A DNA stretch of 64,000 nucleotides from Daejeonella sp. JGW-45 (lineage in GTDB: Bacteria; Bacteroidota; Bacteroidia; Sphingobacteriales; Sphingobacteriaceae): assembly GCF_029360805.1 (NCBI RefSeq), contig NZ_JARKNC010000006.1:2199-66198 (forward strand), written 5' to 3'. Position numbers and translations under genes: made by a program. The notes under the pieces are model-generated. The model was not told the origin of the DNA, ran no database searches, and saw nothing but the letters and a program-made list of their open reading frames with translations. Shown piece by piece: positions 1 to 64,000 of this stretch. The first letter of the stretch is position 1. The number at the start of each line of letters is the position of its first letter.

Positions 1-468
1 CCTTGCATCACCAACATTTACCGGTACCGTATCTGGTATCACCGCCACAATGGTTGGCTTAGGTAATGTGAACAATACGGCTGATGCTGATAAACCGATC
101 AGCTCAGCTACTCAAACAGCACTTGACGGGAAAGCTGCCAGTGCAGATCTTGCTTTAAAAGCACCTCTTGCATCTCCAACATTCACCGGAACTGTTTCCG
201 GTATCACTGCGGGAATGGTTGGTTTAGGCAACGTGAACAATACTGCTGATGCCGATAAGCCGATCAGCTCAGCTACTCAAACAGCCCTTGATGGAAAGGC
301 TGCTAGTGCAGATCTTGCTTTAAAGGCACCTCTTGCTTCACCAACATTTACCGGAACTGTTTCCGGTATCACTGCAGGAATGGTTGGACTAGGTAATGTT
401 AACAATACGGCTGATGCAGATAAACCAATTAGCTCAGCAACTCAAACTGCGCTTGATGGGAAAGCTAC
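1..468 (+). repeat. 165 bp in-frame tandem repeat
   Basis: The ATGGTTGG segment recurs at 50, 215 and 380, giving an exact 165 bp (55-codon) period. The third unit diverges after about base 468, and bases 1-49 look like the tail of a further unit upstream. Differences between units are mostly synonymous, so the repeat is maintained at protein level. Such arrays can change copy number by recombination. Confidence 0.9.
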
Positions 469-1858
469 TACAGCTGCTTTAGCATTAAAGGCTGACCAGA
501 GTTCAGTTGATCTGAAAGCCCCTCTTGCATCTCCAACCTTTACCGGGACGGTTACAGCTCCAACCTTTGTTGGAGCCCTGAGCGGAAATGCAACCACTGC
601 AACTACAGCAGGATCCGTTACCACCAATGCGAACTTAACTGGTCCGATCACTTCAGTTGGGAACGCAACAAGTATCAATTCCCAAACAGGAACGGGTAAT
701 ACATTTGTAATGAATACTTCACCAACACTGGTTACACCAAACATCGGCGCCGCCACAGGAACAAGCCTTACTGCCTCAGGGAATGTAAGCGGTTCGGTTG
801 TAGTGTCTACAGTTTCTACAGGTACTGCACCATTTACCGTGACTTCTACAACACCGGTAGCTAATCTAAGCATTGGCGGAAATGCAGCTACTGCAACTAC
901 AGCAGGATCTGTAACCACCAACGCCAACCTGACCGGCCCTGTTACTTCAGTAGGAAATGCGACATCAATTGCTAATGGTGCGATCAGCAATGCTATGCTT
1001 GCCAATGCAGCAGTAGGAAACTTATCTGGAACAAACACCGGCGACCAGACGGCAACTACTGTCGCTAACGTACCAGCAGGCAACATTGCAGCGACTACAG
1101 TTCAGGCAGCAATTAATGAGCTGGATACAGAAAAAGCCAATCTGGCCTCACCGACTTTCACCGGTACCGTAACATTGCCAACCGGAACGATCGCTGTTAC
1201 CCAGTCTGCAAACAATAACTCTACAGCAATTGCTACTACCGCTTACGCTGACGCGCAGGCAGTAGCAGCCAAGCTTGTTAACGGATCAACCGCAGGTGAT
1301 ACACCATATTGGAACGGTACTGCCTGGGTCGCAGGAGGGAACATCTTTAATAATAACGGAAATGTGGGTATAGGGATGGATCCTGTTGGTGCGCAGAAAT
1401 TACAGGTTAATGGAAAAGTAAAATCAAACGGTATCAATGAAACGTCTGATGAGCGCTGGAAAACGGATATTAAAGCCGTTGAAAATGCCCTTCCAAAGGT
1501 ATTGGCTATGAGAGGGGTGAACTATAACTGGAGAACCGGGGAATTTCCAGAAAAGAATTTCGCATCAGGCCGCCAGCTTGGCCTGATCGCCCAAGAGGTC
1601 GAGAAAGTTATTCCGGAAGTTGTGGATACCGATGATAAAGGCTTCAAATCTGTTGAATACTCTAAACTGGTGGCGCTCTTACTTGAAGCTATCAAAGATC
1701 AGCAGAAGCTGATCAGCAAACAGGAAGCAGATATTGCCAGCCTGAAATCTGACAGTCAGCGTGTCGAAAAAATGGAAGCGGAACTTGTTAAGGTTCAAAC
1801 GCTGCTTCAAAACTTGTTAAAAGGTAATGTATCTGCGCAGCATGGAAATGTTAACTAA
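2..1858 (+). CDS. Fibre-like repeat protein with C-terminal S74 chaperone domain (5' end missing)
   Basis: The reading frame is already open at the window edge, so the N-terminus is missing. The visible part is Ala/Gly/Thr/Asn-rich beta-strand repeat of the kind found in phage tail fibres and Bacteroidota surface fibres. It opens with three near-identical 55-residue units (KAPLASPTFTGTV followed by MVGLGNVNNTADADKPIS) and continues with GNATTATTAG-type repeats. From about base 1435 comes a Peptidase_S74 / endosialidase-type intramolecular chaperone: the SDERWK motif carries the Ser and Lys of the self-cleavage dyad, followed by GLIAQEVEKVIPEVV and YSKLVALLLEAI, then a coiled coil from about base 1690. 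In this family the domain helps fibres trimerise and then cleaves itself off; that role is inferred here. It heads a run of secreted repeat proteins on the same strand. No phage structural genes are visible, so I favour a cell-surface fibre over a prophage tail protein. Confidence 0.85.
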   Translation, partial: LASPTFTGTVSGITATMVGLGNVNNTADADKPISSATQTALDGKAASADLALKAPLASPTFTGTVSGITAGMVGLGNVNNTADADKPISSATQTALDGKAASADLALKAPLASPTFTGTVSGITAGMVGLGNVNNTADADKPISSATQTALDGKATTAALALKADQSSVDLKAPLASPTFTGTVTAPTFVGALSGNATTATTAGSVTTNANLTGPITSVGNATSINSQTGTGNTFVMNTSPTLVTPNIGAATGTSLTASGNVSGSVVVSTVSTGTAPFTVTSTTPVANLSIGGNAATATTAGSVTTNANLTGPVTSVGNATSIANGAISNAMLANAAVGNLSGTNTGDQTATTVANVPAGNIAATTVQAAINELDTEKANLASPTFTGTVTLPTGTIAVTQSANNNSTAIATTAYADAQAVAAKLVNGSTAGDTPYWNGTAWVAGGNIFNNNGNVGIGMDPVGAQKLQVNGKVKSNGINETSDERWKTDIKAVENALPKVLAMRGVNYNWRTGEFPEKNFASGRQLGLIAQEVEKVIPEVVDTDDKGFKSVEYSKLVALLLEAIKDQQKLISKQEADIASLKSDSQRVEKMEAELVKVQTLLQNLLKGNVSAQHGNVN

Positions 1859-4004
1859 TTCATGGCCGGCAAGACGGCGCATTTCTAGTCCGGCTACGCT
1901 GGTTCTTTTTTGTGGGCTTATTCTCTGTTCGTTGTCAGCTTCCGCTGCTGAATATTTTTCAAGGAGTACGGGGTCTTTCACTACAGGTACCCGCTGGTCG
2001 ACCCAGCGAACAGGAGGTACTGTTGTTGCTTTTCCAGGCAGTACGCATACCTATACTATTCAATCGGGACACAACATATCGATCACTGCGGCGACGGCGA
2101 CTGCCGGAATCACAATAGAAGCCGGAGGTACATTAACGGCAACTACGTTCGGGCTTACGATAACCGGGAGCTGGGCCAATAATGGCGGGACATTTGACGA
2201 TGGGACTACTGCTACCGTAACATTTTCAGGTGTCTCATCGATCAACGGAACAACGAATCCGCAGAATTTTCAGAATGTTACCGTTGCCAGCGGAGCGTCA
2301 TTAACTATCAATTCGCCGGTTGTACTTGCTGGTAACTTTGCGTTTGCAGCAACCGCAGCCAACATTGTTGTTACTATTGCCGGTACTAATTCCCTATCTG
2401 TTACAGGGACATGGTCTATGCCACGGCCAAGCGCGGGCTTCACGTCGACTATCGCAGTCGGCGCGGGAACGCTATCTGTAACAGGTACGTTCACGATGTC
2501 AGCCACTGTGACTACAAGAAATAATATAATGACCATCTCTACCGGTACGGTCAATCTGGGGGCTCTAACCACCGGCACTACCGGTTGTCTGTTTACGTTT
2601 ACCGGTGCAGGTACTTTAAACATATCGGGTACGCTTTCCGGAGGGCCTCCCGCTCTTACCCAATCTACGGGGACGGTTAATTTTACCGGAGCCTCCGCAC
2701 AGACCGTCTGGAATGAAACTTTTTATAACCTGGGTTTTTCAGGTGCGGGAACGAAGACCATAGCAACTGGCTCCACTGCAATCGTCCAGGGTAACTGGAC
2801 CGTAAATAGTCCAACGACCATGACCACGACAGCGGCTGCCAACGTTACCGGGGATATCACAGGATCCGGCAACATCACCATGGGATCAGGCACAATAAAC
2901 ATACAAGGCGACTGGACAAACAGCGGTACGTTTACACGAGGCACCGGGACAGTTAACTACAATGGGAGCGGCGCTCAGAGCGTGGCAGGTCTTTCTTATA
3001 ATAACCTGCAGGTAACCGTGGGCGGGACAAAAACACTTGCGGCGAACACTACGGTCAACAACATATTGACGGTTTCCACACCGGCGACTTTCGATCTCGG
3101 TACCTTTACCGTTACGTTGCCGCTTACAGGAACTCCTTTGGTAATTACGGGTAGCCTTGCAGGGACGGGAAAGATGCTCTTTTCAGGAGGTAGCGGGCAA
3201 AATGTGCCCGGGACAAGCTATTACGATCTGGAGTTCTCAGGCACGGGAACAAAAACCATCGCGGCGGGAACAACGATTACAGTGGGCAACAACTGGACCG
3301 CTGGCAGTGCAACAACAATGACTACCACTGCAGCGGCTAACGTTAACGGGAACATCAGTGGTGGAGGTGCCATTACGATGGGATCGGGAACGATAACCCT
3401 GGGAGGGGCCTGGAGCAATAACGGTCCCTTTACGCGAGGGACGGGCACCGTTATATACAACGGTGGTGTACAGGACATCGCCGGCCTGACCTATAATAAT
3501 CTCCAGGTTTCGAATGCTGGAATAAAAACTCTGGCAGCCAATACGACTGTAGCGGCAATCCTCACTGTCAATGCGTCCTCAGAACTTAATCTTGCCGACA
3601 AAGTTTTAACATTGTCGGCCACAGGAACACCATTTGTTAATAATGGAACGGTTAATACGGCTACCTCAACCGTTATATATGGGGGCACTACACCAACTAT
3701 CGCGCTGTTAAACTATTTTAACTTAACCGGGTCTGCAGGTGGCCCTAAGATTTTTCCGGCAGGTACCATCGGCATAGCCGGGGCATTTACCCCTTCCGGC
3801 GGAACATATTCTGTCGATAATGCAAATATTGTAAACTTCAACGGCACAGGTCCTACGCAAACCATTCCAGCCTTTATGTTTAAAAAGATGATAATCAGTG
3901 GTTCAGGTCAAAAAATAATTGCAACAACTGTAGACGTAAACCAGGTGGATATAGAAGATGGTCCGACTATGGACATAACAACCGGCCAGCTCAATGTTAA
4001 CTAA
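1848..4004 (+). CDS. Secreted beta-strand repeat surface protein (paralogue 1)
   Basis: No named family is recognised with certainty. The start codon at 1848 gives a signal peptide (Arg-rich n-region, hydrophobic LVLFCGLILCSLSASA, cleavage before AEYF); 1827 and 1842 are possible alternatives. All three starts overlap the end of the preceding fibre gene, suggesting translational coupling. The mature protein is almost entirely Thr/Gly/Asn/Val-rich short repeats. About six copies of a module carry a GTVNYNGSGAQ-type strand followed by YYNL- or YDLEFS-type and GTKTLAANTTV motifs, typical of parallel beta-helix (pectin-lyase-like) folds. It is paralogous to the next two genes. No type IX C-terminal sorting domain is visible. 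An exported adhesin or matrix role is inferred from composition and context. Confidence 0.75.
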   Translation: MLTNSWPARRRISSPATLVLFCGLILCSLSASAAEYFSRSTGSFTTGTRWSTQRTGGTVVAFPGSTHTYTIQSGHNISITAATATAGITIEAGGTLTATTFGLTITGSWANNGGTFDDGTTATVTFSGVSSINGTTNPQNFQNVTVASGASLTINSPVVLAGNFAFAATAANIVVTIAGTNSLSVTGTWSMPRPSAGFTSTIAVGAGTLSVTGTFTMSATVTTRNNIMTISTGTVNLGALTTGTTGCLFTFTGAGTLNISGTLSGGPPALTQSTGTVNFTGASAQTVWNETFYNLGFSGAGTKTIATGSTAIVQGNWTVNSPTTMTTTAAANVTGDITGSGNITMGSGTINIQGDWTNSGTFTRGTGTVNYNGSGAQSVAGLSYNNLQVTVGGTKTLAANTTVNNILTVSTPATFDLGTFTVTLPLTGTPLVITGSLAGTGKMLFSGGSGQNVPGTSYYDLEFSGTGTKTIAAGTTITVGNNWTAGSATTMTTTAAANVNGNISGGGAITMGSGTITLGGAWSNNGPFTRGTGTVIYNGGVQDIAGLTYNNLQVSNAGIKTLAANTTVAAILTVNASSELNLADKVLTLSATGTPFVNNGTVNTATSTVIYGGTTPTIALLNYFNLTGSAGGPKIFPAGTIGIAGAFTPSGGTYSVDNANIVNFNGTGPTQTIPAFMFKKMIISGSGQKIIATTVDVNQVDIEDGPTMDITTGQLNVN

Positions 4005-4037
4005 TATAATACTCGTATTAACTAACCTTCAAAGATT

Positions 4038-5957
4038 ATGAATGCTGTTCGTCAATATCAAAAAACATTTGTTAAATGTGCTCTTGGTAAATTCGCTGTA
4101 TGCTTAACCGTGTTTGTGTGTTTATGCTCCGCAGGATTTGCCGCCATCCGTACCTCTACCACAGCCGGAGGTAACTGGAACTCAACCAGCACTTGGAGCG
4201 GGGGAGTGATACCCCTGGCGGGTGATGAAGTAGTTATAGCAACAACAGGAACCAATGCGGTAACAGTTGACGGCATCAGGACTTGTATTAAACTTACTAT
4301 AAACAGTCGCGGAAGACTCGTTATCAGCGGCACAAATATGCTGACCGTGAACGGCGCTGTAAGCATGCCGCGTCCAGGTAATGGATATACCAGCGAATTA
4401 AATGTCAATGGTGGCACATTAAATGCAACCGGTTTGTTTACCATGTCAGGCTCAAGCGGTACCCGCTACGCCACACTTAATATTACAACGGGAACAGCAA
4501 ATCTTGCAGGGCTGACTACAGGCGGGGCGGCATCCAGGATTATCTTTGCCGGCACAGGTGTACTAAACTTATCGGGAACGCTAAGCGGAACAGCGCACAC
4601 ATTCACACCTGGACAGGGAACCGTGAATTTCACCAGTGCGGCAACGCAATCGATCTGGCCGAAGGTGTATTACAACTTAGGCGTTTCGGGGGCTGGTACA
4701 AAAAATCTTTCCACAAGTACTACGGTAAATAATCGTGTACAGGTTGATGGCACTCTGAGCCTGGGCAGCTACACGCTGACTCTTCCCGGGCCTGGCACCC
4801 CGCTTGTTGTAAACGGAACTCTTACTCCCGGCACCGGAACGGTTTCGTTTACCGGGACCTCCGCGCAGACTGTCGCGGGTACAACCTATTATAACCTGGC
4901 TTTTTCCAATGGGGGGACTAAGACAATCCCAACAGCTTCTTCGGCTAATATTTCAAACGATTTTAATGTAGGCAGCAACACATTGTTTGCAGGAACTTCA
5001 ACGGTTATAGTTGGCAGAGATATCACCGGTGCAGGTACTATGACGATGGAGTCGGGAACACTCACTATAAGCCGGAACAATACACGGACCGGAGCTTTTG
5101 TACCCGGTTCCGGAACGGTACATTATGCAGGAGCCGTTGCGCAAACAGTACGTGCGGTCGAGTATTTTAATCTTAAACTATCCTTAACCGGCAATAAATC
5201 GGTTGCGGCTGACCAGGCTATTGTAATCAATAATGATCTGGATGTCAACAGCCAGTTTACCCTTCCTGGTGCAGCGAGCGCAGATATCGCAGGTAGTGTA
5301 ATTGGTACCGGAAATATCATTCTTGAGGATGGCGTGGTATCTCTTGAAGGAGATTGGATGAACGAAGGCAGCCTCGAATCGGGCAGCAGTACAGTTATAT
5401 TTGACGGCAGCGCTGATCAGATCGTAGCCGGCAATGATTATTATAACTTAGAAACCGGGGGAACCGGATCAAAGACCCTGAGTGATGCAGTAATTGTCAG
5501 AAATGTACTGACTGTGGGTGCAAACAGCGAACTGCACCTGGATAGCCAGGACCTAACCTTGTCGGGAGCTGGTACGCCTTTAGTTAATAATGGGCTATTT
5601 TCGCCTTCAGCTTCCACTGTAAATTATACTAATGCAGGACAAACGGAAATAGCAGCTGTAAATTATCATAATCTTAATGCTGCCGGCGGTCCGAGAAAGC
5701 TTGCTGAAGCCGGCACCATCGGAATTTCAGGGACATTTACTTCTGGCGCCGGAGAATACGAGGTGATAAACAGCACTGTGAGCTTTAACGGTGTAAATCA
5801 GACGTTGCCCGAATTTACTTTTTATGACATTGCGCTCGTGGGACCGGGGGTAAAACTGATAAACAGCCAGGTAAATGCCAAAACCATAACAATAGAGAGT
5901 GGCGCCATACTTAACCTGGAATCTGATAGCGGGGGGATGCTAACCATTACGAACTAA
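4038..5957 (+). CDS. Secreted beta-strand repeat surface protein (paralogue 2)
   Basis: This is a 639-residue protein with a signal peptide (hydrophobic VCLTVFVCLCSAGFAA, cleavage before IRTST). The mature N-terminus has the motif TTAGGNWNSTSTWSGG followed by PLAGDEVVI, an opening often seen in G8-like and pectin-lyase-fold extracellular proteins. By my count about six copies of the YYNL / GTKTL beta module follow. It starts 33 bp after paralogue 1, so the two are probably cotranscribed. No enzymatic motif and no canonical type IX sorting domain are seen at the C-terminus, which ends GGMLTITN. Function unknown; a repetitive extracellular structural protein or adhesin is inferred. Confidence 0.75.
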   Translation: MNAVRQYQKTFVKCALGKFAVCLTVFVCLCSAGFAAIRTSTTAGGNWNSTSTWSGGVIPLAGDEVVIATTGTNAVTVDGIRTCIKLTINSRGRLVISGTNMLTVNGAVSMPRPGNGYTSELNVNGGTLNATGLFTMSGSSGTRYATLNITTGTANLAGLTTGGAASRIIFAGTGVLNLSGTLSGTAHTFTPGQGTVNFTSAATQSIWPKVYYNLGVSGAGTKNLSTSTTVNNRVQVDGTLSLGSYTLTLPGPGTPLVVNGTLTPGTGTVSFTGTSAQTVAGTTYYNLAFSNGGTKTIPTASSANISNDFNVGSNTLFAGTSTVIVGRDITGAGTMTMESGTLTISRNNTRTGAFVPGSGTVHYAGAVAQTVRAVEYFNLKLSLTGNKSVAADQAIVINNDLDVNSQFTLPGAASADIAGSVIGTGNIILEDGVVSLEGDWMNEGSLESGSSTVIFDGSADQIVAGNDYYNLETGGTGSKTLSDAVIVRNVLTVGANSELHLDSQDLTLSGAGTPLVNNGLFSPSASTVNYTNAGQTEIAAVNYHNLNAAGGPRKLAEAGTIGISGTFTSGAGEYEVINSTVSFNGVNQTLPEFTFYDIALVGPGVKLINSQVNAKTITIESGAILNLESDSGGMLTITN

Positions 5958-5989
5958 GCTTTCCGCTTGAATCCTTCGTTGTTTTTTAG

Positions 5990-5997
5990 TATATTTG
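5990..5997 (+). promoter_or_regulatory. Possible Bacteroidota -7 element
   Basis: TATATTTG matches TAnnTTTG in the 119 bp gap before the largest beta-repeat gene. A clear TTTG at the usual 19 bp spacing is lacking (a TTG lies about 21 bp upstream), so this is tentative. Confidence 0.35.
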
Positions 5998-6076
5998 ATA
6001 GGCTTTCGCATCCCAGGCGCATACGAATTGCTTACCGGATTTTATTATACCGACACTGCCTGGTGACTTTCGGCAT

Positions 6077-9000
6077 ATGAAAACGATAATACCTCGGTTT
6101 AAGAAAGAACGATGCCAGATTTGCATTGCGCTGCTTTTCCTGGTATCGTTTTTTCGTGCCTCGTCGCTGTCTGCTGCCATTATTACATCAACCGCTGCGG
6201 GGGGTAACTGGAATACTGGTGCGACCTGGGTTGGAGGGAATATCCCGGCTGTAGGCGACCAGGTAGTTATCGCAACGAGCTCCGGCGGATCGGTTACTTT
6301 AATTGCCAATCAGACATGTACGGGCGTAACGATAAATTCCGGAGCGATTTTAAACCTTTCTTCTTTTACGCTTACTGTTAATGGTCCCTGGCAAAATAAT
6401 GGTACGTTTAACGACGGCACCGGAACGGTCACTTTCGGTACCGCTAATGCTGCCATTAATGCCGGCAGCGGGACAGCCAATTTTGAGAATATCATAATTG
6501 CGAGTGGTGCTACAATGAATATCAATACCGATGTCGCCGTGAACGGGAACTTTGATTTCGTGCTGCCTGCAGCCAATAATATCGTAAATATTAACCTGAG
6601 CAATTCCTTATCAGTATCAGGTAACCTGACAATGAACCTTCCCACAGCTACGCGCACCAGTACTATAGCGGTGGGTGCAGGTACATTAACTGTTAGTGGG
6701 CTTTTTAATATGCAGGCACAGGCCACATCGGGCAGGGCCAACGTAATTACTATCTCAACCGGTACTGCTAATCTGAACGGCGGCTACTCGACGGGAACAG
6801 TAGCTCCTACAATAGCGGCTGGCTGTAAGATCACTTTTACCGACGCAGGAATCCTTAACCTCTCGGGAACCCTTACCGGAGGAGCCCCCGCCATCGTCCA
6901 AAGTACAGGAACTGTGAATTTTAAAAGCGCAACAGCCCAGGGAATCTGGTTGGAGACATACTATAACCTTGGTGTTTTTGATGGTACAAAATCCCTCCTC
7001 GGTGCAATCACTGTTCAAAATCAGTTAAATGTTGCATCCGGAACTCTTCAGGCCGGGTCGTTTGCCATGACTCTATCCGGATCTGCCAATGCATTTATAT
7101 GTGCCGGAACATTTAATCCGGGTTCTGCTTTAGTCACTATGAGTGGCGCAGCCGAAACGACTATTCCCGGCACCACATTTAATAATTTAACTGTAACCGG
7201 CGGCAATAAAACAGTTCAAAGCGGTACCATGCTCACTGTAAATGGCAACTGGGCACAGAATACCAGTGTAGTAATGGATGGAACAGCCAATGCCTATGTA
7301 GGCGGTTTGCTGTCAGGATACGGCGCCCTGACAATGGGATCGGGAACGTTGAGCCTGGATTCTTCGTACACGAGCTCGGGTACCTTTACTCCGGGAACAG
7401 GGACGATAAAATATATAGGCAACGGAGGAGCTGTTAAAGTAAACTGGACATATTATAACCTGGAGATCGACGGCAACAGAAGTATTACGGGGGCTGTGAC
7501 AGTTACAAATGTGTTAACAGTGAACAGCGGTAAAACACTCAGCATGGGCACCAGCCCGGTGAACCTGACCGGAGACGGTAACCCCATAGTAAATAATGGG
7601 ACAATCGTCTCCACGAGTGGCGCGCTTGTTTTTGCAGGGACGGGCGCGCAGGTTATCGGATCGGGTACTTACCCCAAAACCACACTGACGGGCGGGTCCA
7701 AGACGATTCCTTCTGGCGCCAATGTTAATATTGCGGGCGCCTTCGCTATCACTGCTCCGCTGACAATGGAAGCAAATTCCATCGCTACCATCACAGGCGC
7801 GGTGACTATGAGTTCTCCATTGATTGTCGAAAACTCATCAACATTCAATGTTAATGGGACATTCGTACCCAATGCTGATGTAACCTATAATGGAAATGCA
7901 TCCGGTACATTTACCGGTGCGGTAAGCGGTAGCGGAGGAACGACGATGTCGACCGGCACTTTGACCTTTCAGTCCACTTTCGCAGGAGGAACATTTGATC
8001 CCGGTACAGGAAGGGTGGTGTACGACGGAACCGCTGCCCAGGCAGTAAGGGTGGGCATAAACTATTATAACCTGGAATTATCGAGTTCAGTATCCAATTC
8101 AATTGCTTCCGGAACGCTGAATATTGCGAATAACCTTATCATCGAATCTGCAACAACCCTTACAACAAGCACTACCCTGAATATAACCAACGATATTACT
8201 GGCACGGGGGCATTTACCGCCGCAGGCTTCGTTAATCTTCAGGGCGACTGGCTGCATACAGGTACGCTTACGCCAGGCACCGGCACAATACATTATAATG
8301 GAACCGACCAGATTGTCAAAAGCCTCAGTTATTATAAGTTGTCTATGACCGGTGGAACTAAAACCATGGATGGTAATATTACCGCCACGAATTTAGTTAC
8401 AATTAATGCCGCCACCATATTGAACATGGCTGGTTTTACACTTGAGCTCCAGGGCGGAACAGTAAATGCCCTGAGCAACCTCGGAACACTTACAGGTAAC
8501 GGTAAGGTTAAGTATGCTGCCGCTGGTGCCCAGACGGTCAATGCTTCAGTTTTTTATGATCTCGAATTCACCGGCGGTGATAAGACAATTGCAACAGGAG
8601 TTACCATAGAGACAACTAATGACTGGATTGTTTCTTCGAACGTTATCATGACGAGTACGCAGAATGTAACCGTGGGCCGGGACCTGATCCACAATACCGG
8701 TGCGTTGATTGACCAGGGTGCAGGGGTCATCCGGATAGGGAGGAACTGGACAGCCAACGGGGGTACATTTGATGCAGCCACCGGAACAGTGATATACGAA
8801 GGCGCCAATCAAACCATTGCACCTTTTAGTTATGCTACGCTTATATGTGATGGTACGGGGATAAAATCTATCACCGGCAATATCATTATCACAGGAGTGC
8901 TCACCATTAATCCCGGCGTTACGTTTGACCGCGATACCTATAATGTTACGCTTTCTTATAATGGCACCCCATTCGTTAATAACGGTACGCTTACCGGCAA

Positions 9001-9853
9001 TGGTAAATTCTTCTATACCGGTACAGGTACACAAAATATAGCGCCAGGCTCTTATTATGACCTTGAGTTCAATACCGGGGCAAAGAATCTTCCGGCTAAT
9101 GAGGCGCTGGAAATACTAAACGACTGGACGATCAGCTCAGTAACAGTATTCGGAGAGAATACAACGGTTTCGGTATCGGGTAATATCAGTGGCGCGGGTG
9201 CATTCACTCTTGGCAATGGCACCCTGAACTTAGCCGGAAGCTGGGATAAAACCGGCACCTTTACTGCTTCTAATACCGGGATATTCCATTACAATGGCGC
9301 TGCTCAAAATATCGCTGCATTGGACTATTACAAATTACAGATCTCCAACCCCGGCGTTAAGTCCCTTGCAGCCAATACAACCGTGAGAGATGTTTTAACG
9401 GTCAACTCGGGCTCAACCCTTGGACTAGGGGCATTTACATTAACTCTTCCCCTGGCGGGAACACCATTTATCAACCAGGGCACCATGCTGCCCGGAACCT
9501 CAACTGTACTCTATACCGCTGCCAGCCAGACCGAGATTGCCCCGGGAAGTTATTATAACCTGACCACAAGCGGCGGCCCCCGCAGCCTGGTAAACGGCGG
9601 AACTTACGAAATCGGAGGGACGTTCACGCCCGGCTCGCCCACTTTTACGAGCGTAACCGGAAGCACGGTAAACTTCAATGGCACCGCTGCCCAGACAATC
9701 CCCGCATTTACATTCCATAAGCTGATACTTAGTGGTGCCAATGATAAATCCGTTCTAACTGCTACCAGTGTAACTGTATTTGATCTTGAAGTGCAGGATA
9801 CGGCAGTACTTAATATTGCCGGTACCGGTGTGATCAACATCACCAAACCTTAG
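6077..9853 (+). CDS. Large secreted beta-strand repeat surface protein (paralogue 3)
   Basis: This is a 1258-residue protein with a signal peptide (hydrophobic CIALLFLVSFFRASSLSAA, cleavage before IITST). The mature N-terminus repeats the paralogue 2 opening: TAAGGNWNTGATWVGG followed by PAVGDQVVIATS. I count about eleven copies of the repeating module (aromatic-Tyr-Asn-Leu strand, a G-x-K-[ST] turn, then a TVxNVLTVNSG-type strand), roughly every 100-110 residues. This suggests growth by internal duplication and a long parallel beta-helix. The protein ends GVINITKP, with no type IX sorting domain or anchor. It lies 119 bp after paralogue 2. Function unknown; an exported filamentous adhesin or scaffold is inferred. 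Confidence 0.75.
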   Translation: MKTIIPRFKKERCQICIALLFLVSFFRASSLSAAIITSTAAGGNWNTGATWVGGNIPAVGDQVVIATSSGGSVTLIANQTCTGVTINSGAILNLSSFTLTVNGPWQNNGTFNDGTGTVTFGTANAAINAGSGTANFENIIIASGATMNINTDVAVNGNFDFVLPAANNIVNINLSNSLSVSGNLTMNLPTATRTSTIAVGAGTLTVSGLFNMQAQATSGRANVITISTGTANLNGGYSTGTVAPTIAAGCKITFTDAGILNLSGTLTGGAPAIVQSTGTVNFKSATAQGIWLETYYNLGVFDGTKSLLGAITVQNQLNVASGTLQAGSFAMTLSGSANAFICAGTFNPGSALVTMSGAAETTIPGTTFNNLTVTGGNKTVQSGTMLTVNGNWAQNTSVVMDGTANAYVGGLLSGYGALTMGSGTLSLDSSYTSSGTFTPGTGTIKYIGNGGAVKVNWTYYNLEIDGNRSITGAVTVTNVLTVNSGKTLSMGTSPVNLTGDGNPIVNNGTIVSTSGALVFAGTGAQVIGSGTYPKTTLTGGSKTIPSGANVNIAGAFAITAPLTMEANSIATITGAVTMSSPLIVENSSTFNVNGTFVPNADVTYNGNASGTFTGAVSGSGGTTMSTGTLTFQSTFAGGTFDPGTGRVVYDGTAAQAVRVGINYYNLELSSSVSNSIASGTLNIANNLIIESATTLTTSTTLNITNDITGTGAFTAAGFVNLQGDWLHTGTLTPGTGTIHYNGTDQIVKSLSYYKLSMTGGTKTMDGNITATNLVTINAATILNMAGFTLELQGGTVNALSNLGTLTGNGKVKYAAAGAQTVNASVFYDLEFTGGDKTIATGVTIETTNDWIVSSNVIMTSTQNVTVGRDLIHNTGALIDQGAGVIRIGRNWTANGGTFDAATGTVIYEGANQTIAPFSYATLICDGTGIKSITGNIIITGVLTINPGVTFDRDTYNVTLSYNGTPFVNNGTLTGNGKFFYTGTGTQNIAPGSYYDLEFNTGAKNLPANEALEILNDWTISSVTVFGENTTVSVSGNISGAGAFTLGNGTLNLAGSWDKTGTFTASNTGIFHYNGAAQNIAALDYYKLQISNPGVKSLAANTTVRDVLTVNSGSTLGLGAFTLTLPLAGTPFINQGTMLPGTSTVLYTAASQTEIAPGSYYNLTTSGGPRSLVNGGTYEIGGTFTPGSPTFTSVTGSTVNFNGTAAQTIPAFTFHKLILSGANDKSVLTATSVTVFDLEVQDTAVLNIAGTGVINITKP

Positions 9854-10175
9854 GAACGACTTCTGGTGTCTATTTAACTGCCTGATTTATTGTTGCTTTC
9901 GTACATCCTGCGTGCAAATCAATTTTTTATAAGGAGTATGATAAAAAACGAAACTATTTTATCTGTTTCAGCGTAAAAAATTGCTTTGAAAGCAAGACTT
10001 TATTGCAGAACTTTAAGGGCCTGAATTAAGAGTGTTTTTTAACATCTTATTAATAAGGACGTTGCCGGAAAATAATATTATTGTATCTTGTTGTTTGCTT
10101 GAAACCTGTTTGTCTGCAATACAGAGGTTTCGTTTGCACAATATTGAAAAGAAAGCTTATTGATCTAAACTTTAC
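9854..10175. other. 322 bp intergenic gap
   Basis: AT-rich spacer with no convincing coding potential. It holds the promoter candidate listed at 10061-10091 and a 12-codon start-to-stop frame (9938-9976) after AAGGAG, which I do not accept as a gene because the spacing to ATG is one base. Confidence 0.6.
10061..10091 (+). promoter_or_regulatory. Candidate Bacteroidota promoter for the CHU_C-sprF pair
   Basis: GTTG at 10061-10064, exactly 19 bp of spacer, then TATCTTGT at 10084-10091. This is close to TTTG-N19-TAnnTTTG with one mismatch in the -33 box and an imperfect -7 box. It lies about 85 bp upstream of the GTG start. Confidence 0.45.
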
Positions 10176-11510
10176 GTGATATCCAAAACCGCTATAAATA
10201 AACTGGTGCATTCCCGCAAGGTTTGGCTTGTCCTGTTTGTCACCTTACCTTGTTTGGCCAAAGCTCAGGCAGTGAACGAGGTCCACATTTTTCGTGATGC
10301 TTCCATATACGCGCATCCTAATTCCAGCACCAACATCTTTTCTAATGTTTCGCAGGGCGGTACCTTTGTATCGTATGATACAGCTCTGATACATTTTTTT
10401 GCACAGATATGGCAGAACCAGCCGGGAAGCCGCTTACCGGATGAGTCACCTCGCGGGATTGACGGCATTGGAGGCATATTCAGGTTCTCAGGACAGTTTT
10501 TCAATCCACAGCAAATCGTATCGGCCGGTTCACAGCCCTATAACGGTTTTCCCAATGTAAGAATTGATAACCCTCTTAATGTAACGGCAACAACCGGTAA
10601 TCTTCATATCAACAATAACCTGGATTTTGTTAATGGCAATCTGATACTGGATGATGTGGACGTAACAGTTGGCCGTAATGGCGGCGGGACGATCACGGGT
10701 TTTAGTGACAGGCGTTTTATTGTGACAGGAACAGGAATAACAGGGGGGAGCCTGATGAGGAGTTTTAGCGGAGCGGCAAATACAGCGACGGCTTATCCGG
10801 TTGGTACTACGCTTACAAGCTATACACCCGCTTCTGTCATCTATCGTGGCATCCCGCAGAATATTAAAATACGAGTGGCCGACGAGGTATATAATAAAAC
10901 TAATTTCCCCGAATATGTATACAAGACCTGGATCGTGGAACGTGATTTTCCGGATGCATCAGGAAGCCTCGATCTTACACTGCAGCATAATTCAGCCGAC
11001 GAGGGTGTCGAATATTTCAGGAACAGGAACGATGCTTATGTGAGCCGATATGATGCGAACCTTACGGGCTTATATGACATCGTAGCCCCTCATGCAACTG
11101 TTACACCGGGAACTATAAGCAGCGGTGCGGCGGTGTTCGATTCGTACATGAATACCAGGCTAAACATCGGAGCCCTTAAAGCCACCGAATATTTTACGAA
11201 ATCGGTGATCAAAAAGCAGGTGGATGAGAATACTCCTGTAAATATGCCGGATGCTATTTCGCCAAATGGCGATGGGTTAAATGACCGGTATGAGATAGTA
11301 AAGCGCTTGCCAACCGACAGGGTACGTTTTGAAGTTTACAGTCGCAACCAGGTATTGGTCTACCAGCACCTGGACTACGATAATTCTTTCGATGGCAACG
11401 GCAATCAGGGCGGTTTCATGGGCGATGTACTTCCTGATGGTATTTATTACTACCTGATCAGTGTAAATGGTGCTAAAGGTATTCCGGGGTATCTGATTAT
11501 TAACAGGTAA
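10176..11510 (+). CDS. Secreted protein with CHU_C / type B type IX sorting domain
   Basis: This is a 444-residue protein starting at GTG; the start is chosen because it gives a complete signal peptide (KVWLVLFVTLPCLAKA, cleavage before QAVNE). The middle is a beta-rich domain without a recognised catalytic motif. The last 90 or so residues form the gliding-motility-associated CHU_C domain: DAISPNGDGLNDRYEI, FEVYSRNQVLVY, then VLPDGIYYYLISVNG. In Bacteroidota this domain directs export by the type IX system (type B signal). The stop codon directly abuts the following PorP/SprF gene, the classical pairing in which the SprF-like partner is needed for secretion or anchoring of the upstream protein. 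A surface structural role is inferred. Confidence 0.85.
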   Translation: MISKTAINKLVHSRKVWLVLFVTLPCLAKAQAVNEVHIFRDASIYAHPNSSTNIFSNVSQGGTFVSYDTALIHFFAQIWQNQPGSRLPDESPRGIDGIGGIFRFSGQFFNPQQIVSAGSQPYNGFPNVRIDNPLNVTATTGNLHINNNLDFVNGNLILDDVDVTVGRNGGGTITGFSDRRFIVTGTGITGGSLMRSFSGAANTATAYPVGTTLTSYTPASVIYRGIPQNIKIRVADEVYNKTNFPEYVYKTWIVERDFPDASGSLDLTLQHNSADEGVEYFRNRNDAYVSRYDANLTGLYDIVAPHATVTPGTISSGAAVFDSYMNTRLNIGALKATEYFTKSVIKKQVDENTPVNMPDAISPNGDGLNDRYEIVKRLPTDRVRFEVYSRNQVLVYQHLDYDNSFDGNGNQGGFMGDVLPDGIYYYLISVNGAKGIPGYLIINR

Positions 11511-12449
11511 ATGCGTATGAAGAAAATAGTTACTCCTCTTACTATTTGTATTTTATTGCTTTCAGCGTTCAGCCTTCAGCTTTCAGCGCAGCAGCTCCCC
11601 CTGTACTCGCAATACATGTTCAATACGCTGGAGATCAATCCGGCGTATGCGGGCTTTAAGGAGTCGATGCAGTTTACCAGTATTTTCCGGAAGCAGTTCA
11701 ACGGCATTAAGGATGCACCCCAGACTGCCTTGCTCTCTTTTGATATGCCCATAGGAACCACTCAGCTGGGTGTGGGGCTAAAACTTGTTGATGATAAGAT
11801 CTCTGTGTCACGCACTACAGGGGCGCAAGGCTCTCTCTCATACCATATAGATGGCGATAATTCCAGGATGTCTTTCGGCCTGCAGGTGGGGGCACTGAAT
11901 TATAAGGCAAATATGGCTGACCTGAACGTGACCCACCCCGGCGACCCCATCTTTGCCCAGGATGTGAACACGCTGGTTGCCAATTTTGGGACCGGGATAT
12001 TCTATAATACCGATAAGTTCTACGCCGGCGTTTCTGTTCCTAACATCGTACGGACCCATTTGCGTGAAACAAATATTGCTCTGAACCATTACGAAGTTAA
12101 GCAAAGCCCTCATTTCTATATCAATGCGGGTATGCTCATCGACCTCAACGATAATTTTATCCTGAAGCCCAGTTTCCTCTTACGCGGGGTGAAGGGTATA
12201 CCTTTAAATTATGACATTAATGCCAATGTCTTTTTCCGTGATCTCTTCTCTATGGGTGTTTCATACCGCAGTCACAGCGCTGTGGTAGGGCTGATGGATG
12301 TACGGGTAATACCGGAGCTAAGGCTTGGATATGCTTATGATTATAATGTGGGAAGACTGAATGCTTTCGCGAAAGGAACGCATGAGATCATATTAAGGTA
12401 TCATATTCCTATTGACAGGGATATATTGATGCCGTCGTACTTGTTTTGA
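11511..12449 (+). CDS. PorP/SprF family type IX secretion outer-membrane protein
   Basis: This is a 312-residue protein, the usual length of the family. A signal peptide precedes the diagnostic mature N-terminus QQLPLYSQYMFNTLEINPAYAG. Beta-barrel-like alternating strands follow to the C-terminus (RYHIPIDRDILMPSYLF, ending in an aromatic residue). PorP/SprF proteins sit in the outer membrane and are linked to attachment or export of cognate type B CTD cargo, here probably the CHU_C protein whose stop codon touches this start. ATG at 11517 is an alternative start. The signal-peptide segment is encoded by tandem TTTCAGC-like words that also occur in the intergenic repeat downstream. Confidence 0.92.
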   Translation: MRMKKIVTPLTICILLLSAFSLQLSAQQLPLYSQYMFNTLEINPAYAGFKESMQFTSIFRKQFNGIKDAPQTALLSFDMPIGTTQLGVGLKLVDDKISVSRTTGAQGSLSYHIDGDNSRMSFGLQVGALNYKANMADLNVTHPGDPIFAQDVNTLVANFGTGIFYNTDKFYAGVSVPNIVRTHLRETNIALNHYEVKQSPHFYINAGMLIDLNDNFILKPSFLLRGVKGIPLNYDINANVFFRDLFSMGVSYRSHSAVVGLMDVRVIPELRLGYAYDYNVGRLNAFAKGTHEIILRYHIPIDRDILMPSYLF

Positions 12450-12634
12450 GAGAAACGGAAAACTGAAAACTGAAAACTGAAAACGGAAAACGGAAAAGTG
12501 GAAAGTGGAAACGGAACTGAAGGTAAGAGGGAAGTAAAAAAGGAAAAGAGAAAACAAAAGGATAAAAAAACGAAAATATAGGCGTCGGGGTCAAAGCTTT
12601 CAGCTTTCAGCTTTCCGCCTTCAGCAAAAAAGAT
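12450..12634. repeat. Short-word inverted repeat array (GAAAACTG / CTTTCAGC)
   Basis: The left arm has tandem GAAAACTGAAAAC and GAAAACGG words (about 12452-12520) and the right arm has tandem CTTTCAGC words (about 12595-12624). The arms are roughly complementary (GAAAnCTG against CAGCTTTC). The whole gap between the sprF-like gene and the next fibre gene is this low-complexity sequence. It belongs to the same class as the other word-array elements in the window. Confidence 0.7.
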
Positions 12635-14278
12635 ATGCGCAAACTATACTCATCATCGTCCAGTTACAGACTGCTTCTCGCCGGGATCCTATCCGTGCTT
12701 ATAGGAAGCGCTAACGCACAAATAAAGATCGGTACTAATGGTGCTACTATAGCACCTTCGTCCCTGCTTGAGCTGGAAAGTGCTAATCAGGGCTTGTTAT
12801 TGCCGCGTATGGCGGATACGGTAGCAATAAACGCGTTAAATCCACCCAATGGTATGCTGATCTATCTTACCAAAACCCCGGCGGTAGGCCTGTATGTAAG
12901 GAAAGTTACCGGCTGGGAATTCCTTACCGGATCGCTTGGGGGAAATGGTAATTTCAGTTCCTTAACTGTGTCGGGCGCCGTAACTGCAGGCAGCTTCAGC
13001 GGGCCGTTAACAGGGAATGCAACCTCCGCAACTACGGCTTTGACAGCAACAAATTCACTCAATTCGGCGGTCACAAATGATGTTTCAACTACAGCAGTTA
13101 CTTATCCGACTTTTGTTACGATGAGTCCCGGTAATTCCGCCCTGCGTACCAGCAATACCAATTTAAGTTATGTGCCGGGCACAGGGGTACTAACCGCTCT
13201 TGGATTCAGTGGTCCTTTGACTGGAAATGTAACCGGAACCGCGACCCGGGCAATTGATGCCGTGAATTCGGCTAATAGTGCCATTTCAAATAATATTACT
13301 GCTAATGCATTGCACTACCCAACATTTGTCTCCGGAACGACCGGAAATCTGCCCCATCAGACCAGCAGCCCTAATCTTACTTTTAACCCGAATACGGGAA
13401 TATTAAGTGCTACTACGTTTAACGGCAACTTAACCGGTAATTCGACCACGGCTACAAATGCCACTACAACGACCATTACTGATGACATTATCAGCACCGC
13501 CGTCACTTATCCTACATTTGTCACAAATACTTCCGGCAATTGGGGACAAAGAACTGCGGGCACCCGGCTCAGCTTTGTTCCTGCAACAGGCATTTTAACA
13601 GCTTCGGGCTTTACATCGACAGTGCCAACGGGCACAGCGCCGTTTGTGGTTGCTTCATCCAGTACTGTAGCTAACCTGACTTCAACAAACACAGTTAATA
13701 CAGGAATAACTAATGACCTGGGTACGAACTCAGCAGTCTATCCAACGTTTGTGAACGGGACAACAGGCTTTCTCGACCAAAGGGTGTCTAATTCGAGGTT
13801 AAGTTTTATTCCTCTGACCGGGCAGCTTAGCGCTACTAGCTATACTGGCCTCTGGAACGGCTCAGTTATCGCCGGACAATATGGAGGTACCGGAGTTAAT
13901 AATTTAGGACGTACTATAACACTGGGCGGTAATCTGACAACTTTCGGTGCTAATAATATAACACTTCGAACAACTGGTTTGACGGATGTAACTCTGCCAA
14001 CAGGTGGTACACTTGTGGCAGCACTTTCGGCCAGCGGTACTGTAGCTTTTAATGCAACTCCAGCCGGTCAAACCAGTGATGGTCTATCTACGATCACAGT
14101 AAATGGTGCCGTTGATGGGGATGTGGTCAGTATCGGAGTGCCATTTGCAACCATGGCTGCAGGAGGAACTTATGTGGCCTGGGTTAGTGCACCGAATACG
14201 GTGAGCATCCGTTTTAGCAATACGACGGCTGGCCCCCTGACTCCATCAGCAGTATTTAATGTGAAAGTCTTTAAATAA
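12635..14278 (+). CDS. Secreted fibre-like beta-repeat protein
   Basis: This is a 547-residue protein with a signal peptide (LLLAGILSVLIGSANA, cleavage before QIKIG). The mature start IKIGTNGATIAPSSLLELES followed by GLLLPRM is the common head of Bacteroidota tail-fibre-like surface proteins. Repeats of about 80 residues follow, with motifs such as NDVSTTAVTYPTFV, LSYVPGTGVLTA and GFSGPLTGNVTG, resembling the fibre gene at the window start. The C-terminus (SAVFNVKVFK) differs from that protein and carries no S74 chaperone. It lies downstream of the CHU_C-sprF pair on the same strand but is separated by a repeat-rich gap. An exported fibre or adhesin role is inferred; no enzyme motif is seen. 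Confidence 0.75.
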   Translation: MRKLYSSSSSYRLLLAGILSVLIGSANAQIKIGTNGATIAPSSLLELESANQGLLLPRMADTVAINALNPPNGMLIYLTKTPAVGLYVRKVTGWEFLTGSLGGNGNFSSLTVSGAVTAGSFSGPLTGNATSATTALTATNSLNSAVTNDVSTTAVTYPTFVTMSPGNSALRTSNTNLSYVPGTGVLTALGFSGPLTGNVTGTATRAIDAVNSANSAISNNITANALHYPTFVSGTTGNLPHQTSSPNLTFNPNTGILSATTFNGNLTGNSTTATNATTTTITDDIISTAVTYPTFVTNTSGNWGQRTAGTRLSFVPATGILTASGFTSTVPTGTAPFVVASSSTVANLTSTNTVNTGITNDLGTNSAVYPTFVNGTTGFLDQRVSNSRLSFIPLTGQLSATSYTGLWNGSVIAGQYGGTGVNNLGRTITLGGNLTTFGANNITLRTTGLTDVTLPTGGTLVAALSASGTVAFNATPAGQTSDGLSTITVNGAVDGDVVSIGVPFATMAAGGTYVAWVSAPNTVSIRFSNTTAGPLTPSAVFNVKVFK

Positions 14279-14361
14279 GAACCACCTATGTATAGAAGAC
14301 TAAGTTCTTAACCGTGTGGTACGTTTCCACTTACAACTATAACGTACAACATAAAACTCCC

Positions 14362-14952
14362 TTACCTTCCCGTTATCTCCGCGATCCGGTTCCTCTCCGT
14401 CTGCAGCTCCCTGGCCAGTTTTTTCTCTTTGTCATTGGCAGAGATCTTATATTTTTGAAACTCCTCACTAAGTTCATTGAACAGGCTTGTGCGATAACGT
14501 GCTTCGGTGAGCGCTGACTTGTTGCGGTAGATGGTAAACGTTAAAGCTGCCGCGAGCATTAATACAAGTCCCCACATCAGCAGGTTATAGGTGCCTTTTT
14601 CCATCGGGATACCCAGCAGGCTAACCTGGTTTACACTGGCTCTTGATTCCTCGAGTTCCCGGTGAAGAGAATCGAGCTCAGCTTTCGATTGAGTAACCGA
14701 TTGTGCGCTGCCGGCGATCTTCGCGTTGGCTTCATTCTTTAATTGTTTTTCCCGGGCGAGCGTATCCAGGATGTTTCTCCAGAACAGGTCCAGCTTTTCT
14801 TTCCGGATCTCTTTGAATCCCTGGTATGAACCCGATTTTACAACCACGTCCTGGTATTGCTGGCTTAAGGTAGTTCCGGGTGTCTGGGCTTGAAGGTCTA
14901 GTGATGTATATATAATAAGGAGTAGGAGGAGGATAGGTTTTAGTTTCGGCAT
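14362..14952 (-). CDS. Conserved exported coiled-coil membrane protein of unknown function
   Basis: This is a 196-residue protein with a signal peptide (ILLLLLIIYTSLDLQA, cleavage before QTPG). It then has the stretch TLSQQYQDVVVKSGSYQGFK, a Lys/Glu-rich coiled coil (about residues 50-105), one transmembrane helix (LLMWGLVLMLAAALTFTIY, about 125-145) and a second charged coiled coil to the C-terminus. From memory, proteins of this architecture are widespread in Bacteroidota and are often labelled tRNA (guanine-N1)-methyltransferase. Nothing here resembles the TrmD fold, so I reject that name. It is convergent with the upstream fibre gene and followed on its 5' side by the long gene-free region. 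An envelope role is inferred only from topology. Confidence 0.75.
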   Translation of the reverse strand: MPKLKPILLLLLIIYTSLDLQAQTPGTTLSQQYQDVVVKSGSYQGFKEIRKEKLDLFWRNILDTLAREKQLKNEANAKIAGSAQSVTQSKAELDSLHRELEESRASVNQVSLLGIPMEKGTYNLLMWGLVLMLAAALTFTIYRNKSALTEARYRTSLFNELSEEFQKYKISANDKEKKLARELQTERNRIAEITGR

Positions 14953-15074
14953 AAGGTTTAGTTTTTATAGTAAAACAGTTTTGACGGGGATTTATTGTGT
15001 CTGGGTTTGAGCTGTGGGCTGGCTTATTCTTTTTACCGCAGAGTGTGATATAGAGGCAGGCCCTATGTTTTAGA

Positions 15075-15235
15075 CTTAAATAAGTTAAGCGCTTCGCGCT
15101 TGATTTAACGCAGAAAGCGCAGAGTTTTCGCAGAGGGCGCAGAATCAGACGGCTAATACGTGCTAATAAGCATTTTCCCACCTGGCCTCCGCGCTCTTTG
15201 CGTGTACTTTGCGCCCTCTGCGGTAAATTTAACAC
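15075..15235. repeat. GCGCAGAG-type imperfect inverted repeat
   Basis: The left arm has CGCAGAAAGCGCAGAG followed by CGCAGAGGGCGCAGA (about 15110-15143). The right arm has CGCGCTCTTTGCG followed by TTTGCGCCCTCTGCGG (about 15189-15223). The arms are complementary over most of their length around a spacer of about 45 bp. From general experience, this word type appears in intergenic regions of many bacteria. Confidence 0.75.
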
Positions 15236-15502
15236 AGCGTTCAGATCAAAACTCCAAATAATTTCGCACGCCTGCCTGTTACAGTCTGGGCTTACCGATG
15301 TTGTAAACTATCCAAAACCTGCAAGAAACCCGCAATATCACCATCAGTATGCTCCTGCGTTCTAAGCACATCTTCAGCACTGTCTAAGCACTGAGATAAC
15401 ACTAAGATAAGGCCGTGATCAAACTTGCGTGAAGCTGCGGGTTATATTGATCGCAACCACTATTTGCGGGTTCGTGCTGCATAGCGTAAGCATAGGAAGT
15501 TC

Positions 15503-15573
15503 CCGCTCGGCACCTGCGGTTGGGGCCGCGTACCAGCACGAGATCCTTTCAGGACCTAATCGGGAAGGGCGAA
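15503..15573 (-). repeat. Diverged inverted copy of the 203 bp repeat core
   Basis: On the minus strand this segment reads GATCTCGTGCTGGTACGCGG then CCCCAACCGCAGGTGCC. It matches GATCTCGTGTTGGCACGCGG then CCCCAGCCGCAGGTGCC in the two direct copies downstream, and is preceded by a diverged CTTCCCGATTAGGTCC segment. Confidence 0.7.
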
Positions 15574-15646
15574 ACTCCGATTTCACGCAGAATTTCTGAC
15601 TATTTATTATGTATTTCTTGAAATACTATCTTTTCTCTATTACGAG

Positions 15647-15742
15647 TTTCATAATTACTCATTCACCGGTCTTGCGAATTTCATGATTGCCGAAGTGCCG
15701 GCATTATCGATTTCATAATTGCGCATTCACCGGCATTGAAAA
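15647..15742 (+). repeat. Three tandem 32 bp repeats
   Basis: Units at 15647-15678, 15679-15710 and 15711-15742 all begin TTTCATRATT and share a CCGG core at the same offset (CACCGGTCTT, TGCCGGCATT, CACCGGCATT). Spacing is exactly 32 bp with no spacers, so this is not a CRISPR array. Function unknown; the regular register could suit cooperative protein binding. Confidence 0.8.
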
Positions 15743-15834
15743 TATGGTAAAAGTGCTTTTATGTGGTGAAAGAGGGGGATTTTTTGTAAATTAAGGGGAG
15801 GGGGAAGGGATAGAGTTGAAAGTTGAAAGTGGAG

Positions 15835-15852
15835 ACCCGATAGCTATCGGGT
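15835..15852. repeat. Perfect 18 bp palindrome
   Basis: ACCCGATAGCTATCGGGT is identical to its reverse complement. It interrupts a run of GTTGAAAGT words. Such a palindrome could be a protein-binding site or a hairpin; I see no gene close by. Confidence 0.8.
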
Positions 15853-16421
15853 TGAAAGTGGAGGGAGGATGCGGGAAGTATGAAAGAGGAGGGGATGGGA
15901 TTTTGGGATGAAAGGGGAGTGAACGCTTAGTGAACCACTAGTGAATCCTTAGTGAATGAAAGGAAGAGGACTAAAGTCGGAGGTCTGACGCAGGAGCCCG
16001 TCTTCCGGACGTCTGGGAATGAAGTATGGGAGTAGCCATTTCAGAATGGTGTTATGAAATTGTACCGGTATGAGGAGTGAATATAAAACCATTTAAATGT
16101 TCGTCTATGGAGAAATGAAGAGAAATGAGGTATGAGGTACGAGGAAGGAAGTAAGACTCGCAGCTCATACGTGTAACCCGCCGGCAAAGAAAGACCTGCC
16201 AGATGGTCAATAGCTTACTGTTGCTTTAAACACAAACACTGGTGCATTACAGTTATTGGGTTCTAATCCCGAATGGTGCCGTTAGTATGGTGAGGCCAAG
16301 AGCTCTGGCAGTACACCGAACGCGAAAGAGGCGGTAAGTATGAAGACTCTGCTAAAAGTATTATTTAAGAGCCAGGTATCAGGAACCAAGAATCAAGATT
16401 TTCCACAAAGCGGGCCGCACG

Positions 16422-16827
16422 TGATCAAGCCGGGGAGAATAAGGGCCTCTTCCCCGATTAAGTCGGGGATCTCGTGTTGGCACGCGGCCCCAGCCGCAGG
16501 TGCCCGGAAGCCTGTTAAGTTGTGCAAGATGCTGCAAACCGGATCACAGCTGCACGGGGTTTGAACCCAGGTACATTAAAATACCTAGCCAGGCATATGC
16601 TGCGCATGCCTGTAGGGAGACCCCTGATCGAGCCAGGGGAGAATAAGGGCCTCTTCCCCGATTAAGTCGGGGATCTCGTGTGGCACGCGGCCCCAGCCGC
16701 AGGTGCCCGGAAGCCTGTTAAGTTGTGCAAGATGCTGCAACCGGATCACCGCTGCACGGGGTTTGAACCCAGGTACATTAAAATACCCAGCCAGGCATAT
16801 GCTGTGCATGCCTGTGGGGAGACACCC
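16422..16827 (+). repeat. Tandem direct duplication, about 203 bp per copy
   Basis: The segment beginning TGATCAAGCC at 16422 recurs as TGATCGAGCC at 16625. The copies share the hairpin CCCGATTAAGTCGGG, the self-complementary GCGGCCCCAGCCGC, AGGTGCCCGGAAGCCTG and GGCATATGCTGYGCATGCC, with few substitutions. A further CCCGACTTAATTGGGG at about 16828, in inverted orientation, follows the second copy. Open frames inside are only translations of the repeat. It may be a non-coding mobile or structured repeat family. Confidence 0.85.
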
Positions 16828-17081
16828 GACTTAATTGGGGAAGAGCTCGCTATGCAAACTGCCTTCAATCAATGCGTCAAACCTGCGTAAGCTAAACCGG
16901 GGCGGCAGGAGTAGCTTTTGCTTGTCTATTAAGAGTTTAATGAAATACAAAAGTCCTGAGCAAAACTACTCCAGAGCACCGGACTGTCGGTTCCGATGAA
17001 GTGGAGGTTTTGCTTTTCAAAATGGAAAGCACCTCATCTTTGGAGAAGAATACAAATTATTCAAAAATAACTTCACAACTC

Positions 17082-17112
17082 TTTGATAATTAATAAGACT
17101 TTCCTATCTTTG
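17082..17112 (+). promoter_or_regulatory. Bacteroidota promoter of the ribosomal protein operon
   Basis: TTTG at 17082-17085, exactly 19 bp of spacer, then TATCTTTG at 17105-17112. This is a perfect match to the Bacteroidota primary-sigma consensus TTTG-N19-TAnnTTTG. It would give a leader of about 70 nt before rplC. Confidence 0.85.
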
Positions 17113-17145
17113 CCCTCCCTTTAGAGGGGTTTACTATGTCTTGAA

Positions 17146-17163
17146 CGAAGCCCTACTGCTTCG
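17146..17163 (+). promoter_or_regulatory. Leader hairpin before rplC
   Basis: CGAAGC, a CCTACT loop, then GCTTCG make a perfect 6 bp stem in the transcribed leader, about 25 nt before the start codon. A smaller CCCTCCCTTTAGAGGGG hairpin precedes it. Ribosomal operons are often controlled by a product binding its leader; that role here is inference. Confidence 0.4.
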
Positions 17164-17187
17164 ATGGACACAAATTGATTAAAGAAA

Positions 17188-17805
17188 ATGTCAGGAATTA
17201 TTGGAAAAAAAGTAGGAATGACCAGCATTTTCGATGCTGAAGGGAAGAACATCCCCTGCACAGTTATCGAAGCTGGCCCATGCGTAGTTACTCAGCTACG
17301 TACCGTCGATACAGACGGCTACACCGCAGTTCAGTTAGCTTTCGACGACAAGAAAGAGAAAAACACAACCGGTTCATTGAAGGGACATTTCGCAAAAGCC
17401 AAAACTACACCTAAGCGTAAGCTGGTTGAGTTTAAGACTTTTGAGGATGAAAAAGCTCTTGGTGACACAGTTGACGTATCGATCTTTGAAGAAGGTGACT
17501 ATGTTGATGTAGTTGGTACCTCAAAAGGTAAAGGATTTCAGGGTGTTGTAAAACGCCACGGATTTGGCGGTGTGGGTGGTCAAACTCACGGTCAGCACAA
17601 CAGGTTAAGGGCGCCAGGTTCACTGGGAGCTTCTTCATGGCCTTCACGTGTATTCAAGGGAATGCGCATGGCAGGACGTGCTGGTGGTGACCGCGTTAAA
17701 ATTCAGAATCTTCAGGTTTTGAAGGTGTACACAGAGCAAAACTTATTGGTAGTTAGCGGTTCAATCCCGGGAGCTAAGGGTTCTTACGTAATCGTTGATA
17801 AATAG
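17188..17805 (+). CDS. rplC: Large subunit ribosomal protein L3
   Basis: This is a 205-residue protein, full length for bacterial L3, which binds 23S rRNA early in 50S assembly and reaches the peptidyl transferase centre. It starts [15 protein letters not shown], and the Gly/His-rich extension ([19 protein letters not shown], about residues 128-147) is the central loop. It is the first gene of the block behind a strong promoter. In Bacteroides-type clusters rpsJ (S10) usually precedes it; here the upstream 2.2 kb has no rpsJ. Confidence 0.97.
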
Positions 17806-17809
17806 GAAG

Positions 17810-18439
17810 ATGGAAGTTAAGGTTATAAATATATCAGGTAAAGAAACAGGTGCCAAGGTGCAGCTTCCTGATGCGATCTTCGCCGTAGAACCAAATGATC
17901 ACGCGATTTACTTAGATGTAAAGCAATACTTAGCGAATCAGCGCCAGGGAACGCACAAGTCTAAGCAACGTAATGAGATCGCAGGATCTACCAAAAAATT
18001 ATACAAACAAAAAGGTACTGGTGGTGCCCGTGCAGGATCTATCAAATCGCCATTGTTCAATGGTGGTGGCCGTATATTCGGTCCGCAGCCCCGCGACTAC
18101 AGCTTTAAGCTGAACAAAAAGCTTAAATCATTAGCGCGTAAATCAGCACTTACTTATAAAGCACAGGATAATAACATCGTGGTTTTGGAGGATTTCAATT
18201 TTGATTCTATCAAAACTAAAAACTACGTAAAGTTAGTTGCTGATTTAAACCTGACTGACGCTAAGTCTTTATTAGTGTTGCCGGCAGCAAATAACAATGT
18301 TTATTTATCAAGCAGGAACATCAGGAAAGCAAAGGTTGTTACCGCTGCAGAATTAAATACCTATGACGTATTAAATGCAGGAACATTATTGCTTACAACT
18401 GAGACTGTTAAAACATTAACGGAGGCGTTCGCGAAGTAA
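17810..18439 (+). CDS. rplD: Large subunit ribosomal protein L4
   Basis: L4 lines the peptide exit tunnel and binds 23S rRNA; in some bacteria it also represses its own operon. The start at 17810 ([14 protein letters not shown]) gives 209 residues and lies 4 bp after the rplC stop; an upstream in-frame ATG at 17795 would overlap rplC and is less likely. The tunnel loop is visible as [20 protein letters not shown] (about residues 68-87). It sits in the conserved order rplC-rplD-rplW-rplB. Confidence 0.96.
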
Positions 18440-18440
18440 G

Positions 18441-18731
18441 ATGGAAATTTTAAAGAAACCAATCCTGACTGAGAAAGCATCGTTGTTAACTGAAAAGTTA
18501 AACCGCTTTACTTTCAAAGTAGATCACAGAGCCAACAAATTGGAGATCAAGAATGCGATCGAAAAAATGTACGGCGTGAACATCAAAGCTATCAATACAT
18601 CGGTAGTATTTGGAAAAACAAAATCGCGTAACACTAAAGCAGGTGTTGTAACAGGAAATGCTCCTAAATACAAAAAGGCTATAGTTACGCTTAATGATGG
18701 TGAAACTATTGACTTTTACAGCAATATTTAA
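18441..18731 (+). CDS. rplW: Large subunit ribosomal protein L23
   Basis: This is a 96-residue protein beginning MEILKKPILTEKAS, the typical L23 opening (PILTEKA). L23 sits at the exit tunnel and is the docking site for trigger factor and SRP. It starts one base after the rplD stop, so it is probably translationally coupled. Length and order are as expected. Confidence 0.96.
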   Translation: MEILKKPILTEKASLLTEKLNRFTFKVDHRANKLEIKNAIEKMYGVNIKAINTSVVFGKTKSRNTKAGVVTGNAPKYKKAIVTLNDGETIDFYSNI

Positions 18732-18738
18732 TTAAGAC

Positions 18739-19563
18739 ATGGCAGTAAGAAGATTTAAACCGGTTACCCCGGGTACTCGTTTCAGAGTAGGAGGAGTTTT
18801 CTCTGATGTAACTACTAACGTTCCTGAAAAGTCGTTGGTTGTTTCGATCAAGAAATCCGGCGGTAGAAATAATTCCGGTAAAATGACTATGCGTTATCTC
18901 GGTGGGGGACATAAAAAGTCATACCGATTGATTGATTTTAAACGCGATAAAAATAACATCCCCGCAACTGTTGCCACTATCGAGTACGATCCAAACCGTA
19001 GCGCGCGTATTGCCCTGGTGCATTATGCTGACGGTGAGAAACGTTACATCATTGCCCCGGAAGGACTGACAGTAGGAATGAAGATCGTTTCAGGCGAAGG
19101 TTCAGCTCCGGAAATTGGAAACGCTCTTCCTTTGAAGAACATTCCTTTGGGATCTATTATTCACAACATTGAACTGAACCCTGGTCAGGGAGCTATCATT
19201 GCTAGAAGCGCGGGCACGTATGCACAGCTTTCAGCACGTGATGGTAAATATGCGATCATTAAAATGCCTTCCGGCGAGACGCGTATGATCCTGGCTACTT
19301 GTATCGCTACTATCGGTACGGTTTCTAACTCTGAAAAAGCTAACGAAGTGTTAGGTAAAGCAGGTAGGAAGCGTTGGTTAGGCCGCCGTCCAAGAGTTCG
19401 TGGTGTGGCAATGAACCCTGTCGATCACCCTATGGGTGGTGGTGAAGGAAGATCATCTGGTGGTCATCCACGCTCTAGAAAAGGTTTATTATCTAAAGGC
19501 TTCAAAACCCGCGATAAAAAGAAATCATCTGATCGTTACATCATAGAGAAGAGGAAGAAATAA
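18739..19563 (+). CDS. rplB: Large subunit ribosomal protein L2
   Basis: This is a 274-residue protein, one of the core rRNA-binding proteins near the peptidyl transferase centre. The conserved C-terminal segment [20 protein letters not shown] followed by GGHPRS contains the His needed for activity in other bacteria. Its stop overlaps the rpsS start by one base (TAATG), so the two are translationally coupled. Confidence 0.97.
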
Positions 19564-19829
19564 TGGCTCGTTCAATAAAAAAAGGACCCTATATAGATCA
19601 TAACGTAGAGAAGAAAGTATCTACTATGAATGAGGGTAACAAAAAATCGGTGATCAAAACTTGGTCACGCCGGTCAATGATCTCTCCGGATTTCGTAGGC
19701 CACACATTTGCAGTACACAATGGAAATAAGTTTATTCCGGTGTATGTAACTGAAAACATGGTTGGTCATAAGCTTGGTGAATTTTCTCCAACGAGAACAT
19801 TCAGGGGGCACTCTGATAAGAAGAAATAA
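19563..19829 (+). CDS. rpsS: Small subunit ribosomal protein S19
   Basis: This is an 88-residue protein starting [13 protein letters not shown], with the conserved [19 protein letters not shown] and [18 protein letters not shown] segments. S19 binds the 30S head with S13 and contacts A-site tRNA. The start overlaps the rplB stop by one base, and rplV follows after 3 bp. Confidence 0.97.
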
Positions 19830-19832
19830 GCA

Positions 19833-20195
19833 ATGGAAGCAATAGCAAAATTAAACGATTGCCCTACCTCACCGCGTAAGATGAGATTGGTTGTTGATCT
19901 GATCAGAGGTGAACGGGTTGAGAAGGCTTTATATATTTTGAAGTATACCAATAAGGAAGCTGCAATAAGAGTTGAGAAACTATTATTATCAGCTATCAAG
20001 AATTGGGAGTCTAAAAATGAAGGCCAGCGTCCTGAAGACAATGAATTGTATGTAAAGACAATCATGGTTGACGGCGGGCGCCAGTTAAAAAGATTAAGAC
20101 CAGCTCCTCAGGGACGCGGACATAGGATTCGTAAACGTTCTAACCACGTAACACTGATAGTTGATAGTAAAAACACTGAACCAAAAACTAAGTAA
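19833..20195 (+). CDS. rplV: Large subunit ribosomal protein L22
   Basis: This is a 120-residue protein with the L22 opening [17 protein letters not shown] and the C-terminal beta-hairpin region [19 protein letters not shown] that projects into the exit tunnel, a site where macrolide-resistance mutations occur in other species. It is tightly packed between rpsS and rpsC. Confidence 0.96.
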
Positions 20196-20201
20196 GGAGA
20201 A

Positions 20202-21062
20202 ATGGGACAAAAAGCACATCCGATAGGAAACAGATTAGGAATCATCAAAGGTTGGGATTCTAATTGGTTCGGTGGAAACGATTACTCTGAGAAATTAGTT
20301 GAGGACGAAAAGATCAGGAAATACCTGGCTGCACGTATCTCAAAGGGCGGTATCTCGAAAGTAGTTATCGAGCGTACTTTGAAACGTATCACCATTACTA
20401 TTCACACTGCCCGTCCGGGTATCGTGATTGGTAAAGGCGGACAGGAAGTTGATAAGATCAAAGAAGAGCTTAAAAAGCTGACTAAGAAAGACGTACAGAT
20501 CAACATCTTTGAGATCAAGCGTCCGGAATTAGACGCACAATTAGTTGGAGAAGGTGTTGCTAAGCAATTAGAAGCAAGGATCTCTTTCCGTCGTGCCATG
20601 AAGACTTCAATCGCATCAACCATGCGTATGGGAGCTGAAGGTATCAAAATTATGTGTTCAGGTCGTTTAGGTGGTGCTGAGATGGCACGTACCGAGCAAT
20701 ATAAAGATGGACGCGTTCCATTGCATACATTCCGCGCTGATATTGATTATGCTTTATCAGAAGCTTTAACTACTTACGGTAAAATAGGTGTTAAGGTATG
20801 GATCATGAAAGGCGAGGTTTACGGTAAACGTGATCTTTCTCCTAACATCGGTCAGACAACCGGAGTAAAAGGAAGAGGCCCTGAAGGTGCCGCACCATTT
20901 GCTGGCGGAGCTGACAGACGTGGCGGTGGCGACAGACGCGATAGCCGTGGCGGCGGAGACAGAAGAGGCGGTGATAACCGTGGCGGTGGCGCTAACCGTG
21001 GTGGCGGCCCAGGCCAGAACCGCGGCGGAAATGCTGGCGGTGGTTTCAGAGGTAAGAAATAA
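20202..21062 (+). CDS. rpsC: Small subunit ribosomal protein S3 with Arg/Gly-rich tail
   Basis: This is a 286-residue protein. The first 220 or so residues are standard S3: the opening [20 protein letters not shown], a KH RNA-binding domain with [14 protein letters not shown] (about residues 77-90) and the C-terminal S3 domain to [14 protein letters not shown]3 lies at the mRNA entry of the 30S head and contributes to helicase activity. The extra 55 or so residues are a low-complexity Gly/Arg/Asp tail ([20 protein letters not shown]), which could add RNA affinity; its role is unknown. The next gene is 109 bp away across a TACGT-word inverted repeat. Confidence 0.96.
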
Positions 21063-21171
21063 TTAGTTATACGTAGTAAGTTCTACGTCCTACGTTATAC
21101 GTTATACGTGCAAGCGCACCCAGACGTAAAACGTACAACGTAAAACGTACAACTCAAAAAAGAATAAGAAC
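21063..21171. repeat. TACGT-word inverted repeat between rpsC and rplP
   Basis: The left arm contains TACGTTATACGTTATACGT (21091-21109) and the right arm contains ACGTAAAACGTACAACGT (from 21124). Pairing outward from the 14 bp spacer, I count 24 Watson-Crick pairs in 29 positions. The element fills the gap inside the operon and would be transcribed. It belongs to the same word family as the elements at 23734, 29041 and 39770. Confidence 0.85.
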
Positions 21172-21594
21172 ATGTTACAGCCAAAGAGAACGAAGTTCAG
21201 AAAGATGCAGAAGGGCAAAATGAAAGGTCTGGCCGGTCGCGGTGCAGAACTTGCCTTTGGTTCTTTCGGAATTAAATCATTAGAGCCGGCCTGGATCACC
21301 AGTCGTCAGATAGAAGCTGCCCGTATTGCCGTTACCCGTTTCATGAAACGTGAAGGCCAGGTTTGGATCCGTATTTTCCCGGACAAACCAGTTACGAAAA
21401 AGCCAGCTGAGGTACGGATGGGTAAGGGTAAAGGTGCTCCTGAGTATTGGGTAGCAGTTGTAAGACCTGGCAGAATGATCTTCGAAGCTGAAGGCGTGCC
21501 TTTGGAAGTTGCGAAGGAAGCAATGCGTTTAGCTGCTCAGAAATTACCAGTACAAACGAAGTTCGTTATTAGAAGGGATTTTGTAGAAGCATAA
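21172..21594 (+). CDS. rplP: Large subunit ribosomal protein L16
   Basis: This is a 140-residue protein starting [19 protein letters not shown], diagnostic of L16, with the conserved [19 protein letters not shown] segment (about residues 84-102). L16 helps position A-site tRNA and completes 50S maturation. It is flanked on both sides by word-repeat gaps rather than the usual tight spacing. Confidence 0.97.
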
Positions 21595-21670
21595 AGGTTA
21601 TAAGTGATAGGTTTTAAGTTATAAGTCTCCGATTTTCAACTTTCAACTTTCAACTTTCAACTTTCAACTG
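21595..21670. repeat. Word-repeat gap with five perfect TTTCAAC heptamers
   Basis: Bases 21634-21668 are exactly (TTTCAAC)5, ending 11 bp before the rpmC start codon. Upstream are degenerate TTATAAGT / GTTTTAAG words (21598-21626). Slippage in the heptamer run could change the leader length before rpmC. The reverse complement of the same word occurs at about 15813-15830. Confidence 0.85.
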
Positions 21671-21679
21671 AAAAGAAAA

Positions 21680-21916
21680 ATGAAAAACTCAGAAATACAG
21701 GAGCTATCAACTGAAGAAGTGGTAGCCCGAATTAATGAAGAGAAGGCTAATCTCACCAAACTAAAATTTGCACATACTGTATCTGCAATTGAGAATCCGA
21801 CAAGGATCACCAAGGTTAGAAAAGATGTAGCACGTTTAAACACAGAATTGACTAAGCGCAAAGCGGAAGCAGCAAAAGCTGCAGCATCTGCGGAGCCAGA
21901 GTCCGCTTCTGAATAA
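21680..21916 (+). CDS. rpmC: Large subunit ribosomal protein L29
   Basis: This is a 78-residue two-helix protein with the L29 core NLTKLKFAHTVSAIENPTRI and VRKDVARLNTEL. It sits at the exit tunnel next to L23. The C-terminus has a short Ala/Glu/Ser extension (AAKAAASAEPESASE). Order rplP-rpmC-rpsQ is conserved. Confidence 0.95.
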   Translation: MKNSEIQELSTEEVVARINEEKANLTKLKFAHTVSAIENPTRITKVRKDVARLNTELTKRKAEAAKAAASAEPESASE

Positions 21917-21929
21917 ATAAAAGTCCAAA

Positions 21930-22184
21930 ATGGAAAGACAATTAAGAAAAACAAGAACCGGGTTGGTAGTAAGCAACAAAATGGAGAAATCTATAGTAGT
22001 TGCGGTTGAAAGGAAAGTGAAGCACCCGATCTATGGTAAGTTTGTTAAGAAAACTACCAAATTTATGGCTCATGACGAGACTAACACTTGCGGTATCGGC
22101 GATACAGTGTTAATTATGGAAACTCGTCCGCTGAGTAAGACCAAGAACTGGAGATTAGTGGAAATTTTAGAAAGAGCTAAGTAA
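21930..22184 (+). CDS. rpsQ: Small subunit ribosomal protein S17
   Basis: This is an 84-residue OB-fold protein starting [20 protein letters not shown], with [19 protein letters not shown] and [18 protein letters not shown], all typical of S17, an early 16S rRNA binder. It is 13 bp after rpmC and one base before rplN. Confidence 0.96.
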
Positions 22185-22185
22185 C

Positions 22186-22554
22186 ATGGTACAACAGGAA
22201 TCAAGACTGAATGTTGCTGACAACAGTGGAGCTAAAGAAGTTTTAGTGATCCGTGTTTTAGGTGGTACCGGTAAGCGTTACGCATCCATAGGTGACAAAA
22301 TAGTTGTCACTGTAAAAAGTGCGCTTCCATCAGGGAACATCAAAAAAGGAACTGTCTCTAAGGCGGTTGTTGTGAGAACAAAAAAAGAGATCAGGCGTAA
22401 AGACGGATCATATATCCGCTTTGACGATAATGCAGCTGTATTGCTGAACGCTCAGGACGAGCCGCGTGGAACACGTATCTTCGGCCCTGTAGCAAGAGAG
22501 CTACGTGAGAAGCAATTCATGAAGATTGTATCATTAGCACCGGAGGTTTTGTAA
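22186..22554 (+). CDS. rplN: Large subunit ribosomal protein L14
   Basis: This is a 122-residue protein, the standard L14 length, starting [19 protein letters not shown] and ending in [21 protein letters not shown]14 lies at the subunit interface, contacts 16S rRNA and binds the silencing factor RsfS in other bacteria. It opens the spc-type part of the block. Confidence 0.97.
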
Positions 22555-22556
22555 AA

Positions 22557-22898
22557 ATGGAAAAGAAGATAAAATCACAGCCTAAGCTGAAGATCCGTAA
22601 GGGTGACCTGGTACAAGTTACTGCAGGTGACTCTAAAGGAAAACAAGGAAAGGTTCTTGAAGTAGTTTTAGCTACTAACAGGGTTATAGTTGAAGGCGCT
22701 AACATGGTGTCTAAACATACAAAACCAAATGCAGCAACTCCGAATGGAGGTATAGTTAAAAAAGAAGCCAGTCTTCATGTTTCCAACGTTATGCTGGTTG
22801 ACGCGAAAAGCGGAAAACCTACACGTGTTGGCAAACAGAAAAATGCAGATGGCAAATCAATTCGCATCGCTAAAAAATCTGGGGAGGAAATTAAGTAA
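22557..22898 (+). CDS. rplX: Large subunit ribosomal protein L24
   Basis: This is a 113-residue KOW-domain protein: [20 protein letters not shown] (about residues 12-31) is the KOW motif. L24 starts 50S assembly. Its stop overlaps the rplE start by one base (TAATG), implying coupled translation. Confidence 0.96.
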
Positions 22899-23464
22899 TG
22901 GCTTACGCACCAAGATTAAAAACAAAATATAACGAGGAGATCATTACCGCTTTGAAGGATAAATTCCAGTATAAAAGTGTAATGCAAGTTCCCCGTCTGC
23001 AAAAGATCGCTATCAACCAGGGTGTTGGTGCTGCGTCTACAGACAAAAAGTTAATTGATAATGCAGTTAATGAGATGACGACCATTACCGGTCAGAAAGC
23101 CGTTCCTGCAAAATCAAAGAAAGATATTTCTAACTTTAAATTACGTAAGGGAATGCCGATTGGTGTTCGTGTAACTTTACGCGATAATAACATGTATGAG
23201 TTCCTTGATCGTTTGATCGCTGTAGCTCTTCCGCGTATCCGTGATTTCAAAGGTATTAATGATAAAGGTTTTGATGGCCGCGGAAATTACACGTTAGGTG
23301 TAACTGAGCAGATTATCTTCCCTGAGATAAATATCGACCAGATCAATAAGATCCTGGGAATGGATATTACATTTGTAACTACTGCTAAAACTGATGTTGA
23401 AGCATTAGAATTATTGAAACAATTTGGTTTACCATTTAAGAACCAGAACCCAACTCAACAATAA
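22898..23464 (+). CDS. rplE: Large subunit ribosomal protein L5
   Basis: This is a 188-residue protein that binds 5S rRNA in the central protuberance. Conserved segments include [50 protein letters not shown] and [12 protein letters not shown]. One-base overlaps with rplX and rpsN (TAATG) tie the three genes together in translation. Confidence 0.97.
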
Positions 23465-23733
23465 TGGCTAAAGAAGGTGTAAAAGCGCGTGAAGTGAAAC
23501 GCGCCAGATTAGTTGCCAAACACGCAGAAAAGAGAGCAGCATTAAAAGCAGCCGGAGATTTCGAAGGTCTTGATAAATTACCTAAGAACTCTTCACCGGT
23601 ACGTTTGCACAACCGTTGTAAATTAACGGGCCGTCCGCGTGGTTATATGCGTCAATTCGGTATTTGCCGGGTTGTTTTCCGCGATATGGCTTTGGCAGGT
23701 AAGATTCCGGGAATCCGTAAGGCTTCCTGGTAA
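23464..23733 (+). CDS. rpsN: Small subunit ribosomal protein S14 (zinc-free type)
   Basis: This is an 89-residue long-form S14 with [19 protein letters not shown] near the C-terminus. It lacks the paired CxxC motifs of the short zinc-binding form, so it is the C-minus type. S14 assembles late into the 30S head. A 175 bp repeat-bearing gap follows, unusual for this position. Confidence 0.96.
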
Positions 23734-23908
23734 TTTGGGAGTTGTACGTGATATGTTGTACGTTATACGTTTTAAGGCGGGTAACTTATAAACTTCTACA
23801 CTCCAACTCAAAACTGACGTAAAACGTAGAGCGTATAACGTTAAACTTAGTGAGTATTAACCGATGGCAGGTCCCTGAACCGGAAACCACCATCACAACA
23901 AATAAATA
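23734..23908. repeat. TACGT-word inverted repeat between rpsN and rpsH
   Basis: The left part has GTTGTACGTGATATG and GTTGTACGTTATACGTTTT (about 23742-23773). The right part has ACGTAAAACGTAGAGCG and TATAACGTTAAAC (about 23817-23847). ACGTTATACG and its complement CGTATAACGT pair exactly. The rest of the gap (to 23908) is unique sequence leading into rpsH. Same word family as the elements at 21063, 29041 and 39770. Confidence 0.8.
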
Positions 23909-24307
23909 ATGAATACAGATCCAATAGCAGATTACCTTACACGGGTAAGAAACGCCATCAAGGCTAACCACCGTGTAGTTGAAATTCCTGCATCGAACCT
24001 GAAAAAAGAAATGACTAAAGTTCTTTTTGACAAAGGTTACATCACTAATTACAAGTTTGAAGATACTACAGCTCAGGGAACGATCAAGATCGCTCTGAAA
24101 TACAATCCGATAACTAAAATATCAGCAATCCGTAACATTTCGCGTATCAGCAGACCCGGTCTGAGAAGATATGCCGGAGTTGAGAATATGCCACGTGTAT
24201 TAAATGGTTTGGGTATCGCTATCCTTTCTACTTCTAAAGGTGTAATGACCGATAAAGAAGCTAAGAGCCTGAATATCGGTGGTGAGGTTTTATGTTACGT
24301 TTATTAA
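23909..24307 (+). CDS. rpsH: Small subunit ribosomal protein S8
   Basis: This is a 132-residue protein with the S8 opening MNTDPIADYLTRVRNA and the C-terminal RNA-binding segment ILSTSKGVMTDKEAKSLNIG. S8 binds the central domain of 16S rRNA; in E. coli it also represses the spc operon. Length and position before rplF are standard. Confidence 0.96.
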   Translation: MNTDPIADYLTRVRNAIKANHRVVEIPASNLKKEMTKVLFDKGYITNYKFEDTTAQGTIKIALKYNPITKISAIRNISRISRPGLRRYAGVENMPRVLNGLGIAILSTSKGVMTDKEAKSLNIGGEVLCYVY

Positions 24308-24321
24308 TAGGAGGATAGAAG

Positions 24322-24879
24322 ATGTCAAGAATAGGAAAAGCCCCGATTAATATTCCAGCTGGTGTTACAATATCAGTTGATGATCAGAATGTAGTAACTG
24401 TTAAAGGTCCTAAGGGTGAATTAACCCAGGATGTGGATTCTGATATTAAATTAGTACAGGAGGACGGAATACTTACAGTGCAACGCCCTTCTGAGCAAAA
24501 ACGTCACAAAGCATTGCACGGTTTATACCGTTCATTGATCAATAACATGGTTGTTGGTGTAACTGAAGGTTACAAAACAGAGCAGGAGCTTGTGGGCGTT
24601 GGTTATCGTGCTACAAACGTAGGTAACACACTTGACCTTGTATTAGGTTTCTCTCACCACTTTGTGTTTGAGTTGCCGAAGGAGATTAAAGTTACTACAG
24701 CATCTGAAAAAGGTAAGAACCCGATTATTACCTTAGAGAGTATAGACAAACAATTACTTGGACAGGTAGCAGCGAAGATCCGTTCGTTACGTGCACCAGA
24801 GCCTTATAAAGGTAAAGGTATCAAGTTTGTTGGTGAAGTGTTAAGAAGAAAAGCTGGTAAATCAGCCGCTAAAAAATAA
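24322..24879 (+). CDS. rplF: Large subunit ribosomal protein L6
   Basis: This is a 185-residue protein with two L6 domains. It starts [20 protein letters not shown] and carries the C-terminal signature [21 protein letters not shown]6 sits near the factor-binding site at the base of the L7/L12 stalk. An AGGAGG-like sequence precedes the start (ATAGGAGGATAG), an unusually clear ribosome-binding site for this block. Confidence 0.97.
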
Positions 24880-24884
24880 TCATC

Positions 24885-25238
24885 ATGGCAGGAATTAAAT
24901 TATCTCGCAGAGAGCGAATCAAAAAGGGAATCAGAAAGAGATTAACCGGTTCTGCTGAGCGTCCACGCTTATCTGTTTACAGAAGCAACAAAGGGATCTA
25001 TGCTCAGATTATCGATGATAACAGCGGAAAAACTATCGTTTCAGCATCGTCTTTATCAAAAGATTTCACAGCAGGCGGTAACAAGTCTGACCAGTCTAAA
25101 GCAGTAGGTAAATCAGTAGCAGAGAAAGCGATCGCAGCAGGTGTTAGCACCGTAGTGTTCGACAGAAATGGTTACCTGTACCACGGCCGTGTTAAATCAC
25201 TGGCAGAGGGTGCACGTGAGGCTGGTTTAATATTTTAA
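24885..25238 (+). CDS. rplR: Large subunit ribosomal protein L18
   Basis: This is a 117-residue protein with the N-terminal [20 protein letters not shown] and C-terminal [20 protein letters not shown] signatures of L18. It binds 5S rRNA together with L5 and L25-type proteins. It sits 5 bp after rplF and 11 bp before rpsE. Confidence 0.97.
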
Positions 25239-25249
25239 TCTGAATTAAG

Positions 25250-25768
25250 ATGTCAACAATCAATATAAAAAGAGTAAAATCAAGCGAGATCGAGTTAAAA
25301 GACCGCTTAGTTAGCATCCAGCGTGTTGCTAAAGTTACCAAAGGTGGACGTACCTTCAGTTTTTCTGCTATCGTTGTGGTAGGTGATGAGAACGGGGTTG
25401 TAGGTTTTGGCCTTGGTAAAGCAAAAGAGGTTACTGAAGCGATCGCAAAAGGTATCGATGATGCTAAAAAGAACCTGGTAAAGGTTCCGGTAATCAATGG
25501 AACTGTACCTCACGAGCAGATCGGTAAGTATTCAGGCGGTTTCGTATTCATTAAGCCAGCAGCGCCCGGTACCGGTGTAATCGCAGGTGGTGCGATGCGT
25601 GCTGTACTTGAAAGCGCCGGTGTACATAACGTACTTGCAAAGTCAAAAGGTTCATCTAACCCGCATAACGTGGTTAAGGCAACTGTATTAGCATTATCAC
25701 AACTACGTGATGCTTATACTGTAGCTCAGCACCGCGGTGTGGATCTTAAGAAAGTATTTAACGGATAA
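25250..25768 (+). CDS. rpsE: Small subunit ribosomal protein S5
   Basis: This is a 172-residue protein with the S5 N-terminal RNA-binding domain ([20 protein letters not shown] followed by [12 protein letters not shown]) and the C-terminal domain [21 protein letters not shown]5 works with S4 at the mRNA entry and in decoding accuracy. rpmD follows after 5 bp. Confidence 0.97.
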
Positions 25769-25773
25769 TCATC

Positions 25774-25953
25774 ATGGCTAAGATTAAAATAACCCAGATC
25801 AAAAGCGTTATCGATAGAAGCGAGCGCCAGAAAAGAACCATGCAGGCATTGGGATTGAAAAAGATCAATCACTCTGTAGAGGTGGAAGCCAATCCAGCGA
25901 TTATCGGAATGGTGAGAAAAGTTAATCATTTAGTAGCAGTAGAAAGTATCTGA
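25774..25953 (+). CDS. rpmD: Large subunit ribosomal protein L30
   Basis: This is a short gene of 59 codons. It starts [20 protein letters not shown], continues [14 protein letters not shown] and ends [13 protein letters not shown], the complete L30 fold (ferredoxin-like, contacts 23S rRNA). Position between rpsE and rplO, 5 bp after rpsE and 4 bp before rplO, confirms it. Confidence 0.96.
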
Positions 25954-25957
25954 TATC

Positions 25958-26404
25958 ATGAACTTAAGTAACTTGAAACCTGCAGAAGGTTCAACAAAAA
26001 ATAGAAAGCGTATCGGTCGCGGTACCGGTTCGGGTCGCGGTGGAACTTCCACCCGCGGTCACAAAGGTGCGGGATCACGTTCTGGTTATACCAGTAAGGT
26101 GGGTTTTGAAGGTGGTCAGATGCCTTTGCAACGCCGGTTACCTAAAGTAGGATTTAACCCTATTAACCGCACGGAATATGTAGCCATCAATCTTGATGCT
26201 TTACAGAAACTTGCTGAAACATATAATTTAACTGCAATTGATTTTGATACATTCAGAGAGCACGGTTTAGCTTCAAAGAATGACCTGATCAAGATCTTAG
26301 GCAGAGGAGAAGTTAAGGCTAAACTTGATGTTAAAGCTCATGCTTTCTCTGAAGCAGCTCAAAAAGCAATCGAAGCTGCTGGTGGTGCAATAGTTAAATT
26401 GTAA
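25958..26404 (+). CDS. rplO: Large subunit ribosomal protein L15
   Basis: This is a 148-residue protein. The N-terminal Gly/Arg-rich extension ([20 protein letters not shown], about residues 17-36) threads into 23S rRNA, followed by [18 protein letters not shown]. It is a late 50S assembly protein. It is 8 bp upstream of secY, the usual spc order. Confidence 0.97.
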
Positions 26405-26412
26405 TATTACAC

Positions 26413-27741
26413 ATGAAGAAGCTTTTTACAACGCTATCCAATATCTGGAAGATTGAAGACCTGAGAGCGCGGATCCTTTTCACGCTCTTATGCCTTTTAA
26501 TTTATAGGATAGGATCATTTATAATTATACCTGGTGTCGATGCAACAGCATTGCAGGATTCACAGGCTAAAGATGGACTTCTTGGATTGTTGAATATGTT
26601 TGCTGGAGGTTCTTTCTCCCGTTCATCCATATTTGCGTTGGGAGTAATGCCATATATATCTGCTTCCATCGTGGTGCAGTTATTAGGCATCGCTGTTCCT
26701 TATTTCCAGAAGCTTCAGAAAGAAGGTGAAAGCGGACGTAAAAAGATCAATCAGGTAACACGTTATCTGACCATTATCATCACAGCTTTACAAGCTATGG
26801 GATATGTGAAAACACAGATAGCTCCTGAAGCACGCTTGTTGGCAGAACCACTATTTACCATATCGTCAATGTTCGTCCTTACAGCATCAACGATGTTCGT
26901 GGTATGGCTGGGAGAGAAGATCACCGACAAAGGGATTGGTAATGGTATATCAATGATCATTATGGTGGGTATCATAGCCCAGTTACCATTCGGTTTATTA
27001 TCCGAATTCAACTCCCGTATGGGAGCACAAGGAGGATTAATTACCTTCATCGTTGAGCTTGCTGCATTATTCCTGGTGGTGATGTTTACGATACTTATCG
27101 TTCAGGGTGTTCGTAAGATACCTGTACAGTATGCCAAGAAGATCGTTGGAGCAAAACAATATGGTGGTGTGCGTCAGTATATTCCGTTAAAGGTTAATGC
27201 TGCTGGTGTTATGCCGATCATTTTCGCGCAGGCGATCATGTTTATTCCGACTACCATCAGTTCATTCTTTCCATCAGTTCAGTCTTCGTTCCTGGCATCA
27301 TTCAGCGATTATACCTCATTGACGTATAACCTGACCTTTGCCTTTATGATCATTGCCTTTACATTCTTTTATACAGCCATCACCGTTAATCCGGTTCAGA
27401 TGTCTGACGATATGAAAAAGAATGGCGGTTTCGTTCCCGGTGTTAAGCCAGGGGCTACCACAGGTCATTACATCGATGCTGTGATCTCCAAGATCACATT
27501 GCCGGGATCTATATTTCTGGCCATTATTGCAATCTTGCCGTCGATCGCTATTATATTAGGTGTCAACAGCCAGTTTGCCCATTTCTATGGTGGTACTTCG
27601 CTGCTGATCCTCGTGGGGGTTGTATTAGATACTTTACAGCAGATCGAAAGCCATTTACTGATGCGTCATTATGATGGATTGATGAAGACCGGCAGAATTA
27701 AAGGACGTACGCCAGTAGCTGCCGGTGGCCCGGTGATTTAG
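26413..27741 (+). CDS. secY: Preprotein translocase subunit SecY
   Basis: This is a 442-residue integral membrane channel protein of the Sec translocon with ten predicted transmembrane segments. Visible marks are the first helix (ILFTLLCLLIYRIGSFIIIPG), the plug/TM2 region (FALGVMPYISASIVVQLL), KIKKIPVQYAK-like loop RKIPVQYAKKIVG and the cytosolic loop GFVPGVKPGATTGHYID. It exports signal-peptide proteins, including the type IX cargo and outer-membrane proteins in this window. Position after rplO and before map is standard. Confidence 0.97.
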   Translation: MKKLFTTLSNIWKIEDLRARILFTLLCLLIYRIGSFIIIPGVDATALQDSQAKDGLLGLLNMFAGGSFSRSSIFALGVMPYISASIVVQLLGIAVPYFQKLQKEGESGRKKINQVTRYLTIIITALQAMGYVKTQIAPEARLLAEPLFTISSMFVLTASTMFVVWLGEKITDKGIGNGISMIIMVGIIAQLPFGLLSEFNSRMGAQGGLITFIVELAALFLVVMFTILIVQGVRKIPVQYAKKIVGAKQYGGVRQYIPLKVNAAGVMPIIFAQAIMFIPTTISSFFPSVQSSFLASFSDYTSLTYNLTFAFMIIAFTFFYTAITVNPVQMSDDMKKNGGFVPGVKPGATTGHYIDAVISKITLPGSIFLAIIAILPSIAIILGVNSQFAHFYGGTSLLILVGVVLDTLQQIESHLLMRHYDGLMKTGRIKGRTPVAAGGPVI

Positions 27742-27745
27742 GCTC

Positions 27746-28531
27746 ATGTCAAAAATTTACTTTAAGTCTGCTGAGGATATAGAAAAAATAAGAGAAAGTT
27801 CTCTTCTTGTATCCAGAACCCTGGCTGAAATAGCTAAGGTTATCAGAGAGGGTTTAAAAACTATAGAGCTTGATAAGTTAGCAGAGACTTTTATCCGTGA
27901 CAACGGGGGAGTCCCTGCTTTCTTAAATTATAACGGTTTCCCCTCTTCACTTTGTATTTCTTTAAATGATCAGGTGGTCCACGGTTTTCCCAGCAATTAT
28001 GAGATCAGGGACGGGGATATTGTTTCTGTCGATTGCGGAGTAGTGCTGGATAGTTTTTATGGCGACTCTGCTTATACATTTCCGATCGGTAATGTGGATG
28101 CCGGGACTTTAAAGCTTTTGGAGGTAACCAAAGAATGTCTTGACCTCGGCTGTAAGAAGGCAGTAGTCGGTATGAGAATTGGAGATGTAGGATATGCCGT
28201 ACAGGAGCATGCTGAAAAGAATGGGTTTGGAGTGGTAAAGGAACTGGTAGGACATGGTGTGGGGGTTAAGCTGCACGAGAAGCCTGAAGTTCCGAATTAC
28301 GGTAAACGCGGTTCGGGAATAAAGCTGGAAGAAGGAATGGTAATAGCGATAGAGCCGATGATCAACGGCGGGAAAGCGGGAGTAAAGTTTTGGGAGGATG
28401 GATGGACCGTGAGCACTGTTGATAAAAAACCTTCTGCTCATTACGAACATACAGTTGCAGTAAAAAAGGGAAGTCCTGACGTGCTGTCGACGTTTAGCTA
28501 TATCGAAGAAGTTTTAGTACAAAAGCATTAA
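27746..28531 (+). CDS. map: Type I methionine aminopeptidase
   Basis: This is a 261-residue protein that removes N-terminal Met from nascent proteins using two metal ions. All ligands are visible in order: Asp in VSVDCGVVLDSFYGDSAYTF (two Asp), His in ELVGHGVGVKLHEKP, Glu in IAIEPMINGG and Glu in AHYEHTVAV. The short form, without an N-terminal extension, is the bacterial type I. It starts 4 bp after secY, as in many Bacteroidota. Confidence 0.97.
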   Translation: MSKIYFKSAEDIEKIRESSLLVSRTLAEIAKVIREGLKTIELDKLAETFIRDNGGVPAFLNYNGFPSSLCISLNDQVVHGFPSNYEIRDGDIVSVDCGVVLDSFYGDSAYTFPIGNVDAGTLKLLEVTKECLDLGCKKAVVGMRIGDVGYAVQEHAEKNGFGVVKELVGHGVGVKLHEKPEVPNYGKRGSGIKLEEGMVIAIEPMINGGKAGVKFWEDGWTVSTVDKKPSAHYEHTVAVKKGSPDVLSTFSYIEEVLVQKH

Positions 28532-28689
28532 AATATTAAAAATTTTATTTAATTTTGCATCCCTGTTCCGATGGGGCAAATGAGGTAAAAGCCAGATTGT
28601 AAAGGGTTGTTTTAGAGATAGATTATACAAAAACTGGTTTCTCTGGCCTTTAGGAGTAGAAAAAGACGTAAGAGAAATCGATATAATAT
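28532..28689 (+). promoter_or_regulatory. map-infA gap with possible promoter
   Basis: This 158 bp gap holds TAATTTTG at 28550-28557, matching the -7 box TAnnTTTG, but no TTTG stands 19 bp upstream. No word-repeat element is present. A secondary promoter for infA-rpmJ and the alpha-type genes is possible. Confidence 0.35.
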
Positions 28690-28908
28690 ATGGCCAAACA
28701 GGCTTCAATTGAACAAGACGGTATAATCAGGGAAGCATTGTCTAATGCAATGTTTCGGGTTGAACTTGAAAACGGACATGAGATCATAGCGCATATCTCA
28801 GGAAAGATGAGAATGCACTACATCAAAATTTTACCTGGAGATAAGGTGAAGCTGGAGATGTCGCCGTATGATCTGAGTAAGGGCAGAATAACATACAGAT
28901 ATAAATAG
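28690..28908 (+). CDS. infA: Translation initiation factor IF-1
   Basis: This is a 72-residue OB-fold protein, the exact usual length, starting [20 protein letters not shown] with the conserved [21 protein letters not shown]-1 binds the 30S A site during initiation. It is followed 7 bp later by rpmJ. Confidence 0.97.
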
Positions 28909-28915
28909 AATAAAG

Positions 28916-29032
28916 ATGAAGGTTAGAGCATCAATTAAAAAGCGTAGCGCTGATTGTAAAGTGATCCGTCGCAAAGGGGTACTTTATGTGATCAACAAAA
29001 AGAATCCTAAGTACAAGCAACGTCAGGGATAA
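28916..29032 (+). CDS. rpmJ: Large subunit ribosomal protein L36 (zinc-free type)
   Basis: This is a 38-codon gene starting [20 protein letters not shown] and ending NPKYKQRQG, the L36 signature. Only one (Cys14) of the Cys/Cys/Cys/His zinc ligands of the classical form remains, so this is a C-minus L36 that should not need zinc. Position between infA and rpsM is standard. Confidence 0.96.
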
Positions 29033-29137
29033 TATTAATAGTTATACGTTGTACGTTATACGTGATACGTCTGGGCGGTTAGCACAGCGTTTAGTAACGT
29101 AGAACGTAGAACGTAGAACGTACAACTTCAACAAAAT
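29033..29137. repeat. TACGT-word inverted repeat between rpmJ and rpsM
   Basis: The left arm is 29041-29070 (GTTATACGTTGTACG then TTATACGTGATACGT). The right arm is 29097-29126 (ACGTAGAACG three times, then a shorter ACGTACAAC end). I count 25 Watson-Crick pairs in 30 positions around a 26 bp spacer that begins CTGGGCGG. It is inside the operon, so a long hairpin would form in the mRNA 11 nt before the rpsM start. Confidence 0.88.
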
Positions 29138-29515
29138 ATGGCAAGGATAGCAGGTATTGATTTACCAAGAAACAAAAGAGGAGAGATCGGACTTACTTAC
29201 ATCTTCGGTATCGGAAGGTCAACCGCAAAGCGGATTTTGGCCGATGCTGGTATTGATGTAAATATTAAAGTTCAGGATTGGACGGATGATCAGTTAGCAT
29301 CAATTCGTGGTTTCATTAATGATGAGATCAAAGTTGAAGGTGCTTTACGCTCCGAGGTGCAGTTAAACATCAAACGTTTGATGGATATCGGTTGTTACCG
29401 CGGATTACGTCACCGTAAAGGATTACCTGTACGCGGTCAACGTACCAAGAACAACTCACGTACCCGTAAAGGAAAGCGTAAGACTGTAGCTAACAAGAAA
29501 AAAGCAACTAAGTAA
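29138..29515 (+). CDS. rpsM: Small subunit ribosomal protein S13
   Basis: This is a 125-residue protein starting [20 protein letters not shown], with the helix-two-turn-helix [13 protein letters not shown] and the basic C-terminal tail [20 protein letters not shown] that reaches the P-site tRNA. S13 forms bridges to the 50S subunit. A 181 bp repeat-bearing gap follows. Confidence 0.97.
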
Positions 29516-29696
29516 GATATGAGATATGAGATTTGAGATATGAGAGTATTTCGAATTTCGATCTCGGTTAATTAACAAATTAAGCGGATATGAAGTTTCG
29601 GATCCAACGGGGTCATACTTCATGATTAAAACAAGAAATAGATATGAGTAAAGAGTGTGTCTCACATCTCAAGTCTCACATCTCAAATCTAATAAA
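29516..29696. repeat. GATATGAG-word inverted repeat between rpsM and rpsK
   Basis: The left arm has tandem GATATGAG / GATTTGAG words (about 29516-29546). The right arm has tandem CTCACATCTCAAGTCTCACA words (about 29660-29690) ending 6 bp before the rpsK ATG. By hand alignment 23 of 27 positions are Watson-Crick. The roughly 110 bp centre is unique, with TCATACTTCATGA-like short repeats. It shares its word with the rpsD-rpoA element. Confidence 0.82.
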
Positions 29697-30086
29697 ATGG
29701 CAAAAACTAAAAAAGTAACCAAGAAGCGTGTTGTTGTAGTAGAACCAATCGGTGAAGCTCATGTAAACGCTACATTTAACAATATCATTATCACTCTGAC
29801 TAACCTTCAGGGTCAAACCATCAGCTGGTCATCTGCCGGTAAAATGGGTTTCAAAGGTTCCAAGAAGAACACTCCTTACGCTGCCGGGCAAGCTGCAAGT
29901 GATTGCGCTAAAGTGGCACATGATCTTGGCCTTCGTAAAGTTCAGGTATATGTTAAAGGTCCAGGTTCAGGCCGCGAGTCAGCTATCCGTACTCTGCAGA
30001 CTGCCGGAATCGAGGTTACTACTATCCAGGACATTACTCCGCTTCCGCACAACGGTTGCCGTCCTCCAAAAAGAAGAAGAGTTTAA
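29697..30086 (+). CDS. rpsK: Small subunit ribosomal protein S11
   Basis: Starting at 29697 ([20 protein letters not shown]) this is a 129-residue S11. An in-frame ATG at 29655 would translate the repeat arm and is rejected. Conserved parts are [20 protein letters not shown], the [15 protein letters not shown] segment and the C-terminal [16 protein letters not shown]11 forms the 30S platform and contacts E-site mRNA. Confidence 0.96.
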
Positions 30087-30158
30087 TCAATTAATAAATA
30101 GTTTTAAAGCTAAGATTCTTCAGCTACAGGCTGGATGATACTTTAAGAACACACAACC

Positions 30159-30767
30159 ATGGCTAGATACACCGGACCAAAGTCCAAAATCGCCCGTAGA
30201 TTCAGAGAACCAATTTTCGGTCCTGATAAGGCATTAGAAAGAAAAAATTATCCTCCGGGAATGCACGGAACCTCGAGAAAAAGAGGAAAGCAATCAGAGT
30301 TTGCTGTGCAGTTGATGGAGAAGCAAAAAGTTAAATACACTTACGGTGTATTAGAGCGTTACTTCGAGAATCTTTTCCACAAAGCATCTGCTAAGGAAGG
30401 AATTACTGGTGAGAACCTTTTGAAATTCCTCGAAGCCCGTTTAGATAATACTGTTTACCGTTTGGGAATTGCTCCTACCCGTTCTGCTGCACGTCAGTTG
30501 GTGGGCCACAAGCATATTACTGTTAATGGTGAGGTTGTGAATATTGCTTCATATGCATTACGTGCAGGCGATGTTATCGCTGTACGTGAGCGTTCAAAAT
30601 CTCTTGAAGCTGTTTCTAATTCTGTAGCAGCGAGAACAATAAACAAATTCAGCTGGTTAGAATGGGATGCTAATACCTTAACAGGTAAGTTCCTGAACTA
30701 CCCAAGCCGCGATGAGATTCCTGAAAACATCAAGGAAAATCTTATCGTCGAGTTATACTCTAAATAA
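30159..30767 (+). CDS. rpsD: Small subunit ribosomal protein S4
   Basis: This is a 202-residue primary 16S rRNA-binding protein with an S4 RNA-binding domain: [20 protein letters not shown] followed by [16 protein letters not shown] (about residues 93-128). It takes part in decoding fidelity with S5, and in E. coli it represses the alpha operon. A 72 bp gap without a repeat element separates it from rpsK. Confidence 0.97.
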
Positions 30768-30869
30768 GATATGGGAAATGAGATATGAGCAATGAGACTG
30801 ACACAAAGCTCATATCTCATATCTCACATCTCATATCCCACATCCATTAACAATAAACAAATTAGATAA
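30768..30869. repeat. GATATGAG-word inverted repeat between rpsD and rpoA
   Basis: The left arm is 30768-30796 (GATATGGGAAATGAG then ATATGAGCAATGAG). The right arm runs from 30809 (CTCATATCTCATATCTCACA and TCTCATATC). I count 24 Watson-Crick pairs in 29 positions around a 12 bp spacer. This is the most compact hairpin of the set and lies directly upstream of the RNA polymerase alpha gene within the operon. Confidence 0.88.
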
Positions 30870-31862
30870 ATGGCAATCTTAGCATTTCAGAAACCTGATA
30901 AAGTTATCATGCAGAAATCTACGGATTTCGACGGGACATTCGAGTTCAGACCATTAGAGCCTGGCTTCGGTGTTACCATTGGTAATGCTTTACGGAGAAT
31001 ACTTTTATCTTCCCTGGAAGGTTTTGCAATCACCTCTGTGCGTTTTTCAGGTGTATCTCATGAATTCTCTACCATTAAAGGTGTGGTGGAAGACGTAACT
31101 GAGATCATCCTTAACTTAAAGCAGGTTCGTTTCAAAAAGACTGGTGAGTCTGGCGATAGTGAGAAGATCTTCGTGATCATCAATGGAAAAGACCAGTTCA
31201 AAGCCGGAGATATTACTAAGTTCTCCAATAACTTTACTGTTCTGAATTCTGATATGGTTATCTGTAATATGGAATCTTCAGTAACTCTGGAGATCGAATT
31301 AACAGTTAACAAGGGAAGAGGTTACATTGCTGCAGAGGAAAATAAGAACGCAGACGCCGCTCTTGGTGTCATAGCAATTGATTCGATCTATACGCCGATC
31401 AAGAATGTTAAATACACGATAGAGAACTTCCGGGTAGAGCAAAAGACTGATTACGAGAAATTGGTTCTGGACATCACTACTGATGGTTCAATTCATCCTG
31501 AAGAAGCTTTGAAAGAAGCCGCAAAGATCCTGATCCATCACTTCATGTTATTCTCTGACGAGAACATTATGCTTGAGTCTCAGGCAAAAGAGGAAACCAA
31601 AGAAGTTGATGAGGAAATCCTTCACATGAGGAAGATCCTTAAAATGGAACTGGTAGACCTCGATCTTTCTGTTCGTGCATTGAATTGCCTAAAAGCAGCG
31701 GATATCCGTTCATTAGCAGATCTCGTTTCATACGATGTTGCTGATATGCTGAAATTCAGAAACTTTGGTAAGAAGTCACTTACTGAGATCCAGGATCTGG
31801 TAAAATCTAAAGGCTTGTCATTTGGCATGAACCTTTCGAAATTTAAATTAGACGAAGAATAA
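30870..31862 (+). CDS. rpoA: DNA-directed RNA polymerase subunit alpha
   Basis: This is a 330-residue protein. The N-terminal domain (assembly and dimerisation) carries [20 protein letters not shown] and [19 protein letters not shown]. The C-terminal domain (about residues 255-330, DNA and activator binding) has [20 protein letters not shown] and [20 protein letters not shown]. Standard position between rpsD and rplQ. Confidence 0.97.
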
Positions 31863-31943
31863 TAATATAATAATAAGCGAAATGCATAATTCCCGATCCC
31901 GAAAGGTTGATTGACGGTATGCACGTGCAAAATCTAACAAACA

Positions 31944-32600
31944 ATGAGACACGGTAAAAAAGTAAACCATTTAAGTCGTACAGACAGTCATCGTAAAGCG
32001 ATGCTGGCAAATATGGCTTCTTCGCTTATCCTACACAAGCGCATTACAACTACACTGGCTAAGGCGAAAGCTTTACGTGTGTATGTTGAACCTATCATCA
32101 CAAAATCAAAGGATGACACTACTCACTCACGTCGTACAGTATTCAGTTACTTACAGAACAAAGAAGTAGTTTCTATTCTTTTCCGTGATGTAGCTGCAAA
32201 AGTTGCAAGCCGTCCGGGTGGTTATACCCGTATCCTTAAGATGGGAAACCGTCTTGGTGATAATGCATCAATGGCTTTGATCGAGCTGGTAGATTACAAT
32301 GAAATTTATACTTCAGGTGATGTAGCTGCCACAGAGAAAAAATCTACACGTCGTCGTGGTTCAAAAGCTAAGAAATCTGACGGTGCTGTTGCTGCTAAAG
32401 CTCCGAAAGCTGAAGCTGCTCCGGTAGCAGAAGAAGTCGCTGTTGAAGAAACGCCAATTGCTGAAGTAGTTGAAACTGCACCGGTTGCAGAAGAAACAGT
32501 TGCAGAAGAAGTTGCTGTCGCTGAAGAAGTGCCTGCTGCCGAAGAGGCTCCTGAAGCTCCCGCAACAGAAGGTGATGATACAGAAGAGAAAAAAGCTTAA
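31944..32600 (+). CDS. rplQ: Large subunit ribosomal protein L17 with acidic Ala/Glu tail
   Basis: This is a 218-residue protein. Residues 1-120 or so are L17 ([20 protein letters not shown], then [17 protein letters not shown]). After [15 protein letters not shown] comes an extension of about 90 residues rich in Ala, Glu, Val and Pro ([20 protein letters not shown]), very acidic and probably disordered. Tails of this sort occur on L17 in several Bacteroidota. It closes the block and is followed by a strong terminator. Confidence 0.96.
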
Positions 32601-32620
32601 TAGCTTTTTTAAGCTAAATG

Positions 32621-32652
32621 AAAACCCGTTCTGAGAAGAGCGGGTTTTTTTT
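32621..32652 (+). terminator. Rho-independent terminator of the ribosomal operon
   Basis: AAAACCCG (32621-32628) pairs with CGGGTTTT (32641-32648), extended inward by TTCT/AGAG around a GAGA loop, and followed by further T residues. It lies 20 bp after the rplQ stop. Confidence 0.92.
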
Positions 32653-32923
32653 ATCACTTAGCTCGCTATGATATATTATGTTTTAGCCATAAGTCAAGCC
32701 AGAGGCTGTCGTCGCGGGGAAGCACTCCTAAGTCTGCCTCAGCAGGCAATCAGTTCGTCCGGGGGGCGGATAGTTCGCGCTAACATATCCCTCCCACCTT
32801 TATCGAAACGGCAGTTCAAAGTGTCCATACTAATTCGGAATTCTTAATTTTTAACTCGCAATTGACATCCCTGCCATCCTGTCATTTTAAAAACACTTTG
32901 ATTGTTTGGTAATTAATACTCTA

Positions 32924-32943
32924 AATGACAAAATACTGTCATT
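32924..32943. promoter_or_regulatory. Inverted repeat upstream of dnaK promoter
   Basis: AATGACA, 6 bp, TGTCATT is a perfect inverted repeat; a third half-site TGTCATT lies at 32880-32886. It sits 20-40 bp upstream of the sigma-54-like box and could bind a heat-shock or enhancer-type regulator. This is inference from position and symmetry. Confidence 0.5.
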
Positions 32944-32961
32944 ATATGTCCCTGACCGATT

Positions 32962-32977
32962 TGGCACAACGCTTGAT
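32962..32977 (+). promoter_or_regulatory. Sigma-54-like -24/-12 promoter of dnaK
   Basis: TGGCAC at 32962-32967, 5 bp, TTGAT at 32973-32977. It matches TGGCAC-N5-TTGC(A/T) except for A in place of the -12 C. It is located 50 bp before the dnaK start. No TAnnTTTG box is seen in the same stretch. Confidence 0.5.
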
Positions 32978-33026
32978 AATTACTCCATAGAAAACTAAAC
33001 ACAAATTAAAGAAGGATTATAATAAT

Positions 33027-34943
33027 ATGGCAAAGATAATTGGTATTGACTTAGGAACAACAAATTCATGCGTTGCTGTAATGGAAGGTAATGAGCCTGT
33101 AGTTATTCCAAACAGTGAAGGCAAGCGTACAACGCCTTCGATTGTTGCATTTGTTGATAATGGAGAACGTAAGGTAGGAGATCCGGCAAAACGCCAGGCA
33201 ATTACCAATCCTACAAAAACGATTTCTTCAATAAAGAGATTTATGGGTAACAGCTTCGGCGAGGTTACCAATGAGATGACGCGCGTGCCTTACATAGTTG
33301 AAAAAGGAGACAATAACACACCGCGCGTTAAAATAGACGACCGCTTATATACACCGCAGGAAATTTCAGCAATGATATTGCAGAAAATGAAGAAAACTGC
33401 CGAAGACTTTTTGGGTCAGGAAGTGAACGAAGCGGTTATTACAGTTCCGGCATATTTTAACGATGCTCAGCGCCAGGCAACTAAGGAGGCCGGCGAAATT
33501 GCAGGATTAAAGGTTTCCCGTATCATTAATGAGCCTACAGCCGCAGCTTTAGCTTACGGTCTGGATAAAGCTCATAAGGATATGAAGATCGTTGTGTTCG
33601 ACTGCGGGGGTGGTACTCATGACGTTTCCGTTCTGGAGCTTGGTGACGGTGTGTTTGAAGTTAAATCCACTGATGGTGATACTCACCTGGGTGGTGATGA
33701 CTTTGACGCTGTGATCATCGACTGGATGGCTGACGAGTTCAAGAGCGATGAGGGTATCGACCTTCGTAAAGATCCAATGGCACTTCAGCGTTTGAAAGAA
33801 GCCGCCGAGAAAGCTAAAATTGAATTGTCAAGCTCGACACAAACAGAGATTAACCTGCCATATATTTCCGCAGGCGACGGTATGCCAAAGCACCTGGTTA
33901 AGTCCTTAACCCGTGCTAAATTTGAGCAATTGGCAGATAGCCTGATCAAACGTACTATTGACCCTTGTAAAAAGGCTCTGAAGAATGCAGGATTAAGCAC
34001 ATCTGATATCGATGAGATCATCCTGGTTGGTGGATCTACACGTATTCCGGCTATTCAGGATGCAGTAAAGGCATTCTTTGGTAAAGAGCCGTCGAAAGGG
34101 GTTAACCCTGATGAAGTGGTTGCCATAGGCGCAGCGATTCAGGGTGGTGTATTAACCGGTGAAGTTAAGGATGTACTTTTGTTGGACGTTACCCCGCTTT
34201 CATTAGGTATTGAAACAATGGGTGGCGTTATGACTAAACTCATCGATGCAAATACAACTATTCCATCTAAGAAATCGGAAGTATTCTCAACTGCATCTGA
34301 CAATCAGCCGTCAGTAGAGATCCATATTCTTCAGGGAGAACGTCCGATGGCTAGCCAGAACAGGACAATCGGAAGGTTCCACCTGGACGGAATTCCACCT
34401 TCACCGCGTGGTATCCCGCAGATCGAGGTTACTTTTGACATCGATGCAAACGGTATCTTACACGTGGGAGCGAAGGATAAAGCAACAGGTAAAGAGCAGA
34501 AGATCCGTATTGAGGCTTCTTCAGGATTAACTGATGAAGAGATCAAAAAGATGAAAGATGAAGCGGAAGCAAATGCCGAAGCGGATAAGCAGGCACGTGA
34601 GGAGGTTGAAAAACTGAATGCTGCCGACGCATTGATCTTCTCAACTGAAAAGCAACTGAAAGAATACGGCGATAAATTGTCTGATGATAAGAAATCTCCG
34701 ATCGAGGAGGGTCTTAAGAAACTGAAGGACGCTCATGCATCTAAGGATTTCCCGGCTATCGATGCCGCTCAGACAGAACTTCAGGCTGCATGGAATGTTG
34801 CTTCTGAAGACATGTATAAGGCTTCACAGGAAGCCGGCGCAGGTCAGGATGGACAAGCGCAGGGAGATGCCTCCGCACAAGATGCGGGAGATCATGTTAC
34901 TGACGTTGATTTTGAGGAAGTAAAAGAGGACGACAAAAAGTAA
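33027..34943 (+). CDS. dnaK: Molecular chaperone DnaK (Hsp70)
   Basis: This is a 638-residue cytosolic ATP-dependent chaperone acting with DnaJ and GrpE. The nucleotide-binding domain shows [18 protein letters not shown] (residues 4-21), the phosphate loop [17 protein letters not shown] and [13 protein letters not shown]. The linker [19 protein letters not shown] precedes the substrate-binding domain, and the C-terminus ends in the acidic [13 protein letters not shown] typical of bacterial DnaK. DnaJ and GrpE are not adjacent. The gene stands alone between two terminators, behind a sigma-54-like promoter. Confidence 0.98.
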
Positions 34944-34966
34944 GAATAAGATCAAGGTCTAAATAG

Positions 34967-35004
34967 AAACAGGCTGCCCCATCAGGAGGCGGCCTGTTTT
35001 GTTT
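34967..35004 (+). terminator. Rho-independent terminator of dnaK
   Basis: AAACAGGCTGCC pairs with GGCGGCCTGTTT (12 bp with one G-T pair) around CCATCAGGA, followed by T-rich sequence, 23 bp after the dnaK stop. Confidence 0.9.
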
Positions 35005-35171
35005 AAATAGGATGCGTAAGATGGATAGGATGTGTAAGATGCTCGGTGGAGAGTTGTCTGGAATAGGATTCGTAGGATTTTAGGATGATAGGATTTTTAA
35101 GTCTGCGCGGAATTTCTCCACTCAGATCTTATGCATCCTAAAATCCTATGCATCCTATTTTATTTAGTAGA
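34985..35171. repeat. TAGGAT/GATGCG-word inverted repeat between convergent genes
   Basis: After the terminator come tandem words such as TAGGATGCGTAAGATGGA, TAGGATGTGTAAGATG and TAGGATTCGTAGGATTTT (35008-35100). They are answered by inverted words ATCTTATGCATCCTA and AAAATCCTATGCATCCTA (35125-35160). An inner GTGGAGAG / TTTCTCCAC pair brackets the centre. It separates dnaK from the minus-strand nucleotidyltransferase. Confidence 0.8.
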
Positions 35172-36092
35172 CTACTGCCAAAGATTTCGAGGATATTCCC
35201 CCGAAGCAACCAATTTATCAATGCTCTCCTGCACGATAGGCTTATCCTCGATATAAGTTACCCCGAACCACTTGTTTTGTGTAGGGATGACTTTAAATGC
35301 TGCCTTGCCGTTTTTGATAAGTTCATCAGCTACCAGCGGTATAAAGAACTCAGCTTTCGGATTGTCCTGGTTGTTCAGCGCAAATTCTTTGAACATAGTT
35401 GCAGTAAGCTCAAATATCTTAGGGGTAAAACCCCAGAAATTCATGGAAACCCTAGCATCGGCCCTTAATGGGACTTCTTGTCCGGCATCTTCAAATGCCA
35501 CTTCCCTGGTATTATTGCCATCGGCGTCCTTTTTGAAATAGACTTTAAGTCTTTCATTCACTTCTGTGAGGTTACCTTCATCATCAACCTCGCAAACACC
35601 GCGTGAAACGGATCCGTAATCTGATAAAGTTTTATCTATCTGAAAACCGATAAGAGAAAATTGATCGTCAGTAACCTCATTGGTTAGGAAGTCGGCCATC
35701 TTTTGATAAGCTTCCCTGCCGTAGAAGTCATCAGCGTTAATAACACAAAAAGGTTCATGAACAGCATCTTTTGCTGCAAGCGTAGCGTGAGCGGTACCCC
35801 AGGGTTTTGCACGTTCTATTTCGAAATCAATACCGTAAGGTTTAAGGTCGAAAGTTTGGAAGACATAATCTGTTTCGATCCTGCCTTTTAGCTTAGGCTC
35901 GAAGATCGATTTGAAGTTATCGGCAAATTCTTCCTTTATTACAAATATAACTTTGCCGAACCCGGCTTTTATCGCGTCGTATATAGAGTAATCAATAATG
36001 GTTTCGCCGTTTGGGCCAAAGCCATCAGTTTGTTTCATGCTGCCATAGCGGCTAGCCATTCCAGCCGCAAGAATTACTAAAGTAGGTTTCAT
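35172..36092 (-). CDS. NTP-transferase family nucleotidyltransferase
   Basis: This is a 306-residue cytosolic protein with a Rossmann-like NTP_transferase domain. The signature LAAGMASRYG (residues 8-17) followed by SMKQTDGFGPNGETIIDYSI is the nucleotide-binding loop, and INADDFYG (about 115-122) is the metal-binding Asp motif. Relatives couple sugar-1-phosphates to NTPs (GlmU or RfbA-like); the exact sugar cannot be read from the sequence, and no sugar-pathway partner lies beside it. It is probably last in a minus-strand run M42 peptidase, HerA-like ATPase, this gene. The family is certain; the substrate is unknown. Confidence 0.85.
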   Translation of the reverse strand: MKPTLVILAAGMASRYGSMKQTDGFGPNGETIIDYSIYDAIKAGFGKVIFVIKEEFADNFKSIFEPKLKGRIETDYVFQTFDLKPYGIDFEIERAKPWGTAHATLAAKDAVHEPFCVINADDFYGREAYQKMADFLTNEVTDDQFSLIGFQIDKTLSDYGSVSRGVCEVDDEGNLTEVNERLKVYFKKDADGNNTREVAFEDAGQEVPLRADARVSMNFWGFTPKIFELTATMFKEFALNNQDNPKAEFFIPLVADELIKNGKAAFKVIPTQNKWFGVTYIEDKPIVQESIDKLVASGEYPRNLWQ

Positions 36093-36134
36093 TGATAGTT
36101 AATTAATATTCATTTAATAAGGTTTATCGTAGGA

Positions 36135-37667
36135 TCAATACCGGGGTTTTTTGCCTGTGAGCATTCCGAACAGACCTCTTACAATAGCAGTTCCTATCTG
36201 TCGGGTGATTGGTGCGCTGATCACTTTTTCAAAGGTACTTTTCTCGTTTCTTCTGGGAGCACTTTCCTTCTGCTCTATTTCTTTTTGTTTGATTTCTTCC
36301 TCTTCGGCAAGTTTCTCCTCGACACGTTTTGTCAGGATGTCATATGCACTTTCAGGATCAATAACTTCCTGATATTTGGTGAAATTTGCACTCGACAGCA
36401 TAAGATTCTCTGCATCAGCAGCAGGTAGCGGCGACATTGATGCCCTTGGGGGAATAAGATGAGCTGCCACAACTTCCGTAGGGATACCTTTTTCGTTAAG
36501 CACAGTAATTAGTGCCTGCCCGGTACCCAACGCAGTCAGCGTCCGGTCGATCTCATAGAACCTGGACCGTGGGTAGGTGTTCACAGTCTTTTTCAAAGCC
36601 TCGGCGTCGTTAGGTGTAAATGCCCTAAGCGCATGTTGTACCCTGTTGCCTAGCTGCCCTAATACACTCTCAGGCACATCCATTGGTGACTGGGTACAGA
36701 AGAAAACACCGATCCCTTTCGACCTGATCAACCTGATTATGGTTTCGATCTGTTCGAGGAAGGCCCTGGACGAATTTTTGAAAAGTAAATGAGCTTCATC
36801 AAAAAAGAATACCAATTTGGGCTTCTCAGGATCTCCCGCTTCGGGCATGCTGTAAAAGATCTCGGCTAACAAGCTTAATAAAAACGTGGAGTACAAAACA
36901 GGCTGAGCCTGAACATCAGAAATATTAAGCAAGCTGATCACGCCTTTTCCATCTGTCCGGCTAAACAGGTCCTGAATATCAAATGAACGCTCGCCAAATA
37001 TCTTTGACAGGCCCTGCTGTTCAATCGCGACTATCTTCCTAAGCATTGTGCCGGAAGTGGCAGTTGAGATGGTGCCGTAGCTTTCCTTAATCTCAAGAGC
37101 TCCGGCGCCGTCCGAAAGGTAAGAGATTAACTTTTTAAGGTCGTTCAGATCTAACAGGGGCAGCTTGTGATCGTCCGCATATTTGAATATAACCGCCATT
37201 ACGCCAGCCTGGGTTTCGTTGAGGTCCAGAATTTTAGAAAGGAGCACCGGACCGAACTCCAGTACAGTAGCGCGCATCTGGGCCCCTAACTTTCCCGACA
37301 GCGAATATAGTTCGACCGGAAATTCTGTAGGTGTGTATGTTATTCCCAGGGCAGCGGCTCTTTCCTCGAGCTTAGAATTAGTCTGCCCGGCCTGGTTAAG
37401 TCCGGATAGATCGCCTTTAACATCCAGCATAAATACCGGTACTCCGGCGTCGGAGAGCTGCTCAGCAATTAGCTGAAGTGTCCGTGTCTTACCTGTTCCG
37501 GTTGCGCCGGCAATGAGGCCGTGACGGTTCATCATTTTTAAGGCCAGATTGACTTGTGCTTCCGGAACTATCTCTCCGTCTAATATTCCCGCACCCAGGT
37601 AAATGAACGCATTTTCCGTGTTATAGGAAGATTTAATGGTATCCTTAAATTCAGACTTCTTTTCCAT
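36135..37667 (-). CDS. HerA-like (DUF853/YjgR) P-loop ATPase
   Basis: This is a 510-residue protein of the HerA-FtsK superfamily. Walker A is AGATGTGKT (residues 53-61) and Walker B is FFFDEAHLLF (about 288-297), followed by an arginine-finger region RLIRSKGIGVFFCTQSP. Family members are bacterial HerA-like helicases of unclear function (COG0433, E. coli YjgR), without the NurA nuclease partner of archaeal HerA; none is seen here. The C-terminal 80 residues are charged and helical. It is 42 bp upstream of the nucleotidyltransferase, with the M42 peptidase on its 5' side. Confidence 0.85.
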   Translation of the reverse strand: MEKKSEFKDTIKSSYNTENAFIYLGAGILDGEIVPEAQVNLALKMMNRHGLIAGATGTGKTRTLQLIAEQLSDAGVPVFMLDVKGDLSGLNQAGQTNSKLEERAAALGITYTPTEFPVELYSLSGKLGAQMRATVLEFGPVLLSKILDLNETQAGVMAVIFKYADDHKLPLLDLNDLKKLISYLSDGAGALEIKESYGTISTATSGTMLRKIVAIEQQGLSKIFGERSFDIQDLFSRTDGKGVISLLNISDVQAQPVLYSTFLLSLLAEIFYSMPEAGDPEKPKLVFFFDEAHLLFKNSSRAFLEQIETIIRLIRSKGIGVFFCTQSPMDVPESVLGQLGNRVQHALRAFTPNDAEALKKTVNTYPRSRFYEIDRTLTALGTGQALITVLNEKGIPTEVVAAHLIPPRASMSPLPAADAENLMLSSANFTKYQEVIDPESAYDILTKRVEEKLAEEEEIKQKEIEQKESAPRRNEKSTFEKVISAPITRQIGTAIVRGLFGMLTGKKPRY

Positions 37668-37732
37668 ATTACTTTATTTATGAACCTCTAACCCGCCAAA
37701 ACTAACAAAGGGTAAATACCCGTTGCAAGACG

Positions 37733-38839
37733 TTATTTGACAGAACGGAAATCGTGATCAACTTTAATGTTTAACAGCGACTCATAGATCAGACGTATAA
37801 CATTGTCAACGTCTTCCTTATGGATCATCTCAACGGTGGTGTGCATATAACGAAGCGGCAGGGAAATAAGAGCTGATACGACTCCGTCGTTAGAATAGGC
37901 GAATGCATCGGTGTCGGTTCCTGTTGACCTTGACGATGCCTGGCGTTGAAAAGGGATATTGCTTTTAACGGCCGTGTCGATCAATAGCTTATTCAGATTG
38001 GTTTGCACAGCCGGAGCGTAAGAGACCACCGGTCCTTTGCCGCAGGCAAGGTCTCCCTGTGTGATCTTATTTATCATCGGAGTCTGAGTATCGTGTGTGA
38101 CATCCGTAATGATCGCAACGTTAGGTTTAATCCTGTGGGCAATCATTTCGGCCCCGCGCAGCCCGATTTCCTCCTGAACGGAGTTAACGATATAGAGTCC
38201 AAAAGGGAGCTTCTTTTTATTCTCTTTCAATAGCCGCGCAACTTCAGCTATCATAAAACCACCGGCACGATTATCAAGTGCACGGCCTACATAATAGCGA
38301 TCATTAAGAACCATGAACTCATCCTCGTATGTGATTACACAGCCCACGTGAATACCAAGGGCTTCTACTTCTTCTTTTGTGGTACATCCACAATCAAGAA
38401 AAATGTTCTTCAGGGTAGGAGCTTCTTCTTTTTCGCCGCTGCGGGTATGAATAGCCGGCCATCCGAATACAGCTTTGACAATCCCCTTTTCAGTGTGAAT
38501 GTTAACGCGTTTTGACGGGGCGATCTGATGATCTGAGCCACCGTTCCTGATCACATAAATTAGCCCGTCTTTGGTGATATAATTAACAAACCATGAGATC
38601 TCGTCAGCATGGGCTTCGATAACAACTTTATAAGCCGCCTGGGGATTTATAACCGCAACTGCAGTACCATAATTATCTACGAAATGTTCATCAGTATAGG
38701 GCTTGATATAATCCAGCCACAAACGTTGGCCTTCCCACTCAAAACCTGTAGGAGAGGGGTTGTTGATGTAATTCTCGAAAAATGCCAGTGACTTCTTATT
38801 AACTACCGGGATGTGTTTTTCTTCTTTTTTCTTTGCCAT
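37733..38839 (-). CDS. M42 family metallopeptidase (glutamyl aminopeptidase type)
   Basis: This is a 368-residue di-zinc aminopeptidase forming tetrahedral dodecamers in its family. All metal and catalytic residues are visible: His77 and Asp79 in EAHADE, Asp in GRALDNRAGG, the Glu pair in NSVQEEIGLRGAE, Asp in AIITDVTHDTQ and His in LPLRYMHTTVEMI. It removes N-terminal residues from peptides in the cytosol. The start codon overlaps the stop of the upstream broken ORF6N gene (TAATG). The family is certain; specificity (often acidic or hydrophobic residues) is not. Confidence 0.92.
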   Translation of the reverse strand: MAKKKEEKHIPVVNKKSLAFFENYINNPSPTGFEWEGQRLWLDYIKPYTDEHFVDNYGTAVAVINPQAAYKVVIEAHADEISWFVNYITKDGLIYVIRNGGSDHQIAPSKRVNIHTEKGIVKAVFGWPAIHTRSGEKEEAPTLKNIFLDCGCTTKEEVEALGIHVGCVITYEDEFMVLNDRYYVGRALDNRAGGFMIAEVARLLKENKKKLPFGLYIVNSVQEEIGLRGAEMIAHRIKPNVAIITDVTHDTQTPMINKITQGDLACGKGPVVSYAPAVQTNLNKLLIDTAVKSNIPFQRQASSRSTGTDTDAFAYSNDGVVSALISLPLRYMHTTVEMIHKEDVDNVIRLIYESLLNIKVDHDFRSVK

Positions 38840-39350
38840 TATGAATTATCGTTCTTTGTCTTGATTCTGTAGCCAACTGGCTCAGTTTTTTGTCTTTTGG
38901 TTTCTATCTTGTTCAATAGGTGCTGGAATACATTATTGATCTTTTCATCCAGCTGAGTTATCTTTTTGTAAAGGTCTTGATTTTGCAGCAAGATTTGGCG
39001 GTAATATACGAAAGCCCGCATAATTTCGATATTTATCTTGACAGCTTTTGTCGACCTTAATACCGATGAAAGCATGGCAACGCCCTGTTCTGTGAAGGCC
39101 AATGGTTAGCGCTCGAATGCTTGAGATTTGTTAACCGGTCGCAATTTGCGACCAGTTGATTCTTCTCCTCTTTGGTTAATTCGAACATGAAATCATCAGG
39201 AAAATTTCCTCTGTTCCTTTTTACTTGCTCCTTAAGTCGTTTTGTTTCAGTCTCATATAAAGCCGCAAGGTCCGCATCGATCATCACTTTATACCCTCTC
39301 AATTCGAAAATTAAACTTTCAAATTGCCGTGTTTTAAGAATATCTTCCAT
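38839..39350 (-). pseudogene. Frameshifted ORF6N domain protein
   Basis: Two frames together make one ORF6N (KilA-N-like, phage-type DNA-binding) protein. The N-terminal part from 39350 reads [20 protein letters not shown], then KQVKRN-like [18 protein letters not shown] and [16 protein letters not shown]. The C-terminal part, in another frame from about 39102 (codon TTG), reads [19 protein letters not shown] and continues into a coiled coil. In intact relatives LKHS is followed within a few residues by AFTEQG, so a short indel at about 39102-39115 breaks the frame. ORF6N genes are common phage-derived accessory genes in Bacteroidota. It may be inactive, or the two halves may be made separately; a base-calling error is also possible. 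Confidence 0.8.
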
Positions 39351-39357
39351 TTAATAG

Positions 39358-39765
39358 TCATAAAGTCCTTTCCATGATGACGTAGTCATATCCATTTGCA
39401 TGGGATATTTTCTCCGTTTCGATAAAGCCGAAGCTACTATAGAAACCGGAAGCGCTTTTACGTGCATTACACCAAATATGATTACAGCCTTCATTTTTAG
39501 AATACTCCATAAGATAGCGAAGAATTTCTGAGCCATATCCTTTGTGTTGATATTCTGAACGAGTGGCAAACTTGCGGAACTGCATTGAATCCCCGTTCCT
39601 GAATAATGAAACTACACTTATTAGAACGTTTTCATCAAATAATCCCAAATGTAACCCGTCATCATCATTCGGCAGGATCGCTTTATCGAAATCCAGATCC
39701 GGGTACATCACCTTATGCCGGATCTTCCAGGTTAGGTAAGCGGGGATTTGTTCAATGTGACTCAT
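39358..39765 (-). CDS. GNAT family N-acetyltransferase
   Basis: This is a 135-residue single-domain acetyltransferase using acetyl-CoA. Motif A, which binds the CoA pyrophosphate, is visible as QFRKFATRSEYQHKGYGSEI (Q-x-x-G-x-G at QHKGYG, about residues 92-97), and the C-terminal SGFYSSFGFIETEK is the usual GNAT end. The substrate is unknown. It lies 7 bp upstream of the broken ORF6N gene. On its 5' side a near-perfect inverted repeat separates it from the carboxylase gene. Confidence 0.88.
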   Translation of the reverse strand: MSHIEQIPAYLTWKIRHKVMYPDLDFDKAILPNDDDGLHLGLFDENVLISVVSLFRNGDSMQFRKFATRSEYQHKGYGSEILRYLMEYSKNEGCNHIWCNARKSASGFYSSFGFIETEKISHANGYDYVIMERTL

Positions 39766-39880
39766 TGGAGTTATACGTGGTACGTTTTACGTTATAAATA
39801 TCTAAACGCTTTGTTAAAGAGGTGGTTGTACTTTTCAGATCGATGTGTACGTTTGCAACGTATAACGTACCACGTATAAC
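39766..39880. repeat. TACGT-word inverted repeat, best-paired copy
   Basis: The left arm is 39770-39793 and the right arm 39857-39880. The left arm starts GTTATACGTGGTACGTT, and I count 23 of 24 positions as Watson-Crick pairs. The spacer is 63 bp. It fills the gap between the carboxylase gene (whose stop is the next base) and the GNAT gene, both on the minus strand. Same word family as three elements in the ribosomal block 10-19 kb away. Confidence 0.9.
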
Positions 39881-41422
39881 TTACAACGGTATATTACCAT
39901 GCTTCTTCCTCGGATTATTAACCACTTTATTCTCCAGCATCTTAAATGCTTTGATTAGTTTTTTCCTGGTTTCTGCCGGTTCGATAACTTCGTCTATAAA
40001 GCCCCGTTCAGCGGCTCTGTAAGGGTTCGCAAAGATGTCGGAGTATTCTTTTTCTTTTTCAAGCCAGCGGGCATTCGGGTCTTCGGCAGCCATTATGTCC
40101 CGTTTGAAAATAATCTCGGCCGCTCCTTTAGCTCCCATGACGGCGATCTCGGCACTCGGCCAGGCATAGTTCATATCGGCGCCAATATGTTTGGAATTCA
40201 TAACATCGTAAGCGCCGCCATATGCTTTGCGGGTTATCACTGTGATCCTGGGGACGGTAGCTTCACAGAAGGCGTATAAGAGTTTGGCTCCATTAGTTAT
40301 GATAGCATTCCACTCCTGATCCGTTCCTGGCAGGAAGCCCGGGACATCTTCCAGCACGAGCAAAGGGATATTAAAACTATCGCAAAAGCGAACGAAACGC
40401 GCTCCTTTAACGGACGAATTAATATCCAGGACACCGGCCAAAAAAGCGGGCTGATTAGCCACAATGCCAATAGAGCGTCCGGCCAGGCGTGCGAAACCAA
40501 CAACTATATTCTCCGCAAAATTTTTATGAACTTCCAGGAACGAGTCTTCGTCTGTTAATTCTGCGATGACTTCGCGAATGTCGTATGGCTGGGAGTTATT
40601 TGCCGGTATAATTCGATTTAATTGCGGCCGGGACTCATCAGCCGTCTCGTATACGCGGAAAGGAGTATTCTCCTCACAATTCTGCGGCATGTAGCTCAGC
40701 AATTCCTTTATGTGATTGATTGCCTCAATTTCGTTGGTACAAGCGAAATGAGTCACTCCTGACTTGGTGGAATGTGCGCTCGCGCCACCTAACTCTTCGG
40801 AACTTACTTCCTCATGCGTGACGGTCTTCACCACGTTCGGGCCGGTTACAAACATGTACGAAGTGTTTTCAACCATCAGAACAAAATCGGTAATAGCAGG
40901 CGAGTAAACAGCACCGCCCGCGCATGGCCCCATTATGGCAGAAATTTGTGGAACCACGCCAGATGCCAATGTGTTCTTATAAAATATATCAGCATATCCA
41001 CCTAACGAAACTACACCTTCCTGTATGCGGGCACCTCCGGAGTCGTTCAAGCCAATTACCGGCGCGCCATTTTTTAAAGCCAGATCCATGATCTTACAGA
41101 TCTTTTCTGCGTGTGTTTCTGACAGGGAGCCGCCAAATACCGTAAAATCCTGTGAAAATACATATACGAGCCTGCCGTTGACTGTGCCGTATCCTGTAAC
41201 CACGCCATCGCCGGGATATTTTTCTTTTTCCATCCCAAAATCTGTCGACCGGTGCGTAACCAGCATCCCGATTTCCTCAAACGATCCTTCGTCAAGCAGA
41301 AAATGCAGTCGTTCCCTTGCGGTAAGCTTTCCTTTTTTGTGCTGACTCTCTATCCGTGTCAGGCCGCCACCCAGCAATGCCTCTTCCTGCTTGCTCCTGA
41401 GAGTTTCTATTTTCTTATCCAA
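39881..41422 (-). CDS. Acyl-CoA carboxylase carboxyltransferase (beta) subunit
   Basis: This is a 513-residue protein of the propionyl-CoA carboxylase beta / methylmalonyl-CoA decarboxylase alpha family. It transfers CO2 from carboxybiotin to an acyl-CoA, usually propionyl-CoA to methylmalonyl-CoA. It has two crotonase-like domains with oxyanion-hole glycines: [20 protein letters not shown] and [20 protein letters not shown] in the N-terminal half, and [17 protein letters not shown] with [19 protein letters not shown] in the C-terminal half. No biotin carboxylase or biotin carrier gene is adjacent. The divergent neighbours are a carbonic anhydrase and a SulP transporter, which could supply bicarbonate. 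Confidence 0.92.
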
Positions 41423-41603
41423 AATATAGGTTTTTGGTGAAATTAGTAAAAATATGCCCTTATTCCTTACTCTTTCTTCTTTGCTCTTTTTGTAATTCTT
41501 TTGTTAACTTTTTCTTTTTTTTTCGGACTTTGCATAGATTTTGCGCTTTTTATTACACATTTGCAACGAACCTAACACGCATATTGTATCGATTTATACC
41601 AAT

Positions 41604-41939
41604 ATGAAAAAGGAATTCGCAAGAAAGCTCTTTAGTTCAATATTTTTATTCGTCTTCTTTGCTAAGATGGTTATTTCAGTTGCGCCCTTAATTGCAGTGC
41701 ATTTGGATAGCGAAATAGTAAAGGCGGTAATCATGCAGCTTGAAATTGAAAGCCACTCCACTAAAGGTTCCGACCAGGCTAAGGATAGTTTGAATAAAGG
41801 AGAATGGCTCACCGGTCTGAATAAGTTTAATTTTAATCGTCCACATATTGATATCGCTATAAAGCAATATATCTTTTCAAGGAACTTCGCCATACAGGCG
41901 TTCTATCCCTCGGTTCCCACCCCTCCTCCGAACTGCTAA
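41604..41939 (+). CDS. Small exported or membrane-anchored protein of unknown function
   Basis: The start at 41604 (MKKEFARKLFSSIFLFVFFA) gives 111 residues; an upstream in-frame start at 41541 is possible but lacks a signal. The N-terminus is a signal peptide or membrane anchor (IFLFVFFAKMVISVAPLIAV). The rest is polar and ends with PSVPTPPPNC, a Pro-rich tail with a terminal Cys. No family recognised. It is the first of three plus-strand genes with the carbonic anhydrase and SulP transporter, divergent from the carboxylase gene. Confidence 0.6.
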   Translation: MKKEFARKLFSSIFLFVFFAKMVISVAPLIAVHLDSEIVKAVIMQLEIESHSTKGSDQAKDSLNKGEWLTGLNKFNFNRPHIDIAIKQYIFSRNFAIQAFYPSVPTPPPNC

Positions 41940-42134
41940 TTTTCATTTAATGTTTCCTGATCTATCAGGTAGTGTGAGTGAGATTCCAAATTATGGACTA
42001 AATCTCATGTCGTTCTGTGTTTAATTTTCCGGAATCGGATGTTGACCACAAGCGCTATTGATTACACTCATGTAGAATCCTGCAATTCTTTTGCAGCTAT
42101 TAACAAATGATTATAAACTTTAAGGAAGAAAATA

Positions 42135-42812
42135 ATGAAACATCATAAAGGTCAAACCCGTGACTCACTAACTCCAGAAATTGCACTTGAATTTTTAAAG
42201 GAAGGAAATGCCCGTTTTTGCAATAGTCTGCGATACAATAGAGATTTTATGCAGACGGTATCTGAGACCGCAGAAGGTCAATGGCCGTTCGCAGCAGTTT
42301 TAAGCTGTAGTGACTCAAGAGTCGTAACTGAGCTCATCTTTGATCAGGGCCTCGGCGACATATTCAGCGTCCGGCTTGCTGGAAATATCGCAAGCCAGCA
42401 AGCCATAGCCAGTATGGAATATACCTGTAAGGTATTAGGAAGTAAACTGATAGTCGTTTTAGGACATACTGGCTGTGGTGCAGTAAAAGCGGCATGTGAT
42501 GGTGTGGAAATAGGAAATCTCGGCTCACTTACTAAGATGATCCTTCCGGCAATTGAATCGGAGACTTCGACTAAAGCAAATCGGGTGTCATCAAATACCG
42601 AATTTCTGAATAACGTGCTTCATAACAATGTACATCATCAAATTCAAACGATCGTGTCGGGGAGTCAGCTCATCCGCGAAATGCTGCATGCCGGCGAAAT
42701 CGGGATAATCGGCGGTGTATACGATATAAGCACAGGAAGTGTCGACTTCTTTAACGAGATGTTCGATCTTGAAAATACTCCCGGCAACACCAGGTCTATG
42801 CAATCAGCATAA
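42135..42812 (+). CDS. Beta-class carbonic anhydrase
   Basis: This is a 225-residue enzyme interconverting CO2 and bicarbonate. Zinc ligands and the catalytic dyad are visible: Cys58, Asp60 and Arg62 in SCSDSRV, and His111 and Cys114 in GHTGCGAVKA. No signal peptide is present, so it is probably cytosolic. It lies 73 bp upstream of a SulP-family transporter. A carbonic anhydrase next to SulP suggests bicarbonate uptake or retention, perhaps feeding the divergent biotin-dependent carboxylase. Confidence 0.95.
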   Translation: MKHHKGQTRDSLTPEIALEFLKEGNARFCNSLRYNRDFMQTVSETAEGQWPFAAVLSCSDSRVVTELIFDQGLGDIFSVRLAGNIASQQAIASMEYTCKVLGSKLIVVLGHTGCGAVKAACDGVEIGNLGSLTKMILPAIESETSTKANRVSSNTEFLNNVLHNNVHHQIQTIVSGSQLIREMLHAGEIGIIGGVYDISTGSVDFFNEMFDLENTPGNTRSMQSA

Positions 42813-42885
42813 GGTTTTTATCTCTGTTATTCAAAACAAGAAATCATCATTAATAAACTGATCCAAAAGATCATTAAAATATCAT

Positions 42886-44451
42886 ATGAGTAAATATTTT
42901 TTAAGCAAGAACTTAAGGAAAGACTTGCCTTCAGGGTTGGTAGTCTTCCTGGTAGCTCTGCCCCTTTGCCTTGGAATTGCAATGGCATCGGGAGCCCCGT
43001 TGTTCGCGGGCATCCTTACCGGGATCATAGGCGGGATAGTAGTTTCATCTATCAGCGGTTCACAATTAAGTGTGAGCGGACCGGCAGCGGGCCTAACGGT
43101 TATCGTTTTCAGTGCTATCGCATCGTTGGGTTCCTATCAAACCTTTTTGCTTGCAGTAGTCCTGGCCGGATTTATCCAGATCATTCTGGGATTCGTAAAA
43201 GCCGGTATTATCGCAAATTATTTCCCCTCGTCTGTTATCGAAGGAATGCTGGCAGCAATCGGGATTATACTTATTCTTAAGCAATTACCTCACGCCGTAG
43301 GTTATGATTCTGATTTTGAAGGCGACGAAAGTTTTCTTCAGAGCGATCAGAGTAATACATTCTCTGCTATTGGTGATGCTTTCAATAAATTCAGCTACGG
43401 AGCGGTTATCATAAGCGTCGTATCGCTTTTAATACTGATCTATTGGCCTAAAATAAAAAAGCTAAGCATGATACCTGCGCCCGTATTGGTCGTGGCTATT
43501 GGCATTGTGTTTTCGGCTTTGTTCCAAAACACCCAATTCGCTTTAACTCCTGAGCATTTGGTAACGATACCAGTTGTTAATTCCTTTACCGAGTTTATGG
43601 GGTTATTTTCTTTGCCGGATTTTTCGCAGCTCTCCAATAAAGCTGTCTGGACTGTAGCCTTCACAATTGCAATTGTTGCAAGCATAGAAACACTTTTGTG
43701 TATTGAAGCTGTAGATAAAATCGATCCCATTAAGCGGGTTTCTCCAACAAACAGGGAGCTTGTTGCGCAGGGCGTTGGAAATATCGCCAGCGGAATGTTG
43801 GGTGGATTACCTATGACATCTGTAATTGTCAGATCGTCTGTGAATGTCAATTCCGGCGGCAGGACGAAAATGAGCGCTATATTTCATGGGATATTCCTTT
43901 TGCTTTCTGTCCTGTTTATTCCTGTTCTTTTGAATAAAATTCCCCTGGCATGTCTTGCAGCCATTCTCCTGGTTACAGGATACAAGCTTGCGAGGATTGA
44001 TTTGTTTAAGAAGATGTGGCACCACGGAAAAGACCAGTTTGTTCCTTTTACTGTGACTATCCTCGCTATCGTATTCACAGATTTGCTGAAAGGCGTGGCT
44101 ATCGGCATGCTGGTTGGGATATTCTATATCCTTAGAAATAATCTTCGCAATCCATATTTCTACAAGATTGAAAAGAACGCCGATAAGAAGGTTATAACTA
44201 TCAAATTAGCACAGGAGGTTTCCTTCCTGAATAAGGCGGCTATACAAGGTATTTTAAATAATATACCGAAAGAATCGGATGTGATCATAGATGGCACAGA
44301 TGCCAGGTACATAGATAAGGACGTGCTGGAGATCATTGATAATTTTAAGCACAATGCTTATACCAAGGCAACGATTGTCCAGCTTGTGAATATTAAGGAT
44401 CAATATGAGATACCTCCGCTAAAAGAGGCGGTATTGACGAAGGCACATTAA
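42886..44451 (+). CDS. SulP family anion transporter (probable bicarbonate or sulfate permease)
   Basis: This is a 521-residue inner-membrane protein. The transmembrane core (residues 10-400 or so) shows the SulP opening DLPSGLVVFLVALPLCLGIA followed by ASGAPLFAGILTGIIGGIVV, and SVSGPAAGLTVIV in TM3. The C-terminal part (about 430-521) is a STAS-like domain (IIDGTDARYIDKDVLEIIDN). SulP members carry sulfate, bicarbonate or other anions; the adjacent carbonic anhydrase favours bicarbonate, as with BicA-type proteins. Substrate is inferred from context. Confidence 0.9.
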   Translation: MSKYFLSKNLRKDLPSGLVVFLVALPLCLGIAMASGAPLFAGILTGIIGGIVVSSISGSQLSVSGPAAGLTVIVFSAIASLGSYQTFLLAVVLAGFIQIILGFVKAGIIANYFPSSVIEGMLAAIGIILILKQLPHAVGYDSDFEGDESFLQSDQSNTFSAIGDAFNKFSYGAVIISVVSLLILIYWPKIKKLSMIPAPVLVVAIGIVFSALFQNTQFALTPEHLVTIPVVNSFTEFMGLFSLPDFSQLSNKAVWTVAFTIAIVASIETLLCIEAVDKIDPIKRVSPTNRELVAQGVGNIASGMLGGLPMTSVIVRSSVNVNSGGRTKMSAIFHGIFLLLSVLFIPVLLNKIPLACLAAILLVTGYKLARIDLFKKMWHHGKDQFVPFTVTILAIVFTDLLKGVAIGMLVGIFYILRNNLRNPYFYKIEKNADKKVITIKLAQEVSFLNKAAIQGILNNIPKESDVIIDGTDARYIDKDVLEIIDNFKHNAYTKATIVQLVNIKDQYEIPPLKEAVLTKAH

Positions 44452-44485
44452 TAACGTGTGCCCGGATACCCCGATCCCGGATATG

Positions 44486-44513
44486 AAAAGGGCGTCTGAG
44501 AAGACGCCCTTTT
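44486..44513. terminator. Bidirectional terminator between SulP gene and pruA
   Basis: AAAAGGGCGTCT (44486-44497) pairs perfectly over 12 bp with AGACGCCCTTTT (44502-44513) around GAGA, with T-rich sequence after it on the plus strand and A-rich flanks that serve the minus strand. It lies between the convergent SulP and pruA genes. Confidence 0.93.
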
Positions 44514-44524
44514 CTTTTGTAAAC

Positions 44525-46156
44525 TTATTTTTCCTCCAAAAAAGGGTAGGAGTACTCCGTTGGGGGATCGAATGTTTCTTTGATCGTTCTTGGCGAAACC
44601 CAGCGAAGTAAATTGATCATGGAGCCAGCTTTGTCGTTTGTACCCGACCCTCTCGCCCCTCCAAAAGGCTGCTGACCAACTACCGCACCAGTACATTTAT
44701 CATTAATGTAAAAATTACCGGCAGCATTTTTCAGGGCCCGTGTAGCCGTTTCGATCACATAGCGATCCTGAGCAAGAACAGCTCCCGTTAGGGCATATAT
44801 CGAAGTACGGTCAACCAGTTCGAGCGTTTTTTCGAAATCTTTATCGGCATACACGAAAATGGTCAGAACAGGGCCGAATAGTTCCTCGCACATGGTGATA
44901 TAGTTCGGGTCCTTAGTAAGTATAACAGTCGGCTCTATAAAATATCCGTCAGACTTGTCGTAATTCCCACCGGCTATGATCTCCAGGCTTTTGTCTTTTT
45001 TTGCTGTATCAATATACTTAGCGAGTTTGTCGAATGATTTTTCATCGATAACGGCGTTTATGAAATTGCTGAAATCTTCAACCGGCCCCATTTTTATACT
45101 CGACAGATCATTAACAACGCGTTGCCTTATTGCGGGCCAAATTGAATTGGCAATATAAACCCTGGATGCGGCAGAGCACTTTTGGCCCTGGTATTCAAAA
45201 GCTCCGCGCACTATAGCGGTACTAGCTGCCTTCACATCTGCGGAACCATGGACTAATATAAAGTCCTTACCCCCGGTTTCGCCGACAATACGCGGGTAGG
45301 TTTTATATTTATGGATGTTATTCCCAATGGTTTTCCAGATATCCTGAAAAACGCCGGTAGAACCGGTGAAGTGTATACCTGCGAAATCAGGATGGTTAAA
45401 GATTATCTCCCCGGCATCAGGTCCGGAAACAAATACTAAATTAATAACGCCGTCAGGCAAGCCTGCTTCACGAAAGACTTCCATCAATATATTGGCTGAG
45501 TAGATTTGCGAATTTGCAGGCTTCCAGACCACTACATTACCCATCATGGCGGCCGACGTGGGAAGATTTCCGGCTATCGCGGTGAAATTAAATGGAGTCA
45601 GGGCAAAAATAAACCCTTCTAAAGGTCGCTGCTCGATCCTGTTCCATGCACCACGCGAAGATAGCGGCTGCTGCTGGTAGATCTCCGTCATATACTTAAC
45701 ATTGAAACGCAGGAAGTCTATAAGCTCACAAGCAGAGTCTATTTCAGCCTGATAGGCATTTTTCGACTGTCCGAGCATGGTCGCTGCATTGAGCTTATAC
45801 CGGTAAGGGCCGGCTATAAGGTCTGCTGCTTTGAGGAATACCGCTGCCCGCTGCTCCCAGTCCAGATTCTCCCATAAAACCTTGGCACCTAATGCGGCAT
45901 TAATCGCGTCAGTAATGTGCTTCTTTTCTCCCTGTGAATAAGTTGCCAGGAGGTGTTTATGGTCATGCGGCGGATGGACTTCCGCCTTCTTAGACGAAGT
46001 GATCTCTTTTCCATTGATGACCATCGGAATGTCGATGACCTTTGAACGGGCCTCAGCAAGCGCTTCTTTTAGAAGTGCACGTTCGCGGCTTCCAACTGAA
46101 TAATTTAAGACGGGTTCGTTTACCGGATCCGGAACATTGAAAAATCCTTTTGACAT
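44525..46156 (-). CDS. pruA: L-glutamate gamma-semialdehyde (1-pyrroline-5-carboxylate) dehydrogenase
   Basis: This is a 543-residue NAD-dependent aldehyde dehydrogenase for the second step of proline breakdown to glutamate. Glu293 lies in VGETGGKDF and the nucleophile Cys327 in EYQGQKCSAASRVY. The length and the C-terminal QQPFGGARGSGTNDKAGS are typical of the stand-alone P5CDH type of Bacteroidota and mitochondria, not the bifunctional PutA. The proline dehydrogenase gene is not adjacent. The stop lies 12 bp from the shared terminator. Confidence 0.95.
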   Translation of the reverse strand: MSKGFFNVPDPVNEPVLNYSVGSRERALLKEALAEARSKVIDIPMVINGKEITSSKKAEVHPPHDHKHLLATYSQGEKKHITDAINAALGAKVLWENLDWEQRAAVFLKAADLIAGPYRYKLNAATMLGQSKNAYQAEIDSACELIDFLRFNVKYMTEIYQQQPLSSRGAWNRIEQRPLEGFIFALTPFNFTAIAGNLPTSAAMMGNVVVWKPANSQIYSANILMEVFREAGLPDGVINLVFVSGPDAGEIIFNHPDFAGIHFTGSTGVFQDIWKTIGNNIHKYKTYPRIVGETGGKDFILVHGSADVKAASTAIVRGAFEYQGQKCSAASRVYIANSIWPAIRQRVVNDLSSIKMGPVEDFSNFINAVIDEKSFDKLAKYIDTAKKDKSLEIIAGGNYDKSDGYFIEPTVILTKDPNYITMCEELFGPVLTIFVYADKDFEKTLELVDRTSIYALTGAVLAQDRYVIETATRALKNAAGNFYINDKCTGAVVGQQPFGGARGSGTNDKAGSMINLLRWVSPRTIKETFDPPTEYSYPFLEEK

Positions 46157-46176
46157 AATTGGTTGGTTAGTTAGGA

Positions 46177-46184
46177 CAAAGGTA
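46177..46184 (-). promoter_or_regulatory. Possible -7 element of pruA
   Basis: The minus strand reads TACCTTTG, matching TAnnTTTG, about 20 bp upstream of the pruA start. No TTTG stands at 19 bp spacing, so it is tentative. Confidence 0.35.
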
Positions 46185-46301
46185 GGGGTTGATCGCTATA
46201 AGTTCTAGATTTTACCTTAGATTCTTTGAACTACTAAGGCCACGTTAAGATATTATATACCTGAGCGAGGCGATTAGAATAGGATCCCGTAAGGCAATGG
46301 G

Positions 46302-46649
46302 TTAATATCTCCAGATATCATCGAAGCCATTTTTAATTTGTTTAAGCTCGTCCGCAGATATTGTCCCTATTCTGCGGATCAGGCGTTCTTTGGAAACAGA
46401 ACGAATATGAAAGACGAGGATTTCGGACGATTCACTCAGTTTATTTGCTGCATCGGGTTTGAGCAAAACATTGCCCTTGTATCGTTTGATCTTTGTCGTT
46501 AGCGGGCAGCAAATCACTGTGTTGAGATAGGTATTTGCCAGGTTTCCGCTCACAATCACTACAGGACGGGTACCGGATTGTTCGCTCCCTTTAACCGGAT
46601 TCAGATCGGCATACCAGAGTTCACCTTGCTTCATTTTCCAGTTGCTCAT
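46302..46649 (-). CDS. PemK/MazF-type toxin
   Basis: This is a 115-residue protein (or 110 from 46634, MKQGELWYADL) of the MazF/PemK fold, usually a ribosome-independent mRNA endonuclease. Conserved parts are GELWYADLNPVKGSEQSGTR, PVVIVSGN and CCPLTTK with the active-site Arg and Thr, plus the C-terminal DELKQIKNGFDDIW. It overlaps the upstream antitoxin gene by 29 bp (or 14 from the shorter start), the usual antitoxin-first order with coupled translation. Confidence 0.9.
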   Translation of the reverse strand: MSNWKMKQGELWYADLNPVKGSEQSGTRPVVIVSGNLANTYLNTVICCPLTTKIKRYKGNVLLKPDAANKLSESSEILVFHIRSVSKERLIRRIGTISADELKQIKNGFDDIWRY

Positions 46650-46863
46650 AATAATCTGCCATACCTTCTTCAGCTATAGAGATTAAATCAGTATCCTCTG
46701 CCATTTGTTTATAGGAACGGATATATGCAGCCCGGTTCAGGTGATCGAGGTAAAGCCGGAGTGCCTGTTCTATCAGCTTATTTTTGGGCAATGCGAGCTC
46801 TTTCGCTTTTTCTTCAAGCAATTGAAGGAGCCCGTCAGGAAGGGAGCTGGTGAAAGTTGCCAT
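46621..46863 (-). CDS. Ribbon-helix-helix antitoxin paired with PemK/MazF toxin
   Basis: This is an 80-residue protein. The N-terminal half (MATFTSSLPDGLLQLLEEKA, then ALPKNKLIEQALRLYLDHL) matches a ribbon-helix-helix DNA-binding fold. The acidic C-terminal half (EDTDLISIAEEGMADYYEQL) is the likely toxin-neutralising tail. It overlaps the toxin gene and probably represses the shared promoter, where the minus-strand TATATTTG at 46882-46889 is a candidate -7 box. Confidence 0.85.
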   Translation of the reverse strand: MATFTSSLPDGLLQLLEEKAKELALPKNKLIEQALRLYLDHLNRAAYIRSYKQMAEDTDLISIAEEGMADYYEQLENEAR

Positions 46864-46881
46864 AGATATGTTTATAAACTA

Positions 46882-46889
46882 CAAATATA
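46882..46889 (-). promoter_or_regulatory. Possible -7 element of the toxin-antitoxin pair
   Basis: The minus strand reads TATATTTG (TAnnTTTG), 19 bp upstream of the antitoxin start, within AT-rich sequence. The -33 box is not clear. Confidence 0.35.
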
Positions 46890-47010
46890 AAAGATATTTA
46901 TATAATTTTAATAGAAGACTTTCCGAAATGAGATAGCCGGGGATACGTTCAACCTTGTACAAGCTAGCCGGAAGGGGAAGATTGCGGCCAGATCCTAGTG
47001 CATCCTCTAA

Positions 47011-47925
47011 TCATTCAACATACCTCTCAACGCCCGCCGCCGGCTTCCATCCCGACTTCGGCTCGAAATAATTCCAAAGCAACTTTGAAAGCCCTCGTAT
47101 CATCCGATAGCCTTCGTTATCCGGCGTCCAGCTGGTATCCTTCTGGTTTTTGGTGATAATACAGAATACATAGTCGCCATGCGGAGCGTTAACCAAAACT
47201 ACTTCCGACCGCGACCGGTCTACTGCACCCTGTTTAGAGGCTGCCTGAATGTACGGAGGGATCTGAGAGAGGGCTTCACCATCCCAGTATATTCTCACCA
47301 TGTTCCGGTACATCCTTTCGCTGGCAGCAGGGCTGACGGCGGTCCCTTGGTGGATCATCTTTACCAGGGTTGCCATTTCCCTGGGGGTAGTTTGCCCCCA
47401 GCCATATTTCCGCCAGTCTCCCTGCCTTCCGGCAGTCCGGGAGTTCATTCGTGTACTATTAAAACCATTTGCCTCCAGCCATTTGTTGATATTCTCACCG
47501 CCAACGAATTTCTGAAGCCATAAACTGGCTGTATTATCACTAGTGGTAATACTCAGCATCTGTACCTTGCCTAGCTTTATCTTTTCGCCATCTTTAAAAG
47601 AGCCAAGAATATCTTCACCGGCATAAAGCAGGCTATCCCGGTACACGAGGGTCTCATCGTATTTCAATTCACCTTTTTCTATTTTGTCGAACACACCACA
47701 CATGATAGGAACCTTAATCATACTAGCTGTCGGAAAGATAGTGTCTGCATTTATTCCGGCAACTTTCCCTGTTTTAAGGTTTTGAACGAAAATGCCCACT
47801 TCACCCTGGAAGCCTTCAGCCAGTTTCCGGAGCTTAGCATTTAGTTTGTTGTCGGTTTTTGTCTGTGCGACTACGGAATAGAAGTTTGCTAAAAAGCATA
47901 TTGTTAAGACGAGGATTTTCTTCAT
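47011..47925 (-). CDS. Class A beta-lactamase-like serine hydrolase (exported)
   Basis: This is a 304-residue protein. The start at 47925 gives a signal peptide (ILVLTICFLANFYSVVA, cleavage before QTKTD); the frame stays open upstream only as a shadow of lpxK. The class A fold is clear: SxxK as Ser68-Met-Ile-Lys71 in PTASMIKVP and SDN at 129-131 in TTSDNTASLW. However, the usual ExxLN omega-loop motif is not evident (GRQGDWRKYGWGQTTPREMA lies there), and KTG is replaced by Lys231-Gln-Gly233. So it is a penicillin-binding-fold hydrolase that may not be a true beta-lactamase. It is divergent from lpxK. Confidence 0.85.
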   Translation of the reverse strand: MKKILVLTICFLANFYSVVAQTKTDNKLNAKLRKLAEGFQGEVGIFVQNLKTGKVAGINADTIFPTASMIKVPIMCGVFDKIEKGELKYDETLVYRDSLLYAGEDILGSFKDGEKIKLGKVQMLSITTSDNTASLWLQKFVGGENINKWLEANGFNSTRMNSRTAGRQGDWRKYGWGQTTPREMATLVKMIHQGTAVSPAASERMYRNMVRIYWDGEALSQIPPYIQAASKQGAVDRSRSEVVLVNAPHGDYVFCIITKNQKDTSWTPDNEGYRMIRGLSKLLWNYFEPKSGWKPAAGVERYVE

Positions 47926-47998
47926 TGTTTTTTTTAATCCAAAGTAGGGAAATAAGAGGTTGAAATCAAAAGTGTATTTTTGCTGTAAGCCATTTGCC

Positions 47999-49063
47999 AT
48001 GAAACTATTTAGACTTCTATTATTTCCATTTTCCCTGGTGTACGGCCTGGGAGTCGTTGCGCGTAACCTGGCGTTTGATCTTGGGGTAATGAAATCCCGG
48101 GGATTCGAGCTTCCGGTAATATCCGTCGGCAATTTAGCTGTCGGAGGATCCGGAAAAAGTCCTATGACCGAGTACCTTGTGCGCTTGCTTAAAGACAAGC
48201 ATAAAGTAGCAACATTAAGCAGAGGGTATGGGCGTAAGTCAAGCGGATTTCGTTTCGTTGAAGCGAACTCATCTAGCGCGGAGTCGGGCGATGAGCCGCT
48301 CCAGTTTAAACGGAAGTTTAATAATATCACCGTGGCGGTATGTGAAAACAGGGTAGCGGGCATCAAGAAGCTGGAAGCTGATCATGATGTGATAATTCTT
48401 GATGATGCTTATCAGCATCGCGCACTGAGGGCCGGACTGAGTATTTTGCTCTTTGACTACAACACAATTTTTAAGTTCCGGGTGTTGTTGCCTGCGGGTG
48501 ATTTAAGGGAGCCGGTTTGGGAAAAAAACCGGGCTGATCTTCTTGTAGTTACTAAAACCCCGCCCGGACTGGACCAGGCAGATCGCCAGGAAATACTCAG
48601 TATCATAAAGCCTAGAAATCTGCAGGAAGTGTTTTTTTCTTATTTGGTCTATGGAAATTTAAAACCCCTCGATCCTACGATGGAGGAAAGGGACTTTATC
48701 TCGGTGAAAGTAGATACCGAGATCGTTTTGTTGACCGGCATAGCGAACCCGGCCCTGCTGCTATCTGAAATAGGCGGTTATACCCAGCACATAATCCATC
48801 ATAATTACCCCGATCACCATAATTTCACAAAAAAAAATATCAGTAAACTTGTGCAATCATTTAATGCTCTGTTTGCAGACGATAAATTGATTATAACCAC
48901 CGAAAAAGACGCTCAAAGATTATCTTCAGGCGAAGCAAAAGAACTTTTGAAAGGTTTGCCGGTTTATTATGTGCCCGTTGAGGCCGAAATACATGAACCG
49001 GAAAGAGCCCGATTTAACGAATTAATAGAGAAATATGCAGCAGAACCTTCAGTTGACCACTGA
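47999..49063 (+). CDS. lpxK: Tetraacyldisaccharide 4'-kinase
   Basis: This is a 354-residue inner-membrane-associated kinase that phosphorylates the 4' position of lipid A disaccharide, the sixth step of lipid A synthesis. It has an N-terminal hydrophobic helix (LLLFPFSLVYGLGVVA) and a P-loop GNLAVGGSGKS (residues 44-54). The catalytic region shows VIILDDAYQHRALRAGLSIL, followed by PAGDLREP. The start at 47999 (MKLFRLLLFP) fits the family better than an in-frame ATG at 47960. It overlaps the next gene by 29 bp, indicating translational coupling. Confidence 0.95.
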   Translation: MKLFRLLLFPFSLVYGLGVVARNLAFDLGVMKSRGFELPVISVGNLAVGGSGKSPMTEYLVRLLKDKHKVATLSRGYGRKSSGFRFVEANSSSAESGDEPLQFKRKFNNITVAVCENRVAGIKKLEADHDVIILDDAYQHRALRAGLSILLFDYNTIFKFRVLLPAGDLREPVWEKNRADLLVVTKTPPGLDQADRQEILSIIKPRNLQEVFFSYLVYGNLKPLDPTMEERDFISVKVDTEIVLLTGIANPALLLSEIGGYTQHIIHHNYPDHHNFTKKNISKLVQSFNALFADDKLIITTEKDAQRLSSGEAKELLKGLPVYYVPVEAEIHEPERARFNELIEKYAAEPSVDH

Positions 49064-49853
49064 TTATATCAAATCGAGGATAGGCGATTTCGTACCTGAG
49101 ATAGGAATTATTCTGGGAACTGGCTTGGGAGGGCTTGTGGAAGATATTGAGATTGAATATAAATTGATGTATTCCAATATACCTAACTTCCCAATATCTA
49201 CTCTGGAGTTTCATTCCGGAAGGCTCATATTCGGCACACTTAGCGGCAGGCGGGTGGTGGCGATGCAGGGTCGTCTTCATTATTACGAAGGATATGATAT
49301 GAAACAGATCACGTTTCCTGTGAGGGTGATGAAAATGCTTGGTATCTCAAGGTTAATAGTCTCAAACGCCAGTGGTGCACTCAATCCGGATTTCCGCAAG
49401 GGAGACCTGATGATTATCGATGATCACATTAATCTTCAAACAGATAATCCGCTGCGGGGCCGGAACCAGGAAGAGCTCGGACCGCGTTTCCCTGATATGA
49501 GCGAACCATATAATAAGGAAATGATCTCTGCTGCGATGGGAATAGCTTTAAAGAATAATATTAGGTGTCATACCGGAGTCTATGCAGCCGTTAATGGACC
49601 TAATCTTGAAACCAGGGCCGAATACCGGTTTTTGCGCACCATAGGTGCAGATGCCGTGGGTATGAGTACAGTGCCTGAAGTTATTGTTGCTAATCATATG
49701 TCGCTGCCGGTTTTTGCTATTTCAGTTCTTACAGACGAAGGCTTTCCTGATTCGCTTCAGGCTGTTTCGCTGGAAGAGATCATAAAGACTGCCAATGAAG
49801 CGGAGCCGAAAATGACTACAGTATTGAAAGCGCTACTTCTGGAAATTAAATGA
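49035..49853 (+). CDS. Purine nucleoside phosphorylase (family 2)
   Basis: This is a 272-residue trimeric-type PNP that phosphorolyses purine nucleosides to base and ribose-1-phosphate. Signature pieces are IILGTGLGGL, FHSGRLIFGTLSGRRVVAMQ, GRLHYYEGYDMKQITFPVRV, SNASGALNPDFRKGDLMIID and AVNGPNLETRAEYRFLRTIG followed by ADAVGMSTVPE. It overlaps the end of lpxK by 29 bp and the start of the porin gene by 4 bp (ATGA), so three functionally unrelated genes share one transcript. Confidence 0.95.
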   Translation: MQQNLQLTTDYIKSRIGDFVPEIGIILGTGLGGLVEDIEIEYKLMYSNIPNFPISTLEFHSGRLIFGTLSGRRVVAMQGRLHYYEGYDMKQITFPVRVMKMLGISRLIVSNASGALNPDFRKGDLMIIDDHINLQTDNPLRGRNQEELGPRFPDMSEPYNKEMISAAMGIALKNNIRCHTGVYAAVNGPNLETRAEYRFLRTIGADAVGMSTVPEVIVANHMSLPVFAISVLTDEGFPDSLQAVSLEEIIKTANEAEPKMTTVLKALLLEIK

Positions 49854-51829
49854 TTAAGAGCTTATTCTCAGGACTGGTGATCCTTCTCTGCATCACGGAC
49901 GCATTTGGGCAAGACCCAGTGCGCGCGGGGCAGGAGGGCTCAATGAGCCTCGACTCGTTACGAATAAAAGAAGAATCAACGGAAGACTCTATTATCTATA
50001 CATCTAAGTATATCCGTTATACAAACCTCAGGCTGTTCAGAGAAGGCACACAAACGGTAGGCATAGACACAACCTTGAGGAATTTTCAGAACTATAGCCC
50101 TTTGTACCAGCCTGATAATCCTACGATTGGCCTGGGAAATAATGGACTTGCTTATAGAGAGATGCTTTTCCAGCCATCGAAGACAATTGGTTTTGACGTG
50201 GGATTCCATTCACTTGACCTCTACCGCCTTACTCAGGACTCGATGCGGTTCTATCGTGCCAAAACTCCGTACACTGAGCTTTATTACGTGAATGGAAAAA
50301 CGGTGGAGCAAACTTTCAAAGTCATACACTCTCAAAATGTGAAGCCTAATCTGAATATAGGCGCAAATTTCAACAGGCTGGGGGGGGACGGTTTTTTTGT
50401 TAACCAGCAATCAGACCATTTGAATGCGGCATTATTTGCCTGGTATGAATCTCCAAATAAGCGTTATAATCTTATAGGTGATGTAATATTTAACAAAATT
50501 AAGGCCGGCGAAAATGGCTCTACAATAAACGACTCAATATTTAACGGGAGTTCCCTGGCCAAAATGGCTGAAGTTGTTCGACTAAGAGCTAAAGGGGAAG
50601 ATCGCCCTATGCAAATCTGGAGACGAACGCAATTTTTTCTTAAACAGTACTACTATCTTGGAAGAAAGGACAGTCTTCCTGGCGAAAATGGTGCCGAGAA
50701 GATATTGCCCACACAGCGCTTTTCACATTCAATCACCTACACTAAAGATCAGTACAGGTTTTTCAGGAACGAGGACGATATTTATGGTGCATTCCCGGTA
50801 TTGCCTTCCCGAAGTTATACTTTAACGAATGATTCGACTCAATTATCGGATCTGAAAAACGAATTCAGTTATAGTTTTTATCTGCGGAGTAAGGCGGTTA
50901 GCTTTCTCAAGAATGAGGCAAAACTAGACCTGGGTATCCAGAATAATCTTTATAAATATGAGCAGCAGGGATATAAAAAGAATTTTTCAAATACAACCCT
51001 GAAAGCCGGTATGTCTTACCGCTTTAGCGATAGGGTGGGACTGGAGGTGGACCTGCAGCAGATAGCGCAGGGGGCTAGTTTCGGTGATTTCCTGCATGAA
51101 GCCAAGGCAAATTTTCTTCTCAGTAAATCGATAGGCAGAATAGTGCTTGGAGCATACACCCAGAATAAATCGCCTGAACAGATGTTTGAGCGTGTCAATT
51201 ACCAGTACCATCGGTGGGACAGGAATTTCGATAAATCCAAGATCAACAATCTTTCCTTCCTGTACGAAAACAATAAATTCAATTTATCAGCCAGGGCTGA
51301 GTATTTCCTGATCAGCAATTACTTGTATTATAAGGAAACTTCACGTGCACAGGAAATAGAGCCTGATCAGTTCGGGACCAATATCAATTTGCTTAAGATC
51401 ACTTTAATGAAGAATTTCAAGCTTGGCCGGTTTAATCTTGATAACTATATAGTTTATCAAAAGACAGACTTCCAGGACCTGCTTCGTACACCTGAAATTT
51501 ACACCTATAACAGCCTATACTACGCATCCCGGCTGTTTAAGGTATTATATACAAATGTTGGTGCAGACCTCAGGTTTAACACGCCGTTCAAGGCGCCGGC
51601 CTATGCTATTAATGTAAGCCAGTTTTATAATGACAACCGGGGCCTGGAATATTCTTCTTATCCAGTGATTGATGTGTGGGCCAAGGCAACTTTGAAGCGT
51701 GCAAATCTCTTTATAAAGTATGAGTATGCTAACCAGGGTCTTTTTTCAAAAGGTTATTATACTGTTAGAGGTTATCCCATGCAGGATCAACTATTGAAGT
51801 TTGGTGTTAGCTGGAAGTTTTATAATTAG
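49850..51829 (+). CDS. Putative outer-membrane porin (Porin_10-like)
   Basis: This is a 659-residue protein with a signal peptide (LFSGLVILLCITDAFG, cleavage before QDPVR). After a polar N-terminal stretch the sequence is a long run of alternating hydrophobic strands with Tyr/Phe/Asn-rich turns (NLIGDVIFNKIKAGENGSTI, YFLISNYLYY, VSWKFYN at the end), as in beta-barrels closing with an aromatic residue. It resembles the Bacteroidota putative porin family. Substrate unknown. It is coupled to the PNP gene by ATGA. Confidence 0.82.
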   Translation: MIKSLFSGLVILLCITDAFGQDPVRAGQEGSMSLDSLRIKEESTEDSIIYTSKYIRYTNLRLFREGTQTVGIDTTLRNFQNYSPLYQPDNPTIGLGNNGLAYREMLFQPSKTIGFDVGFHSLDLYRLTQDSMRFYRAKTPYTELYYVNGKTVEQTFKVIHSQNVKPNLNIGANFNRLGGDGFFVNQQSDHLNAALFAWYESPNKRYNLIGDVIFNKIKAGENGSTINDSIFNGSSLAKMAEVVRLRAKGEDRPMQIWRRTQFFLKQYYYLGRKDSLPGENGAEKILPTQRFSHSITYTKDQYRFFRNEDDIYGAFPVLPSRSYTLTNDSTQLSDLKNEFSYSFYLRSKAVSFLKNEAKLDLGIQNNLYKYEQQGYKKNFSNTTLKAGMSYRFSDRVGLEVDLQQIAQGASFGDFLHEAKANFLLSKSIGRIVLGAYTQNKSPEQMFERVNYQYHRWDRNFDKSKINNLSFLYENNKFNLSARAEYFLISNYLYYKETSRAQEIEPDQFGTNINLLKITLMKNFKLGRFNLDNYIVYQKTDFQDLLRTPEIYTYNSLYYASRLFKVLYTNVGADLRFNTPFKAPAYAINVSQFYNDNRGLEYSSYPVIDVWAKATLKRANLFIKYEYANQGLFSKGYYTVRGYPMQDQLLKFGVSWKFYN

Positions 51830-52013
51830 GTGGGAGCAGTCGGCTGTGAGTTATCAGCTATGAGCTATCAGCTGTGAGCTATCAGCGGTCAGCTATGAGG
51901 TGTCAGGCATGAGCCCTGGGCTGCCAGCTTCTTTCCGGCTGACCCGGATCTAAACTATAATTCAATAGGCGATTAGTCAGAAACTGATACCTGACAGCCC
52001 ACAGCTGATAACT
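51830..52013. repeat. TATCAGC/GCTATGAG-word inverted repeat between convergent genes
   Basis: The left side has tandem GAGTTATCAGCTATGAGC, TATCAGCTGTGAGC and TATCAGCGGTCAGCTATGAG words (51846-51899). The right side has CTGATACCTGACAGCCCACA and GCTGATAACTC (51984-52015). It lies between the porin gene and the minus-strand AsnB-like gene. No separate terminator is seen, so the element itself may end transcription. Confidence 0.8.
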
Positions 52014-53282
52014 CTATGTTTTCTGCTTTTTCTTCTTTGCGGCAGGGAATAATACGTTATTCAAAATCAGTCTGTAACCGGGGGAGTTTGGATGCAGGTT
52101 CAGGTCGGTAGGAGGGTCGCCAACCATATGTTGATAATCTTCAGGGTCGTGTCCGCCATAAAAGGTCCATTGGCCTTTGCCGAAATCGCCGTGTATGTAT
52201 TTAACTTCATCGAGTGTTTTGGTCTCGCCCATCACAAGAACGCTTGGTTTTACAAAGCTTCTTTTGAAGGCAGTGGTTTGGCCCATAAAACCCTTGATCA
52301 CCTTATCATGATTTTGAGTGAGCATGGAAGGCACGATATCCCATTTCGCTGAAAAATCAAAAAGAGTGAAAAAGTCTTTTGAAAAATTGCCTGTCTGGAC
52401 CGCCGACGTACCGGGACGGGAGTCTATCGTGGAAAACTCGTTATTAGCCGGGTTAAGGTCTAATCTGAAGGCATGAAAAGCAAACGTTTGATTAAAATCA
52501 AGTTTAGCCTGTGCCTGTGGATCCGAGCCATCGCCGTCAAACATCCTTTCAACGATGTCGGTGCCATTTGCAGCAAGCGCCACATCAAAGGTCTCGGGGC
52601 CGGAACACATCGCGAACATAAATCCTCCGCCCGCACAGAAATCACGTATGGAGTGCGCAACGGCAAGTTTCATTTCAGATACTTTTTTAAATCCGTTCCG
52701 TTTAGCCGTTTCTTCCTGGATCTTCACATCCTCGATATACCAGCTGTGGTTTTTGTAATTGCTCCAGAACCTGTTGTATTGACCGGTGAAATCCTCATGA
52801 TGCAGATGCAGCCAGTCGTATTTAGGTAAGTCGCCTTTCAGTACTTCATCATCATATATTATATCGTACGGAATCTCTGCATAGGTTAAAACCATAGTGA
52901 CGGCGTCATCCCAGGGCAGTTTATTCTTAGGAGAATATACAGCAACCTTTGGCGCTTTCTCAAGCTTGACAAGCTCCATGTTTACCGACGGATCGGTAAT
53001 CTCATTTAGCAACGCATTTACCCGGGCATCCGGGATCACCTCATAAGACACACCACGTATTTTACATTCAGATTCCAGAGCCTGGGAGTATTTAATAAGA
53101 AAGCTCCCTCCACGATAATTCAAAAGCCAATTTGCTTCTACGCCGTTTTTTAAAGTCCAAAAGGTTACTCCATAGGCTTTCAGATGATTCTTTTGGTCTT
53201 CATCCATAGGCAGAAGAATGGACGATGCCTGGCATATCACTGTCAGGAGTGTGAAGAGAAGGATTAATCTGATTTTTAACAT
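52014..53282 (-). CDS. Conserved secreted protein, often labelled asparagine synthetase B-like
   Basis: This is a 422-residue protein with a signal peptide (LILLFTLLTVICQASS). It begins ILLPMDEDQKNHLKAYGVTF and contains NWLLNYRGGSFLIKYS, AVYSPKNKLPWDDAVTMVLT and GGGFMFAMCSGPETFDVALA, the last resembling a class I glutamine-amidotransferase-like (flavodoxin-fold) nucleophile region. Bacteroidota relatives are often annotated asparagine synthetase B, but no AsnB N-terminal amidotransferase Cys or synthetase PP-loop is visible, so that activity is doubtful. It ends in a Lys-rich tail (AAKKKKQKT). An envelope location is inferred. Confidence 0.75.
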   Translation of the reverse strand: MLKIRLILLFTLLTVICQASSILLPMDEDQKNHLKAYGVTFWTLKNGVEANWLLNYRGGSFLIKYSQALESECKIRGVSYEVIPDARVNALLNEITDPSVNMELVKLEKAPKVAVYSPKNKLPWDDAVTMVLTYAEIPYDIIYDDEVLKGDLPKYDWLHLHHEDFTGQYNRFWSNYKNHSWYIEDVKIQEETAKRNGFKKVSEMKLAVAHSIRDFCAGGGFMFAMCSGPETFDVALAANGTDIVERMFDGDGSDPQAQAKLDFNQTFAFHAFRLDLNPANNEFSTIDSRPGTSAVQTGNFSKDFFTLFDFSAKWDIVPSMLTQNHDKVIKGFMGQTTAFKRSFVKPSVLVMGETKTLDEVKYIHGDFGKGQWTFYGGHDPEDYQHMVGDPPTDLNLHPNSPGYRLILNNVLFPAAKKKKQKT

Positions 53283-53339
53283 ATATTACCAACGTATTCA
53301 GCTCTTTAAAGTTATAAAAAGCATAAGATAATTGAAGAA

Positions 53340-53370
53340 TTTCATCAATTGACTGAAATAGTTAACTTTG
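53340..53370 (+). promoter_or_regulatory. Candidate Bacteroidota promoter of the cyclophilin gene
   Basis: TTTC at 53340-53343, 19 bp, then TAACTTTG at 53363-53370, which matches TAnnTTTG exactly, with one mismatch in the -33 box. It is located 24 bp before the start codon. Confidence 0.6.
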
Positions 53371-53393
53371 TCCTCCATTCTAATTAAACACAT

Positions 53394-53831
53394 ATGAGCA
53401 AAGCAATTATAAAAACCGAAAAAGGTGACATGACTGTCCAGTTTTATGACAAAGATGCGCCTAACACAGTGGCTAATTTTTTGAAACTAGCAAAGGATGG
53501 TTATTATGATGGTGTAACGTTTCATCGCGTGATCAATGATTTCGTGATTCAGGGTGGTGATCCAACAGGAACGGGTGCCGGCGGACCTGGTTATAAGATC
53601 GATTGCGAACTCGACGGCGACAACCAGTATCACGACCGCGGCGTACTTTCTATGGCTCACGCGGGCCGGAATACCGGCGGATCACAGTTTTTTATCTGTC
53701 ATAGCAGAAATAACACGTCGCATTTGGACCGTAACCACACATGCTTTGGTAAGGTTATTGAAAATGTAGATGTAGTAGATGATATCCGTCAGGGTGATAA
53801 GATCCTGGGAGTTGAAATTATTGAAGAATAG
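53394..53831 (+). CDS. Cyclophilin-type peptidyl-prolyl cis-trans isomerase
   Basis: This is a 145-residue single-domain cyclophilin without a signal peptide, so probably cytosolic (PpiB-like). The active-site region is clear: [20 protein letters not shown] followed by GAGGPGYKI, then [20 protein letters not shown] and [11 protein letters not shown]. It speeds proline isomerisation in protein folding. It is followed by a DUF5606 gene on the same strand. Confidence 0.95.
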
Positions 53832-53977
53832 GAGAGAGTATCAGGTATCAGGCGTCAGGTAATCAGAGCTGGGCGGATAATTACATAAATGAGTTAGATC
53901 GAGTATTAGAATGAGAGGGAATTTTTTAAATGTAATTCTGTCTTAATACTTAATACTAACTATTAATACTAAGAGAA
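53832..53977. repeat. Word-repeat gap after the cyclophilin gene
   Basis: GAGAGTATCAGGTATCAGGC then GTCAGGTAATCAG (53834-53866) is followed by AGCTGGGCGG. At the far end TTAATACTTAATACTAAC and TATTAATACTAAG form a second word run (53942-53973). The TATCAGG word also occurs at about 16375, and CTGGGCGG also occurs in the spacer of the rpmJ-rpsM element. Confidence 0.65.
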
Positions 53978-54505
53978 ATGAATCTAAGAGGATTAGTGTC
54001 AGTTTCAGGAAAACCAGGTCTATATAAGCTTATTGGCCAGAATAAATCAGGTTTTATCCTTGAAACTCTTGATGAACTGAAGAATAAGATTGTGGTGAAT
54101 ATCAGCACTGCGAAAATGGCCTCATTGGAGGATATTACAATTTTCGGCGAGAGTGGTGACTTGAAATTGAGTGATATTTTCACCCAGATGAAGGACAGCA
54201 AGAACATACCTGATCCCAAAACTGCTGACGGCAAAGCTTTGAGAGAGTTTTTTACAGAGGTTTCCCCTGATCATGATCAGGAACGTGTGTATTCTTCAGA
54301 CATTAAAAAAATAATCAGCTGGTATAATACGATCAGCATATTGCCTTTATTTACTGAAGCAGCTCCTGAACCCCTTGGCGAAGGCGCAATAGCACCTGTA
54401 GTTACCGAAGCGGTAAAAAAACCCGAGCCAATAGCTAAGGAGAAGCCAAAAGCAACGAAAGCAGCGGGTAAGAGCGCAACACGCCTTTCTCAGAAATCTA
54501 AGTAA
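53978..54505 (+). CDS. DUF5606-type Bacteroidota protein
   Basis: This is a 175-residue protein with the conserved opening MNLRGLVSVSGKPGLYKLIG, continuing QNKSGFILETLDELKNKIVV, which I recognise as the DUF5606 family of unknown function in Bacteroidota. Residues 1-125 form the domain; the rest is an Ala/Lys/Glu/Pro-rich tail (EPIAKEKPKATKAAGKSATR), probably disordered. No signal peptide or membrane segment. It follows the cyclophilin gene, with a hairpin overlapping its stop codon. Confidence 0.82.
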   Translation: MNLRGLVSVSGKPGLYKLIGQNKSGFILETLDELKNKIVVNISTAKMASLEDITIFGESGDLKLSDIFTQMKDSKNIPDPKTADGKALREFFTEVSPDHDQERVYSSDIKKIISWYNTISILPLFTEAAPEPLGEGAIAPVVTEAVKKPEPIAKEKPKATKAAGKSATRLSQKSK

Positions 54506-54542
54506 TCTGACAGCCCGTGATCATCTCACGGGCGCTAGATTA
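54503..54542 (+). terminator. Hairpin overlapping the DUF5606 stop codon
   Basis: GCCCGTGA (54513-54520), TCATC loop, TCACGGGC (54526-54533) make a perfect 8 bp stem, extended by outer TAATCT / AGATTA pairing after small bulges. There is no T-run afterwards, so it may protect mRNA ends rather than terminate by itself. Confidence 0.6.
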
Positions 54543-54750
54543 GTCTTAGTCCGGTGTGCAGCTTTCCACATCCAGGTTTGCTGAAGCAGGGTATTTGTGC
54601 AGGATGGTATTAATCTTTACCCAAGCTTAATCCCTGTAGCAGTGAAAGCGCGACTAGTCTCTAAACGTAGGATGAACGTAGGATGAAGCTTCTCAAGCTA
54701 TACCGTAGTCACACTCCAGGCAATATACGGTTGGTTTCAGCTGCGACGCT

Positions 54751-54870
54751 TTATAAGAAATATAATACAGCAGCTCCGAGAGCCAAAGCTATTAACATCA
54801 TCAGCCAGAACAGCCGGCTTTCCTTGCCTTTGTTCCCTGATTTAAAACGATAATCTCTTTTATAATCCAT
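54751..54870 (-). CDS. Small single-pass membrane peptide (39 residues)
   Basis: A short gene starting ATG at 54870: MDYKRDYRFKSGNKGKESRL then FWLMMLIALALGAAVLYFL. A basic polar N-terminus precedes one strong transmembrane helix that runs to the C-terminus, i.e. a tail-anchored topology with a positive cytosolic side. It begins 5 bp after the rlmH stop on the same strand, so it is probably translated from the same mRNA. Function unknown. The clean charge and hydrophobic pattern in a tight operon position support it as real. Confidence 0.7.
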   Translation of the reverse strand: MDYKRDYRFKSGNKGKESRLFWLMMLIALALGAAVLYFL

Positions 54871-54875
54871 AAGGT

Positions 54876-55349
54876 TTAATCATGATGATAAGGCTCACCC
54901 TTTAAAATAGTGAATGCCCTGTACAGTTGCTCTGTAAAAAATAAGCGGATCATCTGATGTGAAAACGTCATTCTTGATAATGATATTTTTTCATTACTGC
55001 GTTCATAAACATCTTTACTGAACCCATAAGGCCCACCAACGATAAAAACAAGATGTTGCTGTCCACCAACCATTTTCTTGTTCAGAAATGCTGAATATTG
55101 TTTTGAGGTTAATTCTTGCCCCTTTTCATCCAAAAGGATAACATGGTCGGTGCTGTTAATGTTTTTGAAGATAAGCTCAGCTTCTTTGCTCTTTTGCTGT
55201 TCAGTGGAAAGGCTTTTGGTATTCTTAAGGTCAGGTATTTCGAGGATACTAAAGTTGATGTAGTGTTTCAGGCGTTTCAGGTAGATCCCGATGCCCTCCG
55301 TCAAATATTTATCTTCTGTTTTGCCTATAGTGAGTAAGGTGATCTTCAT
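54876..55349 (-). CDS. rlmH: 23S rRNA (pseudouridine-1915-N3)-methyltransferase
   Basis: This is a 157-residue SPOUT methyltransferase that acts on pseudouridine 1915 of helix 69 in assembled ribosomes. The start ATG at 55349 gives MKITLLTIGKTEDKYLTEGI. The C-terminal knot shows LVFIVGGPYGFSKDVYERSN and SLSRMTFSHQMIRLFFTEQL then YRAFTILKGEPYHHD, full signature and length. Its start overlaps the stop of the upstream CHU_C gene by one base (TGATG), so translation is coupled to a surface-protein gene. Confidence 0.96.
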   Translation of the reverse strand: MKITLLTIGKTEDKYLTEGIGIYLKRLKHYINFSILEIPDLKNTKSLSTEQQKSKEAELIFKNINSTDHVILLDEKGQELTSKQYSAFLNKKMVGGQQHLVFIVGGPYGFSKDVYERSNEKISLSRMTFSHQMIRLFFTEQLYRAFTILKGEPYHHD

Positions 55350-57874
55350 CACCTCAATATAGTAACTGATCCCGATTTTTTAATGACATTATTATCAAAG
55401 TCAACAGCATCAAGCACATAATAATATGTTCCTACAGGTACTGCCTGATTTTGATAGGTGCCGTCCCAGCTTTGCAGCAGGTTTTCGGAAGAATACATCA
55501 GGAGGCCGTAACGATTGAAGATCTGGATGCGGTAGGTTTTAATATTACTCATATTAACAACGAACTGATCATTTACAGCATCATTGTTCGGGGTGAAGAT
55601 GTTGGGGATGAAAATAGCTCCGGATTCATTTATCGTAAAGGTGCCCTTCACTACGGATGCGCTACATACATTGCCTTTAAATGCTGTCAGAGTGACATCG
55701 AAGTTCCCTTTTTCAAGATAAGTATGCTCCGGGTTCGTATCGGTAGAAGTTTGTCCGTCACCGAAATCCCATAAATAAGTATCCGCATCTACAGATTCAT
55801 TGAAGAACCTGATTTTGATCGGAAAGGATAACTTAGCAGGCAAGCTGGGTTCTGCGCGGAATTCGGCTATCGGGTTATCGAAGATCGCCGGAATGATTAC
55901 GCTAACTGCTTGCGTGCTGCATGATCCTCGCTGCAATATCACGCTGTAGGTTCCTGCAACAGCTACGCTGGTCACCGGTATTTCTATTACCCTTTGATCA
56001 GAGCTGAAATTATTGGGGCCCGTCCAACGATAGGTTGCATCCGATTGGACCGGGGTACTAAGCCTGATGGTATCGTTTAAACAGAAAACTGAGTTGTTGT
56101 TAACACTAATAACAGGTTGGGCAAAGCTCTGAGACACGGTGATTGTTTGGCTCAATGTACTGACACATCCGGAATTGCCTTCTGCTTCAAGGATGATCGT
56201 TTTAACTCCTTGAGTCATATAAGAAATAGTGTAGACCTCGTTACTTCCACCAGGTAAAACAGTGGCCCCTTCACCAAAATCCCATTTGATTTTCTGGTAA
56301 TTGAGAGACGTGTTTGTAAAAGTATAGGTTTGCTGAACCGTACATGGGTTGGCAATGCTGCTTGTAAATGAAGCAACGGGTGTTTGCCCGATGGGTGGGA
56401 TGATTACCGATGCCGGATCGCTTGTACATTCATTGATTGTGATGGTCAGAGAATATCTGCCTGCTTTACCGGCATTATTTACCAGTATGGTTATATCCGG
56501 CTGATCTGAGGTAAATGCTGCGGGACCTGTCCAGGAATAGGTAGCTCCAGCCTGCCTGGGTGTGGAAAGGGTGATGCTTTCTCCAATGCAGTAGCGCGGT
56601 TTTAAGCCACTAATAACGGGCAGATCCGGCTTCAATCCGACAACAAAGGATATGGAAGAAGTTACGGAGCAGCCCCTGTCACTTGTCGCCTGAAGCACAA
56701 CGGTTTTTTGTCCGGCGCTGCTATAAGAAATTGCCGGGGGATTGAGATCACCGGAACTTGCAATACTTGCCCCTTCACCAAAAAACCATTTGAGTGATGT
56801 GTAATTTGTAGCATTTGTAGTGAAAGTATAATTCTGGTCAATTGTACACGGTTTATCCCTGACCATGGTAATAGGAACTTTAGGGCCAACGAATTCTGCG
56901 GTACCTGCTTTCCCGTGCTGATCGGTAAAATCAAGTGTAAAACCATTATGGCCTCTTGTGAAATTATCGATGATCAGGGCATATACATGACCTTGCTTCA
57001 TCTCGACGAACTTAACGATACCATCCTGGCTTTTCCCGCAACCTCCGGTTTCAGTTGAATCGACAGCATTAAAGTCGAGTCCTGTTTTGGTATATAAAAG
57101 CTCGTCGGGGCAGTCGCTGTTGTCTATTCCATGACCCGCGGCACACCGTATTACATTCTGACCAGAGGGGACCTGAGTGTTGCCTTCGGGACCAAGATCA
57201 TACAAGGCCCAATCTATATCATCGAAATTTGTTGGAGTAATAGTAAATACCAGTGAGCCATTATTTGCTGCTGTCCACCTATACCAGGCGGTATTTGATT
57301 CATTTAACGGATTTTCCATACAAGTGCCCGCGGCCTCACGGTTGTTTGTTCCCGCTCCGGTAACATTTATCACCGGGAATGAAGCTGTGCTGCATAGGAG
57401 GGAAGCAGAAGAAAAATCCTGACCTGGCTGGGTGGGAGGGTTGTAATTTTTGGTACATAAGTCGAATGTACCTGTGTTATTGTTTGCGCCGCTTACCCAG
57501 ATATAATATACTTGCCCCGGTGTTAAGCCGCCCTTGGTAAAAATGGTGGTATTGCCATCTACAATGATTGAGCCTACTATTCCTGTACCCCCGCAGTCAG
57601 TCATCATTCCAATCCTTGGAGATTGTAACGTGTGGCCTGTAACATTGATGCTGATCTCAAATGCAACTGCGATAAATTTAAACCAAACATCTGCTCCGTT
57701 CCCGATGAAGCTTTCGGTTGCGCCTGCATTTGTAAATTCTCCTCCCAGCGAGCAATATTTCAGGGCATTAATCTGCCGGGCATTACCGCAATTATCATTA
57801 GCAGGGATCTGCTGCGCCCTGATAATACCTGAAGCACAAAACAGGTAAAGGAAGATTGTTACTGCCTTCTTCAA
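55349..57874 (-). CDS. Large secreted PKD / CHU_C protein (type IX cargo)
   Basis: This is an 841-residue protein with a signal peptide (TIFLYLFCASGIIRA, cleavage before QQIPA). The N-terminal 320 or so residues contain ANDNCGNARQINALKYCSLG and DVWFKFIAVAFEISINVTGH, resembling beta-sandwich modules of Bacteroidota surface proteins. Then come PKD-like and Ig-like repeats (KWFFGEGASIASSG, KWDFGEGATVLPGG, YLWDFGDGQTSTDTNPEHTY). The last 90 residues are CHU_C (IFIPNIFTPNNDAVNDQFVV, IFNRYGLLMYSS, VPVGTYYYVLDAV), the type B sorting domain for type IX secretion. An adhesion or surface-structure role is inferred. Confidence 0.9.
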   Translation of the reverse strand: MKKAVTIFLYLFCASGIIRAQQIPANDNCGNARQINALKYCSLGGEFTNAGATESFIGNGADVWFKFIAVAFEISINVTGHTLQSPRIGMMTDCGGTGIVGSIIVDGNTTIFTKGGLTPGQVYYIWVSGANNNTGTFDLCTKNYNPPTQPGQDFSSASLLCSTASFPVINVTGAGTNNREAAGTCMENPLNESNTAWYRWTAANNGSLVFTITPTNFDDIDWALYDLGPEGNTQVPSGQNVIRCAAGHGIDNSDCPDELLYTKTGLDFNAVDSTETGGCGKSQDGIVKFVEMKQGHVYALIIDNFTRGHNGFTLDFTDQHGKAGTAEFVGPKVPITMVRDKPCTIDQNYTFTTNATNYTSLKWFFGEGASIASSGDLNPPAISYSSAGQKTVVLQATSDRGCSVTSSISFVVGLKPDLPVISGLKPRYCIGESITLSTPRQAGATYSWTGPAAFTSDQPDITILVNNAGKAGRYSLTITINECTSDPASVIIPPIGQTPVASFTSSIANPCTVQQTYTFTNTSLNYQKIKWDFGEGATVLPGGSNEVYTISYMTQGVKTIILEAEGNSGCVSTLSQTITVSQSFAQPVISVNNNSVFCLNDTIRLSTPVQSDATYRWTGPNNFSSDQRVIEIPVTSVAVAGTYSVILQRGSCSTQAVSVIIPAIFDNPIAEFRAEPSLPAKLSFPIKIRFFNESVDADTYLWDFGDGQTSTDTNPEHTYLEKGNFDVTLTAFKGNVCSASVVKGTFTINESGAIFIPNIFTPNNDAVNDQFVVNMSNIKTYRIQIFNRYGLLMYSSENLLQSWDGTYQNQAVPVGTYYYVLDAVDFDNNVIKKSGSVTILR

Positions 57875-57941
57875 GCGATATAAGTAGAATTTTGTCTTTC
57901 TAAATTATCTTTTAATATACGTATCAAGCCATAAAAAGATT

Positions 57942-57971
57942 AGCCCTGCTCAAATTTAATTTGGCAGGGCT
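57942..57971 (-). terminator. Terminator after the SDR gene
   Basis: AGCCCTGC (57942-57949) pairs with GCAGGGCT (57964-57971), with an inner CAAATT/AATTTG extension. On the minus strand it is followed by AATCTTTTTAT, so it should end transcription of the SDR gene, whose stop lies about 30 bp upstream. Confidence 0.85.
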
Positions 57972-58003
57972 AACAGTACATTTAACTTGTTCAGTTTTGA
58001 ATT

Positions 58004-58879
58004 TTATCTGTTAAGGATCCCTTTTCTAACCTGCGCCTTAATTCCCTCCCCGTCCGGATCTAATCCGGTCTTCAATTTAGTAAAGATTGCTGCACCATCA
58101 GAAGTCAGATAACGTAACTTGGGCTCAGGATCATTGATGCATTTGAGAATCACTTCGGCTATCTCTAATGGCTTCTGGAACGCCCGTTCTTTAACTTCAT
58201 CAGTGAAGGTTGCCCTGTAGTTCATGTACGTTTGCATCAACGGTTTATAGTCGTCGTCCTTAATTCCGCCTGTTTCTTCAAAGTATTTGGTCAGACTGTT
58301 CCCGAACTCAGTGATGACTCCTCCGGGCTCAATTAACGATACGTTTATCCCCAAATAAGGCTTCATATAGCTGGCAATACTCTCAGTTAAGCCCTCAAGC
58401 GCGAATTTCGCCGCACAGTAGATTTCGTTAACAGGCTGACCTACAATGCCACCAATCGATGAAATATTAATAATATGACCGCTTTGGTGTTTTCGCATTA
58501 CAGGTAATACGGCTTTAGTACAGCGGATCACTCCGTAGAAATTGACATCCATGACCTGCTGGATTTCTTCCATGCTCGCCTGTTCCAGGGTTCGGATGAA
58601 ACCAGCCCCCGCATTGTTTATGAGAATATCAATACGGTCTTCATTTTCCAGGATTTGGCCAACGCAGCGCGCTATGCTTTTTTCATCCTGAACATCGAGT
58701 TTAAGAATAGTTAGCCGGACTCCCTGCTTTTCGGCTTCCTCTTGTAGTCTGCCCGCTTTCGAAGTATTACGCATTGTAGCATAAACTCTATGGCCTTCCT
58801 TTGAAAGCAAAATGGCCGTGTGGAAGCCAATACCGGTTGAGGCCCCGGTGATCAGAATAGTCTTAGGAGAGTTTGCCAT
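58004..58879 (-). CDS. Short-chain dehydrogenase/reductase
   Basis: This is a 291-residue classical SDR: cofactor loop TGASTGIG (residues 11-18), NNAGAGF, the catalytic Ser in INISSIGGIVG and the YxxxK motif as YCAAK. It is a cytosolic NAD(P)-dependent oxidoreductase; the substrate cannot be deduced. The C-terminal 60 residues (FQKPLEIAEVILKCINDPEP) are typical of the longer SDRs annotated as SDR family oxidoreductases. It stands alone, with its own terminator. Confidence 0.92.
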   Translation of the reverse strand: MANSPKTILITGASTGIGFHTAILLSKEGHRVYATMRNTSKAGRLQEEAEKQGVRLTILKLDVQDEKSIARCVGQILENEDRIDILINNAGAGFIRTLEQASMEEIQQVMDVNFYGVIRCTKAVLPVMRKHQSGHIINISSIGGIVGQPVNEIYCAAKFALEGLTESIASYMKPYLGINVSLIEPGGVITEFGNSLTKYFEETGGIKDDDYKPLMQTYMNYRATFTDEVKERAFQKPLEIAEVILKCINDPEPKLRYLTSDGAAIFTKLKTGLDPDGEGIKAQVRKGILNR

Positions 58880-58916
58880 ATTCGGTGGGTTTGTTTTTCT
58901 GATTTATAGGTCTAAA

Positions 58917-58964
58917 AAATAAGCCGTAAACTTTAGGCTTAACGCTTAAGAGCACGGCTTATTT
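58917..58964 (-). terminator. Terminator of the aconitase gene
   Basis: AAATAAGCCGT (58917-58927) pairs perfectly with ACGGCTTATTT (58954-58964) over 11 bp. On the minus strand the second arm runs into TTATTTTTTAG. It lies downstream of aconitase after the word-repeat element. Confidence 0.8.
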
Positions 58965-58965
58965 A

Positions 58966-59081
58966 ATGGGAACAAGGAATAGGAAATGGAAAATAGGAAA
59001 TGGAAAATAGGAAATGGAGAATAGGAATGGAAGCAACGACTCCCTATTCCCAATTTCCTATTTCCAATTTCCAATTTCGCT
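58966..59081. repeat. GGAAATGG/AATAGG-word inverted repeat after aconitase
   Basis: The left arm has tandem AATAGGAAATGGAAAATAGG words (58976-59029), the right arm CTCCCTATTCCC, AATTTCCTATTTCC and AATTTCCAATTTC (59039-59079), with a centre of about 10 bp (AAGCAACGA). The right arm ends at the aconitase stop codon. In the aconitase transcript this would be a long imperfect hairpin just after the coding region. Confidence 0.85.
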
Positions 59082-61349
59082 TTACGCTTTCTGGTTCATT
59101 CTGATGATATTTAGCGCACCACCAGCTTTAAACCACTCAATCTGCTGCTCATTATAAGTATGGTTAACAGCAAATGATTCTGAATTGCCGTCTGCATGAT
59201 GAAGTACGATGGTCAGTGGTTTACCGGGTGCGAAATTGTTCAATCCGGTGATATCAATGATATCATCCTCGAGGATGCGGTCATAGTCATTTGCGTCAAC
59301 AAATGTTAAAGCAAGCATGCCTTGTTTTTTAAGGTTTGTTTCATGGATACGGGCGAAAGATTTTACAAGTATCGCACGCACAGCAAGATGCCTTGGCTCC
59401 ATGGCTGCATGCTCTCTTGACGAACCTTCACCGTAGTTCTCGTCACCTACAACGATACTTCCAATGCCTTGAGCCTTGTAAGCCCGTGCAGTAGCAGGAA
59501 CCGCGCCATATTCACCGTTCAATTGATTTTTAACGCTATCAGCTTTCTCGTTAAAGAAATTGGTAGCGCCAATTAGCATATTGTTTGAAATATTGTCAAG
59601 GTGCCCACGGAACTTTAACCATGGACCAGCCATAGAAATATGGTCGGTGGTACATTTTCCTTTTGCTTTGATCAAAAGTTTTAGTCCCTTAATATCTGTG
59701 CCTTCCCAAGCCTTAAATGGATCAAGGAGCTGTAAACGGGCAGAATTAGGATCTACAATTACGCTTACAGTACTTCCATCTTCTGCTGGAGCCTGATAAC
59801 CCGCATCTTCAACTGCAAAGCCTTTCAGAGGCATTTCGAGGCCTTGTGGTTCATCAAGTTTAACCTGTACGCCTTCAGAGTTGGTCAGGGTATCAGTCAT
59901 TGGATTAAATCCAAGATCCCCTGCGATGGTCAGGGCCGTCACTACTTCCGGCGACGCAACGAACGCATGCGTGTTTGGATTACCATCATTCCTGGACTTG
60001 AAATTCCTGTTAAACGAAGTGATAATCGAATTCTTGCGTGTCGGGTCCGTACTATGACGTGCCCATTGCCCGATACATGGTCCGCAGGCATTTGCTAGAA
60101 CGACACCGCCCATATTTTCGAATGTGTCGAGGAATCCATCGCGCTCGACGGTGTAGCGAACAAGTTCGGAACCCGGGGTAATGGTAAATTCAGCTTTTGC
60201 AACAAGGTGCTTATCTACAGCCTGTTTAGCTACAGATGCCGCTCTTGTAATATCTTCATAAGATGAGTTGGTACATGAACCGATCAAGCCGACCTCAAGT
60301 GTTTGCGGCCAGCCGTTTTCACGAACAGCAGCAGCAAATTGAGATAAAGGCCACGCCATATCCGGTGTGAACGGCCCGTTAACATGTGGTTCGAGTGTAT
60401 TAAGATCGATTTCAATAACCTGGTCAAAATAAAGCTGCGGATTAGCATATACCTCAGCATCTCCGGTAAGATGTTCTTTTACCGCATCGGCAAGGTTTGC
60501 TATTTCTGCGCGCTCAGTACCCTTCAGATAGCTGGCTATTTTTTCATCATATCCAAAAACTGATGTTGTTGCACCAATCTCGGCACCCATATTACAAATG
60601 GTTCCTTTTCCGGTAGCGGAAAGGGATTGCGCGCCTTCACCAAAATATTCAACGATGTGTCCGGTTCCTCCTTTTACAGTAAGAATTCCGGCAACCTTGA
60701 GAATAACATCTTTCGCGGAAGCCCAGCCCGACAGTTTTCCGGTTAGTTTAACCCCGATCAACTTAGGGAATTTCAGTTCCCAGGCCAATCCGGCCATTAC
60801 ATCACATGCGTCAGCGCCGCCTACTCCAATTGCCAGCATTCCAAGTCCGCCGGCATTAGGCGTATGTGAATCAGTACCTATCATCATTCCGCCTGGAAAT
60901 GCGTAATTTTCAAGCACAACCTGATGAATAATTCCAGCGCCTGGTTTCCAGAAGCCAATTCCGTATTTGTTAGAAACCGACGCAAGAAAGTCATAAACCT
61001 CCTTGTTCTGGGTGTTTGCAGTTGCCAGATCTTCATCGGCACCTACTTTTGCCTGGATCAGGTGATCGCAGTGTACAGTTGACGGAACTGCTACCGTGGG
61101 TCTCCCGGCCTGCATGAATTGCAGTAGAGCCATTTGGGCCGTTGCATCCTGCATCGCAACCCTGTCAGGTGCAAAATCTACATATGTAACTCCACGTTCG
61201 TGAGCTTCTGATGCATTACCTTCCCATAAATGGGCGTATAAAATCTTTTCTGTTAATGTAAGTGGTTTATTAACAACTTTGCGGGCAGCCTCAAGACGTA
61301 TGCCGTAGTTATCATAAACCTTTTTGATCATGTCTAAATCAAATGCCAT
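59082..61349 (-). CDS. acn: Aconitate hydratase
   Basis: This is a 755-residue [4Fe-4S] TCA-cycle enzyme converting citrate to isocitrate. It is of the mitochondrial-type length rather than the 890-residue AcnA type. Cluster cysteines are seen in [17 protein letters not shown] and [10 protein letters not shown]. Other marks are [20 protein letters not shown] and the swivel-domain [20 protein letters not shown] with the active-site Ser/Arg loop. It is monocistronic here, followed by a word-repeat hairpin and a terminator. Confidence 0.96.
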
Positions 61350-61549
61350 GTTATTTGCTTGATTGTAATTACTTCTGTTATACTGCGAGCGAAGTTACAA
61401 AAAGAAGGCTTAAAAATGGCAGCTTTTCGACAATCAAAAGAGAAAAAATACACCGCCACTAAAGAGTTTCAATAAATGAGTGTGAATTAAGCGAAGTATA
61501 ATTGCAAACATGGCTTGCAGGTCACCGGTACAGTACACCAATTCAGATT

Positions 61550-61915
61550 CTAGGCATTAAGGTGAAGAGCTATTTTGGCCACCAGATCATTCATGTTGAA
61601 AGGCTTTTCCAAAAAATCGTCTGCACCTGCTTCTCTCGCTGATCGCGCCAGATCAGTACTTGCAGAAATCATAATCACCGGAATGTTCTTAGTGTTATTT
61701 CTCTTTTTAAGTTCGCGGCAGATATCCCTTCCATCGTGTCCCGACATCCATATATCTAACAGAAAAAGATCAGGAAATTCATCATCCATCTCCAGAACGG
61801 CGGCGCCATTTAAAGTAGAGCAAACCTGGTATCCTTCAAATTCAAGCATCATTTCTACGGCATCGACAATGCCAGGGTCATCGTCGGCAATCATAATTCT
61901 TTTTTGAGAGGTCAT
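61550..61915 (-). CDS. Single-domain response regulator (CheY-like)
   Basis: This is a 121-residue receiver domain without an output domain. Acidic pocket residues are Asp11-Asp13 in IMIADDDPG, the phospho-acceptor is Asp54 in LFLLDIWMSGHDG, the switch Ser lies in VIMISASTD and the conserved Lys in FLEKPF. It probably relays phosphate from a histidine kinase elsewhere; no kinase gene is adjacent. It is separated by about 200 bp from aconitase and by 144 bp from the deacetylase gene. Confidence 0.93.
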   Translation of the reverse strand: MTSQKRIMIADDDPGIVDAVEMMLEFEGYQVCSTLNGAAVLEMDDEFPDLFLLDIWMSGHDGRDICRELKKRNNTKNIPVIMISASTDLARSAREAGADDFLEKPFNMNDLVAKIALHLNA

Positions 61916-62059
61916 TGGCGGACTACTAGCAATAATTACGCCTGTATTTTCTTATAAACTAATATATTTTATAAGAAGCTGATATTCTGGATATCATCTC
62001 GTTTTTGAATGTTAATTATCTCGTATCGAAAATTAATTAGATAAGTATCTGTTCAATTT

Positions 62060-62677
62060 TTAGAGCATTTTGAATGTATATCCCTGAGTGTGGAGCTTTT
62101 CTAAAACAGCTGGCAAAGCATACTGTAAACGGGGGAAGGCCTTGACGCTATCATGAAATACTATGATAGAGCCATTCTTTACATTCTTAAGTACATTTTT
62201 GACTACCTGATCGGGCTTTAAACTATCATCGAAATCACCGCTAAGAACGTCCCACATAATAATTTTCATTTCCGGAAAATGCGTCCTGATCTCACTAATC
62301 TGTTTTTTTCTTATCCTGCCATACGGTGGTCTGAATAAATTCGATTCGACCAGATCATTGCACATTTTTACACTATTTATATATTCTTCGTTGCTGCTTT
62401 CCCATCCTTTGAGATGATTGAATGTATGATTTCCTACAGCATGTCCGGCAGATAAGACATTTGAGTATATATCAGGATATTTGCTTACATTATCTCCAAT
62501 GCAGAAAAAAGTGGCTTTGGCATTAAAATCTTTTAGGGAATTTAGTACAAATGGTGTAACAACAGGTACAGGTCCGTCGTCAAACGTGAGATAAACGAAC
62601 TTTTCCCTCCTGTTTTTATGCCAGGTTAACGTGGGATATAACCATCGCAACCAGAATGGAGAGTATGTAAGATACAA
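62060..62677 (-). CDS. Polysaccharide deacetylase family protein (NodB domain)
   Basis: This is a 205-residue protein of carbohydrate esterase family 4. Motif 1 TFDDGP (residues 31-36) contains the catalytic and metal-binding Asp pair, motif 2 is HTFNH with His84 and His88, and motif 3 is RPPYGRIR. The C-terminal IIVFHDS provides the second catalytic His. Family members remove acetyl groups from peptidoglycan or other N-acetylated sugars. No clear signal peptide, so location is uncertain. It is divergent from the tolC-like gene. Confidence 0.92.
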   Translation of the reverse strand: MYLTYSPFWLRWLYPTLTWHKNRREKFVYLTFDDGPVPVVTPFVLNSLKDFNAKATFFCIGDNVSKYPDIYSNVLSAGHAVGNHTFNHLKGWESSNEEYINSVKMCNDLVESNLFRPPYGRIRKKQISEIRTHFPEMKIIMWDVLSGDFDDSLKPDQVVKNVLKNVKNGSIIVFHDSVKAFPRLQYALPAVLEKLHTQGYTFKML

Positions 62678-62782
62678 ATTGCTTTTTTGTTAATTTATCA
62701 CGAAGATAAATATGTTAAGTAATTTATAGATAGTAATTTTATACACGAATTCTAACCAATTGGTTGTTGTTTAACTCTTAAT

Positions 62783-64000
62783 ATGAAACAAATAAAGCTT
62801 AAAGGATTTTCTATATACTCTGTTTTAACGCTATTTTTTTTAATCTTAAGTTCAATTTCTTTACGTGCTCAGGAGAAAATTACATTAAAACGAGCGACAG
62901 AGCTTGTTATCGAAAATAACCTTCAGGTTAAGCAAGCAGAGTTTTCGGAAGCGATATCTGATGAGAATCTCAGGCAGTCGAAATACTCGCTGTTTCCAAC
63001 CTTGAATGCTAACACCAGTCTTAACTTTAATTTTGGCCGGAGTATTGATCCTTTAACAAATCAGTTTGTAAATCAAGCGATTACTTCGACAAACGGGAAT
63101 ATATCGTCAACCACCCCATTATTTGGCGGTTTTCAACGAATTAATATCATCGCCCAGAATAAACTTCAGCTTGAGGCGGATAAGAGTTTTACGCAAAAAG
63201 TTAAAAATGATCTGATCCTCGCTGTTGTAACTAATTACCTGACGGTATTAAACTCGCAGGATCTTCTTACTGCGTCGCGGCAGCAGTTAGATATTTCGAA
63301 ACAACAGCTTGACGTTGAGCAAAAGTTTTATGATGTGGGAGAGAGGACCCTTGCCGACCTGTCTCAGGCAAAATCGCAGGTGGCAACCGCGGAACTAAAT
63401 GTTACCAATGCTCAGAACCAGGTTGATCTTGCATTTTTAGATCTTGCACAGTTGCTTGAACGTGACCCGGCGATTCAATTTGAAGTCGAGAAACCGGCCG
63501 TTAGTGACGCAACCACCGTCAATACGGCCTACTCTGCAGCTGAAGTTTATAAATCAGCATCTGTAAATTTTCCGGACATAAAGCTTGCGGAATTAAGAAA
63601 ATTGGTTTTAGAGAAGGAGATTGATATTGCACGAAGCGGGTATTATCCTTCATTGAATTTGCAAACCGGAATGGGTACCCGATATTCGAACGGTACTTTC
63701 GGCAATACTTCTTTTGCAAATCAAATCCAGGATAATTTTAACCAATTTATTGGATTCGGGCTAAGCATTCCAATATTTAACGGATATTCGGCACGGTCTG
63801 CCGTCCGGCGGGCGAGGATAAATTTTGAGAATGGCACTGTCAACGAGCAGCTAGCCAAAAATAACCTTAACAAAGTGATTAATCAGGCTGTTTATGATCT
63901 TAGAGCCGCTGAAAAAAGATACTATTCGGCGCAGACAGCGTTCGAGTCGTCAAGAGAAGCATTCAATGTGATTGAGCAGAGATATGCTGTCGGGCTTGTA
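62783..64000 (+). CDS. TolC family outer-membrane protein (3' end beyond window)
   Basis: The frame from 62783 is open to the window edge (406 codons visible). The signal peptide is LTLFFLILSSISLRA, with cleavage before QEKIT. Then LKRATELVIENNLQVKQAEF and SKYSLFPTLNANTSLNFNFG are typical of OEP/TolC repeats, with long coiled-coil stretches and a second repeat beginning DIKLAELRKLVLEKEIDIAR with GYYPSLNLQTG. TolC proteins form trimeric outer-membrane exit ducts for RND pumps or type I secretion; partner genes would be expected just beyond the window. Confidence 0.93.
   Translation, partial: MKQIKLKGFSIYSVLTLFFLILSSISLRAQEKITLKRATELVIENNLQVKQAEFSEAISDENLRQSKYSLFPTLNANTSLNFNFGRSIDPLTNQFVNQAITSTNGNISSTTPLFGGFQRINIIAQNKLQLEADKSFTQKVKNDLILAVVTNYLTVLNSQDLLTASRQQLDISKQQLDVEQKFYDVGERTLADLSQAKSQVATAELNVTNAQNQVDLAFLDLAQLLERDPAIQFEVEKPAVSDATTVNTAYSAAEVYKSASVNFPDIKLAELRKLVLEKEIDIARSGYYPSLNLQTGMGTRYSNGTFGNTSFANQIQDNFNQFIGFGLSIPIFNGYSARSAVRRARINFENGTVNEQLAKNNLNKVINQAVYDLRAAEKRYYSAQTAFESSREAFNVIEQRYAVGLV

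Follow-up and report, generated by a model that had tools for sequence, protein, structure and literature searches.

The phage-type fibre genes of Daejeonella sp. JGW-45 lie in an island that, read from its sequence, is built of two separable modules in tandem, each of which may display fibres at the cell surface: an adaptor carrying a type IX secretion system (T9SS) C-terminal domain (CTD) would be held by a PorP-like outer-membrane protein, and fibres that have no CTD would attach to it through their N-terminal domain. We give this reading a probability of about 0.55.

Two modules at a ribosomal protein locus

The window, the whole stretch of 64,000 nucleotides that we analysed, opens with seven genes in one direction (positions 2–14278; Table 1), and this cluster, with its S74, CHU_C and PorP_SprF domains, is as originally predicted. 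It forms part of a larger island of at least 26 kb, spread over two contig ends (C2 and C7), between which we infer an unsequenced join; a further gap of 145 N (C7:2054–2198) immediately precedes the window. In Daejeonella (Sphingobacteriaceae), the island is flanked by rpsJ and rplC, with fusA, rpsJ and rplC-rplD as its neighbours. Just upstream of the start of the giant S74 fibre, we found a second CHU_C and PorP pair together with a 254 aa fibre, and the N-terminal domain of the 547 aa protein at the end of the cluster recurs in both the 254 aa and the S74 fibres; the genes therefore make up a two-module island rather than a 14 kb unit. Each module consists of a T9SS adaptor of about 440 residues, its own PorP/SprF protein and one or two CTD-less fibres, the fibres of both modules having this N-terminal domain in common. 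The last genes of module I are those of the S74 fibre and the beta-helix paralogues, and module II, inside the window, terminates in the 547-residue fibre (E547).

Table 1 Features of the island within the window, with the basis of each assignment
Feature	Position	Strand	Basis
Giant S74 fibre, C-terminal 618 residues	2..1858	+	Pfam; contig-end comparison; PHROGs tail fibre / long tail fibre distal subunit
Peptidase_S74 domain with SDERWK (SDxxxK) self-cleavage motif	1445..1624	+	Pfam 62.1 bits, above cut-off; alignment to 6f45 and 7dc3
Paralogue A, 718 aa	1848..4004	+	Signal-peptide-like N-terminus (by eye)
Conserved C-terminal element of A (last 85 aa, QTIPAFMF)	3747..4001	+	Same element in B (5700–5954) and C (9596–9850)
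Paralogue B, 639 aa	4038..5957	+	N-terminal G8 match under cut-off; AlphaFold2 model
Paralogue C, 1258 aa	6077..9853	+	Orthologue in G006, 68% identical
Module II adaptor, 444 aa, exported; adaptor domain and type B T9SS CTD	10176..11510	+	CHU_C, TIGR04131, adaptor profile
CHU_C type B sorting domain of module II adaptor	11241..11483	+	Pfam 59.3 bits, cut-off 27
PorP/SprF-family outer-membrane shuttle, 312 aa	11511..12449	+	PorP_SprF 251 bits, above Pfam cut-off
Module II fibre, 547 aa, CTD-less, variable tip	12635..14278	+	ORF; N-domain comparison
Shared N-terminal fibre domain (LLELES..GLLLPR)	12725..12949	+	Profile comparison

Among congeners, the site between rpsJ and rplC holds neither module, module I, module II or both. 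Module II occurs alone in three relatives (G001, G008, G010), and module I, with its S74 fibre and beta-helix protein, occurs alone in G009; G014 was set apart from this comparison by a completeness filter, and G007 from the fusA tree. Across 12 Daejeonella genomes, the order adaptor, PorP, N-domain fibre was kept in 16 of 17 adaptor loci, and G011 has an adaptor with no adjoining PorP or fibre. In G006, G010 and G019, module II is followed by a protein of 1195–1199 aa with a T9SS-like end (by eye) and by two small proteins. The original prediction joined all the genes into one surface structure, in which the CHU_C–SprF pair of the window anchored the S74 fibre, and proposed conservation as a unit in relatives as a check, with independent occurrence of the genes there counting against it. 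Such independence is seen in part: since each module is found without the other, a single structure is not supported, and an assembly from all genes of the cluster was dropped; the S74 fibre also has its own CHU_C and PorP genes upstream. The underlying idea of CTD-less fibres anchored by a CTD protein emerged strengthened, though for each module on its own.

The module II adaptor combines the features of a type B cargo, namely a CHU_C domain, a PorP/SprF gene directly downstream and SprA in the genome (SprA_N 528.5 bits, a single 2,362 aa frame), SprA serving as our sole marker of the T9SS translocon. Against NCBIfam TIGR04131, it scored 30.4 bits, under the cut-off of 35, and its upstream paralogue in module I scored 37.9 bits. 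The adjoining CHU_C cargo and PorP/SprF genes, with SprA in the same genome, are reminiscent of SprB–SprF, Fjoh_3952–Fjoh_3951 and PG1035–PorP. In published systems, type B cargo are described as anchored by their shuttle and as remaining bound to PorP-like proteins (PMC9143113, PMC12618676), which supports the surface location foreseen for the CHU_C/PorP pair. Unlike known type B cargo, the adaptor is short and paired with separate CTD-less fibre genes, and its homologues outside the genus carry a type A signal. Gliding SprF is described as having a Cys-x-Cys tail (PMC12635249), which neither PorP C-tail here contains (they end ..LMPSYLF and ..LSPRYF). An AlphaFold2 model of the adaptor from 11 sequences was poor (pLDDT 37.9) and was set aside. 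The adaptor domain may belong to a broader Bacteroidota surface domain.

Fibres and beta-helix proteins

The S74 domain of the first gene was recognised correctly in the original prediction, with one correction: the 618 aa protein is the C-terminal fragment of a fibre that runs to 3,489 residues or more, with 43 TFTGT modules visible, and within which lie two N gaps and the unsequenced contig join. Contig C7 opens inside the same repeat, and contig C2 ends with the start of the fibre (L013:8269), behind the second CHU_C and PorP pair. The fragment comprises five TFTGT repeat modules, a stalk, the S74 chaperone and a coiled coil. The giant-fibre repeats have matches in 970 phage records and match PHROGs tail families, and the S74 end matches phage S16 gp37 (6f45, E 8e-9) and MYRF. 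An S-D-x-R-W-K motif is present in all four related fibre ends, in line with the SDxxxK motif described for S74 fibres (PMC10769870) and the Ser-Lys dyad (PMC8326128). These similarities support the predicted S74-assisted trimerisation of the fibre.

The N-domain common to the fibres is about 75 aa long, and all three copies detected in this genome (G000) at E<=0.001 sit in the island. Module II fibres from seven genomes were 62–98% identical over their first 100 aa and 12–55% over their last 75, the G008 fibre having been omitted from this tip comparison as its contig ends inside the gene. The fibres have signal-peptide-like starts, and no T9SS domain was found in them with Pfam or NCBIfam.

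The three paralogues are related as predicted, with identities over best segments of 39% (A–B), 44% and 33% (A–C) and 34% (B–C), and a genome search with the largest, C, found no relative beyond the three. Paralogue A starts at ATG 1848, inside the end of the S74 gene, with an in-frame ATG at 1827 as an alternative. Modelling, performed for paralogue B among the three, gave a parallel beta-helix (AlphaFold2, pLDDT 90.6) whose sole helix of at least four residues spans residues 2–31, the signal-peptide region, with strands elsewhere. The model resembled the adhesins and passengers EtpA, HMW1, Ag43 and TibA (VIA Z about 12–13.6), in scores tied with PL6 lyases (13.6) and an antifreeze protein (12.9). 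Unlike in Ag43, EtpA and HMW1, no translocator domain or partner was found, and identity in the aligned parts was 10–14%. Foldseek of the model in the PDB gave nothing at E<=0.001; in BFVD, 12 matches at E<=0.001 had low TM-scores (0.09–0.35 of the query), and no sign of kinship was drawn from them. As the original prediction stated, the paralogues show no visible T9SS domain, of type A or B, at E<=0.1 in Pfam or NCBIfam; a CTD hidden at their ends was also considered and rejected, there being no family match to these ends (Pfam, NCBIfam) and that of B being modelled as strands of the helix. Nor did Pfam reveal an autotransporter or two-partner domain.

The last 85 aa of the beta-helix proteins share a mean pairwise identity of 53% (range 33–91%), and the QTIPAFMF motif occurs once per protein, 47–52 aa from the end, in 11 of 11. 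One to six copies are found per genome, with six in G006. The genes directly follow the related S74 tips in four of four cases and are absent with other tips (none in three genomes), and they start between 11 bp before and 28 bp past the S74 stop in G000, G003 and G009. We consider the paralogues likely to be accessory adhesins; their association with S74 tips could be mere physical linkage, because one recombination would move both.

Adaptor–fibre pairs outside the genus

Adaptor and fibre genes were also found side by side in Chitinophaga, in UBA1941 and on an Aureispira plasmid. An adaptor profile built from Daejeonella sequences only, with the CTD left out, was compared with 80 outgroup loci, whose 639 ORFs of at least 200 aa include 84 with CHU_C; it matched four ORFs, all of which adjoin N-domain fibres. 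Three of the four (E 1e-57 to 5e-68), from loci selected with the fibre domain, their genomes having entered the set through CHU_C matches, carry a type A signal in place of type B. Among 14 N-domain loci in three outgroup genomes, four have an adaptor-profile neighbour, three another CTD protein and seven neither, indicating that the broad N-domain family does not need the adaptor.

When plasmid proteins were searched with one outgroup adaptor, 10 records matched, the best from Aureispira anguillae; in the remaining nine, the matched part begins at query residue 297 or beyond, towards the signal end. At the one of two match places on the Aureispira plasmid that we examined, a gene annotated as tail fiber, with S74 and the N-domain (E 5e-12), lies 27 bp upstream of the adaptor, which matches the adaptor profile at E 1e-20 (E-values for a three-protein set). 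In the pairs outside the genus, the signal of the adaptor may be of type A. The window adaptor itself, used as query against plasmids, gave two records, matching its CHU_C part only.

These pairs suggest, tentatively and at somewhat less than even odds, a general two-component route in Bacteroidota, whereby signal-less, phage-type trimeric fibres dock by their N-domain on a separate T9SS adaptor, type A and B signals are interchangeable, fibres pass through the T9SS with the adaptor or are caught at its exit, and tips are exchanged in the manner of phage receptor-binding tips. In the literature, T9SS cargo bear a C-terminal signal of their own (PMC12618676). Should fibres be carried by a separate adaptor, a way of export and a predicted partner gene would exist for signal-less "tail fiber domain-containing" proteins of Bacteroidota, a prediction that concerns named species such as Daejeonella lutea DSM 22385 and members of Chitinophaga. 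Searches of the open-licence literature found nothing joining peptidase S74 with type IX secretion, nothing on "tail fiber domain-containing protein" in Bacteroidota, nothing related for SprF with tail fiber, and eCIS only for peptidase S74 with tail fiber in Bacteroidetes.

The route would also provide a Bacteroidota counterpart, with tips exchanged at a fixed site, to the MAT fibres of Bdellovibrio bacteriovorus, which are described as chromosomal, with a signal peptide, a conserved N-domain and C-terminal tips that vary, some of the fibres having an S74 domain with SDxxxK (PMC10769870). The island fibres are likewise chromosomal and phage-fibre-like, with a signal-peptide-like start, a conserved N-domain, variable tips and, in the S74 fibre, the SDxxxK motif; unlike MAT fibres, they are linked to a T9SS adaptor and PorP. 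The N-terminal beta-rich domain of MAT is about 130 aa long, and the conserved N-domain here about 75 aa.

Proposed assembly of the modules and competing readings

In the two-module reading, all parts would be exported by Sec, as their signal-peptide-like starts suggest. The S74 fibre would then trimerise and, judging by homology and the SDxxxK motif, cut off its own chaperone; the adaptor domain would bind the fibre base, as the conserved pairing suggests, and the adaptor would be exported by T9SS, with the fibre moving along with it or after it. PorP would hold the adaptor at the surface, probably static rather than gliding because its tail has no Cys-x-Cys. The variable tips would point outward as adhesins, with the beta-helix paralogues as accessory adhesins of the S74-tipped fibre.

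The rpsJ–rplC site might instead be an adhesin hot spot, gathering independent surface proteins that each work alone while T9SS exports CTD proteins only. The strong differences in content between congeners, the additional proteins after module II in G006, G010 and G019 and the seven outgroup N-domain loci with no adaptor or CHU_C neighbour found all fit this reading, which we nevertheless consider rather unlikely, given the gene order kept in all but one adaptor locus; moreover, a hot spot cannot explain adaptor–fibre pairs that recur in other families, away from this site, and on a plasmid. If the island were what is left of a prophage, tailocin or contractile injection system, its phage-like giant-fibre repeats and S74 end would be accounted for, but this is highly improbable beside fusA, rpsJ and rplC-rplD: the fibres have signal-peptide-like starts, the 254 aa and 547 aa fibres and beta-helix protein B match no phage record, the beta-helix alignment gave no match in a scan of viral contigs, and no head, tube, sheath or lysis gene occurs among the island ORFs (by Pfam in the window and by reading in the C2 part, the two N gaps and contig join being unseen).

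For the beta-helix proteins, the position of their genes raises the thought that a paralogue caps the S74 fibre after chaperone self-cleavage, as gp38 caps gp37 in phage S16. The S74-type C-terminal chaperone (by sequence) with an adhesin-like gene directly downstream is common to both systems, and the gp37 match, the adjoining S74 stops, the unique C-terminal element and the restriction to related tips would all follow. However, gp38 is described as attaching by an N-terminal helical bundle and as having a polyglycine sandwich (PMC6851490), neither of which is in the paralogue B model; here the downstream gene encodes a large parallel beta-helix, in a bacterial surface island and not in a virion, one to six copies per genome fit poorly with one cap per trimer, and linkage alone could yield the same pattern, making a cap unlikely. 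We similarly doubt a periplasmic role, as scaffold or bound to the wall, for the beta-helix paralogues and possibly the fibres too, which would leave the CHU_C proteins alone at the surface. The missing T9SS, autotransporter and two-partner domains speak for this, whereas the S74 fibre, with its 3,489 residues or more, would seem long for the periplasm; the fold, common to surface adhesins but also to lyases and an antifreeze protein, does not show location.

Further observations concern individual genes. G002 has a diverged S74 fibre with no beta-helix gene. On the + strand (1–14300), a Bacteroidetes-type promoter pattern was absent before adaptors and fibres and matched once, at 5967 before paralogue C. 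A search of 60 relatives with a paralogue also returned, within a 3,280 aa frame of G048 (L033), a weak match over 91 residues.

Island layout and contig break

The left 14.3 kb of the window hold seven genes, all in one direction. Among their products, the S74, CHU_C and PorP_SprF matches exceed the curated Pfam cut-offs; Pfam gave no family for beta-helix paralogues A and C or the 547-residue protein, and paralogue B has a G8 match under the cut-off. The S74 domain, which ends what we call the giant fibre, is the sole one found in this genome (G000). The window starts at position 2199 of its contig, C7, directly past 145 N. Since the start of C7 and the end of another contig, C2, both fall within one and the same 55–64 residue repeat, the two very likely join inside the giant-fibre gene, across an unsequenced junction. 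C2 carries, in this sequence, fusA, rpsJ, an MFS-like gene, a pair of small opposite-strand genes, CHU_C (451 aa), PorP (311 aa), a gene for a protein of 254 aa and then the giant-fibre start. Counted from the first CHU_C gene through to that of the 547 aa protein, the visible island measures at least 26 kb; the giant fibre is visible over 1638 + 550 + 683 + 618 = 3,489 residues with 43 TFTGT modules. The island breaks the str/S10 ribosomal gene string between rpsJ and rplC (C2 locus L013:2204-2509 and window 17188). The heptamer array within it is a possible slippage site for expression switching.

Features of the window and of related loci (L-numbers)
Feature	Location	Strand	Remark
S74-ended fibre fragment	2-1858		co-directional with the other six genes
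Beta-helix paralogue A	1848-4004
Beta-helix paralogue B	4038-5957
Beta-helix paralogue C	6077-9853
CHU_C protein	10176-11510		module II adaptor
PorP/SprF protein	11511-12449
Heptamer array	12453-12516		AAACTGA-like, about nine copies, between PorP and 547 aa fibre genes
547 aa repeat protein	12635-14278		module II fibre
196 aa protein	14362-14952	-	coiled-coil look
202 bp unit	16422-16823		two tandem copies (96%), no long ORF, between island and rplC
Second CHU_C protein	about 55349-57874; C7:57556-57810	-	841 aa
FKBP-type PPIase	L055:5109-5825		signal-peptide-like start
Three genes after module II	L055:15571-20400; L040:6584-11435; L056:8551-13391		G006, G010, G019
Diverged S74 fibre	L145:2-2725		G002
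Chitinophaga giant fibres	L064:2476-8599; L069:2271-8585		long KRGFIDLYD repeats

Two modules in Daejeonella

Each of two separable modules combines an adaptor, a type IX secretion (T9SS) protein with a C-terminal signal (CTD), with a PorP/SprF protein and one or two fibres. Module I consists of a CHU453-type adaptor, a PorP311-type protein, the 254 aa fibre and the giant fibre, to which beta-helix genes and an FKBP whose start resembles a signal peptide may be added; module II consists of a CHU444-type adaptor, a PorP312-type protein and a fibre of 401–2338 aa. Searching 251 family genomes at E<=1e-40 yielded 12 adaptor matches, all within one of 23 genera, Daejeonella (the congener G014 lay outside the completeness filter of this search). 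Both modules occur in G000, G003, G006, G018 and G019, module II only in G001, G008 and G010, and the module I type only in G002, G007, G009 and G011; the adaptor was not found in the seven other congeners searched. At 16 of 17 adaptors, G011 being the exception, a PorP and a fibre with a shared N-terminal domain (N-domain) follow, and the adaptor lies near rpsJ or rplC in 11 of the 12 genomes, that of G002 lying elsewhere. The module II adaptor of G019 contains one in-frame TAG. In a fusA tree of 17 genomes, with G007 left out, the 11 adaptor genomes all lie to the same side of a branch with full support.

Among 20 genomes sampled for the rpsJ–rplC interval (G000–G019), the two genes share a contig and strand, 2.4–12 kb apart, in seven, lie on separate contigs in nine, and one or both were not found in four. 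The interval is unbroken and without a module in G004, G005, G012, G014 and G015, where it spans 2.4–5 kb and has other genes inside. A relative of the 196 aa protein adjoins rplC in 13 of the 16 genus genomes, G000 included, whose rplC side was seen, and is present also without the island (G005, G012, G014, G015).

The FKBP-type PPIase, a candidate periplasmic foldase for the fibres, adjoins module I in G003, G006, G009, G018 and G019 and is absent from the island of G000. The three genes after module II encode proteins of about 223–227, 178–186 and 1195–1199 aa; the end of the largest looks T9SS-like by eye. In G002, off the rpsJ and rplC contigs, the diverged S74 fibre precedes a 1,228 aa gene that resembles purL.

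Adaptor–fibre pairing and proposed anchoring

To judge from sequence and gene order, adaptor and fibre belong together. The N-domain was found in three proteins of G000, every one inside the island. We searched for it in three outgroup genomes (G277–G279), reached via loci L101, L064 and L069, themselves found by CHU_C similarity, using a query alignment that included those genomes' own N-domains, and looked at every one of the 20 matches, which fall at 14 loci. An adaptor profile of 11 sequences, from Daejeonella only and with the CTD removed, was run on 639 ORFs (84 of them CHU_C) from 80 outgroup loci; four matched (L168, E 5e-68; L170, 6e-67; L169, 1e-57; L101, 1e-19), each adjoining an N-domain fibre. 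L168–L170 were chosen through the fibre domain, not the adaptor; their adaptors have type A signal ends, over the cut-off of TIGR04183 in 3/3 and of Pfam in 1/3, and the L101 adaptor has a type B end and a PorP alongside. L064, L069 and L166 have a CHU_C neighbour without a profile match, and seven of the 14 N-domain loci have neither an adaptor match nor a CHU_C neighbour. Against the genus N-domain profile, the four adaptor-linked loci score best (best E per locus <=1.4e-16 versus >=1.2e-14 for the other ten, in small databases). One of these outgroup adaptors, used to search plasmids, matched pAUEa of Aureispira anguillae, from another class of the same phylum, where an annotated tail fiber gene with S74 and N-domain lies 27 bp upstream; this adaptor has a type A signal end, and the profile covers positions 69–253 only.

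At L064 and L069, an OmpA gene that looks PorE-like by eye and a CHU_C gene flank the Chitinophaga giant fibres, which are followed by three 205–210 aa look-alikes.

The fibre itself lacks a T9SS signal and would rely on that of the adaptor, crossing together with it or meeting it outside; PMC9251779 describes the T9SS as an exporter of folded and very large proteins. Type B cargo, according to PMC12618676 and PMC9143113, is gathered by a PorP/SprF protein and stays bound, moving or static. In PMC12635249 the tail of gliding SprF bears Cys-x-Cys; neither island PorP carries this motif, which points to static anchoring. In the open-licence papers searched we found no link of S74 or tail fibres to T9SS or SprF.

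Fibre tips and beta-helix paralogues

Repeats of the giant fibre matched 970 phage records (tblastn) and, over as many as 18 stretches, tail families of PHROGs; the 254 aa and 547 aa fibres, which share the N-domain with it, matched no phage records. The end of the giant fibre aligns with phage S16 gp37 (6f45) and MYRF (7dc3), self-cleavage site included, and S-D-x-R-W-K is conserved in four related fibre ends; a Ser-Lys pair is the cleavage dyad of MYRF and endosialidase (PMC8326128). The module I fibre of G002 continues into collagen-like repeats. Compared across seven genomes, module II fibres share 62–98% identity in the 100 residues that come next to the signal and 12–55% in the last 75 (G006 versus G019, 98% at the base and 26% at the tip), so that fibre bases are conserved and tips exchanged.

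Paralogues A, B and C are related to one another, and searching G000 with C found nothing beyond them. Eleven such paralogues are known, spread over four genomes: G000 has three, G003 and G009 one each, and G006 six. Among 60 relatives, at E<=1e-10, none turned up in a further genome, save a weak partial match in G048. Since B and C have G006 orthologues (57% and 68%), the set predates the species. B is modelled as a parallel beta-helix (pLDDT 90.6), parts of which align with EtpA, HMW1, Ag43, TibA and autotransporter passengers in a second-look structure aligner (Z about 12–13.6); PL6 lyases and an antifreeze protein score level with these adhesins. No T9SS family matches A, B or C. A C-terminal element common to all 11 carries the motif Q[TI][IL]Px[FM]xF, which each protein has once, 47–52 residues from its end.

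Beta-helix genes lie directly behind related S74 tips (68–80% identical) in 4/4 genomes; none follows the diverged S74 tip of G002 or the two non-S74 tips of G018 and G019, contig-end fragments that we infer to be part of the module I fibre. The fusA tree places G009 as sister to G019 (86/86) and joins G000 to G018 and G010 (98/97). Within each of these groupings S74 tip and beta-helix genes differ together, a joint change that one recombination event can explain, because the genes touch.
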